Assembly (NCBI GenBank): GCA_017465845.1
Contig: JAFTVH010000001.1
Coordinates: forward strand, 1-45,526
Direction of reading: 5' to 3'
Length of the DNA: 45,526 nt
DNA from: Lachnospiraceae bacterium
GTDB taxonomy: Bacteria > Bacillota > Clostridia > Lachnospirales > Lachnospiraceae
The notes under the pieces were generated by a model that worked only from the letters and a program-made list of their open reading frames with translations, was not told where the DNA came from and did no database searches. Positions 1 through 45,526 of this stretch are shown in pieces. A program made the translations under genes and the position numbers. Position 1 is the first letter of the stretch. The number at the start of each line of letters is the position of its first letter.

Positions 1-62
1 CACAGAAAGCTGATCATCAGTTTTTGAAATATTTTCATCTGCCCTGCGTTCTTTCTTATCAT
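1..62 (-). CDS. Start of a gene leaving the window (N-terminal 20 residues only)
   Basis: An ATG at 60-62 on the minus strand is preceded by a good GGAGGAG ribosome site (complement of about 69-75). It opens a frame that stays open to the window edge: a short basic stretch, then KIFQKLMISFL. A basic N-terminus running into a hydrophobic stretch is typical of membrane-anchored sensors (YesM-like histidine kinases or AraC regulators) that often sit beside LplB/LplC permease genes, but 20 residues cannot decide. It lies downstream of, and in the same direction as, the permease pair. Confidence 0.55.
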   Translation of the reverse strand, partial: MIRKNAGQMKIFQKLMISFL

Positions 63-86
63 CTTTTTCTCCTCCCGGTCAATGCG

Positions 87-138
87 AAAAAGAGTCTGTT
101 CTTTCATGCTTTCTTCATGAATCAAACACACTCTTTTT
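87..138 (-). terminator. Nested inverted repeat between the permease pair and the next gene
   Basis: AAAAAGAGT (87-95) pairs with ACTCTTTTT (130-138), enclosing a second stem TTCATG/CATGAA. On the minus strand the distal arm ends in five T residues, so it could work as an intrinsic terminator or attenuator between the permease genes and the gene starting at 62. The stem is A/T-rich and its loop long, so efficiency is doubtful. A separate 6-bp hairpin (TGCGCC/GGCGCA, 154-171) follows the permease stop codon. Confidence 0.4.
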
Positions 139-172
139 ATGATACTGTTTCTGTGCGCCTATCAGGGCGCAA

Positions 173-1060
173 TTAGCCCTTAACAGAACCAAGCATGGCC
201 CCTTTCGCAAAGTATTTCTGCAGCCATGGATACACGGCAATGACAGGCAAAACAGCAAAAATCATCGTAGCTGCGCTTAACGTTGTCTCATTATATTCAT
301 TTTTCACCTTTAAAACCGTAAGCATCACTTCTGTTCCGCCATTTATCATCTGTCTTATTTTCATCTGCAGCGGATACCAGTCCACATCATTGATAAACAT
401 CAGAGGATGCTGGAACTGATTCCATGCAGTCACTCCGTAGAATAAACCGATGGTCGTCAGCGTTGCCTTGGAAGACGGAAATACGATGCGGAACAGAACC
501 TGCGCCGTCCCACAGCCATCAATCACCGCCGCCTCTTCTATCTCACTTGGAAACGCCTTGAAAGAGGTCCTCATAATCGCCATATTGTAAGCAGAAAAAA
601 TATGAGGCACTACCAGTACAAGGGGATTGTCATATAACCCCATATTCTTCAATGTCAAAAAGTAAGGTACCACAGGTGCCTTAAATATCATTGTCAGGAC
701 AACAAATATCATAAGAATACGCCCTGCTCTAAAATAGCCCTTTGAAAGCGGATAAGCCATCAGTGCGGTCACTAATATGGATAAAACTACCGTCAGAACC
801 GTAGACACTGCTGTAACCACGCAGGAACGCCATAAACTTGCATCCTTCAGGATATGCTTCCAGGATGCCAAAGTAAAATCAACAGGCCAGAGTGTCACTG
901 CATTCATATCAGCAGCTGTACTGGAACTAAGGGACATTGCAACCGTTGAAAGCAATGGTAACACCGCAACCATAGCTATGATTACTAAAAAAACTGTAAT
1001 AGTTATTCTGAATACTTTATCTTTGAATGATTCCATCATCATCTTACCATAATCCTCCAT
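173..1060 (-). CDS. Carbohydrate ABC transporter permease, LplC/YtcP type
   Basis: Inner permease subunit of an ABC importer for an oligosaccharide. The 295-residue protein has a short cytoplasmic N-terminus, about six membrane segments, and the ATPase-docking EAA loop (EEAAVIDGCGTAQVLFR, roughly residues 178-194). It ends in the KGAMLGSVKG tail characteristic of the LplC group. Its start overlaps the end of the upstream permease (1044) by 17 bases, so the two are translationally coupled. No ATPase gene is nearby; in this family a shared MsmK/UgpC-like ATPase encoded elsewhere normally powers several such transporters. No binding-protein gene lies upstream; it may lie beyond the left edge. 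The substrate cannot be read from the sequence. Confidence 0.9.
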   Translation of the reverse strand: MEDYGKMMMESFKDKVFRITITVFLVIIAMVAVLPLLSTVAMSLSSSTAADMNAVTLWPVDFTLASWKHILKDASLWRSCVVTAVSTVLTVVLSILVTALMAYPLSKGYFRAGRILMIFVVLTMIFKAPVVPYFLTLKNMGLYDNPLVLVVPHIFSAYNMAIMRTSFKAFPSEIEEAAVIDGCGTAQVLFRIVFPSSKATLTTIGLFYGVTAWNQFQHPLMFINDVDWYPLQMKIRQMINGGTEVMLTVLKVKNEYNETTLSAATMIFAVLPVIAVYPWLQKYFAKGAMLGSVKG

Positions 1061-2000
1061 CTGTTGTAAATCTATTTGCCAATTTGTTAAAAGTTACCAC
1101 TAATATCAGACCTACTACTGACTGAAAGATACCGATTGCTGTCGTAAAGCTGTATCGTCCCATCTGTATGCCTATGCGATATACATAGGTATCAAAGATG
1201 TCTGCTACGCTGTATGTCATGGGCGTCATCAAATTGTATGACTGTTCAAATCCCTGCTCCAGGAAGCTTCCGATAGACAGTAAGAACAGCGTCAATGCTG
1301 TTGGCAGCAGCAGCGGAAGCGTGATATATCTCATTCGCTGAAACCGGGATGCTCCATCCATCTGCGCCGACTCATATAATGACGGATCGATTCCGCTCAT
1401 GGTTGCCAGATAGACAACGGTTCCCCAGCCCGCTTCTTTCCACATGGAACTCAATATATAAATAGGCCGGTACCAGCTTTCCTTCTGCATGACCAGAATT
1501 TTGCTCATCCCTAATAATTCACGAACCTTATTGAACAACCCGTTTATTCCGAAAAGGTCAAACACGAGACCACCTACAATTACCCATGACAGAAAATGCG
1601 GGATATAAATGGATGTCTGAATTGTTTTCTTTAATCTGTAAGATTTTACTTCATTCAACATAAGAGAAAGAATCAGCGGAACCGGAAACATCAAAATAGT
1701 TCCGCTCAGTCCTAAAATAATGGTATTTTTCAAGATCTTATGAAAATCATAGTATGCAAATAATGTCTTAAAATGCTTTAGTCCCACCCAATCACTTTTT
1801 AAGATTCCTTTGAATACAGAATAGTCCTGAAATGCGATCACACATCCGAACATCGGTATGTATTTGAATACGATCAGGAATATCACTCCCGGAAGAACCA
1901 TCAGATATAATGGCCAGTATCTTCTGATGTTATATCTCCACGTTGATTTGTAGTTTGAAGCTCTCATCACTCCTGCGTTCTTTTTACTGTTTCTGGGCAT
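1044..2000 (-). CDS. Carbohydrate ABC transporter permease, LplB type
   Basis: Partner permease of the 173-1060 protein. It has 318 residues: a basic N-terminus, a first membrane segment near residues 30-50 (LYLMVLPGVIFLIVF), the GCVIAFQDY motif common to LplB proteins, and an EAA loop (YESAQMDGASRFQRMRYITLP). The ATG at 2000 is chosen because GGAGG stands seven bases upstream. It is the first gene of its operon, transcribed away from the MATE gene. Such operons usually also carry a substrate-binding lipoprotein, which is absent upstream here. Confidence 0.9.
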   Translation of the reverse strand: MPRNSKKNAGVMRASNYKSTWRYNIRRYWPLYLMVLPGVIFLIVFKYIPMFGCVIAFQDYSVFKGILKSDWVGLKHFKTLFAYYDFHKILKNTIILGLSGTILMFPVPLILSLMLNEVKSYRLKKTIQTSIYIPHFLSWVIVGGLVFDLFGINGLFNKVRELLGMSKILVMQKESWYRPIYILSSMWKEAGWGTVVYLATMSGIDPSLYESAQMDGASRFQRMRYITLPLLLPTALTLFLLSIGSFLEQGFEQSYNLMTPMTYSVADIFDTYVYRIGIQMGRYSFTTAIGIFQSVVGLILVVTFNKLANRFTTDGGLW

Positions 2001-2035
2001 TTTTTATCCTCCAAAATATATCATTTTTTCTTTTA

Positions 2036-2063
2036 ATTATACATTTTGGAGGTTTTGGCACAA
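2036..2063 (-). promoter_or_regulatory. Candidate sigma-A promoter of the permease pair
   Basis: On the minus strand TTGTGC (2058-2063) and TATAAT (2036-2041) are separated by 16 bases, about 40 bases upstream of the 2000 start. The -10 is perfect and the -35 moderate. Confidence 0.55.
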
Positions 2064-2108
2064 TGACGCTTTTATATGATTTATTCGCTCTTTTTTAAGT
2101 TTCAGTTC

Positions 2109-2137
2109 TTGATAAATTCTTATAGTTCTCCTATAAT
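2109..2137 (+). promoter_or_regulatory. Sigma-A promoter of the MATE gene
   Basis: TTGATA (2109-2114), a 17-base spacer and a perfect TATAAT (2132-2137) face the MATE gene, about 74 bases before its ATG. With the minus-strand promoter at 2036-2063 it forms a divergent promoter region. Confidence 0.8.
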
Positions 2138-2210
2138 AAGATATTGGATTTTTACTTTGAGACCGTTCTGACAATTCAGACAGCCTACAAACGTTGTGAG
2201 GAGAGATAAC

Positions 2211-3560
2211 ATGCGCTCAGCTTCCACCAAAGATATGACCACCGGCCGTCCTCTGGCCTTAATTACACGTTTTATGATTCCGCTGCTGTTAGGAAATCTT
2301 TTTCAGCAGACTTATAATATTATCGATGCCATCGTCGTAGGCAGGATGCTGGGAGCAGAGGCCCTGTCAAGTGTGGGTGTCTCCAGCAGTGTGCAGCTTC
2401 TGGTATTGCAGTTTTGCATAGGCAGCTGCGCCGGTTTTGCTATTCCCGTTGCCCAGCAATTTGGTGCGGGAGATCATAAGTCCATGAGGCGCTATATTTA
2501 TCACAGTGTACTGTTAACCACCGGGATGGCTTTCACCATGACACTGCTTACTGCTTTGCTCTGTCATAAAATCATGGATCTGCTGCATACTCCAGGAAAT
2601 ATCTATGATGATGCATACCGTTATCTGTTTATTATCTTTTTGGGGATTCCTTTTACGATTCTCTATAATATGCTTTCCGCTCTTCTGAGAGCGGTAGGAA
2701 ACAGTAAGATGCCTTTTGTGTTTCTTGCGGTATCGACTATATTGAATGTCTTTCTGGATTTCTTCTGTATCGCTGTGCTGCAGTGGGGTGTTGCAGGCGC
2801 TGCCATCGCTACGATTGCTTCTCAGGCCTTAAGCGGCTTTGCCTGCCTGATTTATATTCTGAAACGTGCAAGGATTCTGATTCCCGAGAAAAAAGAGTGC
2901 ACCTTTGACGGGGATATTGCCGGAAAGCTGCTTGGTGTGGGGCTTCCCATGGGCATTCAATATTCTTTCGTAGCCATTGGCATCATGGTAATGCAGACAT
3001 ACAACAACACGTTGGGCAGTAACTATGTGGCAGGCTTTACCGCTGCAACCAAGATCAAGCAATTCCTGCTCTGTCCTTACGATGCTTTCGGTACTGCACT
3101 GGCTACCTTTGTGAGTCAGAATTATGGTGCCGGACGTATGGACCGTGTGAAAAAGGGATTTGCAGACAGTTTTGCTCTTTTTCTGGGTTATGGAATAGCT
3201 GCAGGATGCGTCATGATTTTCCTGGGAAGACCGCTTTCATCTTTATTCCTGGAAAACGCAGATGCTGTGATTTTAGATGCCGCAGCGCAATATCTGCGGG
3301 CTATGGGATATCTGTTCTGGATTCTGGCTCTTCTCAATATCTGCCGGTTCACCACACAGGCTCTTGGGTTTTCCGGAAGAGCTGTATTTTCCGGTGTGAC
3401 GGAGATGGTTGCCAGGGTTTTGGTCAGCATGACTTTTGTTCCCAGATTCGGCTACACCGCGGTGTGCTGGACAGACCAGTGTGCCTGGGTGACCGCAACC
3501 ATCTACATCACTACTGTATGCTTGTTGTTGCTTCGAAAAATGAATCGGGCAGGCAGCTAA
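2211..3560 (+). CDS. MATE family efflux transporter
   Basis: A twelve-segment cation antiporter of the multidrug and toxin extrusion family, expected in the cytoplasmic membrane. The 449 residues show MATE hallmarks: TTGRPLALITRFMIPLLLGN at the N-terminus, QQTYNIIDAIVVGRMLGAEAL in the first helices, and a mirrored second half containing GLPMGIQYS and FVSQNYGAGRMDRV. The ATG at 2211 is preferred over a GTG at 2196 because GAGGAGAG directly precedes 2211 and would lie inside the longer version. It is monocistronic from its own promoter. Its 3' end runs into the oppositely oriented hydrolase gene: the two stop codons overlap at 3557-3560. The exported substrate cannot be inferred. Confidence 0.92.
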   Translation: MRSASTKDMTTGRPLALITRFMIPLLLGNLFQQTYNIIDAIVVGRMLGAEALSSVGVSSSVQLLVLQFCIGSCAGFAIPVAQQFGAGDHKSMRRYIYHSVLLTTGMAFTMTLLTALLCHKIMDLLHTPGNIYDDAYRYLFIIFLGIPFTILYNMLSALLRAVGNSKMPFVFLAVSTILNVFLDFFCIAVLQWGVAGAAIATIASQALSGFACLIYILKRARILIPEKKECTFDGDIAGKLLGVGLPMGIQYSFVAIGIMVMQTYNNTLGSNYVAGFTAATKIKQFLLCPYDAFGTALATFVSQNYGAGRMDRVKKGFADSFALFLGYGIAAGCVMIFLGRPLSSLFLENADAVILDAAAQYLRAMGYLFWILALLNICRFTTQALGFSGRAVFSGVTEMVARVLVSMTFVPRFGYTAVCWTDQCAWVTATIYITTVCLLLLRKMNRAGS

Positions 3561-4570
3561 TCAAACAACTGATGCACCACCGGCCAGGCATCATCCGGAT
3601 AAAACTGGTGTCCGCCCTCTCCTTTTACCAGGCGGCACAAGTCTTCCTTCCCTAATTGCTTATAAGCCATTTGAATCAGTTCAAAGCTTTCCTCCACTCC
3701 GGAAAGAGGGAAAATAGGATCTTCTTTTCCGCATACCACCACCAAAGGTCTGGCGGCAATCAGTCCTCCCAGGTCTCCCATATCAAAATATTTTCTGATG
3801 CCCGGTACAAAGTTACAAGGACAGTGATACATTGCCATAATGGAAGCTTCATAGGTGCACACGGAGCAGGAAGGCATGGAAAGCTTAATTCGTTCATCCA
3901 TGCAGGAAGCATAGAAAGTTGCGGTACCGCCGCCGGAGTTGCCCATGCAGATAATTTTGTCTGGCTCTATGTAGTCGGTGAGATGATTCTCTATCACATC
4001 AATCAGGCGCATGATGTCCCAGACACGCTCGCCTATTGCGCATCGCCCCATAAGAAGTGATGCCATTGCTTCATTATCCGATAAACATGACGGTGTTCCC
4101 TTCTCGCTCTGCTCCGTCTCTCCCATATATCTCTGGTCCATGGCAATTGCACAGTATCCTTCTTTCACAGCCCTTACCGCAAAATCTCTGCCGCCTGCAA
4201 TGGATGCTGCATCTTTGGCAAACTTTTCCACTCCGATTGAAATATGCTTTCCGGTAGAATGCCCTTGCAGACAGATGACCGCCGGGCGTACTTTACTCTC
4301 TCCTGCCGGAATCAATAGGTTGCACGGTACAAAATAGCCTTCTTCACTCTGAAATTCAAAATCAATTCTCGTATACGCATCACATTCCGACCGGGCTGTA
4401 ATGGCAAACTGATCATCACATTTGATAAACGGCAGGCCCAACAGTTCTTCTAACTTTGCTCTGGCCTTTTTTTGCCATGTGCTAAAGTCCTCTTTGCCAT
4501 CATATCTCATGGATGGTGTATGATTTGCTGCTAATTTCCGGATAACTTCATGAGCGTTGTAAGTTTTCAT
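3557..4570 (-). CDS. Alpha/beta hydrolase, dienelactone hydrolase/acetyl-esterase type
   Basis: A serine hydrolase of 337 residues with an intact triad: nucleophile S212 in GNSGGG, D284 in CGKEDPIF, H321 in GEGGHQFYP. The LQGHSTGK stretch (101-108) supplies the oxyanion side. There is no signal peptide, so it is cytoplasmic. The fold and the N-terminal extension resemble the large acetylxylan-esterase-like/dienelactone-hydrolase-like group; likely activity is on an ester of a sugar or small organic acid, but the substrate is unknown. The ATG at 4570 follows GGAGGAAGAAAGAG; a longer frame to 4627 lacks such a site. It lies 59 bases behind the CapA-like gene and is probably co-transcribed with it. 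Confidence 0.82.
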   Translation of the reverse strand: MKTYNAHEVIRKLAANHTPSMRYDGKEDFSTWQKKARAKLEELLGLPFIKCDDQFAITARSECDAYTRIDFEFQSEEGYFVPCNLLIPAGESKVRPAVICLQGHSTGKHISIGVEKFAKDAASIAGGRDFAVRAVKEGYCAIAMDQRYMGETEQSEKGTPSCLSDNEAMASLLMGRCAIGERVWDIMRLIDVIENHLTDYIEPDKIICMGNSGGGTATFYASCMDERIKLSMPSCSVCTYEASIMAMYHCPCNFVPGIRKYFDMGDLGGLIAARPLVVVCGKEDPIFPLSGVEESFELIQMAYKQLGKEDLCRLVKGEGGHQFYPDDAWPVVHQLFD

Positions 4571-4629
4571 CTCTTTCTTCCTCCTATTTGCTGTCGCCTT
4601 TGAAAATGGCGCAGGCGCAAACAGCAATG

Positions 4630-5727
4630 CTATTTTTCATTGGTCAGATTGGCAGAAGGGAAAAGTTCTCTCCACACATCGGTATGTGCCTCACAATCAA
4701 GGAAATGGCCGAACATCTTGTATTGCTGCTCTGTGGCGTCTTCCATGCAGGACTCACGGATTACCCTCAGATAGAGTTCTTTCATGCTTTCGCAAAATGC
4801 ATGCCATCCATCTTTCCACGCTCCGGAGATCAGCTCCCGGTTACGTTTATAGAAGCTGTCCATGATTTCATCCTTTTCCTGCCCTTTAGCCAGTGTGATT
4901 CCGCTGCCGTCTACTACCAAAGGAATGAATTCCATACGATTTTCTTTCGTATCGTATTTCACTGCCAGAGAGTTATTCCATGTTTTTACAAGAGACGGAT
5001 TGGCCAGTGCCGGTTTTATAAAGTGGAAATTGCCCTGTCCATAAAGGATATGACCGCCCTCGTACTGCTCGTAGCAGCCGATACAATGGCTGTGCTGGCA
5101 GAGCACCACGTCAGCACCGTTTCTTACCATAGCACGGCAGAGTCTGTGCAGTCTGGGAGACGGATAGCGGCAGTGTTCTTTTCCGCCATGATAAATAACG
5201 ATCACTCTGTCACATTCCTCTTTTGCTTTGCGGATATCTTCAATGGTGTCATACTCATCAAAGGGTCTGCTGCCCATGCGGTCTTCCAGCGCATAAGAAT
5301 ACTCATGCTCACAGACAGCGATAATGCACACTTTTTCCTCTCCGTGAGTGATCACAAGATTCTTACGGGAGTCCTGGTAATCCTTTCCGAAACCGGTGTA
5401 AGTGATACCGGCCTGATCAAGTGCCCGAAAAGTATCCTTCATTCCCTGCACACCATAGTCAAAAACGTGGTTGTTGCTGAGTCCGCAATAATTTACACCT
5501 ACCATTTTCAGAGTCTCTGCGGTGTTTGCACAGCCTTTTAACGGCGGACCGAATTTCTCAATATCTTTGTCACTTTCCGTCAGTGCACACTCCAGATTTA
5601 CAAAGTTCACATCATTTCCTTCAAAAATGGCGACTGCGTCCGAAAACAGGGTGGATACCTCCTTTTTCTCAAATAAAGGATTGGTAAGGGCAGTTGGTGA
5701 TACATCTCCTAATAACAATGTTTTCAT
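4630..5727 (-). CDS. CapA family protein (metallophosphatase fold, PGA_cap)
   Basis: A 365-residue member of the CapA/PgsA-like family, whose calcineurin-like fold binds metals. Visible motifs in order: GDVSPT near the N-terminus, VNLECALT, GLSNNHVFDYG, VIVIYHGGKEHCRYPSP, and LCQHSHCIGCYEQYEGG with the paired histidines. There is no signal peptide or membrane anchor, unlike the capsule-anchoring CapA of Bacillus. This soluble form is common in gut Firmicutes, probably as a phosphoesterase of unknown substrate. The start at 5727 follows AAAGGAG. It shares an operon with the hydrolase at 3557 and is divergent from an AraC regulator, so it is probably under that regulator's control. Confidence 0.82.
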   Translation of the reverse strand: MKTLLLGDVSPTALTNPLFEKKEVSTLFSDAVAIFEGNDVNFVNLECALTESDKDIEKFGPPLKGCANTAETLKMVGVNYCGLSNNHVFDYGVQGMKDTFRALDQAGITYTGFGKDYQDSRKNLVITHGEEKVCIIAVCEHEYSYALEDRMGSRPFDEYDTIEDIRKAKEECDRVIVIYHGGKEHCRYPSPRLHRLCRAMVRNGADVVLCQHSHCIGCYEQYEGGHILYGQGNFHFIKPALANPSLVKTWNNSLAVKYDTKENRMEFIPLVVDGSGITLAKGQEKDEIMDSFYKRNRELISGAWKDGWHAFCESMKELYLRVIRESCMEDATEQQYKMFGHFLDCEAHTDVWRELFPSANLTNEK

Positions 5728-5808
5728 AAAAATCTCCTTTCAGGGAATTACTTTTTTACCCCAAATTTTATTACACAAAATTAAGTTTATTTTAACTTAT
5801 AATTTGCA

Positions 5809-5836
5809 TTGACAGTTTCTATTTCCATGATATGAT
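5809..5836 (+). promoter_or_regulatory. Sigma-A promoter of the AraC gene at 5921
   Basis: A perfect TTGACA (5809-5814), a 16-base spacer and TATGAT (5831-5836) lie 85 bases before the regulator's start. The A/T-rich stretch 5745-5805 should hold the opposing promoter for the CapA operon, but I cannot fix its hexamers. Confidence 0.7.
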
Positions 5837-5920
5837 TATTATAATATTAACCATTTACGGATACCATGAACAGTATTAGCAAGTCATTCAGCTTTTTGCA
5901 TTATTTTAAGGAGTTATCAT

Positions 5921-6673
5921 ATGGAATATTATTTTGTAAGCGAAGTAATGCACTATTGTAATGTTACACTAAAGAAATGCGGGAAGATTCCTCTCCATCA
6001 AATCGACTATTATGATTTTACTTTTGTGCTCGAGGGAAGTATGGTATATTATGCTGATGGAAAACGGATTGTCCTGGAGAAAAATGACGCGCTTTTCTTA
6101 AAGCCGCAGACAATGCGTGCACGGGATGCAGGCACTGACACAGTGCGCTTTGTCAGCTTTAATTTCCGCACATTTCCCGATGTCAGCTTTCCCTTCGACA
6201 ATTACATGCCCAAATGCATCACTTCCAATATCAAGAAGCTTTTGACTGTTTACCCGCCAAGCCACCTTTCTTCTGCTTATCATTCCAGGGAAAAGTGTGC
6301 AAATATGTTGAATTTCATGCTCTATGAGCTGCTGGACGCCTCTGCTTTGAAGTGCGATAATGAGCATGTGATAAAAATATTGAATTACATAGAAGAGCAT
6401 CTTACTGAAAAACTGACTTTACAGGTAATCAGTTCTTATGTAAATCTTTCTAAAGAATATACCTCTTACATTTTCAAAAAAGAGATGGGGAAAACATTGA
6501 CAGATTATGTCAACGAACGAAAGATGCTGCTTGCTAAAGAATTTATCCTCAATAGGGAAATGTCGCTGGCGGACATTTCCACATATTTAGGCTTTGATAA
6601 CTACAATTATTTTTCACGGCTGTTCAAGCAGTATCTGGAGGTGACACCGATTTCTTTGAAGAAGAATACATAA
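5921..6673 (+). CDS. AraC family transcriptional regulator
   Basis: A 250-residue DNA-binding regulator. The N-terminal half is a cupin-like sensing domain (YDFTFVLEGSMVYYADGKRIVLEKNDALFLKP, about residues 29-63). The C-terminal 100 residues hold the two AraC helix-turn-helix motifs, LQVISSYVNLSKEYTSYIFK and MSLADISTYLGFDNYNYFSRLFK. AAGGAG lies eight bases before the ATG. It is transcribed divergently from the CapA/hydrolase operon, the usual arrangement for an AraC protein controlling its neighbour in response to a small ligand, often a sugar. The ligand is unknown. Confidence 0.88.
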   Translation: MEYYFVSEVMHYCNVTLKKCGKIPLHQIDYYDFTFVLEGSMVYYADGKRIVLEKNDALFLKPQTMRARDAGTDTVRFVSFNFRTFPDVSFPFDNYMPKCITSNIKKLLTVYPPSHLSSAYHSREKCANMLNFMLYELLDASALKCDNEHVIKILNYIEEHLTEKLTLQVISSYVNLSKEYTSYIFKKEMGKTLTDYVNERKMLLAKEFILNREMSLADISTYLGFDNYNYFSRLFKQYLEVTPISLKKNT

Positions 6674-6743
6674 TTTTAGGGTTGATTTGTTTATGTTTTT
6701 CTGGTAAACCATATTTAGGTGCTATCATAACGGTAGGCGGTTA

Positions 6744-6759
6744 GCCCTCTGAAGAGGGC
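6744..6759. other. Short hairpin between converging genes
   Basis: GCCCTC TGAA GAGGGC forms a 6-bp stem between the AraC gene and the AAA/PD-(D/E)XK gene that converges on it. No T-run follows on either strand, so it is not a convincing terminator. The short sequence GGTGCTAT occurs on both sides of it, near 6719 and 6769. Confidence 0.3.
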
Positions 6760-6807
6760 AATGCATTTCGGTGCTATGTGGCAGGCACTTAAAAATCTGG
6801 TCCGAGT

Positions 6808-8508
6808 TCAATTTGTCGAAAGCATAACCTTGCATCGCTTTTTATAACATGCAATTCCGTATTTTAAAATAGTCTGCATTCCCACATCGCGAAGCTGCTC
6901 CGCATATTGATTCTTCTCAATCTGCTCCAATGCTCCCCTGCATCCTGCTTCCAAATCGGCATTATCAGCATATTTCACCTCAATTACAATCCCGATTTCC
7001 TCATCCTCAATTTCTACCAGTATATCACTGTAACCATCCCCGGATTCCTTGTTAGAGGATACTCCCCAACTGTCTTTATATCCAAGAAGCCCGACTAATA
7101 TCCCATGATAGAAGTTCTCTTTCCTTTCCTTTCTTACAAATGTATCCCGGATGCTGATGGTCTTTTTCAGATAAGCACGAAGCTGTTCCTCTACCGCTGT
7201 TGCATCCCCGCTTTTAAATGCCTCACAAAATGCGTTCAATGTGGCACCGTCCTGCCTTGCGGCATCCTGAAACCATTCCAGAATCTGAGTTTTAAATATA
7301 TTTCTAATCTCTTGATTGGGGATTGCCAACATAAACTTTTCCCCATCTGTTTTCCCTCTCTGGGTCAAGTATCCGGTCAAAAACAGCACACTCCAAAGAT
7401 TATCAATGGAATCATACAGTTCCTTATAGGTCAATTCCTTATGAACAGTCTTTGCAATTGCTTCACCTTCCATTAACTGCTCAATCTCTCGTTTTGTTGT
7501 GCCGGCTGACATACTGATAAAACGGCGTATGATATCGTTGCTGCTGGTATTTGCCCAAAATGCCTCCGGCTGTGCCTCCGGGTCTTCGCGAAGCTGATTA
7601 CAATAACAGATCACATCCCAGGGACAATAGACATCCGCATTGCCAAACCGGTATCCATCATACCACTCCTTCACCGTACCATGTGCTTCGGAAAGTTGAT
7701 AATATTCCAATAATTCCTTTACTTCGCTATCCATAAACCCAAAATGTTCATCAAACTGGACGTTCGTGATTGACAACACATTCAGATTATTCAGTCCGGT
7801 AAAGATGCTCTCTTTCGCCACTCGCAGACATCCTGTAAGCACGGCAAACTGCAGGCTGCTATTGCTCTTTAGCCCCTGACTGAAAAGAGTACTTATCAAA
7901 TTCACCATATCTTTATAATAACCACCATGCATGGCCTTATCCAGAGGAACATCATACTCATCGATCAATATAATAACCTTATGGTCATAATGCTTTCCCA
8001 ACAGATCAGACAAAGTCAACAAGCTACTCATCAGATCCGCATCCGACATAGAGAATCCTGTTACATCTTTATTAATCAATTGTATATATTGCTGTTTTTC
8101 AAATGTTGACAACCTGTCACTTTCCAAAAGAAACTGAAATCTTAATGCCTCCCGGGCAATCACATTACACAGCATCGCTCTCGCTGTCGGAAAACTGTCA
8201 CCTCTAACGTCTTTGAGACTGACAGAAATCACGGGAAACTTTCCCATATATGCATCGCACAGTTCTGCCTCCTTAGAAATTTCCAAACCATCAAACAGTG
8301 ACCGATCACAGCCAATCTCAAAAAAACATTTCAACATGCTCATGTTCAGGGATTTTCCGAATCGTCTGGGGCGGGTAAATAAATTCACTTCCCCCCAGTT
8401 ATACAACAATTCCGTTATCAACCCGGTCTTATCAACATAGTAAAATCCACCTGTTCGAATTTTTTCAAAATTTTCAATTCCGATAGGAAGCTTTCTTTTC
8501 ATATTCAT
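6808..8508 (-). CDS. AAA-ATPase-like / PD-(D/E)XK nuclease family protein
   Basis: A 566-residue protein of the family with an N-terminal AAA-like ATPase domain (PF09820 type) and a C-terminal PD-(D/E)XK domain (PF08011 type). It opens with LPIGIENFEKIRTGGFYYVDKT; the modified Walker A is RPRRFGKS near residue 50 and Walker B is KVIILIDEYD. Nuclease-fold residues are intact: D495 in GYSDILVE, E510 and K512 in IEVK. The family is hugely expanded in gut bacteria and has no established function; nuclease or defence roles are only proposed. The ATG at 8508 is chosen because AAGGTG stands nearby; in-frame ATGs at 8532 and 8538 are alternatives. It is more distant from the other members in this window than they are from each other. 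Confidence 0.85.
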   Translation of the reverse strand: MNMKRKLPIGIENFEKIRTGGFYYVDKTGLITELLYNWGEVNLFTRPRRFGKSLNMSMLKCFFEIGCDRSLFDGLEISKEAELCDAYMGKFPVISVSLKDVRGDSFPTARAMLCNVIAREALRFQFLLESDRLSTFEKQQYIQLINKDVTGFSMSDADLMSSLLTLSDLLGKHYDHKVIILIDEYDVPLDKAMHGGYYKDMVNLISTLFSQGLKSNSSLQFAVLTGCLRVAKESIFTGLNNLNVLSITNVQFDEHFGFMDSEVKELLEYYQLSEAHGTVKEWYDGYRFGNADVYCPWDVICYCNQLREDPEAQPEAFWANTSSNDIIRRFISMSAGTTKREIEQLMEGEAIAKTVHKELTYKELYDSIDNLWSVLFLTGYLTQRGKTDGEKFMLAIPNQEIRNIFKTQILEWFQDAARQDGATLNAFCEAFKSGDATAVEEQLRAYLKKTISIRDTFVRKERKENFYHGILVGLLGYKDSWGVSSNKESGDGYSDILVEIEDEEIGIVIEVKYADNADLEAGCRGALEQIEKNQYAEQLRDVGMQTILKYGIACYKKRCKVMLSTN

Positions 8509-8591
8509 CGTATCCACACCTTCTTTCCCCATACACATTCAGGGGCTCAACAGATGCTGATGCCCGTTTCATCATGCTTGTATTTATTTCC

Positions 8592-8621
8592 ATTATATCC
8601 CAAGGTACTTTTTGAAGTCAA
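8592..8621 (-). promoter_or_regulatory. Sigma-A promoter of the AAA/PD-(D/E)XK gene
   Basis: On the minus strand TTGACT (8616-8621), an 18-base spacer and a perfect TATAAT (8592-8597) lie about 85 bases before the 8508 start. The gene therefore has its own promoter despite following the PTS operon in the same direction. I see no strong terminator between the two. Confidence 0.7.
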
Positions 8622-8670
8622 CATGTATCTCTTTTGTGTCAAATTCACTTCACTCTCACAGTTTCGCTGC

Positions 8671-10296
8671 TCACAACACTTTAGTCTCCCTGACCACCTT
8701 CCTAAGCCCCAGCACGCTTCCCGGTGACACCGACAGCTCATCCACTCCCATCTCAAGGAACTGCTCTGTCAGTCCCGGGTCTGCTGCCAGCTCCCCGCAG
8801 ATGCCGCACCAGATGCCTGCTTCATGTGCGTTCTCCACCGTCATTGCAATCATGCGAAGCACTGCCGGATGATGAGCATCAAAAAACTGTTCCAGCTCCT
8901 CATTCTGCCTGTCAATCGCCAGCAGATACTGGGTCAGGTCATTCGTCCCAATGCTGAAGAAATCCACTTCCTTGGCCAGCTGATCACTGGTAACTGCTGC
9001 CGCAGGTGTCTCGATCATAATTCCCTGCTCTACCTCACCGAAAGGAATGCCTTTCGTGATAAGCTCCTGTTTTACTTCCTCCACAATGGCTTTGATCTGC
9101 CTGACTTCCTTTACAGATGTAATCATAGGATACATAATGGATATCTTTCCGTAGGCGCTGGCTCTGAATAATGCGCGCAGCTGTGTCTTGAAGACCTCCG
9201 GTCTGGTCAGGCAGATGCGGATGGCACGACAGCCCATGGCAGGATTCTCTTCTTTGGGCAGCTTAAAATAGTCTGCCTGCTTGTCGGCACCGATATCCAG
9301 AGTCCGGATGATGACCTGCTTTCCGGCCATGATTTCTGCAGCGGCCCTGTACACGGCAAACTGCTCCTCCTCCGTAGGATAGTCCTCCTTTTCCAGATAC
9401 AGGAATTCACTGCGGAAAAGCCCGATACCTTCTGCATCATTTTCCAGCGCCCGGGATAGATCTGCCAGGCTGCCTACATTGGCATAGAGGGATACCTTGC
9501 GTCCGTCAAGAGTGATGCTTTCCTTTCCCTTTAAGGTTTGCAGCAGCTCTTTCTTCTCTTTTTCCTGTGCCAACTTCTCTTCCATGATTCTCAGAGTCTC
9601 ATCATCTGGGTCCACATAGATGCAACCGCTATTGCCATCAACCACAGCAAGATGCCCGTCTATGGACGCATCCAGCGGAATGGGTGTGCCAATCAGCGCC
9701 GGGATGCTCATGGTTCTGGCAAGGATGGCTGTATGAGAATTGGCAGAACCATGTACCGTAACAAAAGAAAGTACTTTATCTTTATCCAGCTGTACCGTCT
9801 CGCTGGGAGCCAGGTCATCCGCCACGATGATTACGGGCTCATCCGTAATGACTGAAGACTTATCCCTGCCCATCAGGATTGCCAGCACACGCTCCGAGAT
9901 ATCTTTCACATCTGCGGCTCGGCCTCTCATATACTCGTCCTCCATAGCCGCAAACATCGCTGCAAAGTTATCACCGGTAACAGCTACCGCATATTCTGCA
10001 TTGACCTGTTGTGTGGAAATAATGTTTTCCACTGATTCCAGATAATCATCATCCATAAGCATCATCTGATGAATCTCAAAGATCGCCGCATTGGTCTCAC
10101 CCACTTCTTTTACAGCCTTTTCATACAGCAGACCGAGCTGCCCAACCGCCGTCTGTCTTGCATCCTGAAAACGTTCGATTTCTGCCCGGATATCTGTAAT
10201 CTTATAACGCTTCACCTGCTGTTCGCCTTTTGCGTAAATATGAATTATGCCGATGGCGATTCCGCCAAATACGCCTTTTCCCTGATATCTCTGCAT
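8671..10296 (-). CDS. ptsI: PTS enzyme I (phosphoenolpyruvate-protein phosphotransferase)
   Basis: Cytoplasmic first enzyme of the sugar phosphotransferase system: it takes phosphate from phosphoenolpyruvate onto H188 (in GSANSHTAILART) and passes it to HPr. The 541 residues match the family length. Further signatures are EGIGLFRSEFLYL in the PEP-binding barrel, the GTNDLTQYLLAIDR motif, and the active-site C500 in CGICGELAADPG. The ATG at 10296 follows AGAAGGAGA. It is the last gene of fruK-fruA-HPr-EI. An enzyme I encoded inside a sugar-specific operon either serves as the cell's only copy or is a dedicated one; the window cannot tell which. Confidence 0.95.
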   Translation of the reverse strand: MQRYQGKGVFGGIAIGIIHIYAKGEQQVKRYKITDIRAEIERFQDARQTAVGQLGLLYEKAVKEVGETNAAIFEIHQMMLMDDDYLESVENIISTQQVNAEYAVAVTGDNFAAMFAAMEDEYMRGRAADVKDISERVLAILMGRDKSSVITDEPVIIVADDLAPSETVQLDKDKVLSFVTVHGSANSHTAILARTMSIPALIGTPIPLDASIDGHLAVVDGNSGCIYVDPDDETLRIMEEKLAQEKEKKELLQTLKGKESITLDGRKVSLYANVGSLADLSRALENDAEGIGLFRSEFLYLEKEDYPTEEEQFAVYRAAAEIMAGKQVIIRTLDIGADKQADYFKLPKEENPAMGCRAIRICLTRPEVFKTQLRALFRASAYGKISIMYPMITSVKEVRQIKAIVEEVKQELITKGIPFGEVEQGIMIETPAAAVTSDQLAKEVDFFSIGTNDLTQYLLAIDRQNEELEQFFDAHHPAVLRMIAMTVENAHEAGIWCGICGELAADPGLTEQFLEMGVDELSVSPGSVLGLRKVVRETKVL

Positions 10297-10354
10297 ACAA
10301 AATCTCCTTCTAAAACGGCTCGTAAGTCTTGGGAAAGCGCAATCAAATACGCTC

Positions 10355-10612
10355 TTACAGATTGGCTTTTAAAAAAGCTGCCAACGCTGCCGCCGCCTGC
10401 TGTTCATCTTCTCCTTCAATCTGCACCTGAATCTCTTCGCCCTGCTTTACACCCAGACCCATCAGTCCGAAAATCTTCTTGGCATCTGCTGATTTATCGC
10501 CTTTTACAACCTTTACGGCGGAAGCGAAGTTCTTGGCTTCCTTAACCAGCTCTCCCGCCGGACGGGCATGGATACCTTCCGCATCTTTAATGATATATCT
10601 AAACTCTTTCAC
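10355..10612 (-). CDS. HPr-like phosphocarrier protein lacking Ser46
   Basis: An 85-residue HPr that shuttles phosphate from enzyme I to the fructose EII. The catalytic H15 sits in GIHARPAG exactly as in classical HPr. At position 46, where Gram-positive HPr has the regulatory serine phosphorylated by HPr kinase, this protein has lysine (AKKIFGLMGLGV instead of the usual KSIMGVMSLG). It should therefore relay phosphate but not be switched by HPr kinase or act in CcpA-type repression. This suggests a pathway-dedicated HPr. Translation starts at a GTG (10612) with GAGGA upstream. It lies between fruA and the enzyme I gene. Confidence 0.93.
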   Translation of the reverse strand: MKEFRYIIKDAEGIHARPAGELVKEAKNFASAVKVVKGDKSADAKKIFGLMGLGVKQGEEIQVQIEGEDEQQAAAALAAFLKANL

Positions 10613-10644
10613 AATGATTCCTCACTTTCATCTTAACACTTTTC

Positions 10645-12534
10645 TTAAGCTTCTGCTTGGTTTTTCTTGAAAAATCCAAGCAGCAGAGCGCCGACTGCCG
10701 TACCGATAACCAAAGCTGCCAGGTACATCCATCCGTTTCCTACCACAGGAAATACAAAAATGCCGCCATGGGGAGCCATCAAAGTACACCCAAAAGCCAT
10801 GGACAGCGCTCCTGCCAAAGCCGACCCGATCATGCAGGCCGGAAGCACACGCAGCGGGTCTGAAGCAGCAAAGGGAATGGCTCCTTCCGTGATAAATGCC
10901 AGCCCCATGATAAAGTTGACAGGCCCTGATTCTCTTTCTTCTTTTGTGAATCTGTTTTTGAAAAGCAGTGTAGACAAGGCAATCGCACAGGGCGGAACCA
11001 TGCCGCCGATCATAACGGCTGCCATGATATCGTAGTTCCCCGCGGCAATGGATGCTGTACCGAAGACGTAAGCGGCTTTGTTAAAGGGTCCACCCATGTC
11101 AATAGCCATCATACCGGCCACGATAACGCCTAAAAGAATCTTACTGGTGCCGCTCATATTGGTGAGCGCTGTATTCAGTGCTGTATTCAATGCCCCGACA
11201 GGCGGTTCTACCACATAAATCATGATAAGACCGATTAGTAAAATACCGATAAGAGGATACAGTAATACAGGTGCAATTTTTTCAATTGCCTTCGGCAGCC
11301 TGTCAAATATTTTGCGCAGGAATACGATAACATATCCTGCCAGGAAACCGGCTATCAGTGCTCCAAGGAAACCGGATTTTCCCTGAGCTGCAATCATGCC
11401 ACCTACAAAGCCCAGCGCCAGTCCCGGGCGGTCGCCGATACTCATGGCAATGAAACCGGCCAGAATGGGAAGCATAAAACCGAAGGCAATATCACCGATT
11501 CCCTTGAGGGCAGCTGCAGCCGGTGTGATGCTGCCGAAGTTCGCTCTTTCCTCTTCCGAAAGTGCATTGATATCAATGCTGAAACCATCTATCAGAAATG
11601 CCAGTGCAATCAGAATACCTCCACCTACTACAAAGGGAAGCATGTGTGATACACCGTTCATGAGCTGCATATAGATTTTATGACCTGTGCTGCCGGAATT
11701 TCTTTCCTGTCTGTTTTCTACAGTAATATCAGCCTGGTATATAGGTGCGTCTCCGCTCATTGCTCTCTCTACAAGTCGGTCTGCTTTACTGATCCCATCA
11801 GATACCTGACACTCAATCAGCTTTTTGCCGTGGAATCTCTCCATAGGTACTTTGGCATCTGCTGCTACGATGATGCAGTCTGCCTCCTCGATTTCCTGAT
11901 CGGTCAATATATTCTTGGCACCTCCGGAGCCCCTGGTCTCTACCTTAATAGAGCAGTTCACCGCTTTGGCTGCTTTTTGAAGGCCTTCGGCAGCCATATA
12001 GGTATGGGCGATTCCTGTGGGGCAGGAAGTCACTGCCAGAATCCGGTATCCTTTTTTATCCGTGGACGCATCAGACCTTTCTTCATCTGCTGCGTCTATG
12101 ATTTCCAGAAATTCATCCGCTGTAGATGCATTTTTCAGCTTTGCCGTAAACTCCTCATCCATCAACAATACAGAAAGCTTGCTCAGCACATCCAGATGGA
12201 CATTATCCTTTGTACCCGGCGCCGCAATCAGGAAAATTAAATGCACCGGTTCCCCATCCAGAGAATCGAAATCCACTCCATCCTTTATTACCATTGCTGC
12301 CAGGCCCGGTCTGATTACCGCTTTACTTTTACCGTGAGGAATGGCAATGCCCTCTCCGATACCCGTAGTGCCCTCTTCTTCTCTTAAGTATACCTGCTTT
12401 CGATAAGCTTCTTCATCGTTGAGTTTGCCGCTTCTGGCCATCAGGGCAATTGCCTGGTCCAGAGCTTCCGATTTGGAGGAAGGAGCTGCGTCAAGTGCAA
12501 TACTCCTCTTGTCCAGCAAATCTGTTATTCTCAT
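10645..12534 (-). CDS. fruA: PTS fructose transporter subunit IIABC
   Basis: Membrane transporter that imports fructose and phosphorylates it to fructose-1-phosphate. Three domains are fused in 629 residues. EIIA (1 to about 150) has its phosphohistidine H67 in GIAIPHGKS. EIIB (about 163-260) has its phosphocysteine C171 in AVTSCPTGIAHTYMAAE. EIIC (about 290-625) is polytopic with HMLPFVVGGGILIALAFL, GGMIAAQGKSGFLGALIAG and AAFG/PHGG-type loops near the end. Phosphate flows PEP, enzyme I, HPr, H67, C171, sugar. The start at 12534 follows AGGAGG. The gene follows fruK by 18 bases, and the product of one is the substrate of the other. Confidence 0.95.
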   Translation of the reverse strand: MRITDLLDKRSIALDAAPSSKSEALDQAIALMARSGKLNDEEAYRKQVYLREEEGTTGIGEGIAIPHGKSKAVIRPGLAAMVIKDGVDFDSLDGEPVHLIFLIAAPGTKDNVHLDVLSKLSVLLMDEEFTAKLKNASTADEFLEIIDAADEERSDASTDKKGYRILAVTSCPTGIAHTYMAAEGLQKAAKAVNCSIKVETRGSGGAKNILTDQEIEEADCIIVAADAKVPMERFHGKKLIECQVSDGISKADRLVERAMSGDAPIYQADITVENRQERNSGSTGHKIYMQLMNGVSHMLPFVVGGGILIALAFLIDGFSIDINALSEEERANFGSITPAAAALKGIGDIAFGFMLPILAGFIAMSIGDRPGLALGFVGGMIAAQGKSGFLGALIAGFLAGYVIVFLRKIFDRLPKAIEKIAPVLLYPLIGILLIGLIMIYVVEPPVGALNTALNTALTNMSGTSKILLGVIVAGMMAIDMGGPFNKAAYVFGTASIAAGNYDIMAAVMIGGMVPPCAIALSTLLFKNRFTKEERESGPVNFIMGLAFITEGAIPFAASDPLRVLPACMIGSALAGALSMAFGCTLMAPHGGIFVFPVVGNGWMYLAALVIGTAVGALLLGFFKKNQAEA

Positions 12535-12552
12535 CGTCTACCTCCTGAAGAA

Positions 12553-13464
12553 TCAATGACCCTCTAAAGAATCATATACTCTGATAATCTCTGCTTCTGT
12601 AGCAAGAAGTTCCGAGAAAGCGCTTGCACTCCCTGCCGCAATCCCCATTTTAAAAGCATGAAGATACTCTTTCTTAAGCATCCATCCCGCCAGAAATCCT
12701 GCCACCATGGAATCTCCTGCGCCTACCGCGTTGACCAGCTTTCCTTCCGGTGCAGGCAACATGTATACCTCACTGCTTTCATCCAACAGAACTGCTCCCT
12801 GTCCGGCCATGGATACCAGCACGTTGCCGGCACCTCTCTCCTGGAGCTTGCGGGCATAGGGTATGACAGCTTCTCTTGTCTTAAGCTGCACCCCGAAAAT
12901 CTCTCCCAGCTCATGATTGTTGGGTTTGATCAGAAAAGGATGATATTCCAGTACATTCAAAAGCAGCTCTCCTGTAGCATCCACTACGAACAGAATGCCT
13001 TTGTCGGATAACCGGCTCATAATATCACGGTAAGTGGAATCAGGTATGCTGGCGGGGATACTGCCTGCCAGTACCAGCACATCTCCCTCTTTCAGCTGAT
13101 CCAGTCTGCGAAAAAGTTGCTCCACTTGTGCTGCCCCGATGACCGGTCCTTTTCCGTTGATTTCTGTACCGTCAAAATCCTTCATCTTAATATTGATTCG
13201 GGAAAACCCCTCCGGCACCCGGATAAAATCACATGCAAATCCCAGATTCTGTACCCTCTTTGCAATCTCTTCTCCGGTAAAGCCTGCCGTAAATCCCAGT
13301 GCAGTACTATTTATCCCAAGATTGGCAAGGACTGTGGAGACATTGATTCCCTTTCCGCCGGGAAGCATCTGCTCTGTCACGGTCCGATTGGTTTTGCCCA
13401 ATGCAAAATCTTTGACTGAGACGATGTAATCCAGTGACGGATTAAAAGTTACGGTATAAATCAC
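12553..13464 (-). CDS. fruK: 1-phosphofructokinase
   Basis: PfkB-family kinase that phosphorylates fructose-1-phosphate, the product of the neighbouring EIIABC, to fructose-1,6-bisphosphate. In 303 residues the first PfkB signature is LPGGKGINVSTVLANLG (about 35-50) and the second is NAVGAGDSMVAGF with the catalytic base D251. TVTFNPSLDYIV at the N-terminus is typical of FruK rather than ribokinase. The start is a GTG at 13464, nine bases behind AGGAGG. The same frame stays open for 36 more codons upstream, but those codons run through the hairpins of the leader and have no family similarity. No FruR-like regulator gene is present in this operon. Confidence 0.93.
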   Translation of the reverse strand: MIYTVTFNPSLDYIVSVKDFALGKTNRTVTEQMLPGGKGINVSTVLANLGINSTALGFTAGFTGEEIAKRVQNLGFACDFIRVPEGFSRINIKMKDFDGTEINGKGPVIGAAQVEQLFRRLDQLKEGDVLVLAGSIPASIPDSTYRDIMSRLSDKGILFVVDATGELLLNVLEYHPFLIKPNNHELGEIFGVQLKTREAVIPYARKLQERGAGNVLVSMAGQGAVLLDESSEVYMLPAPEGKLVNAVGAGDSMVAGFLAGWMLKKEYLHAFKMGIAAGSASAFSELLATEAEIIRVYDSLEGH

Positions 13465-13493
13465 TTTCCTGTTCCTCCTGTCTGAAAGGAAGA

Positions 13494-13665
13494 CCGTTAC
13501 AGTACACACCCGCACCATTCGCAAAGCCGCACCTGCGGTGCTTTCCGCTGCTTCGCAGCTACCTTTGCTCATCAGATGGCGCTCCCTTCGTCAGCACATG
13601 GCTGACGTGTGAGCTGTAACGGAAATCCCCTTGGTACAGCCATCACTCAAGCCGCCTCCAAGAGG
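13494..13665 (-). promoter_or_regulatory. Highly structured leader of the fructose PTS operon
   Basis: In the 260 bases before fruK the minus-strand transcript can fold extensively. CCGTTACAG and CTGTAACGG (13494-13502 with 13614-13622) form a perfect 9-bp outer stem over 111 bases. Inside are CGTCAGC/GCTGACG (13589-13607), GCTGC/GCAGC with a 3-base loop (13547-13559), and GCACC/GGTGC (13529-13541). Just upstream, 13627-13634 pairs with 13658-13665 over 8 bp, one of them G-U. I do not recognise a known riboswitch. It may be a regulatory leader or an inserted palindromic repeat related to the element at 18359-18497. Confidence 0.55.
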
Positions 13666-13725
13666 ACTCCTTCATTGTTACTTATTCTTTACAATATACT
13701 AAAAATAATACACTTGATTTTACAT

Positions 13726-14439
13726 TTACTGTAATCTCAGCTTTTTCACTGCATGGTCCGCAATCAGGCAGTCCGCATGCTCCTTCAGATATTCCACCCT
13801 GTTATTTTCGGCAGTATACAACGCGCCGAATTCCATGGCACGGATACATGCCCGGCTGTACCGTTCATAAGACGCTGTGCCTTTATCCAGATACAGATAA
13901 TATGTACCGTCCATTTCATATAATACACTGTGTATCCGCAGATTAGACGGCAATGCTTCGGCGTACTGACAGATATCTCTGATATTCTGAAACGCAAAGA
14001 CCGCAAAAGTCGGAAGCGCTCCTTTTGTCTCCGCAGCCTTCTCTACTCTTTCCGGCTCAGTCTCCCCATCGGTCTGTCCTTTCGCTTTCTCATCTAAAGC
14101 TTCTTTGTTTACCTCGATCTTCTCACCGGCTGCCTTGGCAAATGCGCCCAGCAATGCATCCAGATGAGGACCGGAAAGGAGTTCTTCGAGATTCGGATCT
14201 TTTTCAGAAAAGGTCAGAATCATACCCTGGTCAGGCATCATCATTACCGACAAGTCGAAAGCATACTTAGGCGGCTGATATCCCACTTCTTCTATGGCCT
14301 GCTTTACGATTTCTTCCACAATTTCCTTGGCTTTCTCACTCCGGAAAAGGAAATCCTTATAGCTGAGTTCGTATTCTGCCAGTTCTTCATTGCTCAGAAA
14401 ACATTTTACTGTTTTGTCATCTACTCTTTCTATTTTCAT
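13726..14439 (-). CDS. mecA: Adaptor protein MecA
   Basis: MecA-family adaptor that hands substrate proteins to the ClpC/ClpP protease. The N-terminal substrate-binding domain is clear: KIERVDDKTVKCFLSNEELA, then YELSYKDFLFRSEKA and the LSVMMMPDQGMILTFSEKDP stretch. An acidic, poorly conserved linker follows, then a C-terminal ClpC-binding domain (FAVFAFQNIRDICQYAEALP... YYLYLDKG). The start at 14439 matches the family N-terminus (MKIERV); an alternative ATG at 14451 adds four residues and would overlap the upstream small gene, whose stop lies at 14444-14446. It is likely co-transcribed with that gene. Confidence 0.88.
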   Translation of the reverse strand: MKIERVDDKTVKCFLSNEELAEYELSYKDFLFRSEKAKEIVEEIVKQAIEEVGYQPPKYAFDLSVMMMPDQGMILTFSEKDPNLEELLSGPHLDALLGAFAKAAGEKIEVNKEALDEKAKGQTDGETEPERVEKAAETKGALPTFAVFAFQNIRDICQYAEALPSNLRIHSVLYEMDGTYYLYLDKGTASYERYSRACIRAMEFGALYTAENNRVEYLKEHADCLIADHAVKKLRLQ

Positions 14440-14443
14440 AACA

Positions 14444-14644
14444 TCATCCATTCTTCTGCTTATCTAAAAGTTCCCGCAGTGCATCCTCTCCCACACTGAC
14501 CCAGGCGTCCTCTTCCTCTGCATTCAGTCCCAGGTATTGGGCAAGGGTACGCTCATCATCGCTCATGCCCCATTCATAACTATAATCATCAATTGCTTCA
14601 AATTCAATCTCACCCGCAAGATACAGCTCTTTATAATTTTTCAT
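14444..14644 (-). CDS. Small acidic protein of unknown function, upstream of mecA
   Basis: A 66-residue frame starting MKNYKELYLAGEIEF, with GAGAGAGG five bases before the ATG at 14644; a longer frame to 14671 has no better ribosome site. The protein is acidic and probably helical (DDYSYEWGMSDDERTLAQYLGLNAEEEDAWV, about residues 19-49), with no membrane segment. I do not recognise the family. Its close linkage to mecA (the coding regions touch or overlap, depending on the MecA start) suggests a joint operon and possibly a function connected to regulated proteolysis; that is inference from position only. Confidence 0.7.
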   Translation of the reverse strand: MKNYKELYLAGEIEFEAIDDYSYEWGMSDDERTLAQYLGLNAEEEDAWVSVGEDALRELLDKQKNG

Positions 14645-14694
14645 CGCTACCTCTCTCATTTCCAATGACATTCACTTCTTCTATCATACCCCTA

Positions 14695-14703
14695 ATTATA
14701 CCA
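14695..14703 (-). promoter_or_regulatory. Extended -10 promoter for the small gene and mecA
   Basis: On the minus strand TGGTATAAT combines a perfect -10 (14695-14700) with the TGN extension, about 50 bases before the 14644 start. No good -35 hexamer is seen, as usual for extended -10 promoters. Confidence 0.5.
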
Positions 14704-14755
14704 TTTTTCCAGCCTGACTTCAGAAAAAATTTAGAAAGTTATAAGGAATGATTTT

Positions 14756-14784
14756 TTGCCTTTTCCTGATAGATATGATACTAT
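14756..14784 (+). promoter_or_regulatory. Sigma-A promoter of the PF06541-type gene and niaR
   Basis: TTGCCT (14756-14761), a 17-base spacer and TACTAT (14779-14784) with a preceding TGA extension lie 36 bases before the start at 14821. Confidence 0.65.
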
Positions 14785-14820
14785 AAGAACAGATTGTACG
14801 CAAGAGAAAGGAAGCATCTT

Positions 14821-16272
14821 ATGGAATATACCCGGCTTGAAATTGTATGGTTGTTTTTAATTTATTCGATGGCAGGCTGGATTCTGGAGGTTTGCATCGC
14901 TGCAGTCCGTAAGAAAAAATTTATCAACAGAGGATTTGTAAACGGGCCGCTTTGTCCGATTTACGGCTTTGCCTCCGTATTGTTCACCCTGTTCTTACCG
15001 GAGCTGACCAATCATCTGTTCTGGCTGTTTCTGGGCGGCATGGTGCTGGCTACGGTTCTGGAGTATTCTACCGGGGTCATCATGCACAAGATTTTCGGTC
15101 AAAAGCTTTGGGACTACTCTGACCGGAAGTGGAATCTGGACGGTTATATCTGTGTGGAATATTCCATACTTTGGGGGCTGTCTGCCATACTGACCATGAA
15201 ATTCCTTAACCCTTTATTATGCTTGCTCCTTCGACCGATTCCCGCAATCGTCTCCCTGCCAATCGTATGGGTAGGAGTGATTCTGCTTGCTATTGATTTT
15301 GCAGGTACCGCACTGGCTGTCCTAGGCATGCAAAAAGAAGCTGCCCGGCTTGCCCAGTTTACAGAAGGGATTCAGAAGACTTCCCGTTTTCTGGAAAATG
15401 CCCTGACCAGGCGGGTTCAGTCGCGAATGATGAAGTCTTTCCCGACCATTGATCCGGATGTGCTGATTCGGGAAAAAGCTGCTCATATGAAGGATTCTGC
15501 TAAAGTATTTGCTGCAGGATGCGGTTACTATAAGCTGGTCAGCCTGTTTTTCCTCGGAGCCTTTCTGGGGGATATTACTGAGACGATTTTTTGCCTGATC
15601 ACTGCCGGGGAACTGATGAGCCGAAGCAGTGTGGTGTACGGTCCCTTCAGTATTGTATGGGGACTTGGCTGTGCTATGCTGACTGCCCTGCTGTACCGGT
15701 ACAAGGACCGAAATCTCCTTTTTCTGTTTATAGCAGGTACCGTACTTGGCGGAGCCTATGAATATATCTGCAGTGTCTTTACCGAGCTCGTATTTGGTAC
15801 GGTATTCTGGGATTACAGCGGTTTTGCCCTGAATCTGGGCGGACGTATTAATCTGCTCTACTGCTTCTTCTGGGGGATTGCTGCCATTGTATGGTTCAAA
15901 GGAGTTTATCCGCTCCTTTCTAAGTGGATTGAAAAGTTTCCCTATCGGCCGGGTGCGGTACTATGTAATTGTATGGTAGTGTTCATGATTTTTAACATTA
16001 TCATTTCAGGGCTGGCGCTGACACGATATACAGAGAGAAATAATGAGTCGTTCCGTTCAGAGCAGGTTATGACAGCAGACCCACAGAGCGGTCTCGCCCA
16101 GGCCACCCATGATGATACGGCGATTCCGGTTAATAGTGATGCGGCAGCTTCTACCTTAAGAGACAAAGTGAACGCCTGGCTGGACATCCATTTCGATGAT
16201 GAACGAATGGCCCGCATCTACCCCAATGCCAAAATAGTGGTAGACGGTGTTCCTCAGAAAATAAAACAGTAA
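14821..16272 (+). CDS. Putative ABC-transporter type IV membrane protein, duplicated PF06541-type domain
   Basis: A 483-residue polytopic membrane protein. It carries two copies of the domain listed as putative ABC-transporter type IV (CmpB-like). The first is WLFLIYSMAGWILEVCIAAVRKKKFINRGFVNGPLCPIYGF near the N-terminus; the second is FFLGAFLGDITETIFCLITAGELMSRSSVVYGPFSIVWGLG past the middle. Each copy has the conserved GPLCPIYG or GPFSIVWG and WDYS motifs. Between them is a cytoplasmic helical segment of about 60 residues; a soluble tail of about 75 residues follows the last membrane segment. No transported substrate is known for the family. The ATG at 14821 follows AAAGGAAG. Its stop codon overlaps the region preceding niaR, so both form one transcript. 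Confidence 0.82.
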   Translation: MEYTRLEIVWLFLIYSMAGWILEVCIAAVRKKKFINRGFVNGPLCPIYGFASVLFTLFLPELTNHLFWLFLGGMVLATVLEYSTGVIMHKIFGQKLWDYSDRKWNLDGYICVEYSILWGLSAILTMKFLNPLLCLLLRPIPAIVSLPIVWVGVILLAIDFAGTALAVLGMQKEAARLAQFTEGIQKTSRFLENALTRRVQSRMMKSFPTIDPDVLIREKAAHMKDSAKVFAAGCGYYKLVSLFFLGAFLGDITETIFCLITAGELMSRSSVVYGPFSIVWGLGCAMLTALLYRYKDRNLLFLFIAGTVLGGAYEYICSVFTELVFGTVFWDYSGFALNLGGRINLLYCFFWGIAAIVWFKGVYPLLSKWIEKFPYRPGAVLCNCMVVFMIFNIIISGLALTRYTERNNESFRSEQVMTADPQSGLAQATHDDTAIPVNSDAAASTLRDKVNAWLDIHFDDERMARIYPNAKIVVDGVPQKIKQ

Positions 16273-16292
16273 TGCAACCAAGGAGATTGTTT

Positions 16293-16814
16293 ATGACAGC
16301 AGATTCCAATACCAGAAGAAAAGAAATCATCGCTTATCTGAGCACACAGACGGAGCCGGTAAGCGGCACGGAGCTGGCCCACAGATTCGGTGTCAGCCGC
16401 CAGGTCATTGTTCAGGATGTAGCCCTTCTTCGGGCAGAGAATCAGGAGATTCTCTCTACGAATAAAGGTTATGTGCTTTATCAGCCTCTTACCAGGGGAA
16501 CCGGCTGCACAGGTGTCATCATGACGCAGCACAGCGAAGAGCAGACGATTGAAGAGATGGAGACCATCGTAGAATACGGCGGCCGCATGTTGGATGTGTT
16601 CGTGGACCACGATCTCTATGGGCAGATTCGTGCAGACCTGGTCATCAACGATATGGACGATGCCAGGGAATTTTGCCGTAAAATGAAGGTAAGCACCTCC
16701 AGGCCTTTGAAGGTGCTTACCGGGGACTGCCATTATCATACGATTGCGGCACCATCGGAAAAGGTGCTGAAACTAATTAAAGAAGAACTAAAAGAGAAGG
16801 GATTTTTAAGATAG
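16293..16814 (+). CDS. niaR: NiaR-type transcriptional repressor (HTH plus 3H domain)
   Basis: Niacin-responsive repressor family, which in Firmicutes controls NAD biosynthesis and niacin transport genes. The 173 residues contain a winged helix-turn-helix (about 23-48, SGTELAHRFGVSRQVIVQDVALL) and a 3H domain. The metal/ligand residues read H80 (TQHSEEQ), E88, H147 and H149 (DCHYHT), mirroring the described 3H site. The ATG at 16293 follows AAGGAG at seven bases; an earlier in-frame ATG at 16272 overlaps the upstream stop and has no such site. No nad or niacin transporter gene is adjacent, so its targets lie elsewhere unless the co-transcribed membrane protein is one. That link is speculative. 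Confidence 0.88.
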   Translation: MTADSNTRRKEIIAYLSTQTEPVSGTELAHRFGVSRQVIVQDVALLRAENQEILSTNKGYVLYQPLTRGTGCTGVIMTQHSEEQTIEEMETIVEYGGRMLDVFVDHDLYGQIRADLVINDMDDAREFCRKMKVSTSRPLKVLTGDCHYHTIAAPSEKVLKLIKEELKEKGFLR

Positions 16815-16862
16815 AGCAAGGCCTCCTGCTGCTCTTTCGCAGCGGGAGGCCTTGCTCTATCT
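16809..16862. terminator. Bidirectional terminator holding the stop codons of two converging genes
   Basis: Perfect 18-bp arms (16809-16826 and 16845-16862) start AGATAGAGCAAGG on each strand, with additional pairing CTGCT/AGCGG towards a loop CTTTCG. The left arm encodes the last codon and TAG of niaR (AGA TAG, 16809-16814). The right arm, read on the minus strand, encodes the last codon and TAG of the broken AAA/PD-(D/E)XK gene (AGA TAG, 16857-16862). A short T-run follows on the right. Confidence 0.85.
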
Positions 16863-18246
16863 TTGATATCTTTCAATCACACAATCATGCTTTTTTGTCT
16901 TAACATCATAGTTAATTCCTACCAAAAGGATATCACCACCATAATTTTTAATTGCCTGCGCATACCTATTATCTTTTATCTGATTAATTGCTTTATCACT
17001 TGACTTATTCCATTTTAATTCAACAATCATGGCTGGTTTATCAGATGATTTATTCTATCGTTGCCGCCAAAAGTTCATCGGAAGCAAGAATGGCTTTTAC
17101 AAGTTCAGGCCGCGCACCGTTTCTTACTGCGCGAATAAATTCTTCTCTAACCTCTTCATTAGGAATAAATACTTCTTTGTTCTCTGTATCATATGCAAGA
17201 TAACCAAGATGCACCAACAGAGTAAATACATCATCTTTGCTTTCAAATGATGTCATATCATTTTGAAAAGTTCCAACGTCAATCTTGCATCGCTGACCAC
17301 CAAGCATATCAACAATTGCAGTTCTCAAGCCGTCAAAATCCATGTCGATATAAAGCTTCAATGACTCATATGTCTCTGTCTGTGTCCAGTAATTGCTGAA
17401 TTCCCGATGGAGAATTGCTTTTATAATGGAATTAGGACTATAAACATGACCAATGCTTTCAAAGCGGTAACCATCATACCACTTTCTTGCTTCATCAAAA
17501 TTAAGATCATACTTTTTACACAAACCGCATACTTCTTCTTCCGTAAAACCAACATATCCGGCCAATGGTCCGGGCTGAAGCATAGTATATTCGTAAAAGT
17601 CCGTCAGAGCCGATTGGGTGCCATACTTTTTGATAGGTAGAATGCCTGTCATATAAGCACCGGCAACAAATCGTGAAATTTGTGCACCTTTAAACAATCC
17701 ACGTAGAAGCTGAATATATGCTTTCTGGATATCCACATCATCTTTAGCTTCCCTAAACAGTGCATCCCATTCATCTATCACAATGAAAAATTTTCTTCCT
17801 GTCTGCGCACTGATTTGCAAAAGCGCTTTAGGAAGAGTTCTTGTTCCGGCCTTAATACACCCTGGGAAAGCCTCATCAAGTTCTTCTATCACATCATTTT
17901 GAATATCCGAAACGGTATCTTTTATTTCGCTTGTATTAGAAATAAACCAGGAAATATCAAGAAACAATACATCATATTTATTAATATAATGGTTATAGTT
18001 ATCTATCTTGGCAATTTTTAGTTTTTCGAATAAATTTCTCGAATCTGCTCCTTTTGAATAGTAAGCAACGATCATTTGAGCTGCAAATGATTTTCCAAAT
18101 CGCCTAGGTCTGCTGACACAAGTCAATTTCCGGGCACTCTCAAGTACACTATTTATATACGCAATCAATTCTGTTTTATCGACATATAATCCTGTATTCA
18201 GGACATCCTTAAAGCCATCTGCCGGTGGATTTAAATAAACACCCAT
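16857..18246 (-). pseudogene. Broken AAA-ATPase/PD-(D/E)XK gene with internal deletion
   Basis: Close relative of the intact gene at 43942. The frame from ATG 18246 (MGVYLNPPADGF, GGAAAGGAG upstream) reads through the ATPase domain, with RPRRFGKS and IVIDEWDALFREAKDD, and stops at 17050 after LASDELLAATIE. Downstream, in another frame and without a start, 17040-16857 still encodes the family C-terminus: KPAMIVELKW, then AINQIKDNRYAQA, LLVGINYD, and the final RYQR. Compared with the intact copy, some 67-69 codons between LLEATI and KPALIVE are missing, and the reading frame is lost at about 17045-17050. The missing part includes the nuclease aspartate (GFADIAFLP). The ATPase part could still be made as a 398-residue truncated protein. 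Confidence 0.85.
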
Positions 18247-18291
18247 AGTCAGCAAACTCCTTTCCTTTTACTAGCCTCAACTATTGACTAT

Positions 18292-18320
18292 ATTATAGAT
18301 GTTTTACGTAATATGCGCAA
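18292..18320 (-). promoter_or_regulatory. Promoter of the broken AAA/PD-(D/E)XK gene
   Basis: On the minus strand TTGCGC (18315-18320), a 17-base spacer and a perfect TATAAT (18292-18297) lie about 45 bases before the 18246 start, so the truncated gene probably remains transcribed. Confidence 0.65.
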
Positions 18321-18358
18321 GATTAAGTTGCATAATTAACAAGGACACCGCCGGTGTA

Positions 18359-18497
18359 GTTACTGTTCACAGCTTCGCTGCTCACAGCAACATTATGCAC
18401 ACAAAATGCGCTTTCAGCGCATTTTGGCGCCTGCAAGTCTCGCAAGATCGCATTTTCAATGCAATCTTGACTTCGCGGTATAAGGTCGAGTGAACAG
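18359..18497. repeat. Palindromic intergenic element with nested hairpins
   Basis: CTGTTCAC (18363-18370) and GTGAACAG (18490-18497) form an 8-bp terminal inverted repeat around 119 bases. Inside are a perfect 9-bp hairpin (AAAATGCGC/GCGCATTTT, 18403-18425) and an 11-bp hairpin with one mismatch (18443-18469). The left end GTTACTGTTCACA resembles GTTACAGCTCACA at the end of the fruK leader element (minus strand of 13608-13620). A 20-base stretch (18367-18386) recurs with one mismatch at 8656-8675 over the enzyme I stop codon. It contains no reading frame and lies between a promoter and a terminator, which suits a dispersed palindromic repeat. Confidence 0.6.
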
Positions 18498-18512
18498 GAT
18501 CCCCGAACAGGA

Positions 18513-18548
18513 TAAAACAGATAAAGACTCTCGTCTTTATCTGTTTTA
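18513..18548 (-). terminator. Intrinsic terminator of the DUF4397 gene
   Basis: A perfect 16-bp stem TAAAACAGATAAAGAC / GTCTTTATCTGTTTTA with a 4-base loop lies 24 bases beyond the stop codon of the DUF4397 gene. The minus-strand distal arm is followed by TCC rather than a long T-run, but T-runs lie within the arm itself. Confidence 0.75.
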
Positions 18549-18571
18549 CAGTTTTGCCTGATTATCCTTTA

Positions 18572-19699
18572 TCAGTGTTCTTCCACAATCACCACCGTGA
18601 TCGCATCCGGTGAGGAAATATTCCAGTTGAACAGATACATCGTGTAGCTTACATCCATTTTCACATCAAGGCTGGACGACAGAATAATATTGCGGTTGCC
18701 ATTCATTACATAGAAAATATAATTGGCCGGTGACAACACCTTAAAATTAGTTACCTCCTGGTAATCCACATTCATAAAGCGAAGGTCATTATTTCCCACA
18801 ATCACACTTAAAGGTCCGCTGTTAAATGACAAGTTGCAGACTCTCAGGCAGGAAAGATAATTGCTCTTAGCGCATGAGCTGTCGGATATAGCAAACAAGT
18901 CGATACCGTTCTCCGTGTTACAGATGGCAACCGTTATCGAGCCATCCTTCGGCATCATGATCGGTTTCTGGATATAAATATACTGGTTATCCCCCATTAC
19001 CGTTACAATCTGATAGCCGCTGGGAACCTTTTCATAGGAAGTCAGTTCTGAGAAGTTCAGCTGGGATACGAACAGCTGGTCATTCACATATACCCGGAAA
19101 GGATTGTAGCCGCTGGCTGCATTCAGGAAGCGGACATTGCCGTAGGTCTGATTCTGGTTAGCACAAAAACGGCAGGGGGCGTTGGGTCTTGGGAAGGATG
19201 TGATGATCGTTCCGATGATGGCAGGAATGTTGAATCCGCCACCGCCGGTCCCTGTTCCCGTGCCGGTGCTTGGACCGGGAAACGCCGGGCCGCCTTCGCC
19301 TGGATTAGGTAGTGGTGTGACAGGACGGTTGGACTGATTATTCTGGTTGTTTTGATTATTCTGTCCGGGGAGCGTAATTCCCGGTATCGTAATTCCGGGA
19401 GTCATGGTACCGGGAAATGCTGCGCCGCCTTCGCCTGGGTTGGGCAGTGGTGTGACAGGGCGATTTTCCCGGTTATTATTGGTCATGGGCTCATTGGCAT
19501 TCTGCATATTACCCTGTGAATTAGAGTTACCGTTTCCGGATGAATTCATATTGGCGTTTTCCGGCATAGTCATGTTTCCATTTCCGGAAGAAGTACTGCC
19601 GTTTCCCTGTGCGGCAGATGGTCCTTCTCCCTGTGTAGGCAGCATGCTGGACGGCATATCATCACGCTGGTTCTGGGAAAATAAGGTTTTCATGTACAT
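18572..19699 (-). CDS. DUF4397 domain protein with low-complexity N-terminal half
   Basis: A 375-residue protein in two parts. Residues 1-170 are low-complexity, rich in Asn, Gly, Pro, Ser and Gln. They carry an imperfect 19-residue repeat (NRPVTPLPNPGEGG...) at 79-97 and 124-142 and collagen-like GITIPGITLPG stretches. After a CRFC motif (176-179) come two DUF4397-type beta modules, at about 188-270 (VRFLNAASGYNPFRVYVND) and 283-370 (RVCNLSFNSGPLSVIVGN). There is no signal peptide, lipobox, LPXTG motif or membrane segment, so how it would reach the surface is unclear. Related clostridial proteins are annotated only by DUF4397; a spore or cell-surface role is a guess. It is monocistronic, with a possible -10 at 19729-19734 and the terminator at 18513-18548. 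Confidence 0.8.
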   Translation of the reverse strand: MYMKTLFSQNQRDDMPSSMLPTQGEGPSAAQGNGSTSSGNGNMTMPENANMNSSGNGNSNSQGNMQNANEPMTNNNRENRPVTPLPNPGEGGAAFPGTMTPGITIPGITLPGQNNQNNQNNQSNRPVTPLPNPGEGGPAFPGPSTGTGTGTGGGGFNIPAIIGTIITSFPRPNAPCRFCANQNQTYGNVRFLNAASGYNPFRVYVNDQLFVSQLNFSELTSYEKVPSGYQIVTVMGDNQYIYIQKPIMMPKDGSITVAICNTENGIDLFAISDSSCAKSNYLSCLRVCNLSFNSGPLSVIVGNNDLRFMNVDYQEVTNFKVLSPANYIFYVMNGNRNIILSSSLDVKMDVSYTMYLFNWNISSPDAITVVIVEEH

Positions 19700-19796
19700 A
19701 GCATTTCTCTTTTAAGCATTGTCTTTATATTATATTCCCTTTTTAGGAAAGTGTTCCCGGAGCTATAAGCAGAAATCCGATTCTTTCTAAGAAATC

Positions 19797-19820
19797 AGGC
19801 GCCCTTTTTACAGGACGCCT
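19797..19820 (-). terminator. Weak terminator after the GldA/GldFG/DUF4340 operon
   Basis: On the minus strand AGGCGTCC and GGGCGCCT pair over 8 bp, one of them U-G, around TGTAAAAA, 12 bases past the DUF4340 stop codon. Only a short, interrupted T-stretch follows. Confidence 0.45.
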
Positions 19821-19832
19821 GTCAACCTCAAT

Positions 19833-20498
19833 TTATTCTTTTGTCTCAGTCTCCACTGCGCTTTCCGTCCCGCTTATTGTGGTCTCAGTTTCAGAGGTTT
19901 CCGTTGCACCTTCGGTCTCAGCTACTTCGCTTCCGGATTCAGTCTCCTCAGCAGCCTCCGTACTCTCCTCTTCCTCCACAATCTCCGTCACATCAAAGTT
20001 AAATTGCGTAACAGTAATGGAAGATACGGTATAAACCGTGTCGCTGCCCGGTTCACAGATATAGTACACGCTTGCCATATCGTTATAATCACCAACATTA
20101 AAGGTAAAGCTTTCCGAACCAGTGTCGAAAGTAAAGGTCTTGGACGGCTCATCCAGTCCGTACTGTGCCAAATCCGTCACACCTGTAATGGTATTGCTTG
20201 CGGTCAGGTCTGCCACTCTGCCTGCCATGGTATTTAACCTGGTCTGGGTCAGATTCAAAGTATTGTCAGCCGCATAATACCATGTTCCGTCTTCTTTTTC
20301 ATAAGTGTAATCTGTGCCCTCATAGTCAAAAGAAAATCGGATGATATCGTCCTTTTCCAGAGATACAAGAACATCGCCTTCCACTTCCGGTTCCTTCTCG
20401 CTCTGAACTTTATTGTACTGGCGAAGCGCCAGATATCCCACCCCAAGTACCAGCAGAACTGCCAGCATGATGATCATTTGACCTTTTTGTTTCTTCAT
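19833..20498 (-). CDS. DUF4340 domain protein, membrane-anchored
   Basis: A 221-residue protein with one N-terminal membrane anchor (about 8-25, MIIMLAVLLVLGVGYLAL) and an extracytoplasmic DUF4340 domain. Typical family sequences are DDIIRFSFDYEGTDYTYEKEDGTWYY followed by YGLDEPSKTFTF. The last 45 residues are almost only Glu, Thr, Ser, Ala and Val, a low-complexity acidic tail. Its ATG overlaps the stop codon of the upstream permease gene by one base (TAATG), so translation is coupled. DUF4340 proteins commonly accompany GldA/GldF/GldG-type ABC systems and are thought to work with the extracytoplasmic GldG part; the function is not established. Confidence 0.82.
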   Translation of the reverse strand: MKKQKGQMIIMLAVLLVLGVGYLALRQYNKVQSEKEPEVEGDVLVSLEKDDIIRFSFDYEGTDYTYEKEDGTWYYAADNTLNLTQTRLNTMAGRVADLTASNTITGVTDLAQYGLDEPSKTFTFDTGSESFTFNVGDYNDMASVYYICEPGSDTVYTVSSITVTQFNFDVTEIVEEEESTEAAEETESGSEVAETEGATETSETETTISGTESAVETETKE

Positions 20499-22636
20499 TA
20501 ACGCTTCCTCCTTCTGAACCAGATTACAAATCCTGCGATCAGGCAGCCAAAAGGTAATACAACAGTAACGATGATGCCGATTGCCACAATGTTCACCTGA
20601 GGTACCATTAGAGAAGAAATCTCATAGGATTTTACAGGAATGGATACGCTGACTTCGTTGTCAGAGAAACTGCCCATGATATTGTTGAAGATCATCTGAT
20701 TAGCGCCGCTTACCATCAGGCTTGCATCATCTGTGAAGAAGTCTTCACAACCGATTACGATCATGGTAGCTTCTGCAGTAACTGTTGCTTCAGAACCTTC
20801 CGCTGCTGTGATCTCTTTCACTGCTTCCACGCCAATAGCGAACGGGCCATCAATATCATTTTCTCCTTTTGCTACATCGGAAGCATCTGTCAGCTCCGTC
20901 TTGGAAAATGCATCATCGGAGGTGGTCATAAAGGACGAATAGCTCATGCCTTCTGCCTCTTCATCCACGATCTGAATACCTCTGGAAAAAGGAGCAAATA
21001 CATAATAATTACTGCTCACACCTGATGTGTAAGTGCTGTAACTCATATCAGGCAACAGGTAAAAAGGATTCTGGTAATAGTTCTGTTTATTCTGCTCTAC
21101 TACAAGTCCGTCTGCAATGCTCAGACCCATATAGGAAAGAATCTCATCCAGATTCGGCATATCCGTTCCATCATAAGGAAGTACTATGACTACATTGCCG
21201 CCTTTCTCCAGATACGCGATTACTTTATCCTTATCATCACTGTTAAAATCACTGGCAGGCGCATTGATGAACAGGCTGGACGCATCCTCAGGAACCGCTT
21301 CATAGTCCATCAGATTGATTGTTTCATACTCTACATTTTCCTTGGTCAAACCGGATGTAAAGGTAGAACTGAGTGTCAATTCTCCATGACCTTCTGTCAT
21401 GTACATCTGCGGCATATCATCGCTTGTTACATAATCGATTGCACTTGTAATCTGACCTTCTCCGTCATATCCTGTAGTAGTGCTGGTATAAGTCTCATAA
21501 TCGATGGTGCTCTCATAAATATCACTGTAGTCAATGACTTTGCTGCGCTTGTCACTTACCACGATCAGACTGCTCATGCTGATGCTGCTGTCTGTGTACT
21601 GGGTATGGAAGCTGGGATTTACGGTAGGATCCACATATTCTACTGTAATATGTTCAGACAGATCATCATATCTCTCCAGTGTTTGTCCCAGTGTGGTATC
21701 CTGGCTGTCCTCATTTACCAGAACATAAATGGTTACATCTTCCTCCAGGGTTTTCAGATATTCTTTGGTCTGATCAGTAACGGAATACAGCTTCTCAGCG
21801 GTCATATCGATAGATGTCCAGGTGCCGGGGAGCTCACCCAGAATTACGTTTACAACTGCTATGATTGCCACTACTACAGCTATCATACCGGTACTGTAGG
21901 CACCTAAGCTAAGCTGTTTTACAGAGATACTATAACGTCTCTTCTGAATAGACTGCACGGTCAAAAAGAGTGCCAGCACAGTCAGTGACAGGAAGTAAAC
22001 TACCGCATCCAGGTTCAAAGTCCCATTTAACAGCTCCCCAAAAGGAGTGTACATATCAAAGAGTCCCAGAATGTATGTCAGCAGGTTTCCTGAGGTGGAG
22101 ATAATAGAGCAGATAGAGCTCATCATATATCCTAAAAACAGGATACCAAAGCCGAGAACTGCTGCAATCACCTGGCTCTCAGTCACGGAAGATACCATCA
22201 GGGAGATGGCGATACAGGCTACACCGTACAAGAAAAATGCCAGCAGTGCCAGATAACAATGTCCCAGAGGCACGGTTCCGTACTGTGTCAAAAGCAGCGG
22301 ATATACGCAGGAAATCAATGTGGGAATGGCAAAAATCGTGGTCAGTGCCAGGAATTTACCCATAACGATTCCACCTACGGAAACTGGTGCCGTAAGTATC
22401 AACTGGTCCGTCTTATTGTGACGCTCTTCTGCCAGAATTCGCATGGTCAGAATCGGCACACTGATCAGGAAAAGGAACACCGTACTGCTCACTACATAAG
22501 AATAATAGGGATAACCATACAGTAGGTTATAAACCGTATAATAAAGTCCCTGGAAGAACAGGGTCACTCCGATAAACAGGAATCCGATAAAGGAGTTGAA
22601 GTATGATCTTAATTCTCTTTTATAAATCGCAAACAT
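20498..22636 (-). CDS. ABC-2 permease fused to a GldG-like extracytoplasmic domain
   Basis: A 712-residue fusion of what are separate GldF and GldG proteins in Bacteroidetes. Residues 1 to about 245 are an ABC-2 type permease with six membrane segments and the conserved ILAEERHNKTDQLILTAPVSVGGIVMGKF stretch. After a further segment near 252-272 comes a large extracytoplasmic region (ABC_transp_aux-like). It includes YSVTDQTKEYLKTLEEDVTIYVLV, then MTEGHGELTLSS and a DIFSTPANDFNSDDK-type region. A final membrane segment (about 682-705) and a short basic tail close it. It starts directly behind the ATPase gene (22637), using that gene's AAGGAGG. The three-gene set forms one transporter of unknown cargo; Firmicutes with it do not glide. 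Confidence 0.85.
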   Translation of the reverse strand: MFAIYKRELRSYFNSFIGFLFIGVTLFFQGLYYTVYNLLYGYPYYSYVVSSTVFLFLISVPILTMRILAEERHNKTDQLILTAPVSVGGIVMGKFLALTTIFAIPTLISCVYPLLLTQYGTVPLGHCYLALLAFFLYGVACIAISLMVSSVTESQVIAAVLGFGILFLGYMMSSICSIISTSGNLLTYILGLFDMYTPFGELLNGTLNLDAVVYFLSLTVLALFLTVQSIQKRRYSISVKQLSLGAYSTGMIAVVVAIIAVVNVILGELPGTWTSIDMTAEKLYSVTDQTKEYLKTLEEDVTIYVLVNEDSQDTTLGQTLERYDDLSEHITVEYVDPTVNPSFHTQYTDSSISMSSLIVVSDKRSKVIDYSDIYESTIDYETYTSTTTGYDGEGQITSAIDYVTSDDMPQMYMTEGHGELTLSSTFTSGLTKENVEYETINLMDYEAVPEDASSLFINAPASDFNSDDKDKVIAYLEKGGNVVIVLPYDGTDMPNLDEILSYMGLSIADGLVVEQNKQNYYQNPFYLLPDMSYSTYTSGVSSNYYVFAPFSRGIQIVDEEAEGMSYSSFMTTSDDAFSKTELTDASDVAKGENDIDGPFAIGVEAVKEITAAEGSEATVTAEATMIVIGCEDFFTDDASLMVSGANQMIFNNIMGSFSDNEVSVSIPVKSYEISSLMVPQVNIVAIGIIVTVVLPFGCLIAGFVIWFRRRKR

Positions 22637-23695
22637 TTATTTCTCCTCCTTTCCGGCTTCTGCGGAATCCTGATTGTCAGTGCTTTCTGCCTCATCCGAC
22701 ATTTGTGTATCCCCGGTTTCTATCTCTTCTTCTGAAACTTCCTCTGCTCCGGCATCTTTAACATTGTCTCCTGTCAGTTCAAGGAAGATATCCTCCAGAG
22801 ATTTCTCAGAATACTGCATGAACAAAATAGGCAGTTTTGCTTCAGCCAACGCATAGAAAACAGCTTCTCTGATGTCTGCTTTTTCTGCGGAAGTTACATG
22901 GACTTTTACACTGCCGTCCTCTTTTTCGCCGCAGTTTTCCACATCCTTGACAGCCTCCACTGTGGAAATCGCAGCCTGAATGTCTTTCCATCTTCCCTTT
23001 ACTTCCAGTTCCAGCCAGCCGGAACCGCTCATCAGCTTCTGCAGTCCTTCGGGCGAGTCACTTGCTACCAGTTTACCGTGAGAAATGATCATGATATGGT
23101 CACATATCGCACTTACCTCCGACAAAATATGGGAGCTTAAAATTACGGTATGATTCTTGCCCAGGCTGCGGATCAGGTCACGGATCTCGATGATCTGTTT
23201 CGGGTCGAGTCCCACGGTGGGCTCATCCAGGATGATGACTTCCGGGTCTCCGAGAATAGCCTGCGCCAGTCCTACTCTCTGCTTATAACCTTTGGAAAGA
23301 TTGCGGATCAGGCGCTTCTTCATGTCGGTGATCCGGGTCATTTCCATGACCTTTGCCACCTGTGCAGCCCTCTCTGCCTTGGGAATTTTCTTTAATTCTG
23401 CTGCAAAACGCAGGTATTCTTCCACCGTCATATCAGCATACACAGGCGGTAATTCCGGCAGATAACCGATACACTTTTTGGCTTCTTCCGGCTCCTTCTG
23501 AATGTCTTTTCCATTCACGGTTACAGTCCCCTGACTGGCTGCCAGATATCCTGTAATAATGTTCATTGTGGTGGATTTTCCGGCACCGTTAGGTCCCAGA
23601 AATCCATAAATCTGCCCCTTTTCCACACGAAACGACAGATGATCTACTGCAGTATGACTGCCATACTTTTTCGTCAGATTCGTTACTTCAATCAA
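22637..23695 (-). CDS. ABC transporter ATP-binding protein, GldA-like
   Basis: Cytoplasmic ATPase that energises the permease encoded next. In 352 residues: Walker A GPNGAGKS (34-41), Q-loop region YLPELPPVYADMTVEEYL, signature LSKGYKQRVGLAQAI (about 133-147), Walker B VIILDEPTVGLD, and switch histidine in ILSSHILSEV. The C-terminal 45 residues are a strongly acidic low-complexity tail, an unusual addition also seen on the DUF4340 partner. The start is a TTG at 23695, eight bases behind GGGAGG, placed exactly at the usual MIEVTNLTKKYG family beginning. First gene of a tightly packed three-gene operon. Confidence 0.9.
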   Translation of the reverse strand: MIEVTNLTKKYGSHTAVDHLSFRVEKGQIYGFLGPNGAGKSTTMNIITGYLAASQGTVTVNGKDIQKEPEEAKKCIGYLPELPPVYADMTVEEYLRFAAELKKIPKAERAAQVAKVMEMTRITDMKKRLIRNLSKGYKQRVGLAQAILGDPEVIILDEPTVGLDPKQIIEIRDLIRSLGKNHTVILSSHILSEVSAICDHIMIISHGKLVASDSPEGLQKLMSGSGWLELEVKGRWKDIQAAISTVEAVKDVENCGEKEDGSVKVHVTSAEKADIREAVFYALAEAKLPILFMQYSEKSLEDIFLELTGDNVKDAGAEEVSEEEIETGDTQMSDEAESTDNQDSAEAGKEEK

Positions 23696-23879
23696 CGTAT
23701 GTACCTCCCTGATTTCACGAGAATACAGCCCGGTTGTCCGGACTGCATTCCAATATTATTTATAAGTTAAAATTTAATGGGTAAATGTCATGAAAAAGTG
23801 ATGATAATGTGAAAAAACTGTGAAATCGTTGTAAAGTGCGTCTTGGCAAATGACGTAGCTGAAACTTACCCAAAACTCT

Positions 23880-24914
23880 CTAAACATTCCAGGTGACGGA
23901 AGCGAAGCAGTCCCCGGCTTGAACAGATACAATGGTATATTCCCCTCTGACCGGTATATCTTCAAATAAAAAGCGAGGTGCTGACTCTTTAAACTCCTGC
24001 AGCACACCGTTTACATACAGTGCAACTTTCTTCTGATTACTGTAGACCATAACAGAAGCAAAGCTGCCCGGCCGCGGCACCTGCCTGTTGTGGCAGATAT
24101 GGAGTACTTTCTTACTGCTCCAGCATGCCTGATACAGATAAAAGCTGTCTCTTTTGCGGCTGCCATCGTCACTTAACAGTGCCTTTTCTCCTCCGCAAAA
24201 GAGAGGAACTTTTTCAGTTTCACCGGTCAATTTCCAGAGAATCATTCCCTTTTTCAGGCACAATTCATAAAACTGCGGTTCTGTTGGGAAAAAATCCGGA
24301 CAGATACAGTTTGCACCCAATTCCTGCATTATCTCAAGGTCCGCCGCAAATTTATCCATGGATATTCCATATCCATTGGATGTAGAAAACCCATCGGATA
24401 TGTGGTCATTTTTCCTGGGAATCACGTATCTGACTGCATGGAGCGTGTACGGCCTGTCATTCAACAGGAAATCAGCGCTTTCCACCTGGCGCATGGTACA
24501 GATAGGATAGACAAAACGCATCACATCCAGCTGCTTTTCTCCACTGGTAATCATCGCTTCCACCTGATAAAGGACAGGTGTCAACGTGCCCTGCCACAGA
24601 TGGGGATAAATCAACAAGGTACGGGTGCTCACAGACCAGCAGCTTTCGGTTGCTTTTGCCACATCCTCGGGTGTAGTTTTTATAGACATTCTGGCAGTTT
24701 CCTCCCCATCAGGGTCATATAGAAAAAGCTCTACCTGTACATTCTTTTCTTCCCTATTGGGCTCTTCTTGTACTCCGTGTTCCGTTTGTGCTTTTTGTTC
24801 CGCCTGTACCAACTGTTTCAAATATACTGTAAAAATAATCTCTGCCTTGCTGTTCTCCATCACTGTATGCGCATCTACACCGCCTCCCGGTGCTTCTCTG
24901 TCAAAGCTTATCAT
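23880..24914 (-). CDS. GH2-like protein lacking the catalytic region
   Basis: A 344-residue protein that reads like a GH2 beta-galactosidase-type enzyme with its centre removed. An Ig-like sandwich comes first. Then FLLNDRPYTLHAVRYV (149-163), the counterpart of the usual FLLNGKP...GVNRH, and DLEIMQELGANCICPDFFP, the counterpart of the NCIRTAHYP barrel entrance. After FYELCLKKGMILWKLTGE (215-232) it jumps to SFYLYQACWSSKKVLHI and VMVYSNQKKVALYVNG (257-303), which resemble the C-terminal GH2 beta domain. The NE acid/base and nucleophile motifs are absent, about 200 residues short. It overlaps the symporter gene by 14 bases, with GAGGAGGG before its ATG. It could be a binding or regulatory relic, or decaying. 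Confidence 0.7.
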   Translation of the reverse strand: MISFDREAPGGGVDAHTVMENSKAEIIFTVYLKQLVQAEQKAQTEHGVQEEPNREEKNVQVELFLYDPDGEETARMSIKTTPEDVAKATESCWSVSTRTLLIYPHLWQGTLTPVLYQVEAMITSGEKQLDVMRFVYPICTMRQVESADFLLNDRPYTLHAVRYVIPRKNDHISDGFSTSNGYGISMDKFAADLEIMQELGANCICPDFFPTEPQFYELCLKKGMILWKLTGETEKVPLFCGGEKALLSDDGSRKRDSFYLYQACWSSKKVLHICHNRQVPRPGSFASVMVYSNQKKVALYVNGVLQEFKESAPRFLFEDIPVRGEYTIVSVQAGDCFASVTWNV

Positions 24915-26430
24915 AGTCTATGCCCTCCTCTTCTTCAGACACACTGGAATCTCTTCTGCTTTGCAGCACTGCTGAATTATGTTCCACTACTTTATGATTC
25001 AAAGGATAACCGAACTGCATAATCAAAAACACAATCAAATAACAGATTCCCGGGACCAGCGTGGCCACCGTATAAATGCGCTGGGCCACCTCCGGTGTCT
25101 GGGAAGATGCTTCCGACACATAGCCAATAGCAGACAAAGCAAATCCGCCGATGCCACCGGCTAATGCCTGCCCTACTTTGCGTGCAAAGGAAAAGACTGC
25201 ATACACCGTTCCGTCTTCCCTGCTGCCGGTCACCACTTCCTGATAATCTATGACATCTGTAATAAAAGCCCAGGTGATCATATTGAAAAATCCCATGCCC
25301 GTCATGCCCAGAAACAGAAAGATCATGAACACGGGAATCGATTTGATTCGCAGGAAGAACAACAAAATATAGACTGCTGCTGCCACCACCATCGCAATGC
25401 TTCCTGACTCCTTTTTACCAATATTTCTGGATATTTTAGATGCGAAGGGAGCCACTAAAAGCGTGCCGCCGACACTGATCAGGTTCACTGTGGACAAAGC
25501 TTTCGCGTCCTTGAAATAATCCAGAAATAAATAAGTGTTCATTGTCTGGCTGAGCATAGTAGCAAGGAGAAGCACCAGGGCCGCACCTACAATGGACAGA
25601 AGCGGCCGACTGGAAAGAAGACTGGCTGCAAGCGCCTTGAAACCTGTCCCGGACCTCTTTTCAGCCGCATCACCCTTTTCCTTCCTTTCACACCTTTCCG
25701 ATTTATCACGTGCTCCCGTTTTGTCGCGCGCTTCAAAGGTCACCCTCTCCGTACAAAGAAAATAGCACAGCAGACAACATATTACCGACAGTACGCCAAA
25801 TATCGCTGCAGTTACCGTAAACCGCACCGGTTTTACGATCTGATTACCCGCTTCATCTGTCTCATACACCAAAAGCGGCACCAGACTTCCGATGACCAGA
25901 CTGGCCAGAGATGCGCCTACACTTCGAAAGGTGGACAAGGCTGCCCGGTCCCCCGCATCCGCACTGATTACAGAAGCCATGGACCCGTAAGGAATATTGA
26001 TGGCGGTATAACAAAAGCTGCCCCAGAGCAGATACGTCACAATCACATATATTATTTTCACCGGATAGGAAAAATCCTGAACAAAATAAAGATACATCAA
26101 GGTACTGGACACCGCTACCGGAATGCACATCCTGCGGATCCAGGGTCTGAACCGTCCATCCGCTGTGGGTTTAGCCCGGTCCACGATACGTCCCATGGTC
26201 ACATCCGTAAATGCATCCACGCACCTGGCTGCCAGGAAAAGTGCTCCTACCACCGCCCCACTGATGCCCAGTACCTTCGTATAGAATACCATCAGATAAC
26301 TGCTGGCAAATATGAAACTGAAATCATTACCGAAATCTCCGAAGAGATATCCTATTTTATCCCTCATGCCGAAGGGTCTTACTTCACTGCTGCGGTTCTT
26401 TCGGACACCTGTTTCTGCATTTTGCTGCAT
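24901..26430 (-). CDS. GPH family sugar/glycoside symporter (MFS)
   Basis: Twelve-segment transporter of the glycoside-pentoside-hexuronide:cation symporter family. The N-terminus MRDKIGYLFGDFGNDFSFIFASSYLMVFYTKVLG and the ARCVDAFTDVTMGRIVDR motif are diagnostic; the ITDVIDYQEVVTG stretch in the second half is the matching family motif. Of 509 residues, a charged cytoplasmic loop between helices 6 and 7 (about 230-260, with near-repeats ARDKTGARDKSER) is longer than usual. GGGAGG precedes the 26430 ATG. It lies next to a divergent GH2 enzyme with glucuronidase signatures, matching the known pairing of a GPH glucuronide importer with a beta-glucuronidase. Confidence 0.88.
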   Translation of the reverse strand: MQQNAETGVRKNRSSEVRPFGMRDKIGYLFGDFGNDFSFIFASSYLMVFYTKVLGISGAVVGALFLAARCVDAFTDVTMGRIVDRAKPTADGRFRPWIRRMCIPVAVSSTLMYLYFVQDFSYPVKIIYVIVTYLLWGSFCYTAINIPYGSMASVISADAGDRAALSTFRSVGASLASLVIGSLVPLLVYETDEAGNQIVKPVRFTVTAAIFGVLSVICCLLCYFLCTERVTFEARDKTGARDKSERCERKEKGDAAEKRSGTGFKALAASLLSSRPLLSIVGAALVLLLATMLSQTMNTYLFLDYFKDAKALSTVNLISVGGTLLVAPFASKISRNIGKKESGSIAMVVAAAVYILLFFLRIKSIPVFMIFLFLGMTGMGFFNMITWAFITDVIDYQEVVTGSREDGTVYAVFSFARKVGQALAGGIGGFALSAIGYVSEASSQTPEVAQRIYTVATLVPGICYLIVFLIMQFGYPLNHKVVEHNSAVLQSRRDSSVSEEEEGIDYDKL

Positions 26431-26535
26431 TGTATGCCTCCCATCCTACTGCTTACTGCAGTATCAGGCATTATCGCCTTTTGGGAAATTATTGTGTCCG
26501 AAGGACCGTATTTTATGCAATATTGCTGCAAATCA

Positions 26536-27288
26536 TTACTTACGATACTTTCCCGGCGTCGTCCCGGTTACAGACTTAAACTGCCTGATAAAATGCTCCA
26601 CGCTGTGATATCCGCACATCTCGCTGATTTCGCCGAGAGGCTTTCGGTTGGAAGTAAGCAGCTCGCAGGAATACTGAATGCGGCTTTGTATCACATCACT
26701 CATGCAGGTAGTGTTAAAATAATGGCGATAAAGAGAGTGTAGATAACCGGTACTGACACTCAGCTGTGATGCCATGCTCTCTATACTCCATTCTTTTGCC
26801 GGAAATTTATAAATCTGTTCCCGAAGTGCAGCCAGATCATAATAAATATCCGGATATTCCTCTGTGTTGCTTTCATCAGCCAGTTTTGCTAAAAGTGCTG
26901 TCATCAGATTATTGATAATAAAATTCCGATTGGGAGCGACGCCGTAAAATTCATTATAAATCAAGTGAAACAGATTATAGTAATCCTCCGGATGGTGTAA
27001 AGCAATGGGCTTGCCAAATGGAAAATGCTCCCCCATAAGCGGTGCGGCAGACCGGATATGTGCCCAGTCGTTGATATAAGTACAGTGATCTGCACAATAG
27101 CGGTGCTTTTGTCCGGGCTTAAACAAAAAAGCAGTATCCGGAGCTGTCGTCTGCCAGGTATCCTGAACCAGAAATCTGGCAGGTGACTTTACAAGTAACA
27201 GCAAATAAACAGGGTGGCCGTTTGGTCTGTCCACCTCAAAAGACTCATCATGTGTGGAGTTCCAGCCGATTCTAATCAAATCTATCAT
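26536..27288 (-). CDS. AraC family transcriptional regulator
   Basis: A 250-residue regulator. The N-terminal sensing half contains NGHPVYLLLLVKSPARFLVQD and FLFKPGQKHRY, typical of cupin-like AraC domains. The C-terminal HTH pair is WSIESMASQLSVSTGYLHSLYRHYFN and KPLGEISEMCGYHSVEHFIRQFKSVTGTTPGKYRK. The ATG at 27288 is chosen because GAGG lies seven bases upstream; a longer frame to 27315 lacks a site. It stands between the GPH symporter operon (same strand) and the divergent GH2 gene, so it is the likely switch for both, responding to the imported glycoside. Confidence 0.87.
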   Translation of the reverse strand: MIDLIRIGWNSTHDESFEVDRPNGHPVYLLLLVKSPARFLVQDTWQTTAPDTAFLFKPGQKHRYCADHCTYINDWAHIRSAAPLMGEHFPFGKPIALHHPEDYYNLFHLIYNEFYGVAPNRNFIINNLMTALLAKLADESNTEEYPDIYYDLAALREQIYKFPAKEWSIESMASQLSVSTGYLHSLYRHYFNTTCMSDVIQSRIQYSCELLTSNRKPLGEISEMCGYHSVEHFIRQFKSVTGTTPGKYRK

Positions 27289-27370
27289 ATAATACCTCAA
27301 TTTATTTGTAATCATTTCTAGGTTTCAATTATTTCTTCTATTCAGAAATATGAGAATAAATCAATTTATG

Positions 27371-27414
27371 AATAGTATAGTTCATTGAAAAACAGCTGTC
27401 AACGCGATACTATT
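27371..27414. promoter_or_regulatory. Candidate operator and promoter region between AraC and GH2 genes
   Basis: AATAGTAT (27371-27378) and its inverse ATACTATT (27407-27414) lie 28 bases apart in the divergent region. The flanks extend the similarity to TATGAATAGTAT and, on the other strand, TTATGAATCAATAGTAT. A plus-strand CTGTCA (27396-27401), 17 bases, CATAAT (27419-27424) could be the GH2 promoter, overlapping the second half-site. Confidence 0.4.
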
Positions 27415-27498
27415 GATTCATAATAAAATAAAGTCAAATTCAGCCTGCGCCATTTGTAATTCAACTATTGGCAATCCAGGCACCTATGGAGGTTTCCC

Positions 27499-29181
27499 AT
27501 GTACAGATTATTTCAAACGCATCATATTCGTAAAGAAATTGCACTCCCCGAACTCTGGGATCTTACGGTTCCCGGAAACGATACCATGAAAATTCCCGTT
27601 CCCTGCTGTGTGGAGTCCACTCCTGCATTCAGCCGTTACAAGGGAACATGCAAAATCGAAACAACTAAACACTTTGAAGGTGATTTAAGGCTGACCTTTA
27701 AAGGAGTAGGCCACACAGCTACAGTTTGTCTGGATGGTCAGCATATCGGCAGCCATTACGGTGCTTACGGCGAGTTTTCTTTTCTGTTGAAGAATCAGGA
27801 AAGAAAGGAGCACAGAATCTGCGTGGAAGCAGATAATTCTTACAGTGAAGCTTCCGCTCTGCACGTAGACAATGACTATTATTCCTATCTTGGTATTACC
27901 AGACCTGTTATTTTAGAGCAGCTTGAAAAAGCTTATATTCAGTGGATTCATGTAACACCTGAATGCAAAGACGGTCTGTGGAAAACCAATGTAACTGTGT
28001 GCGCAGAGAATATTACAGATGTCGATCTGAATCTGACACTGAAGCTTTTTGTCAGCAGCAAAGATGCTTCTGTGGCTTACGGCGATGGTGTTGTGGCCTG
28101 TGCAGAGCTTCCTGTATCACTTGCTGCCGGGGAAACCAAAGAATTCAGCACATCCATAGACTGCCCGGGCGTAGAGATGTATCTGCCGGAACATCCGGTA
28201 TTATATTATCTGCATGCACAGCTTGCCCAGGCAAATGAGGAAGCATTCGATGACCTGATTGACAGATTCGGCTTCAGAGAAGTAAAGGTTGTGGGAAAAC
28301 AGATTCTTTTTAACGGTGTTCCCATGAAGATCAAAGGCTTCAACCGCCATGAAGATTTCGCAGAATACGGAAGCTGCCTGCCTTTAGCAGCCATGTATCG
28401 CGATATCAGACTGATCAAAGACACCGGTGCCAACTGCGTCAGAACCTGCCACTATCCTAACGACGAAAGATTCCTTGACCTATGTGATGAAAACGGACTG
28501 TTCGTCTGGGAGGAAGCTCATGGCAGAGGACTTTCAGAGGAACAGATGCTCAATCCTCATTTCATGGAACAGAGCCGCCTGACCGTGAGAGAAATGATTA
28601 CCTGGCATTATAATCATCCTTCCATCTATGTATGGGGGCTTTTGAATGAATGCGCCAGCGAAACAGAATATGGAAGGGAGTGCTACAGCGAACTGATCAG
28701 CCTTATGCGCTCTCTGGATTCTTCCAGACCGATTACATTTGCATCCTGCCGTCTCTTTAAAGATTTATGCCTGGATCTGGTGGATATCGTATCCTACAAT
28801 ATTTACCCGCAATGGTATGTCGATACTTCGGTAAGAAAATTTATGGATAAGTGCATTGAGTATATCCGCAGTCACGGCGGCGAAAATAAGCCGATTCTTA
28901 TCAGTGAGATTGGGGCAGGCGCTATTTACGGTTACCGCACTAACCTTTGCAGCAAATGGTCTGAGGATTATCAGGTGGAGGCCCTGGAAGATCAGATTAC
29001 CGCTGTTCTTGGACATGAAGAATGCAGTGGTGTGATTTTATGGCAGTTTGCGGATTGCCGTGTTGACAAGGGATGGTCTATGAAGCGGCCTAAGAGCCAG
29101 AATAATAAGGGAGTTGTGGATATTTATCGCAGGGAGAAGCTGGGGTATGCTAAGGTGAAGGAGTTGTTCCATAGCCTGTAA
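27499..29181 (+). CDS. Glycoside hydrolase family 2 enzyme, beta-glucuronidase-like
   Basis: Intracellular GH2 glycosidase of 560 residues: sugar-binding sandwich (1 to about 150), Ig-like domain (about 150-262), catalytic barrel (about 265-560). Acid/base E384 lies in GLLNECASE and nucleophile E470 in ILISEIGAG. After ILWQFADCRV, the motif N535-N536-K537-G538 reproduces the N-x-K signature by which beta-glucuronidases hold the glucuronate carboxylate, and SKWSEDYQ (485-491) also matches that group. There is no signal peptide, so a transported glucuronide would be cleaved inside the cell. GGAGG precedes the ATG. A different uronide or a galactoside cannot be excluded without assay. Confidence 0.85.
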   Translation: MYRLFQTHHIRKEIALPELWDLTVPGNDTMKIPVPCCVESTPAFSRYKGTCKIETTKHFEGDLRLTFKGVGHTATVCLDGQHIGSHYGAYGEFSFLLKNQERKEHRICVEADNSYSEASALHVDNDYYSYLGITRPVILEQLEKAYIQWIHVTPECKDGLWKTNVTVCAENITDVDLNLTLKLFVSSKDASVAYGDGVVACAELPVSLAAGETKEFSTSIDCPGVEMYLPEHPVLYYLHAQLAQANEEAFDDLIDRFGFREVKVVGKQILFNGVPMKIKGFNRHEDFAEYGSCLPLAAMYRDIRLIKDTGANCVRTCHYPNDERFLDLCDENGLFVWEEAHGRGLSEEQMLNPHFMEQSRLTVREMITWHYNHPSIYVWGLLNECASETEYGRECYSELISLMRSLDSSRPITFASCRLFKDLCLDLVDIVSYNIYPQWYVDTSVRKFMDKCIEYIRSHGGENKPILISEIGAGAIYGYRTNLCSKWSEDYQVEALEDQITAVLGHEECSGVILWQFADCRVDKGWSMKRPKSQNNKGVVDIYRREKLGYAKVKELFHSL

Positions 29182-29203
29182 AGAAATAATTTTCCCTAAA
29201 AAC

Positions 29204-29235
29204 CGGAGTGCCGCACAGGCTCGTGTGGCACTCCG
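29204..29235. terminator. Bidirectional terminator between GH2 and the six-hairpin gene
   Basis: CGGAGTGCCGCAC (29204-29216) and GTGTGGCACTCCG (29223-29235) form a 13-bp stem, one pair G-U, with loop AGGCTC. TTTTTT follows on the plus strand and TTTTT on the minus strand after the opposite arm. It serves both converging genes. Confidence 0.9.
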
Positions 29236-29240
29236 ATTTT

Positions 29241-31085
29241 TTAAATATCTCTGAATCTCAACATAAAATACAAAGCCCAGTCCTGATCATTTGCATAAGG
29301 ATCATAATATCCCGCAGAAACACCATTTACTGATACCGGATATACGCACGCACACGAGGCACTTCCGTCAGCCATAAACAAACTGAGGCTTCCCCGATAT
29401 GATGCTTCTGCCTTTTTCAGATATGATTTTTCTCCGGTTATTTTAAAGAAATCGTTATATGCATTGGCTGTGAGGGAACTCCAGTAATGGGGAAACGTAT
29501 CACCGAACATTCTGTTTTTGCCAAACCAGTATCCATCCCAGTGACGGATAGCCACTTCATACAAATGATAATCCGGCTGCAAACCGTTAAACATTTCCAA
29601 TACATTCAACTGTTCTTTTGCACCGACAAGGTATTTTTCCTCTCCCGTCACCTGATACATTTGCATCAGGATCTCCGCTGCGGGTCCTACAATACTTTGC
29701 TCATAATTTACTTCATGTGCAGGATAATGTAACTCATTTTTCAGAATAACACTGCAATGTTCTGAAAAGTATTGCTGCATAATCTTTTTTTCATCTGTCA
29801 TGTTTTCTCTTACAAGGCATGAAATCATCTCATACACCGGAACTTCAATCGCATAAAAATGCGTGCCGCCCTGTTCATAAAACGATTTCAAAGCCCGATA
29901 TGCACTTACCAGATGCTCTCTTTCCCCATAGAGATGATGCAATTCCAAATAGAACACACTCATCCATGGATAATTATACAGCCGGTTCCATGAATTATTC
30001 CGTTGACAGTCATTATAAACCACTCCTGTCTCCTTATCGAACAACTCCCGTTCTACATAGGCAATATACTTTTTCAGACTCTTCTCAAACCGTTCATTCT
30101 TTTCTCTTCTAAGATATCGTGCAAGTAATATTCCCATGCCGATTCTTTCACGGCCACCGTTACGATCATGCTCCTTACTGTAAAAAATATGTTTTTCCTC
30201 ATTGTCGTAAATCAGGTATGCGCCGTCCAGGCAACTGTTCGGATTATGATACTGCTGCTTGTCTACAATAAATTCGCATCTTCTTTTGATAAGGTCACGC
30301 AGTGCCGGCAAAACCAGTATATCACAGTGAGTTTTTACTCCTGCAATCTGTATATCAAAATGCTTCTCTCCAATAGAATCTGCCTTTTTCAGGACTCTGA
30401 TCTGAGTCTTGGAGATTTCAGGAACAACATTCTTCCCGTTTACTTTGATATCCACATCATCTTTGGTAAACTCAAACACCGGACAGATCGTCAGTCGAAT
30501 TTCTTCTTGGGAAAAGACGGTATAGTTTTCGGCGTTTACAGCAATATACCTTTTATGATACTGTTTGATTTTTTCATAAAAATCTTTTTTCCCCTCATGC
30601 CAAAATAATGTCCAGGAAACAGTAAAGCTCTCACCCGGAGACAATGCCACGGGAGATGGGTGAAGAATAAAATCTCCCCTGTCATTGCTGCTTTTATCAA
30701 GGCTGCGCTCCACACTGTATCCGCCTATACTTCCTTCTGTTACCGTCAGACCGAGATGAGGACCCTCACCTCCCATCCTCAAAGCCATGATGTAAGTTAT
30801 CTCTTCTCCGCAGAAAATATGTGTGTGGCATCGTTTCTGTATGCATGTGGCAGAATCTTTATAGTCATCGTTAAACGGTGTATAAATGGAGATATCACGC
30901 AGTGAAGTAAAAATATCTTTCTCACTGACATTGGTAAAACAATACCTTTCCATTACTGCATCATCCGTGTATTCCGATGTAAGCGTCACTTCTATTCCTA
31001 CCGGCTTTTTTACTGTTCCCCATTCAACATTTCCTTCGATCCAGTTCATTTTGTATGGATCATTTCTGTTTACAAGTTCTTTCAT
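29241..31085 (-). CDS. Putative six-hairpin (alpha/alpha)-barrel glycosidase of unassigned family
   Basis: A 614-residue cytoplasmic protein without signal peptide. The N-terminal ~270 residues are beta-rich (GIEVTLTSEYTDDAVMERYCFTNVSEKDIFTSLRDISIYTPF; later LSPGESFTVSWTLFWHEGKKDFYEKIKQYH). The rest is helical, with repeating paired-helix segments such as LARYLRREKNERFEKSLKKYI, YNYPWMSVFYLELHHLYGEREHL, ILMQMYQVTGEEKYLVGAKEQL and FKITGEKSYLKKAEASYRG. These are characteristic of six-hairpin glycosidases and unsaturated glucuronyl hydrolase-like folds. I cannot assign a CAZy family or catalytic residues. It begins six bases after the GH10 gene and is the last gene of the left-unit operon, ending at the 29204-29235 terminator. 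Confidence 0.6.
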   Translation of the reverse strand: MKELVNRNDPYKMNWIEGNVEWGTVKKPVGIEVTLTSEYTDDAVMERYCFTNVSEKDIFTSLRDISIYTPFNDDYKDSATCIQKRCHTHIFCGEEITYIMALRMGGEGPHLGLTVTEGSIGGYSVERSLDKSSNDRGDFILHPSPVALSPGESFTVSWTLFWHEGKKDFYEKIKQYHKRYIAVNAENYTVFSQEEIRLTICPVFEFTKDDVDIKVNGKNVVPEISKTQIRVLKKADSIGEKHFDIQIAGVKTHCDILVLPALRDLIKRRCEFIVDKQQYHNPNSCLDGAYLIYDNEEKHIFYSKEHDRNGGRERIGMGILLARYLRREKNERFEKSLKKYIAYVERELFDKETGVVYNDCQRNNSWNRLYNYPWMSVFYLELHHLYGEREHLVSAYRALKSFYEQGGTHFYAIEVPVYEMISCLVRENMTDEKKIMQQYFSEHCSVILKNELHYPAHEVNYEQSIVGPAAEILMQMYQVTGEEKYLVGAKEQLNVLEMFNGLQPDYHLYEVAIRHWDGYWFGKNRMFGDTFPHYWSSLTANAYNDFFKITGEKSYLKKAEASYRGSLSLFMADGSASCACVYPVSVNGVSAGYYDPYANDQDWALYFMLRFRDI

Positions 31086-31091
31086 AAAACC

Positions 31092-32510
31092 CTATCTTTC
31101 CAGTTTTATTATATTTTCTATTGCACCATCTTTATGAATTCCAAAACTGTAATTCACACCTTCCGCCTGCAAAACATAATCACCGTAAAATCCACGAAAA
31201 TCCACTTTTCCGTTTTCATCCGTCACCAGTTCCAGGTCGGTATGCCATTCTTCTTCGAAAAGTTCCTTCAATGCCAGTGCCGCCTTCTTAGGTGTTAAGT
31301 CACGATGGAATAATCCACCATGAACTCTGTTCTCAGTACTGATTCCATCAGGCTTTATGTACGCCATTCCATCCACTGTATTCCAATAAACTACCGATTC
31401 CATGCCGGGAATAGAGAACCAGAGGCGATACAGGTGACGCAGAATATCTGCCTGCAGTTCCTCTGCCTCCTCATCCTCACCAAAAGTGGGAATCGTCACT
31501 TCCGTAATCTCCAGAGGCTTTCCGAATTCCGCCAGATATCCCAGACCATCGAGTACTTTTACAGGATCAAAATACTGCAGAAACTTAAAGATTTCCGTTT
31601 CCTGGGGGCCTCTGGTACCACAGAATATATGATTCTGTATACCAATTTTGTCAATGGATGCCCCTTTCAATAGCAGACCTTCAATGTACATGAAATATGG
31701 ACTGCGGTAATCCTGCTCCGCAATTTCCGGTACACGGTTACTCTCGTTAATAACCAGTGTATCCTCCGGAAAATATTTTCTGGCCAGCTGATACGCCCAA
31801 AGAGGAGTATCTCTCTTTTCACACAAAACAGAGCATGTATCTCCCCATTTCCATTCATCCAATAGTTCATTAGTTACTTCAAATTCATACAATTTTCCTG
31901 AATAACGCTCAGCAATCTGCTCAAAACGTTTTTCATAAAGTTCCTTCATTGCCTTTTCATCCCGTTTAGGAAGCCATGAGGGAATGAATTTATCGTAAAA
32001 CAAGCAATGCAGTTTAGGCAAAATGCCGTGCTCGTTGCAATAATCTACGCACAAATCCGGTGCAGGCCTACGGTAAATTTTCGGGCTATCCGCTGCAAAA
32101 CGCAGTTTTCCCTGTTCCGGCTCCAGTTCGGCCCAGTAGAAAGGAACTGTGGCAAGATTAAAATATTGATGGAATGTATCCCGGAAAATTTGATTTTCCT
32201 CTTCCGTCTTAAATTCATCCAGGAGAAAAATGTTGGCACCATATTTAAAGTCATGTGTTTTTTGCTGTATACGTACACGCTTTCCGCTGAGAGGAGTCCC
32301 GTTTTGATCGGTCAACTGCAGGGTACAATCGCCCTTTCTATATTTTTCAATAGAAGGCTCCACACGTTGCGTAAACAATTCCTTGTTTTCTTCAAATTTT
32401 TTCATACACAGCATTCTATAAGCCTTATTTTTCTGCTTCGCATCGCCAGATGCCAGCATTTCTTGAATTTTCTCTTTATCCAGGGTTGATTTTGTTGATC
32501 CAATGCTCAT
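31092..32510 (-). CDS. GH10-like endo-beta-xylanase family protein, copy 1
   Basis: A 472-residue glycosidase of the GH10 type without signal peptide. An N-terminal helical segment leads to a small beta module (GDCTLQLTDQNGTPLSGKRVRI), followed by KYGANIF and the catalytic barrel. Counting from the ATG at 32510, the acid/base is E215 in YEFEVTNELL and the nucleophile E337 in LEITEVTIP. A C-terminal domain of about 60 residues closes it. GGAGG lies nine bases before the chosen start; an ATG three codons upstream directly abuts that site. Intracellular GH10 enzymes normally act on imported short xylo-oligosaccharides. It is about 93% identical to the copy at 36419 (roughly 35 differences by eye), and both keep the catalytic residues. 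Confidence 0.85.
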   Translation of the reverse strand: MSIGSTKSTLDKEKIQEMLASGDAKQKNKAYRMLCMKKFEENKELFTQRVEPSIEKYRKGDCTLQLTDQNGTPLSGKRVRIQQKTHDFKYGANIFLLDEFKTEEENQIFRDTFHQYFNLATVPFYWAELEPEQGKLRFAADSPKIYRRPAPDLCVDYCNEHGILPKLHCLFYDKFIPSWLPKRDEKAMKELYEKRFEQIAERYSGKLYEFEVTNELLDEWKWGDTCSVLCEKRDTPLWAYQLARKYFPEDTLVINESNRVPEIAEQDYRSPYFMYIEGLLLKGASIDKIGIQNHIFCGTRGPQETEIFKFLQYFDPVKVLDGLGYLAEFGKPLEITEVTIPTFGEDEEAEELQADILRHLYRLWFSIPGMESVVYWNTVDGMAYIKPDGISTENRVHGGLFHRDLTPKKAALALKELFEEEWHTDLELVTDENGKVDFRGFYGDYVLQAEGVNYSFGIHKDGAIENIIKLER

Positions 32511-32526
32511 TTCTATCATCCTCCAA

Positions 32527-34722
32527 TCATAATTTTTTTAAGGAATACACAAACGCGCTATATTGTGGCTGTGTATGGGGAAGCAGGAGTCCGATATTGA
32601 TCAGAGCAGCGCCACTCAATATCTGACCTGTCTGTTCCACTTTATAAAGGCTCTCACCTTCCAAACCTCGCAAACGAACATAACTGTTTTTATCAATAAT
32701 AGAAATATCTTCTGTCACTACACATACAAGGCTTTCTTCGCCACTCTTTGACACAAACTGCCATGCAGTATAAATACTCTCATCATAGGGTGAGGACAAA
32801 CGATAATAGTCTCCTGACCTTATCAGTTCTTCATTCTTTCTGTAAAACTCAGAATAGACTGCACACTCTTCTCTCTCCTGCTCATTCATTTTGGCCGGAT
32901 CCAATTCGTAGCCAAAGGTACCATGCATCGCTGTGACAGCCCTGGTTTTAAGCGGTACCGTCCTGCCTGTCTTTTTATTCGGACACACTGAGACATGGGC
33001 TCCCATAGTACTTACCGGATAAACAAAAGAAGTTCCATATTGAATAGTCAGCCGGGATGGTGCATCGGTATTATCACTACACCAAATTTGAGGGAAATAG
33101 GTAAGCATAGCTCCGTCAAATCGTCCGCCTCCCCCACTACAGCCCTCAAACAAAATATCCGGGTGGGTCTTGACGATACCATCCAGAATCCGGTACAGTC
33201 CCAGGATATACCGATGATAAATTTCCCCTTGTCTCTCCGGTGGATAATATTGACTGTACACATCGCATACATAACGGTTATAATCCCATTTCACATAGTC
33301 CACACCGCCTGCATCCAGGATCTGGTTCACCGCTTTAATCAGATAATCACATACATCCGGTCCGGACAGATCAAGGCACAACTGATGGCGACTACGTGAA
33401 GGTGCTCTGCCGGGTACCTGCAGGCACCAGTCCGGGTGAGCGCGATAAAGGTCAGAATCCTCGTTAACCATTTCCGGTTCAAACCAGAGGCCAAAAGACA
33501 TTCCAAGGTCATGAATCCTGCGGGCAAGTACAGGAATACCGCCCGGAAGCTTCTTTTCATTTGCCACCCAATCTCCCAGTCCCGCTTTTTCATGATCTCT
33601 TGCACCAAACCAACCATCATCCAAAACGAACATATCCGCGCCCAACTGTCTGGAAATTTCTGCAGTGCTTAACAGTTTTTCACTGTCAAAAGAAAAGTGG
33701 AACGGTTCCCAACTGTTAAGCACAATGGGACGTCTCTCGTTTACAAAACGGCTTTCGCAAGCATTCTGTCTGAAAATATCATGATAGCTGTGACTCAGTT
33801 TTGCCAATCCCTCTCCGGAATACGCCATCACAACCTCCGGTGCTTCAAAACATTCTCCTTTGTCCACCAGATAATCAAACTGCTTGGGGTGTATCCCCAT
33901 TGCCACACGCGTTTGGCTATATCCGTCCACTTCTGCATCAAACACAAAATTACCGCTGTACATCAGAGCAAATCCATAAGCATTGCCTTGATCCTCATCA
34001 GTATTTCTGTCGCACACAATAGCAGATGGATTGTGGAAATGGCCGGATACCCCACGGAAAGATCCCAGTTCCTGAATGCCATGTGTCAGATGGTGTCGTT
34101 CGGTCTGCCGTTCAAAATAATGATGCCCGAAAAAGCCGATCAGATCAAAATCACTTGTCATAAAATCAAGGCTTGCAGACATCATTCGCTGCAGATGAAT
34201 ACCTTTTGCTGATCCATTATAGAGAATTGCAGCTCTGGTAATTACATCTTTATCATAAAATACCCCATAAAGAAGTTTTACAGATATATGGGTAATTTCA
34301 TCTTTCAGTATAATTTCCAGTGTCTCCACATTTTCCTTTTCTGCAGCATAAAGTGTCGGAAGTGAGGAAAGGCGATACTTTCCATGATATATTTTGTGTG
34401 AATGGTACTTTCCCACAAAAGCATAACTTCCATCAGCATTGACTATTTCTATAGAAGGAATACGATAGTCCCCTGCATCATTGGAGGAAAATTCCTGGGG
34501 ATATGCACACAACGAATAGACACGGTCCTCTCCCACTTCTGCCGGATTGGACTCATGACTTCTAACAACATGAGGAATCAGATAAGATACATCTTCATCC
34601 GAAATCTTTTTACCATAGTACAAATGTAACAAATGCCCATACTCTGACACTTTCATCTGATAAGTGCTGTTTGCAGTATGGATACTAAATACATGCTTTG
34701 TTTGATTATATATAATAGACAT
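32527..34722 (-). CDS. Alpha-galactosidase, GH36
   Basis: A 731-residue GH36 enzyme that releases terminal alpha-galactose, for example from raffinose-type or galactomannan fragments. Landmarks in order: WEPFHFSFDSEKLL (338-351), FVLDDGWFGAR (365-375), GLWFEPEMVNEDSDLYRAHPDW (411-432), nucleophile D480 in YVKWDYNRY, then EGCSGGGGRFD (526-536) and acid/base D550 in CSDNTDAPSR. The size and motifs match tetrameric AgaA-type enzymes; no signal peptide. It lies between GH10 copy 1 and the AraC relic. The corresponding place in the right unit holds only about 30 bases, so this gene was inserted here or lost there. Its ATG follows GGGAG. Confidence 0.93.
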   Translation of the reverse strand: MSIIYNQTKHVFSIHTANSTYQMKVSEYGHLLHLYYGKKISDEDVSYLIPHVVRSHESNPAEVGEDRVYSLCAYPQEFSSNDAGDYRIPSIEIVNADGSYAFVGKYHSHKIYHGKYRLSSLPTLYAAEKENVETLEIILKDEITHISVKLLYGVFYDKDVITRAAILYNGSAKGIHLQRMMSASLDFMTSDFDLIGFFGHHYFERQTERHHLTHGIQELGSFRGVSGHFHNPSAIVCDRNTDEDQGNAYGFALMYSGNFVFDAEVDGYSQTRVAMGIHPKQFDYLVDKGECFEAPEVVMAYSGEGLAKLSHSYHDIFRQNACESRFVNERRPIVLNSWEPFHFSFDSEKLLSTAEISRQLGADMFVLDDGWFGARDHEKAGLGDWVANEKKLPGGIPVLARRIHDLGMSFGLWFEPEMVNEDSDLYRAHPDWCLQVPGRAPSRSRHQLCLDLSGPDVCDYLIKAVNQILDAGGVDYVKWDYNRYVCDVYSQYYPPERQGEIYHRYILGLYRILDGIVKTHPDILFEGCSGGGGRFDGAMLTYFPQIWCSDNTDAPSRLTIQYGTSFVYPVSTMGAHVSVCPNKKTGRTVPLKTRAVTAMHGTFGYELDPAKMNEQEREECAVYSEFYRKNEELIRSGDYYRLSSPYDESIYTAWQFVSKSGEESLVCVVTEDISIIDKNSYVRLRGLEGESLYKVEQTGQILSGAALINIGLLLPHTQPQYSAFVYSLKKL

Positions 34723-34741
34723 ACTATAAATTCTCCCAACA

Positions 34742-34813
34742 CTATTTTCTGTTTTTTCGATGCTCTAGCGGAGATTGTCCTGTAACCTGGTGAAATCTTC
34801 TGCTAAAACTTGC
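34742..34813 (-). pseudogene. Relic of the C-terminus of a membrane AraC regulator
   Basis: Read on the minus strand, this stretch encodes SFSRRFHQVTGQSPLEHRKNRK and a TAG. That is nearly the exact end of the intact regulator at 37871-40033 (SFSRRFRQITGQSPLEYRKNRK). Nucleotide similarity to 37866-37938 ends abruptly at about 34813. It has no start or upstream domain. The flank toward the alpha-galactosidase (ACTATTTTCTG) also matches the intact copy. It marks where a second copy of the regulator gene was lost. Confidence 0.85.
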
Positions 34814-34855
34814 TCTGATCTTTAAAAGCTTCAGACTTCGGAGAAGCCATAAAAA

Positions 34856-36010
34856 TTATATTTCAGGTATTTCTATTTGCACTTCATGCCCCAGCTTACT
34901 GGATTTCATGATACCATCAATAATCGCCTGATTATATAATATCTGACAGGTAGGCACAGGCGCTTTCCCTCCGGTAATTACTGCATCCAGAAACGACCTG
35001 ATCTTTTTATCAAACAACTCTCCATCTGAAGGTATCAGCGGAACCTCTATCTGTGAAGGCAGACCTGCCACATCACGATAAACAGTCATAGGTTTGTGGA
35101 AAGTTCCGTTCCAACAATCTGTAGAAGGTATCCGCAGAGCACCTTTGGTACCCATAATGATGGTATCACCGGGCGTATCAAGATGCATATACCACGCAAT
35201 ACGGAAATCCAGAACAATATCTCCTTCCAGACGGATATACGCTGAAGCAAAGTCATCAACACTGAACATTTCTGCGCACTCCGGTTTATTTACCTTAGCA
35301 TAGGATGAGGGATCTTTTCCGAAATAATCTGTCATTTGTCCTGACACTGTAAGCGGCTTCGGATATCCCAGGGCATTCAGCACAAGGTCCAACGAGTAAC
35401 ATCCGATATCACCCACAGCACCGATTCCTGCCTTTTCTTCCTCAATGAAAGTAGTACTCCAGCTGACAGGGATGCCATGGCGACGACCGCCACCCGTCTG
35501 TATATAATATACCTTACCCAGTTCTCCGGATTCTACTATTTTTTTGATCATTTGCATATTTCCATCAAAACGAGGCTGAAATCCCACTGATACGATTTTG
35601 CCGCTCTTTTTTTCTGCCCTGCAGATTTCCACCGCCTCATCAAGGGTCACCGTCATGGGCTTCTCCAAAAGTACCGGCAGACCATGCTCCAAAGCATATA
35701 TCGTGCACTCTTTATGAGTACTGTTATAGGTGCAGACACTGACCGCATCAAGATCCATGGTATCAATCATCTCCCTGTAGTCTTCAAATGCTCTGGCTTC
35801 CACACCATGCCTCTCAAAAAATTGTGCCGCTTTACCGGGAATCAGGTCTGCACCGGCAACCACTTCTGCATCCCGCTGTTTTAAATAACTCTTTATATGC
35901 GAATTAGCAATACCACCGGTACCTATAATACCTATACGGAGCTTTCTGCTGCTGCAGACTGCTTCTTTCTCTGTCATATCTGTCGAAAAATCATTTAAAT
36001 CTAATGCCAT
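34856..36010 (-). CDS. Gfo/Idh/MocA family oxidoreductase
   Basis: NAD(P)-dependent sugar oxidoreductase of 384 residues. The Rossmann fold begins RIGIIGTGGIANSHIK (25-40), the EKP motif with catalytic K117 lies in LPVLLEKPMTV, and the active-site segment reads D201-I-G-C-Y205. The tyrosine replaces the histidine of inositol dehydrogenases, as in glucose-fructose oxidoreductase-like members. The first 20 residues are an extra tail. The ATG follows GAGGAGG. It is the first gene behind the retained promoter at 36116-36144 and heads the operon oxidoreductase, alpha-galactosidase, GH10, six-hairpin protein. Oxidation of a released sugar or of an intact glycoside is plausible; the substrate is unknown. 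Confidence 0.88.
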   Translation of the reverse strand: MALDLNDFSTDMTEKEAVCSSRKLRIGIIGTGGIANSHIKSYLKQRDAEVVAGADLIPGKAAQFFERHGVEARAFEDYREMIDTMDLDAVSVCTYNSTHKECTIYALEHGLPVLLEKPMTVTLDEAVEICRAEKKSGKIVSVGFQPRFDGNMQMIKKIVESGELGKVYYIQTGGGRRHGIPVSWSTTFIEEEKAGIGAVGDIGCYSLDLVLNALGYPKPLTVSGQMTDYFGKDPSSYAKVNKPECAEMFSVDDFASAYIRLEGDIVLDFRIAWYMHLDTPGDTIIMGTKGALRIPSTDCWNGTFHKPMTVYRDVAGLPSQIEVPLIPSDGELFDKKIRSFLDAVITGGKAPVPTCQILYNQAIIDGIMKSSKLGHEVQIEIPEI

Positions 36011-36026
36011 AATATTTATCCTCCTC

Positions 36027-36071
36027 TTAACTTTTTACAGATCCAATCATCATTCCTTTTACAAATATTTC
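36027..36071 (-). pseudogene. Relic of the C-terminus of an LplC-type permease
   Basis: On the minus strand this encodes EIFVKGMMIGSVKS and a stop, matching the last residues of the intact permease at 40077 (KYFVKGMMIGSVKG). A one-base deletion lies near its upstream end. At 36071/36072 it joins directly to sequence matching the region 22 bases upstream of the binding-protein gene. The binding protein and first permease are gone, and so is all but the tip of the second permease. Confidence 0.8.
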
Positions 36072-36230
36072 GGACCGTTCCTCTTCTTTTCCGGATTGTC
36101 CGTGTGCACGATCATATCTTACATAAGCAGATGTATTTTGTAAATATACATTTTTTATTATCTGAAATTTTACACAACGTCCACTTTTTTACACATTCGT
36201 AAATATGCATATTTTATTTTGTTTCACCGT
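36072..36230 (-). promoter_or_regulatory. Duplicated promoter/operator region now serving the oxidoreductase operon
   Basis: It closely matches 43668-43850, upstream of the binding-protein gene. The promoter is conserved: TTTACA (36139-36144), 17 bases, TAAGAT (36116-36121) on the minus strand. Two operator-like copies remain: TTTTGTAAATATACA (36136-36150) and ATTCGTAAATATGCA (36195-36209), 59 bases apart. The first overlaps the -35. The oxidoreductase start is about 100 bases downstream, past the permease relic. Confidence 0.7.
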
Positions 36231-36257
36231 TACTGCAGGAATCCTGTCCTTAGATGA

Positions 36258-36308
36258 AAAGAGAGTTGTAAACATCACTGAATTAACAGATGGTTCACAA
36301 CTCTCTTT
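36258..36308 (-). terminator. Intrinsic terminator between the two duplicated units
   Basis: AAAGAGAGTTGT (36258-36269) and ACAACTCTCTTT (36297-36308) form a 12-bp perfect stem with a 27-base loop that can pair partly. On the minus strand the distal arm runs into TTTTC. It would stop transcripts of the right-unit operon after GH10 copy 2 and insulate the left promoter. The plus-strand reading also ends in a T-rich stretch. Confidence 0.7.
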
Positions 36309-36309
36309 A

Positions 36310-36416
36310 TTCTTTTATCTGGCAGATTGCTCCTTGCGCAGATTTATCCCATTTTAACTCGACAATCAGCGCCGGCTAATAAACTTGCATCCTGCTGTTT
36401 CGGCAATTTGGGCAAG
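36310..36416 (-). pseudogene. Scar of a third AAA/PD-(D/E)XK gene
   Basis: Two pieces of the gene now at 43942-45522 are fused. 36311-36376 matches about 44067-44132 (the part encoding the E-x-K strand and following helix) with one mismatch. 36377-36416 matches about 45070-45109 (the Walker B region) with one mismatch. The roughly 940 bases between them are missing, as are both ends of the gene. It then abuts GH10 copy 2. Confidence 0.88.
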
Positions 36417-36418
36417 CC

Positions 36419-37837
36419 CTATCTTTCCAGTTCTATTATATTTTCTATTGCACCATCTTTATGAATTCCGAAACTGTAATTCACGCCTTCCGCCTGCAAA
36501 ATATAATCACCGTAAAATCCACGAAAATCCACTTTTCCGTTTTCATCCGTCACCAGTTCCAGGTCAGTATGCCATTCTTTTTCGAAAAGTTCCTTCAATG
36601 CCAGTGCCGCCTTCTTAGGTGTTAATTCACGATGGAATAATCCTCCACGAACTCTGTTCTCGCTACTGATTCCATTAGGCTCTACGTATGCCATTCCATC
36701 CACTGTATTCCAATAAACTACCGATTCCATGCCGGGAATAGAGAACCAAAGGCGATACAGGTGACGCAGAATATCTGCCTGTAGTTCCTCTGCCTCCTCA
36801 TCCTCACCAAAAGTGGGAATCGTCACTTCGGTAATCTCCAAAGGCTTTCCGAATTCAGCCAGATATCCCAGCCCATCAAGTACTTTTACGGGATTAAAAT
36901 ACTGCAGAACTTTAAAGATTTCCGTTTCCTGAGGCCCCCTGGCGCCGCAGAAAATGTGGTTTTGTATGCCGATTTTGTCAATGAATGCCCCTTTCAAAAG
37001 CAGTCCTTCAATGAACATGAAATATGGACTGCGGTAATCCTGCTCTGCAATTTCCGGTACACGGTTACTTTCATTGATAACCAGTGTATCCCCCGGGAAA
37101 TATTTTCTGGCAAGCTGATAAGCCCAAAGAGGAGTATCCCTCTTTTCACACAAAACCGAACATGCATCGCCCCAATTCCCTTCATCTAAAAGTTCATTGG
37201 TTACTTCAAATTCATACATTTTTCCTGAATAACGCTCTGCAATCTGGCTAAAGCGTTTTTCGTAAAGTTCCTTCATTGCCTTTTCATCCCGTTTAGGGAG
37301 CCATGATGGAATGAATTTGTCGTAAAACAGGCAATGCAGTTTAGGCAAAACGCCGTACTCGTTACAATAATCTACACACAAATCCGGTGCAGGTCTACGG
37401 TAAATTTTCGGGCTATCTGCTGCAAAGCGTAGTTTTCCCTGTTCCGGCTCCAGCTCAGCCCAGTAGAAGGGAACCGTGGCAAGATTAAAATATTGATGGA
37501 ATGTGTCCCGGAAAATTTTATTTTCTTCTTCCGTCTTAAATTCATCCAATAGAAAAATGTTAGCACCATATTTAAAGTCATGTGTTTTCTGCTGTATACG
37601 TATCCGCTTACCGCTGAGCGGAGTTCCGTTTTGATCAGTCAGCTTCATGGTACAATCGCCTTTTCTATATTTTTCAATGGCAGGCTCCACACGTTCCGTA
37701 AACAGTTCCTTGTTGTTTTCAAATTTTTCCATACAAAGCATTCTATAAGCCTTATTTTTCTGCTTTGTATCACCAGACAATAGCATTTCCCGAATTTTCT
37801 CCATATCATGGGTTGACTTTGTTGATTCAATGCTCAT
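36419..37837 (-). CDS. GH10-like endo-beta-xylanase family protein, copy 2
   Basis: A 472-residue paralogue of the protein at 31092-32510, with the same length and layout: N-terminal helical segment, beta module GDCTMKLTDQNGTPLSGKRIRI, GH10 barrel with E215 in YEFEVTNELL and E337 in LEITEVTIP, and a C-terminal domain. No signal peptide. The start at 37837 lies behind GGAGG at nine bases. Substitutions cluster in the N-terminal 65 residues and on loops such as DEGNWGDA (DEWKWGDT in copy 1), near the acid/base, which could shift specificity. It is the last gene of the intact uptake operon, directly behind the regulator gene. Confidence 0.86.
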   Translation of the reverse strand: MSIESTKSTHDMEKIREMLLSGDTKQKNKAYRMLCMEKFENNKELFTERVEPAIEKYRKGDCTMKLTDQNGTPLSGKRIRIQQKTHDFKYGANIFLLDEFKTEEENKIFRDTFHQYFNLATVPFYWAELEPEQGKLRFAADSPKIYRRPAPDLCVDYCNEYGVLPKLHCLFYDKFIPSWLPKRDEKAMKELYEKRFSQIAERYSGKMYEFEVTNELLDEGNWGDACSVLCEKRDTPLWAYQLARKYFPGDTLVINESNRVPEIAEQDYRSPYFMFIEGLLLKGAFIDKIGIQNHIFCGARGPQETEIFKVLQYFNPVKVLDGLGYLAEFGKPLEITEVTIPTFGEDEEAEELQADILRHLYRLWFSIPGMESVVYWNTVDGMAYVEPNGISSENRVRGGLFHRELTPKKAALALKELFEKEWHTDLELVTDENGKVDFRGFYGDYILQAEGVNYSFGIHKDGAIENIIELER

Positions 37838-37870
37838 GCCTATTATCCTCCAATTATAATTTTTACCACA

Positions 37871-40033
37871 CTATTTTCTGTTTTTTCGATACTCTAACGG
37901 AGATTGTCCTGTAATCTGACGAAATCTCCTGCTGAAGCTTCCCGCATTATAATATCCCACTTCCAGTCCGATTTCCGCAGCAGTAATATCAGTGTTTTCC
38001 AGCAGATATTTCGCGCGATTGATTTTTAGCTCCGTAACATAATCATTAATAACGATTCCGCTTTTTTCATGAAAATACTTGCTCAATGCAGGTAAACTCA
38101 TGCCATATTTCTCCGCCATTTCCTGAAAAGAGAAATTAGGGTCATTATATCGCTCTGCGAGATATTGCTTCATTTTATCTATCACAGGGATACTCTTTGA
38201 TTCCGGTTCGCCGTGATTATTAGCCTCTTTCGCAAAAAAGTCTGAGAGCTCCTTAAGATAAATAAAGTAAAAATTCTTCTCACGGTTCTTAAACAATAAT
38301 AGGATATCTGCCTTTTCTACCGGATTCATTATGTATTCTTTCACATCTGACAATATATATGTCAGGTTCATGCATACGTACTGATTCCAATACAATTCTT
38401 TCTCCCGACATAATTCCAGTAATCTGTTTAAATAGGATTCCGCTTTCCGCCAGTTACCTGCTTTGATCTGCTCCTGTATATACCTGCATTCCGCCACCGG
38501 AAGCTGCTTCTCTTTTTCGTCGTCCAGCCAAAGGATGCCTTTTTGCTTGCCTGTCATTTCATCCAGTATGGCTGCCCTGATAAATCCCATCGGCACCTGT
38601 TCAATATCATAACATTTTTCACTGGATGATATTTTACCGATACTGCTGTCCGTTTTTAAAATTGCCTCAAGCTGTTCATTGAGAGAGGACACCGCTGTAT
38701 GACTCATATTCCAGATAACCACAAATCGCAGTCCATGCTCCAATTCCTTTACCACGAAACTGACATTGGTCATTTTACAGCTCTGCAGATACTCAACAAG
38801 TTCTTCTTCTGAAAGTGAATAATTCATACTGATTACCGTTACATACAATATGCCGTCATACATACCAAAATCAAGCATATTATAGACAAGATTACGTTCT
38901 TCTGCTGTACGCAGTTCCCCCCGCAGTAATTTTGCAATCAGGTAGCTTCGATAGTTTTTAACCTGTTCCTGAAGAAACAGACTTTTCTCTTCCAGATATT
39001 CCATGGAGGCATTAATAAAGTCATACACGCCTTCGTCTTTACCGCCGTTTCTACCATATATTTTCTCTGCTCTTTCCTTAATCTCATGAATCGGTTTATA
39101 AATCAGAGCACTCAAACAAGAGACAAACACTGCCCCGGAAATCAGAAGCAGTGCAATCAAAGCCATCCACAATCTTGTTTGAAATTCCACCTGTTTTGAC
39201 AGGCTGTCCCCACTTATCACATTGATAAATTCATAGTTACTCACTTCGGAGACCGCTCTGGACACCACGTAATTAGTTCCACCGTATGAAACAATGTCAC
39301 AATCATCTTTGGCGGAGTTTATGATTTTCTCATATTGCTCCTGTTTAAGCTCTCCGTCATTGCTTACAAAACTAAGAGCGTTTCCCTCATTATCCACAAT
39401 ACAGGACATACCGATCCCATCACTTAACTGCTCCTGCATGATTGCTTCAATTTTGCTAATGTCCACAACGAATATGACACTGACGGAATGTCGAAACGTT
39501 TTACTAAATCTGCTGAAAAGCTTGTAAGGATGCCCCGAATTTATGGCATCCAGATTCTGAAAAGCTTCGCTTTCCAGATATTCAAAAAATTTCTCCTCAC
39601 TCTTGTCTGCTATTTGGTATAGTTTGCAAAAAATATGTTTATGGCAGGAGCCGCTTGACGAAAATAGATATTCGTTTCCACTCTGATAAACAAAAATATC
39701 CGATATATATTTCTGATTCAGGGTAAGCATATCCAGCTTTGAAGAGATTCTTCGAGTTCCCAGGAAATCGCTGGGTACAAGTATTGCTCCGAAATCATTG
39801 TCCATAAAGATACTATTGGCTGCATCTTCCATATTTTCCAAAAGCAGATCCAGTTCTTTTACAACTGTACTTAACCGATTCTGGGATACTCTCAATATAT
39901 AATTATCCATCTGCTTAATATATACATTCTGTACAAACACGATAATTAGCAGACATGGAAAGATCAGGATGGCAAAAAATGAAATTAATATAGTATGAAA
40001 ACCCTGTGTTTTTTTCTTTAACAATTTTTTCAC
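37871..40033 (-). CDS. Membrane-anchored AraC family regulator
   Basis: A 720-residue one-piece sensor and transcription factor. The first membrane segment is at about 13-33 (TILISFFAILIFPCLLIIVFV). An extracytoplasmic sensing region of about 250 residues follows, then a second segment at about 286-307 (LWMALIALLLISGAVFVSCL) and a HAMP-like YKPIHEIKERAEKIYG. After a cytoplasmic linker, the C-terminal 100 residues hold the AraC HTH pair (FSFQEMAEKYGMSLPALSKYFHEKSG; ITAAEIGLEVGYYNAGSFSRRFRQITGQSPLEYRKNRK). The GTG start at 40033 follows AGGAGG. Such regulators sense an external oligosaccharide, sometimes via the binding protein, and activate the adjacent uptake operon. Confidence 0.88.
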   Translation of the reverse strand: MKKLLKKKTQGFHTILISFFAILIFPCLLIIVFVQNVYIKQMDNYILRVSQNRLSTVVKELDLLLENMEDAANSIFMDNDFGAILVPSDFLGTRRISSKLDMLTLNQKYISDIFVYQSGNEYLFSSSGSCHKHIFCKLYQIADKSEEKFFEYLESEAFQNLDAINSGHPYKLFSRFSKTFRHSVSVIFVVDISKIEAIMQEQLSDGIGMSCIVDNEGNALSFVSNDGELKQEQYEKIINSAKDDCDIVSYGGTNYVVSRAVSEVSNYEFINVISGDSLSKQVEFQTRLWMALIALLLISGAVFVSCLSALIYKPIHEIKERAEKIYGRNGGKDEGVYDFINASMEYLEEKSLFLQEQVKNYRSYLIAKLLRGELRTAEERNLVYNMLDFGMYDGILYVTVISMNYSLSEEELVEYLQSCKMTNVSFVVKELEHGLRFVVIWNMSHTAVSSLNEQLEAILKTDSSIGKISSSEKCYDIEQVPMGFIRAAILDEMTGKQKGILWLDDEKEKQLPVAECRYIQEQIKAGNWRKAESYLNRLLELCREKELYWNQYVCMNLTYILSDVKEYIMNPVEKADILLLFKNREKNFYFIYLKELSDFFAKEANNHGEPESKSIPVIDKMKQYLAERYNDPNFSFQEMAEKYGMSLPALSKYFHEKSGIVINDYVTELKINRAKYLLENTDITAAEIGLEVGYYNAGSFSRRFRQITGQSPLEYRKNRK

Positions 40034-40076
40034 TATAATTACCTCCTGTTTTCAGCAGAGCACCCGGCATCTACTG

Positions 40077-40973
40077 TTACCCCTTGACAGACCCGATCAT
40101 CATTCCTTTTACAAAATATTTCTGAAGGAACGGATACAATATGAGTACCGGCAGACTGGAAAAAATAATAATTGCATATCTCATGGAATTGGCTAATTGC
40201 TGCATAACTGACTGTGTTTCGGGATCCACCATATCATCCGGTGAAAACTGATTACTCAGCAGAATCTCACGTAGTATAACCTGAAGCGGAAATTTTTCTC
40301 TTTCGGTAATATACATTAGGGCATCAAAATAAGAATTCCAGTGACCCACACCGTAAAACAGCACCAGAATAGCCACTAACGTGCTGGACAAGGGCATTAC
40401 AACTTTGCGGAAAAATCCTAATCTGCCGCATCCGTCTATCTGTGCAGCCTCATATAGTTCTTTCGGTATATTACTTTCCAGAAAAGATCTGGCAATCATC
40501 AGGTTATATGCGTTTACCGCACAAGGAATGACCATAACCCAGAAACTGTTAATTAAATGGATATCCCTCATTAAAAAGTATTTCGGAATAATTCCTCCGC
40601 CAAAGTACATGGTAAACGTAATTAAGAATAATATAACTCTTCTTCCATACAATTCCCTTACTGAAAGCGCATAGGCGGCAGTCATCGTCATAAATATGTT
40701 CAGAATCGTTCCTATCACTGTATAAAGAATTGTATTTTTATATCCTATAAACAGGTTCTCATTTGAAAATGTCCGCTCATATCCCAGAAACGTGATCCCT
40801 TTGGGCAGCAAACCAATCTTTCCCTGATAAACCAGTGTGGGATCGCTGAAAGAGGCAATTACTACAAAATAAAGCGGATATGCCACTATCAGGAAAAAGA
40901 CAACCAGAATAGTCGTATTCACACTATGAAAAATCCTGTCATTTTTGGACAGTTTTATTTTTTTCTTATCCAT
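40077..40973 (-). CDS. Carbohydrate ABC transporter permease, LplC/YtcP type
   Basis: A 298-residue inner-membrane subunit of the importer encoded here. It has about six membrane segments, the EAA loop YEAAQIDGCGRLGFFRKVVMPL (about 187-208), and the LplC tail YFVKGMMIGSVKG. It follows the LplB partner by 13 bases and precedes the regulator gene. The last 14 codons survive as a relic at 36027-36071 in the left unit. No ATPase gene is present, so a shared MsmK-type ATPase is expected elsewhere. Confidence 0.92.
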   Translation of the reverse strand: MDKKKIKLSKNDRIFHSVNTTILVVFFLIVAYPLYFVVIASFSDPTLVYQGKIGLLPKGITFLGYERTFSNENLFIGYKNTILYTVIGTILNIFMTMTAAYALSVRELYGRRVILFLITFTMYFGGGIIPKYFLMRDIHLINSFWVMVIPCAVNAYNLMIARSFLESNIPKELYEAAQIDGCGRLGFFRKVVMPLSSTLVAILVLFYGVGHWNSYFDALMYITEREKFPLQVILREILLSNQFSPDDMVDPETQSVMQQLANSMRYAIIIFSSLPVLILYPFLQKYFVKGMMIGSVKG

Positions 40974-40986
40974 TATTACTACCTCA

Positions 40987-41916
40987 CTAATAAACTGAAT
41001 TATCTGAAACCTTTCTGGCTATTGTATTTACCGTAACCAACAAAATAAAATTCACAATAGAGTTAAAGAGACCTACTGCTGTTGAATAGCTATATTGCGC
41101 CTGCACCATACCGACTTTATAAGTATATGTAGAAATAACTTCCGCCGTAGAGGAATTCAGTGAATTGGACATCAGAAATACTTTTTCAAAGCCAATGCTT
41201 AAAACATTACCTACATTCAAGATCAGCAGCATAATTACCGTATTCATAATTCCCGGAATATCCACATATCTGATACGCTGCATGATGGTTGCGCCATCTA
41301 CGATAGCAGCCTCATGAAGCTCCGGACTGATACTGCTCAATGAACCAATATAGATAATGGCCGACCATCCAAGATTCTGCCATACACCCGACCAGACATA
41401 CAAATGGGGGAATGCTTCCGGAGAAGCCATAAAATTGAACTCCTGTCCTCCCAAAGCCTTTATCGCTTGATTTACGAAGCCACTTCTTGTTGATAAAAAT
41501 AATGAAAGCATGGCTACCATAACTACTGTGGAAATGAAATGCGGCGCATAGGATACCGTCTGCAATACCTTGGCAAATTTTCTGTTCCTGCAATAGTTCA
41601 GCATCAGCGCAAATGCAATCGGAAGCGGTGTGTTCACAATTAAAGAGTATATACTCAATCTAAGCGTATTTAATAATATTTCGATAAAATACGGACTGTT
41701 TAAAAAACGCTGAAAATGCTTGAATCCCACCCAGTCACTTCCCCAAATTCCTTTTGTAATTTTAAAATCACGAAAGGCAATCTGTGCACCATACATAGGA
41801 TAATAATGAAATAGAATAAAAAAGATAAGCGTAGGAAGCAATAGCAGATAAAGTTCCCAGTTTTTTCTGATAATCTCTTTCCACCTTTTCTGTTTTACTT
41901 TAATCTTCTGCGACAT
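40987..41916 (-). CDS. Carbohydrate ABC transporter permease, LplB type
   Basis: A 309-residue partner permease. A basic N-terminus (KIKVKQKRWKEIIRKNW) precedes the first membrane segment LYLLLLPTLIFFILFHYYPMYG, then AQIAFRDFK, with the EAA loop HEAAIVDGATIMQRIRYVDIPG. The ATG at 41916 follows AGGAGG at six bases; the frame stays open 17 codons further upstream without a ribosome site. It lies 85 bases behind the binding-protein gene. The left unit retains no trace of this gene. Confidence 0.92.
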   Translation of the reverse strand: MSQKIKVKQKRWKEIIRKNWELYLLLLPTLIFFILFHYYPMYGAQIAFRDFKITKGIWGSDWVGFKHFQRFLNSPYFIEILLNTLRLSIYSLIVNTPLPIAFALMLNYCRNRKFAKVLQTVSYAPHFISTVVMVAMLSLFLSTRSGFVNQAIKALGGQEFNFMASPEAFPHLYVWSGVWQNLGWSAIIYIGSLSSISPELHEAAIVDGATIMQRIRYVDIPGIMNTVIMLLILNVGNVLSIGFEKVFLMSNSLNSSTAEVISTYTYKVGMVQAQYSYSTAVGLFNSIVNFILLVTVNTIARKVSDNSVY

Positions 41917-42001
41917 AGTAAACCTCCTGATAACAAATTGGGCATATCTTATAAAGGAAGCCAACACAACACTGCATTGGCTCCTTTTCTACTCCTGACT
42001 G

Positions 42002-43645
42002 TTAATTATTCGCTAAATAGCGATCATATGCCTGCTGATGAATTTCCAGATATCGTTCATGACCAAAGTTATTCAGTGTTGCGATATATTCGTCCCACTC
42101 TGCATCTACGTCTCCCTGTCCGCTGATCCATCGGCAAATCGTTTCTTCCTGATATTTTGCAATATCTGTCTTCAGAAGATCAACCTCTTCCTGCTCTTCT
42201 GTCTCCATAATCAATCTGGGATATCCATAATACAGTGCACCGGAATCCACATAAACCTTATCCTGAATAATTTTGTCCTGTACAGAAAATCTTTCATCCG
42301 GAGCCAGCAGACTGCTGTCAACTATCTGCGGTAAATGCTGCAGATGATTGCCGGTTAAGTATTCTCCCAAAGTGCTATATCCCTCAGGCACTGTAGAAAG
42401 ATATCCTTCCTCCGTCTTAACTAACGCAGTATCCAGAGGACCATAGCAACTCTGAAGACTGATGATAGGATCGTACAATGTATCTATCCATCTTGCAAGC
42501 ACTTCAGGATATTCGCAGGCGTTTGTAATATACATAACAGTACTCAAAGAAACATTCACATACGAAGCATAAATACCGCTCTTTCCATCAGGACCGGTCA
42601 AAGGAGGTAAAGTCACATAGCTTTCCTCTGCCACATCGTCTCCAAAAGAATGTCCTGATCTCCAGACAGCACTGCTGCCTACAATTACAGGGTCTTCTTT
42701 ACATTTTGCCATGTAAGTACTCTCTTCCTGTGTAAAAATTTCCTGATCGATCAAGCCTTCTGCGTACAGTTCACGTAAATACTTGATTGCATCCTTCAAT
42801 CCATCTTCACATGCAGGATCAATTACTACGCCATCAACTACAAGCATTCTGTCAGCCAAAGGATAGGTAAATGCCCCTGTTATCATACTTAAACTGGTCT
42901 GCCACTTCCAGCTCACAGCAGAATAAGGAATCTCATCATTAGGATCTCCATTTCCATTGGCATCCTGTTCCTTAAATGCCCGTAATACTTCTCTAAATTC
43001 ATCTGTAGTTGTGGGCATTTCCAAATTAAGATTTTCTAACCAGTCTGTATTGATGCAGACAGCCTGATCCATTCCCATATAATAGTAATCCTTGATTTCC
43101 GGAAATCCATAGATATTTCCGTCAGGATAAGTAAGCTCTGCCAGATATTCTCCCGCATGTTCCTTAAGGTTTGGCATGTATTTATCAATCAGATCATTCA
43201 CAGGTATAATAATTCCATCTTCAAGATATTCGCGTGATATAGAAGGCAGTGTTGTACTACCTGCAACCACAGCATCCGGATATTCACCACTTGCCCACAT
43301 CAGGTTTAATCGTTCTTGCGCACCGTCACCCGCAGGTATGGTTGTCCATTCGATGTGGACATTTGTTAATTCTTCCATCATCTTGAAGAATTCAAATTCA
43401 TTGGGATCTGTTTGAGAAGAAATGGTATACATCTTCAATGTTACTGGTTCATCTACAATAGGATAACCTGTTTCGTTAAAATTAGAATCTTCCTCTTCAC
43501 CGGAACTTGCCTGGGAAGCAGTTTCCTGAGTCTTAGAGTTTTCGCCGGCTGCTGAAGATTCACCATCTTTGCTGCTTCCGCAGCCTGCCAGACAACCGAC
43601 TGCTAATGATAATGCAAGCAATGTTGCTAATACCTTATTTTTCAT
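42002..43645 (-). CDS. Extracellular substrate-binding lipoprotein of a sugar ABC importer
   Basis: A 547-residue lipoprotein. A signal peptide with basic N-terminus and hydrophobic core ends in the lipobox LAGC with C22 as the lipidated residue. A Ser/Glu-rich linker (about 24-55) follows, then a large periplasmic-binding-protein fold of the LplA type (VTLKMYTISSQTDPNEFEFF; ERLNLMWASGEYPDAV). It captures the glycan outside the membrane and delivers it to the two permeases. GGAGGA precedes the start. It is the first gene behind the regulated promoter. Given the GH10 and alpha-galactosidase neighbours, a xylo- or galacto-configured oligosaccharide is a reasonable but unproven ligand. Confidence 0.92.
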   Translation of the reverse strand: MKNKVLATLLALSLAVGCLAGCGSSKDGESSAAGENSKTQETASQASSGEEEDSNFNETGYPIVDEPVTLKMYTISSQTDPNEFEFFKMMEELTNVHIEWTTIPAGDGAQERLNLMWASGEYPDAVVAGSTTLPSISREYLEDGIIIPVNDLIDKYMPNLKEHAGEYLAELTYPDGNIYGFPEIKDYYYMGMDQAVCINTDWLENLNLEMPTTTDEFREVLRAFKEQDANGNGDPNDEIPYSAVSWKWQTSLSMITGAFTYPLADRMLVVDGVVIDPACEDGLKDAIKYLRELYAEGLIDQEIFTQEESTYMAKCKEDPVIVGSSAVWRSGHSFGDDVAEESYVTLPPLTGPDGKSGIYASYVNVSLSTVMYITNACEYPEVLARWIDTLYDPIISLQSCYGPLDTALVKTEEGYLSTVPEGYSTLGEYLTGNHLQHLPQIVDSSLLAPDERFSVQDKIIQDKVYVDSGALYYGYPRLIMETEEQEEVDLLKTDIAKYQEETICRWISGQGDVDAEWDEYIATLNNFGHERYLEIHQQAYDRYLANN

Positions 43646-43711
43646 TCGAAATCCTCCTTCTTAATTTGGACCGTCCCTTTTCTTTTCCGGATTGTTCGTG
43701 TGCACAATTCT

Positions 43712-43740
43712 ATCTTACATAAACAGGTGGTTTTTGTAAA
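43712..43740 (-). promoter_or_regulatory. Promoter of the uptake operon
   Basis: On the minus strand TTTACA (43735-43740), a 17-base spacer and TAAGAT (43712-43717) lie 67 bases before the binding-protein start. Hexamers and spacing are the same in the left-unit copy (36116-36144). The imperfect hexamers suit an activator-dependent promoter. Confidence 0.65.
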
Positions 43741-43829
43741 TGTACATAATTTATTTTGGTGCACATTGGTACAATTTAGCAATATATACATGATTCCGTT
43801 GCGCAATGCTTTTCTTTTGTAAATGTACA
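43732..43829 (-). promoter_or_regulatory. Pair of direct-repeat operators upstream of the uptake operon
   Basis: TTTTGTAAATGTACA occurs identically at 43732-43746 and 43815-43829, starting 83 bases apart, close to eight helical turns. The similarity continues beyond (A-rich TTTATT, then TGCACATT), giving two units of about 40 bases. The proximal copy overlaps the -35 hexamer. This is typical of AraC-type activator sites, and the regulator at 37871 is the obvious candidate. Confidence 0.6.
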
Positions 43830-43941
43830 CATTTTATTCAGCTGCACATTCATCCTTTCGTAACTTTTACCGCAACAAGAAAGAACAGTTTTACGACTTG
43901 TTCAGGTCGCGCAAAGCACTCACGGCTACTCTTTTAATACT

Positions 43942-45522
43942 TCAGTCTGCGCAATACTCATATTTCTCTATTATACATTCATGCTTTTTATTGGTCTTAT
44001 CATAGTTTATCCCTACCATCAGAAGATTGTCTGCATATTCCTCAAGTGCACCTACATACTGCTTATCTTTTATCTGGCAGATTGCTCCCTGCGCAGATTT
44101 ATCCCATTTTAACTCGACAATCAGCGCCGGCTTATTAGTATGCTTTCTCGGCAGAAACGCAATATCTGCAAATCCCTTACCCGCCGGCAATTCTCTGATC
44201 AATGTATAGTCCTTCCGCGCCACATAATAAGCAATCGTGATTACACAGCTTAATGCCTGTTCACTGTTATAAGCAAGCACCGATGTATTTGCCGAATGTA
44301 CTTCATCAATGCCTTTTGCTACTGTCTCTGCATCCCCACGTATTGTGGCCTCCAACAGACTTTCAGAGGCCTGCAATGCGGCAGACACCCCTTCCCAACC
44401 GCTGTACTCCACAGCATTCCTGAACTCATCAGCTACTTCCTGATTAGGAATATAAACCTCCTTCTGAGTAGAATCATAAGCAAGATACCCAAGATGCACG
44501 AGCAATGTCAGAACATCATCTCTACTTTTTAGATTTGACATATCGTTCTGGAATGTCCGCGTATTGATTTTGCACCTTACGCCACCAAGCATAGAGATAA
44601 TTGCATCCTTCAATCCGTCCTCATTCATACCAATATAGTATTTTAAGGATTCATAGGTTTCCGTTTCTGTCCAATAATCGCCCCATTCTTCGTTACTTAT
44701 TGCCTGGATAACAGAGTTAGGACTATAAACCGAATGTTCCTTACTGAAAGAATAGCCATCATACCATCTTCTGGCCTCTTCAAAATCCATATCATTTTCC
44801 CTGCAGAGATCCTTTACTTCTTTTTCTGTGAAACCAACATATTTTGCCAGCTTTTTAGGCTGAATCATTGTATATTCCCTGAAATCAGTCAATGCAGACT
44901 GTGTGCCATATTTCTTGATTGGCAGAATCCCTGTCATATATGCAGCTTCAATCATCTTATCTGTCAGGCTGCTCTTAAAAAGTCCGCGAAGCAGCTGAAT
45001 ATATTCTTTCTGTAAATCCGTATCATCCTTTGCCTCCCTGAACAGAGCATCCCACTCATCGATAATAATAATAAACTTGCATCCTGCTGTTTCGGCAATT
45101 TTGGCAAGCACTATCGGCAGGGAATGTTCTTCTCCGGCAAAACTGTAGATACTACATAACTCCTGAATCACCTGATCCTGAAGATAAGAAACAGTATCTT
45201 TTATATTTTTTACAGTCGATATAAACCAGGTGATATCCAGGTAAATGACGTCAAATTTATTCAGATTTTCCTCAAATGTTTTATCCTTTGCAATTTCCAG
45301 ATCACTGAACAGCTCTCTGGAATCACAGTTTCTATCATAGTATGCACACAGCATCTGTGTTGCAAATGATTTTCCGAATCTTCGCGGTCTGCTGACGCAA
45401 GTCAACTTATCTTTTGTTCCAAGTGTTCGATTTATAAATGCAATTAAACCGGATTTGTCAACATACAGTCCTTTTCGTATTGACCGGAAACCTGCGTTTC
45501 CAATATTTACATACATTCCCAC
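43942..45522 (-). CDS. AAA-ATPase-like / PD-(D/E)XK nuclease family protein
   Basis: A 526-residue protein with all expected parts. The N-terminus is GMYVNIGNAGFRSIRKGLYVDKS, the modified Walker A RPRRFGKSF lies near residue 45, and Walker B is FIIIIDEWDALFREAKDD. An intervening helical region follows. The C-terminal PD-(D/E)XK domain has D453 (GFADIAFLP), E470 and K472 (VELKW), then a conserved QIKDKQY. It appears complete: a GTG at 45522 aligns with the ATG of the related broken gene at 18246, but its ribosome site lies outside the window. The biochemical role is unknown. Pieces of a nearly identical copy remain at 36310-36416. Confidence 0.85.
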   Translation of the reverse strand: MGMYVNIGNAGFRSIRKGLYVDKSGLIAFINRTLGTKDKLTCVSRPRRFGKSFATQMLCAYYDRNCDSRELFSDLEIAKDKTFEENLNKFDVIYLDITWFISTVKNIKDTVSYLQDQVIQELCSIYSFAGEEHSLPIVLAKIAETAGCKFIIIIDEWDALFREAKDDTDLQKEYIQLLRGLFKSSLTDKMIEAAYMTGILPIKKYGTQSALTDFREYTMIQPKKLAKYVGFTEKEVKDLCRENDMDFEEARRWYDGYSFSKEHSVYSPNSVIQAISNEEWGDYWTETETYESLKYYIGMNEDGLKDAIISMLGGVRCKINTRTFQNDMSNLKSRDDVLTLLVHLGYLAYDSTQKEVYIPNQEVADEFRNAVEYSGWEGVSAALQASESLLEATIRGDAETVAKGIDEVHSANTSVLAYNSEQALSCVITIAYYVARKDYTLIRELPAGKGFADIAFLPRKHTNKPALIVELKWDKSAQGAICQIKDKQYVGALEEYADNLLMVGINYDKTNKKHECIIEKYEYCAD

Positions 45523-45526
45523 TGTG

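What the first reader, a model, noticed from the sequence alone, without database searches (positions are those of the whole stretch)
31092..45522. Tandem duplication of a whole glycan-uptake locus, one unit gutted and refilled with new enzymes
Seen in sequence: five homologous landmarks occur twice in the same order. They are the GH10 gene (31092 and 36419), the AraC end (34742 and 37866), the permease end (36027 and 40077), the promoter/operators (36072 and 43668), and the AAA/PD-(D/E)XK gene (36310 and 43942). In the left unit, everything between these landmarks is deleted. An oxidoreductase and an alpha-galactosidase sit in the gaps. Inference: duplication was followed by loss of redundant transport and sensing genes and gain of new catabolic genes under the old promoter. 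This is an unusually legible record of how a sugar-utilisation locus diversifies.
Basis: partly seen in the sequence, partly recalled or inferred. Interest (0 to 1): 0.75.

Follow-up and report, generated by a model that had tools for sequence, protein, structure and literature searches.

The report
Duplicated sugar operon, two complementary halves
Two copies of one sugar-uptake operon sit side by side in this bacterium; one kept the transporter and sensor, the other kept or gained enzymes, and both keep the same control sites, so it is a readable but ordinary kind of gene-cluster evolution.

Summary
In detail: the left (L, 31087-36423) and right (R, 36414-45115) units share six colinear DNA pieces covering all five landmarks. 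L carries only 3' stubs of permease C and AraC, a promoter, and a twice-cut AAA stub.

L lost SBP, permease B and most of permease C and AraC. A paralogous unit (C77: SBP-permB-permC-AraC-GH31) shows the R order is old and lacks the oxidoreductase there, so that gene is probably a gain. The alpha-galactosidase is probably not new: relative L035 has it directly upstream of GH10, as in L, and R matches 10 of its last 11 bases, so R probably lost it.

Nor is it one clean duplication: GH10's 3' third is far younger between copies (7/119 synonymous codons differ) than the rest (69/302), so the side next to the joint was recombined later.

Both promoters keep paired operators; the pattern occurs nowhere else in the 4.19 Mb assembly, so R's AraC may drive both.

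My searches found no single-unit ancestor and no two-full-unit intermediate.

The parts
29241..31085 (-). 614-aa protein with no Pfam or NCBIfam match, starting 6 bp after GH10-L; native flank, not duplicated; a 46% homologue lies near GH10 in L035
31092..32519 (-). GH10-L, open frame of 475 aa
   Evidence: Pfam PF00331; 91.2% DNA identity to GH10-R; dN/dS 0.106 between copies
32527..34722 (-). GH36 alpha-galactosidase (731 aa), absent from R; orthologue directly upstream of GH10 in L035
34725..34811 (-). AraC 3' stub (last 22 codons and stop)
   Evidence: 6 changes on the L side, 1 on the R side, 1 ambiguous against C77
34812..34855 (-). 44-nt filler between oxidoreductase stop and AraC stub; 20 nt of it match permease B out of order
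   Evidence: score 33, best of 200 letter shuffles 32; no such match in the C77 unit
34856..36010 (-). GFO/IDH/MocA oxidoreductase (384 aa), probable gain in L
   Evidence: PF01408; absent between permC and AraC in R and in C77
36021..36074 (-). permease C 3' stub
   Evidence: against C77 1 L-side, 2 R-side, 4 ambiguous changes
36066..36159 (-). L promoter region, 84% to the R promoter, with operator 1 at 36139-36159
36198..36218 (.). L operator 2
   Evidence: 1 mismatch
36311..36423 (-). AAA/PDDEXK stub in two pieces (36311-36380 and 36377-36423) ending in the joint to GH10-R
   Evidence: 4 differences in 113 bases from the intact gene
36419..37837 (-). GH10-R, open frame of 472 aa
37838..37870 (-). 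gap where alpha-galactosidase is missing in R; 10 of the last 11 bases of the L alpha-galactosidase gene are matched here
37871..40033 (-). AraC-type regulator with a large N-terminal region (720 aa)
   Evidence: PF12833; paralogue 64% in C77
40077..40973 (-). permease C
   Evidence: PF00528
40987..41967 (-). permease B
   Evidence: PF00528
42002..43645 (-). solute-binding protein (SBP)
   Evidence: PF01547
43662..43755 (-). R promoter region with operator 1 at 43735-43755
43818..43838 (.). R operator 2
43942..45522 (-). AAA-ATPase_like / PDDEXK_9 gene with open frame, source of the left stub; member of a large family in this genome

Best explanation
One ancestral operon (operator pair - SBP - permB - permC - AraC - alpha-galactosidase - GH10) came to stand in tandem through an illegitimate joint between the interior of the AAA gene and the GH10 stop region. 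The copies then lost complementary genes: L lost transporter and regulator and gained an oxidoreductase; R lost alpha-galactosidase; GH10 was kept in both. Later recombination between the copies (gene conversion or a second unequal exchange) renewed the side next to the joint. Today R encodes import, sensing and one GH10; L encodes GH10, alpha-galactosidase and oxidoreductase, probably running on into the 614-aa gene. Both promoters keep the same operator pair, so R's AraC probably activates both: an operon split in two that is still one regulon. Shown: colinear relics, open GH10 frames under purifying selection, operator copies, paralogous unit, two-age mosaic. Inferred: ancestral content, order of losses, co-regulation, the nature of the later recombination. 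The substrate is inferred only as an oligosaccharide that is imported and cut inside the cell.
For: Six colinear pieces. C77 in the same assembly has SBP-permB-permC-AraC in the same order (72% aa for both permeases, 63% for AraC), permC-AraC gap 46 bp, then a GH31 gene. L035: alpha-galactosidase 386-2590 then GH10 2597-3991, 78.1% and 81.2% aa to L. The R gap matches the alpha-galactosidase 3' end plus the GH10 leader at 17 of 18 bases, reached by 0 of 200 letter shuffles. GH10 copies are sisters with L035 next outside, support 100/99 and 97/95; dN/dS 0.106. AraC stub: 6 L-side, 1 R-side changes. Operator pattern: 4 sites within 2 mismatches in 4.19 Mb, two in each promoter, none elsewhere; the reversed control pattern has 2.
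Against: Alpha-galactosidase did not appear in the other GH10 neighbourhoods compared (L036-L039 and own C191, C168, C104), so a gain before the L035/window split is needed; by bare step count, loss in R ties with two separate gains. L035 shows no transporter block beside these genes, and its genome gave no permease B match at E <= 1e-70, so the block and the enzymes joined after that split. Part of the R-gap match is GH10 leader, expected anyway; the part inside alpha-galactosidase is 11 bases; the matching repeat on the upstream side of alpha-galactosidase is not significant (84 of 200 shuffles). L035 has a same-family oxidoreductase after GH10 (64.5% aa, the highest identity in the tree's rows), which could mean an ancestral gene; the tree places it near but not as sister, without strong support. 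The permC stub shows no excess of L-side change (1 against 2, 4 ambiguous). The AAA stub is as young as the GH10 3' third, which conversion of GH10 alone does not explain. The operator pattern was written from these four sites, so only its absence elsewhere is informative.
Confidence: 0.6

Rival explanations
1. Heteroallelic capture: L and R are two diverged alleles of the same locus. DNA from another strain or species brought one interior in, anchored by homology in GH10 and joined without long homology at the AAA side (or overwrote one unit of a fresh tandem duplication). The gene contents differed before the two met.
For: GH10 is old in its 5' two thirds and young in its 3' third (synonymous 69/302 against 7/119; p 1.8e-5), while L035 differs from both copies by 57-61% in both parts; one change point at codon 327, 1 of 2000 permutations as strong. 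The AAA stub on the other side of the joint is young too: 4/113 against 20/123 for the AraC and permC stubs, p 0.0011. A young joint flanked by old interiors is what capture predicts.
Against: Gene conversion between the two GH10 copies gives the GH10 pattern without a donor. If only L-side changes are counted, AAA (4/113, all taken as L-side) and AraC (6/64) stubs do not differ significantly, p 0.17. GC3 of the L and R genes is alike (0.345-0.415). No donor allele was found.
Confidence: 0.27
2. One reading: simple tandem duplication, then L gutted and refilled with two new enzymes, R unchanged.
For: Relics and order; oxidoreductase absent from R and C77; alpha-galactosidase absent from most compared GH10 neighbourhoods.
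Against: Alpha-galactosidase-GH10 adjacency is shared with L035 and R keeps a trace of it; GH10 two-age mosaic.
Confidence: 0.08
3. Assembly chimera of two strains in a metagenome-like draft.
For: The contig ends in an exact 141-base overlap, the assembly is 85.44% complete in 201 contigs, and the GH10 copies share identical runs of up to 63 bases, which could let an assembler switch copy inside GH10 and so mimic the two ages.
Against: The matched pieces overlap by only 4-10 bases at the joints between promoter, AAA stub and GH10-R, short for an assembler's jump; the AraC, permC and AAA pieces in L are decayed remnants, not full alternative alleles.
Confidence: 0.05

Closest known systems
Operon or gene duplication followed by complementary (reciprocal) loss, as in duplication-degeneration-complementation (recalled concept)
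   Same: Two copies, complementary gene sets, one gene kept in both, regulatory sites kept in both
   Different: Here at the level of a carbohydrate operon, with one gene gained and later recombination at the joint
Homology-facilitated illegitimate recombination arrays in Vibrio cholerae T6SS clusters (PMC5361080; passages seen)
   Same: Proposed incoming module anchored by homology at one end and joined illegitimately at the other; old and new versions stand in tandem
   Different: Different genes and host; here the donor is hypothetical and duplication plus conversion also fits
Gram-positive carbohydrate-utilisation locus: ABC importer without its own ATPase gene, AraC-type regulator, cytoplasmic glycosidases (recalled)
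   Same: SBP-permB-permC-AraC followed by a glycosidase
   Different: Split over two promoters that share operators
Concerted evolution of prokaryotic paralogues (PMC6053082; abstract and outline seen)
   Same: Paralogues more alike, in part, than the rest of their sequence
   Different: Here confined to roughly the last 400 bp of one gene

Membership tests
Tandem duplication of an operon | Colinear homologous segments in direct orientation | tested here: met
Tandem duplication of an operon | A joint fusing the right end of the unit to its left end | tested here: met
   36414-36423, AAA interior fused to GH10 stop region, 5 bases shared exactly
Tandem duplication of an operon | Uniform age of the duplicated parts | tested here: not met
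   GH10 synonymous 69/302 vs 7/119, p 1.8e-5; change point 1 of 2000 permutations
Tandem duplication of an operon | Single-unit relative without the joint | tested here: inconclusive
   none found; these hold one genome per species
Complementary gene loss after duplication | Each copy lost a gene that the other kept | tested here: inconclusive
   met for L: stubs of permC and AraC, no SBP or permB; for R the loss of alpha-galactosidase is inferred from L035 and an 11-base trace
Complementary gene loss after duplication | Shared gene kept functional in both copies | tested here: met
   both GH10 frames open, dN/dS 0.106; enzyme activity not tested
Homology-facilitated illegitimate recombination | Homologous anchor on one side, short-homology joint on the other, foreign interior | tested here: inconclusive
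   mosaic and joint fit; no donor found
GH10 glycosidase | Family profile match above cut-off | tested here: met
   78.5 and 73.5 bits against cut-off 22.1; nearest solved chain for GH10-R 8b73_A, E 3.2e-31
GH10 glycosidase | Xylan-type substrate | not testable with these tools
   needs an assay

The most novel reading that the evidence does not exclude
Two long-diverged alleles of one sugar operon from different strains were brought together in tandem in one chromosome, one supplying import and sensing, the other enzymes, and tied into a two-promoter regulon by operators found nowhere else in the assembly: a split operon made by recombination between alleles instead of by duplication and decay.
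Probability: 0.27. Interest if true: 0.5.

Novelty: new member of a known kind. Interest (0 to 1): 0.36.

Why it matters
It is a legible case of a sugar operon splitting in two: which genes each copy kept, where the cuts fell (matched pieces overlap by 4-10 bases at the joints), which gene was probably gained, and how the halves could stay co-regulated. Because GH10 carries two ages, it also warns that tandem relics should not be dated or read as one duplication without testing divergence along the gene.

Tried and rejected
Looked for the single-unit ancestor. GH10 protein in 61 genomes: 16 of 61 matched at E <= 0.001; the 15 other than the own genome are at 32% identity or less in the listed rows. 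In 397 of the family: 4 of 397 at E <= 1e-60; apart from the two window copies the listed rows are 40-47%. In 392 of the order: 1 of 392, the own genome. In genome contigs: 5 loci, found through six short peptide patterns. SBP in 138 genomes of the genus: 12 of 138 at E <= 1e-60, best other 39%; at most 10 candidates a genome were scored. AraC in 397 of the family: 1 of 397, the own genome; at most 2 candidates a genome were scored. Permease B in 10 genomes reached by 11 handles: 4 of 10 at E <= 1e-70, best 55%. Oxidoreductase in 138 of the genus: 5 of 138 at E <= 1e-100, best other 65%, the own-genome paralogue on C196, where none of the other unit genes was matched nearby except distant AraC- and AAA-type hits. 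None gave a close copy of either unit.

Set aside: alpha-galactosidase as a newcomer. Set aside: the L035 oxidoreductase as proof that the gene is ancestral; it lies on the other side of GH10 and is not the sister branch. R's permC-AraC gap held no significant trace of the oxidoreductase (69, 8 and 9 of 200 shuffles reach the three scores). The 20-nt permease B match after the oxidoreductase stays unexplained. A first, shorter operator pattern with 3 mismatches found three of the four sites and one other in the window; 2 of 100 shuffles had as many. Promoter consensus hits were at chance level (40 found, 40.0 expected), although the same two hexamers are listed at the same place in both promoters. 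Terminator-like hits were 13 against 9.8 expected. The SBP of the C77 unit is cut by the contig start, and no better than 38% match to the SBP's first 366 residues turned up elsewhere. Paper searches: searches returned 0 papers; two searches listed 4 and 6, none on sugar loci by title; most subscription papers are not held.

Full report
CHECK OF THE OBSERVATION. A comparison of 31000-36430 with 36401-45526 gives six colinear same-strand matches covering all five landmarks. In the self-comparison of the window the rows that lie inside 31087-45526 are these and a short match between the two R operators; other rows include the AAA gene against a relative at 16.9-18.2 kb. A search of the assembly with GH10-R DNA finds two matches, at 100% and 91%, both in the window; more distant GH10 paralogues lie on C191, C168 and C104 at 47, 43 and 37% aa.

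ANATOMY. Both units are read on the minus strand. R: operators and promoter, SBP, permease B, permease C, AraC-type regulator, GH10. L: operators and promoter, permease C stub, oxidoreductase, 44-nt filler, AraC stub, GH36 alpha-galactosidase, GH10, then after 6 bp a 614-aa gene without Pfam or NCBIfam match. The joint between units fuses the interior of the AAA gene to the GH10 stop region. The matched pieces overlap by 10 bases at the R gap that lacks alpha-galactosidase, 9 at the promoter/permC joint in L, 4 inside the AAA stub and 10 at the AAA/GH10 joint, of which 5 are exact in all three places. Short shared words of this kind are usual at deletions and duplications made without long homology (established knowledge, recalled).

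WHAT IS ANCESTRAL. The assembly holds an older paralogous unit on contig C77. It has SBP (cut by the contig start), permease B, permease C and AraC in the R order, at 50, 72, 72 and 63% aa identity. There permC and AraC are 46 bp apart with no oxidoreductase between, and the next gene is a GH31 glycosidase. So the transporter-sensor block with a changeable enzyme behind it is old, and the oxidoreductase in L is most simply a gain. For alpha-galactosidase the evidence points the other way. In L035, a roe deer colon MAG, it ends 6 bp upstream of GH10; in L the gap is 7 bp. It is 78.1% identical to the L enzyme, close to the 81.2% of GH10. GH10-L and GH10-R are sisters and L035 is outside. R's AraC-GH10 gap matches 10 of the last 11 bases of alpha-galactosidase plus the GH10 leader, 17 of 18 bases in all, reached by 0 of 200 shuffles. 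Loss from R is therefore the better reading. It is not proved: L036-L039 and the own paralogues show no alpha-galactosidase, L035 shows no transporter block, and by bare counting loss and double gain tie.

TWO AGES. GH10-L and GH10-R differ at dS 0.35 and dN 0.037, so they have been under purifying selection; against L035, 37 differences fall on the L side and 48 on the R side. The divergence is uneven. In the 5' two thirds 69 of 302 shared-residue codons differ, in the 3' third 7 of 119 (p 1.8e-5), whereas L035 differs from L and R by 57-61% in both parts. A single change point lies at codon 327 (1 of 2000 permutations as strong), about 31529 in L and 36856 in R. The AAA stub on the other side of the joint is also little diverged: 4 of 113 bases against 20 of 123 in the AraC and permC stubs (p 0.0011), 13 of 85 in the promoter (p 0.0044) and about 106 of 1017 in the GH10 5' part (p 0.018), and not different from the GH10 3' third, about 17 of 399 (p 1.0). 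If only changes on the L side are compared, AAA 4/113 against AraC 6/64 is not significant (p 0.17). So sequence next to the joint was probably renewed after the interiors had diverged. Gene conversion within an old tandem array explains GH10 but not the AAA stub. Capture of a diverged allele explains both but needs an unseen donor. I keep the first as more likely, because conversion between neighbours is common (recalled) and the AAA evidence rests on few sites.

REGULATION AND FUNCTION. Each promoter has two same-orientation copies of a 21-base operator-like word. With up to two mismatches the pattern occurs 4 times in the assembly, all four here; the reversed control pattern occurs twice. 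L has lost its regulator except a stub, in which 6 of 7 polarised changes fell on the L side; the permC stub shows no such excess (1 against 2). The simplest working model is that R's AraC senses the imported sugar and drives both promoters. This is inferred. No signal-peptide prediction was run; the GH10 N-termini look cytoplasmic by eye. Related GH10 genes lie beside an AraC gene and an importer (own C191) or beside an importer, an SDR, two MR/MLE-type enzymes and an RraA-like protein (own C104). This suggests import of an oligosaccharide followed by cytoplasmic cleavage and, in some loci, oxidation.

NOVELTY. Known kind: operon duplication with differential loss. A tandem layout produced by one-sided homology has a published parallel as a proposed mechanism in V. 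cholerae T6SS arrays (PMC5361080, passages seen). What is good here is the legibility, not a new mechanism. Main limits: a draft assembly, no sister strain, no long-read support.

Noticed in passing
43942-45522; 16863-18246; G000-wide: The AAA-ATPase_like/PDDEXK_9 gene belongs to a large family here: 55 matching stretches in the assembly (some are pieces of one gene), many partial; one in the window at 16863-18246 is split over two frames. A paper whose listing mentions DUF1703 often reports a gene family expansion in a symbiont (PMC6387759, search listing only).
   Followed up: partly
L096 (G000 C77) 1-7173: Older paralogous unit SBP-permB-permC-AraC with a GH31 behind AraC in place of GH10; further along GH88, RraA-like and SDR genes. 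Suggests an importer-sensor block that takes different enzymes.
   Followed up: partly
34812-34855: 20 of 44 filler bases match permease B (41415-41434) although permease B should lie upstream; may be templated filler at a repair joint, or chance.
   Followed up: partly
45386-45526 and L040 7344-7484: Exact 141-base overlap of contigs C138 and C140; C140 carries RNase J-like, U32 peptidase-like and glutamine synthetase-like genes (named by eye, not by search), so the right flank may be ordinary chromosome.
   Followed up: partly
29241-31085: 614-aa protein without Pfam or NCBIfam match, 6 bp after GH10-L and near GH10 in L035 (46% aa); candidate uncharacterised enzyme of the same pathway.
   Followed up: no
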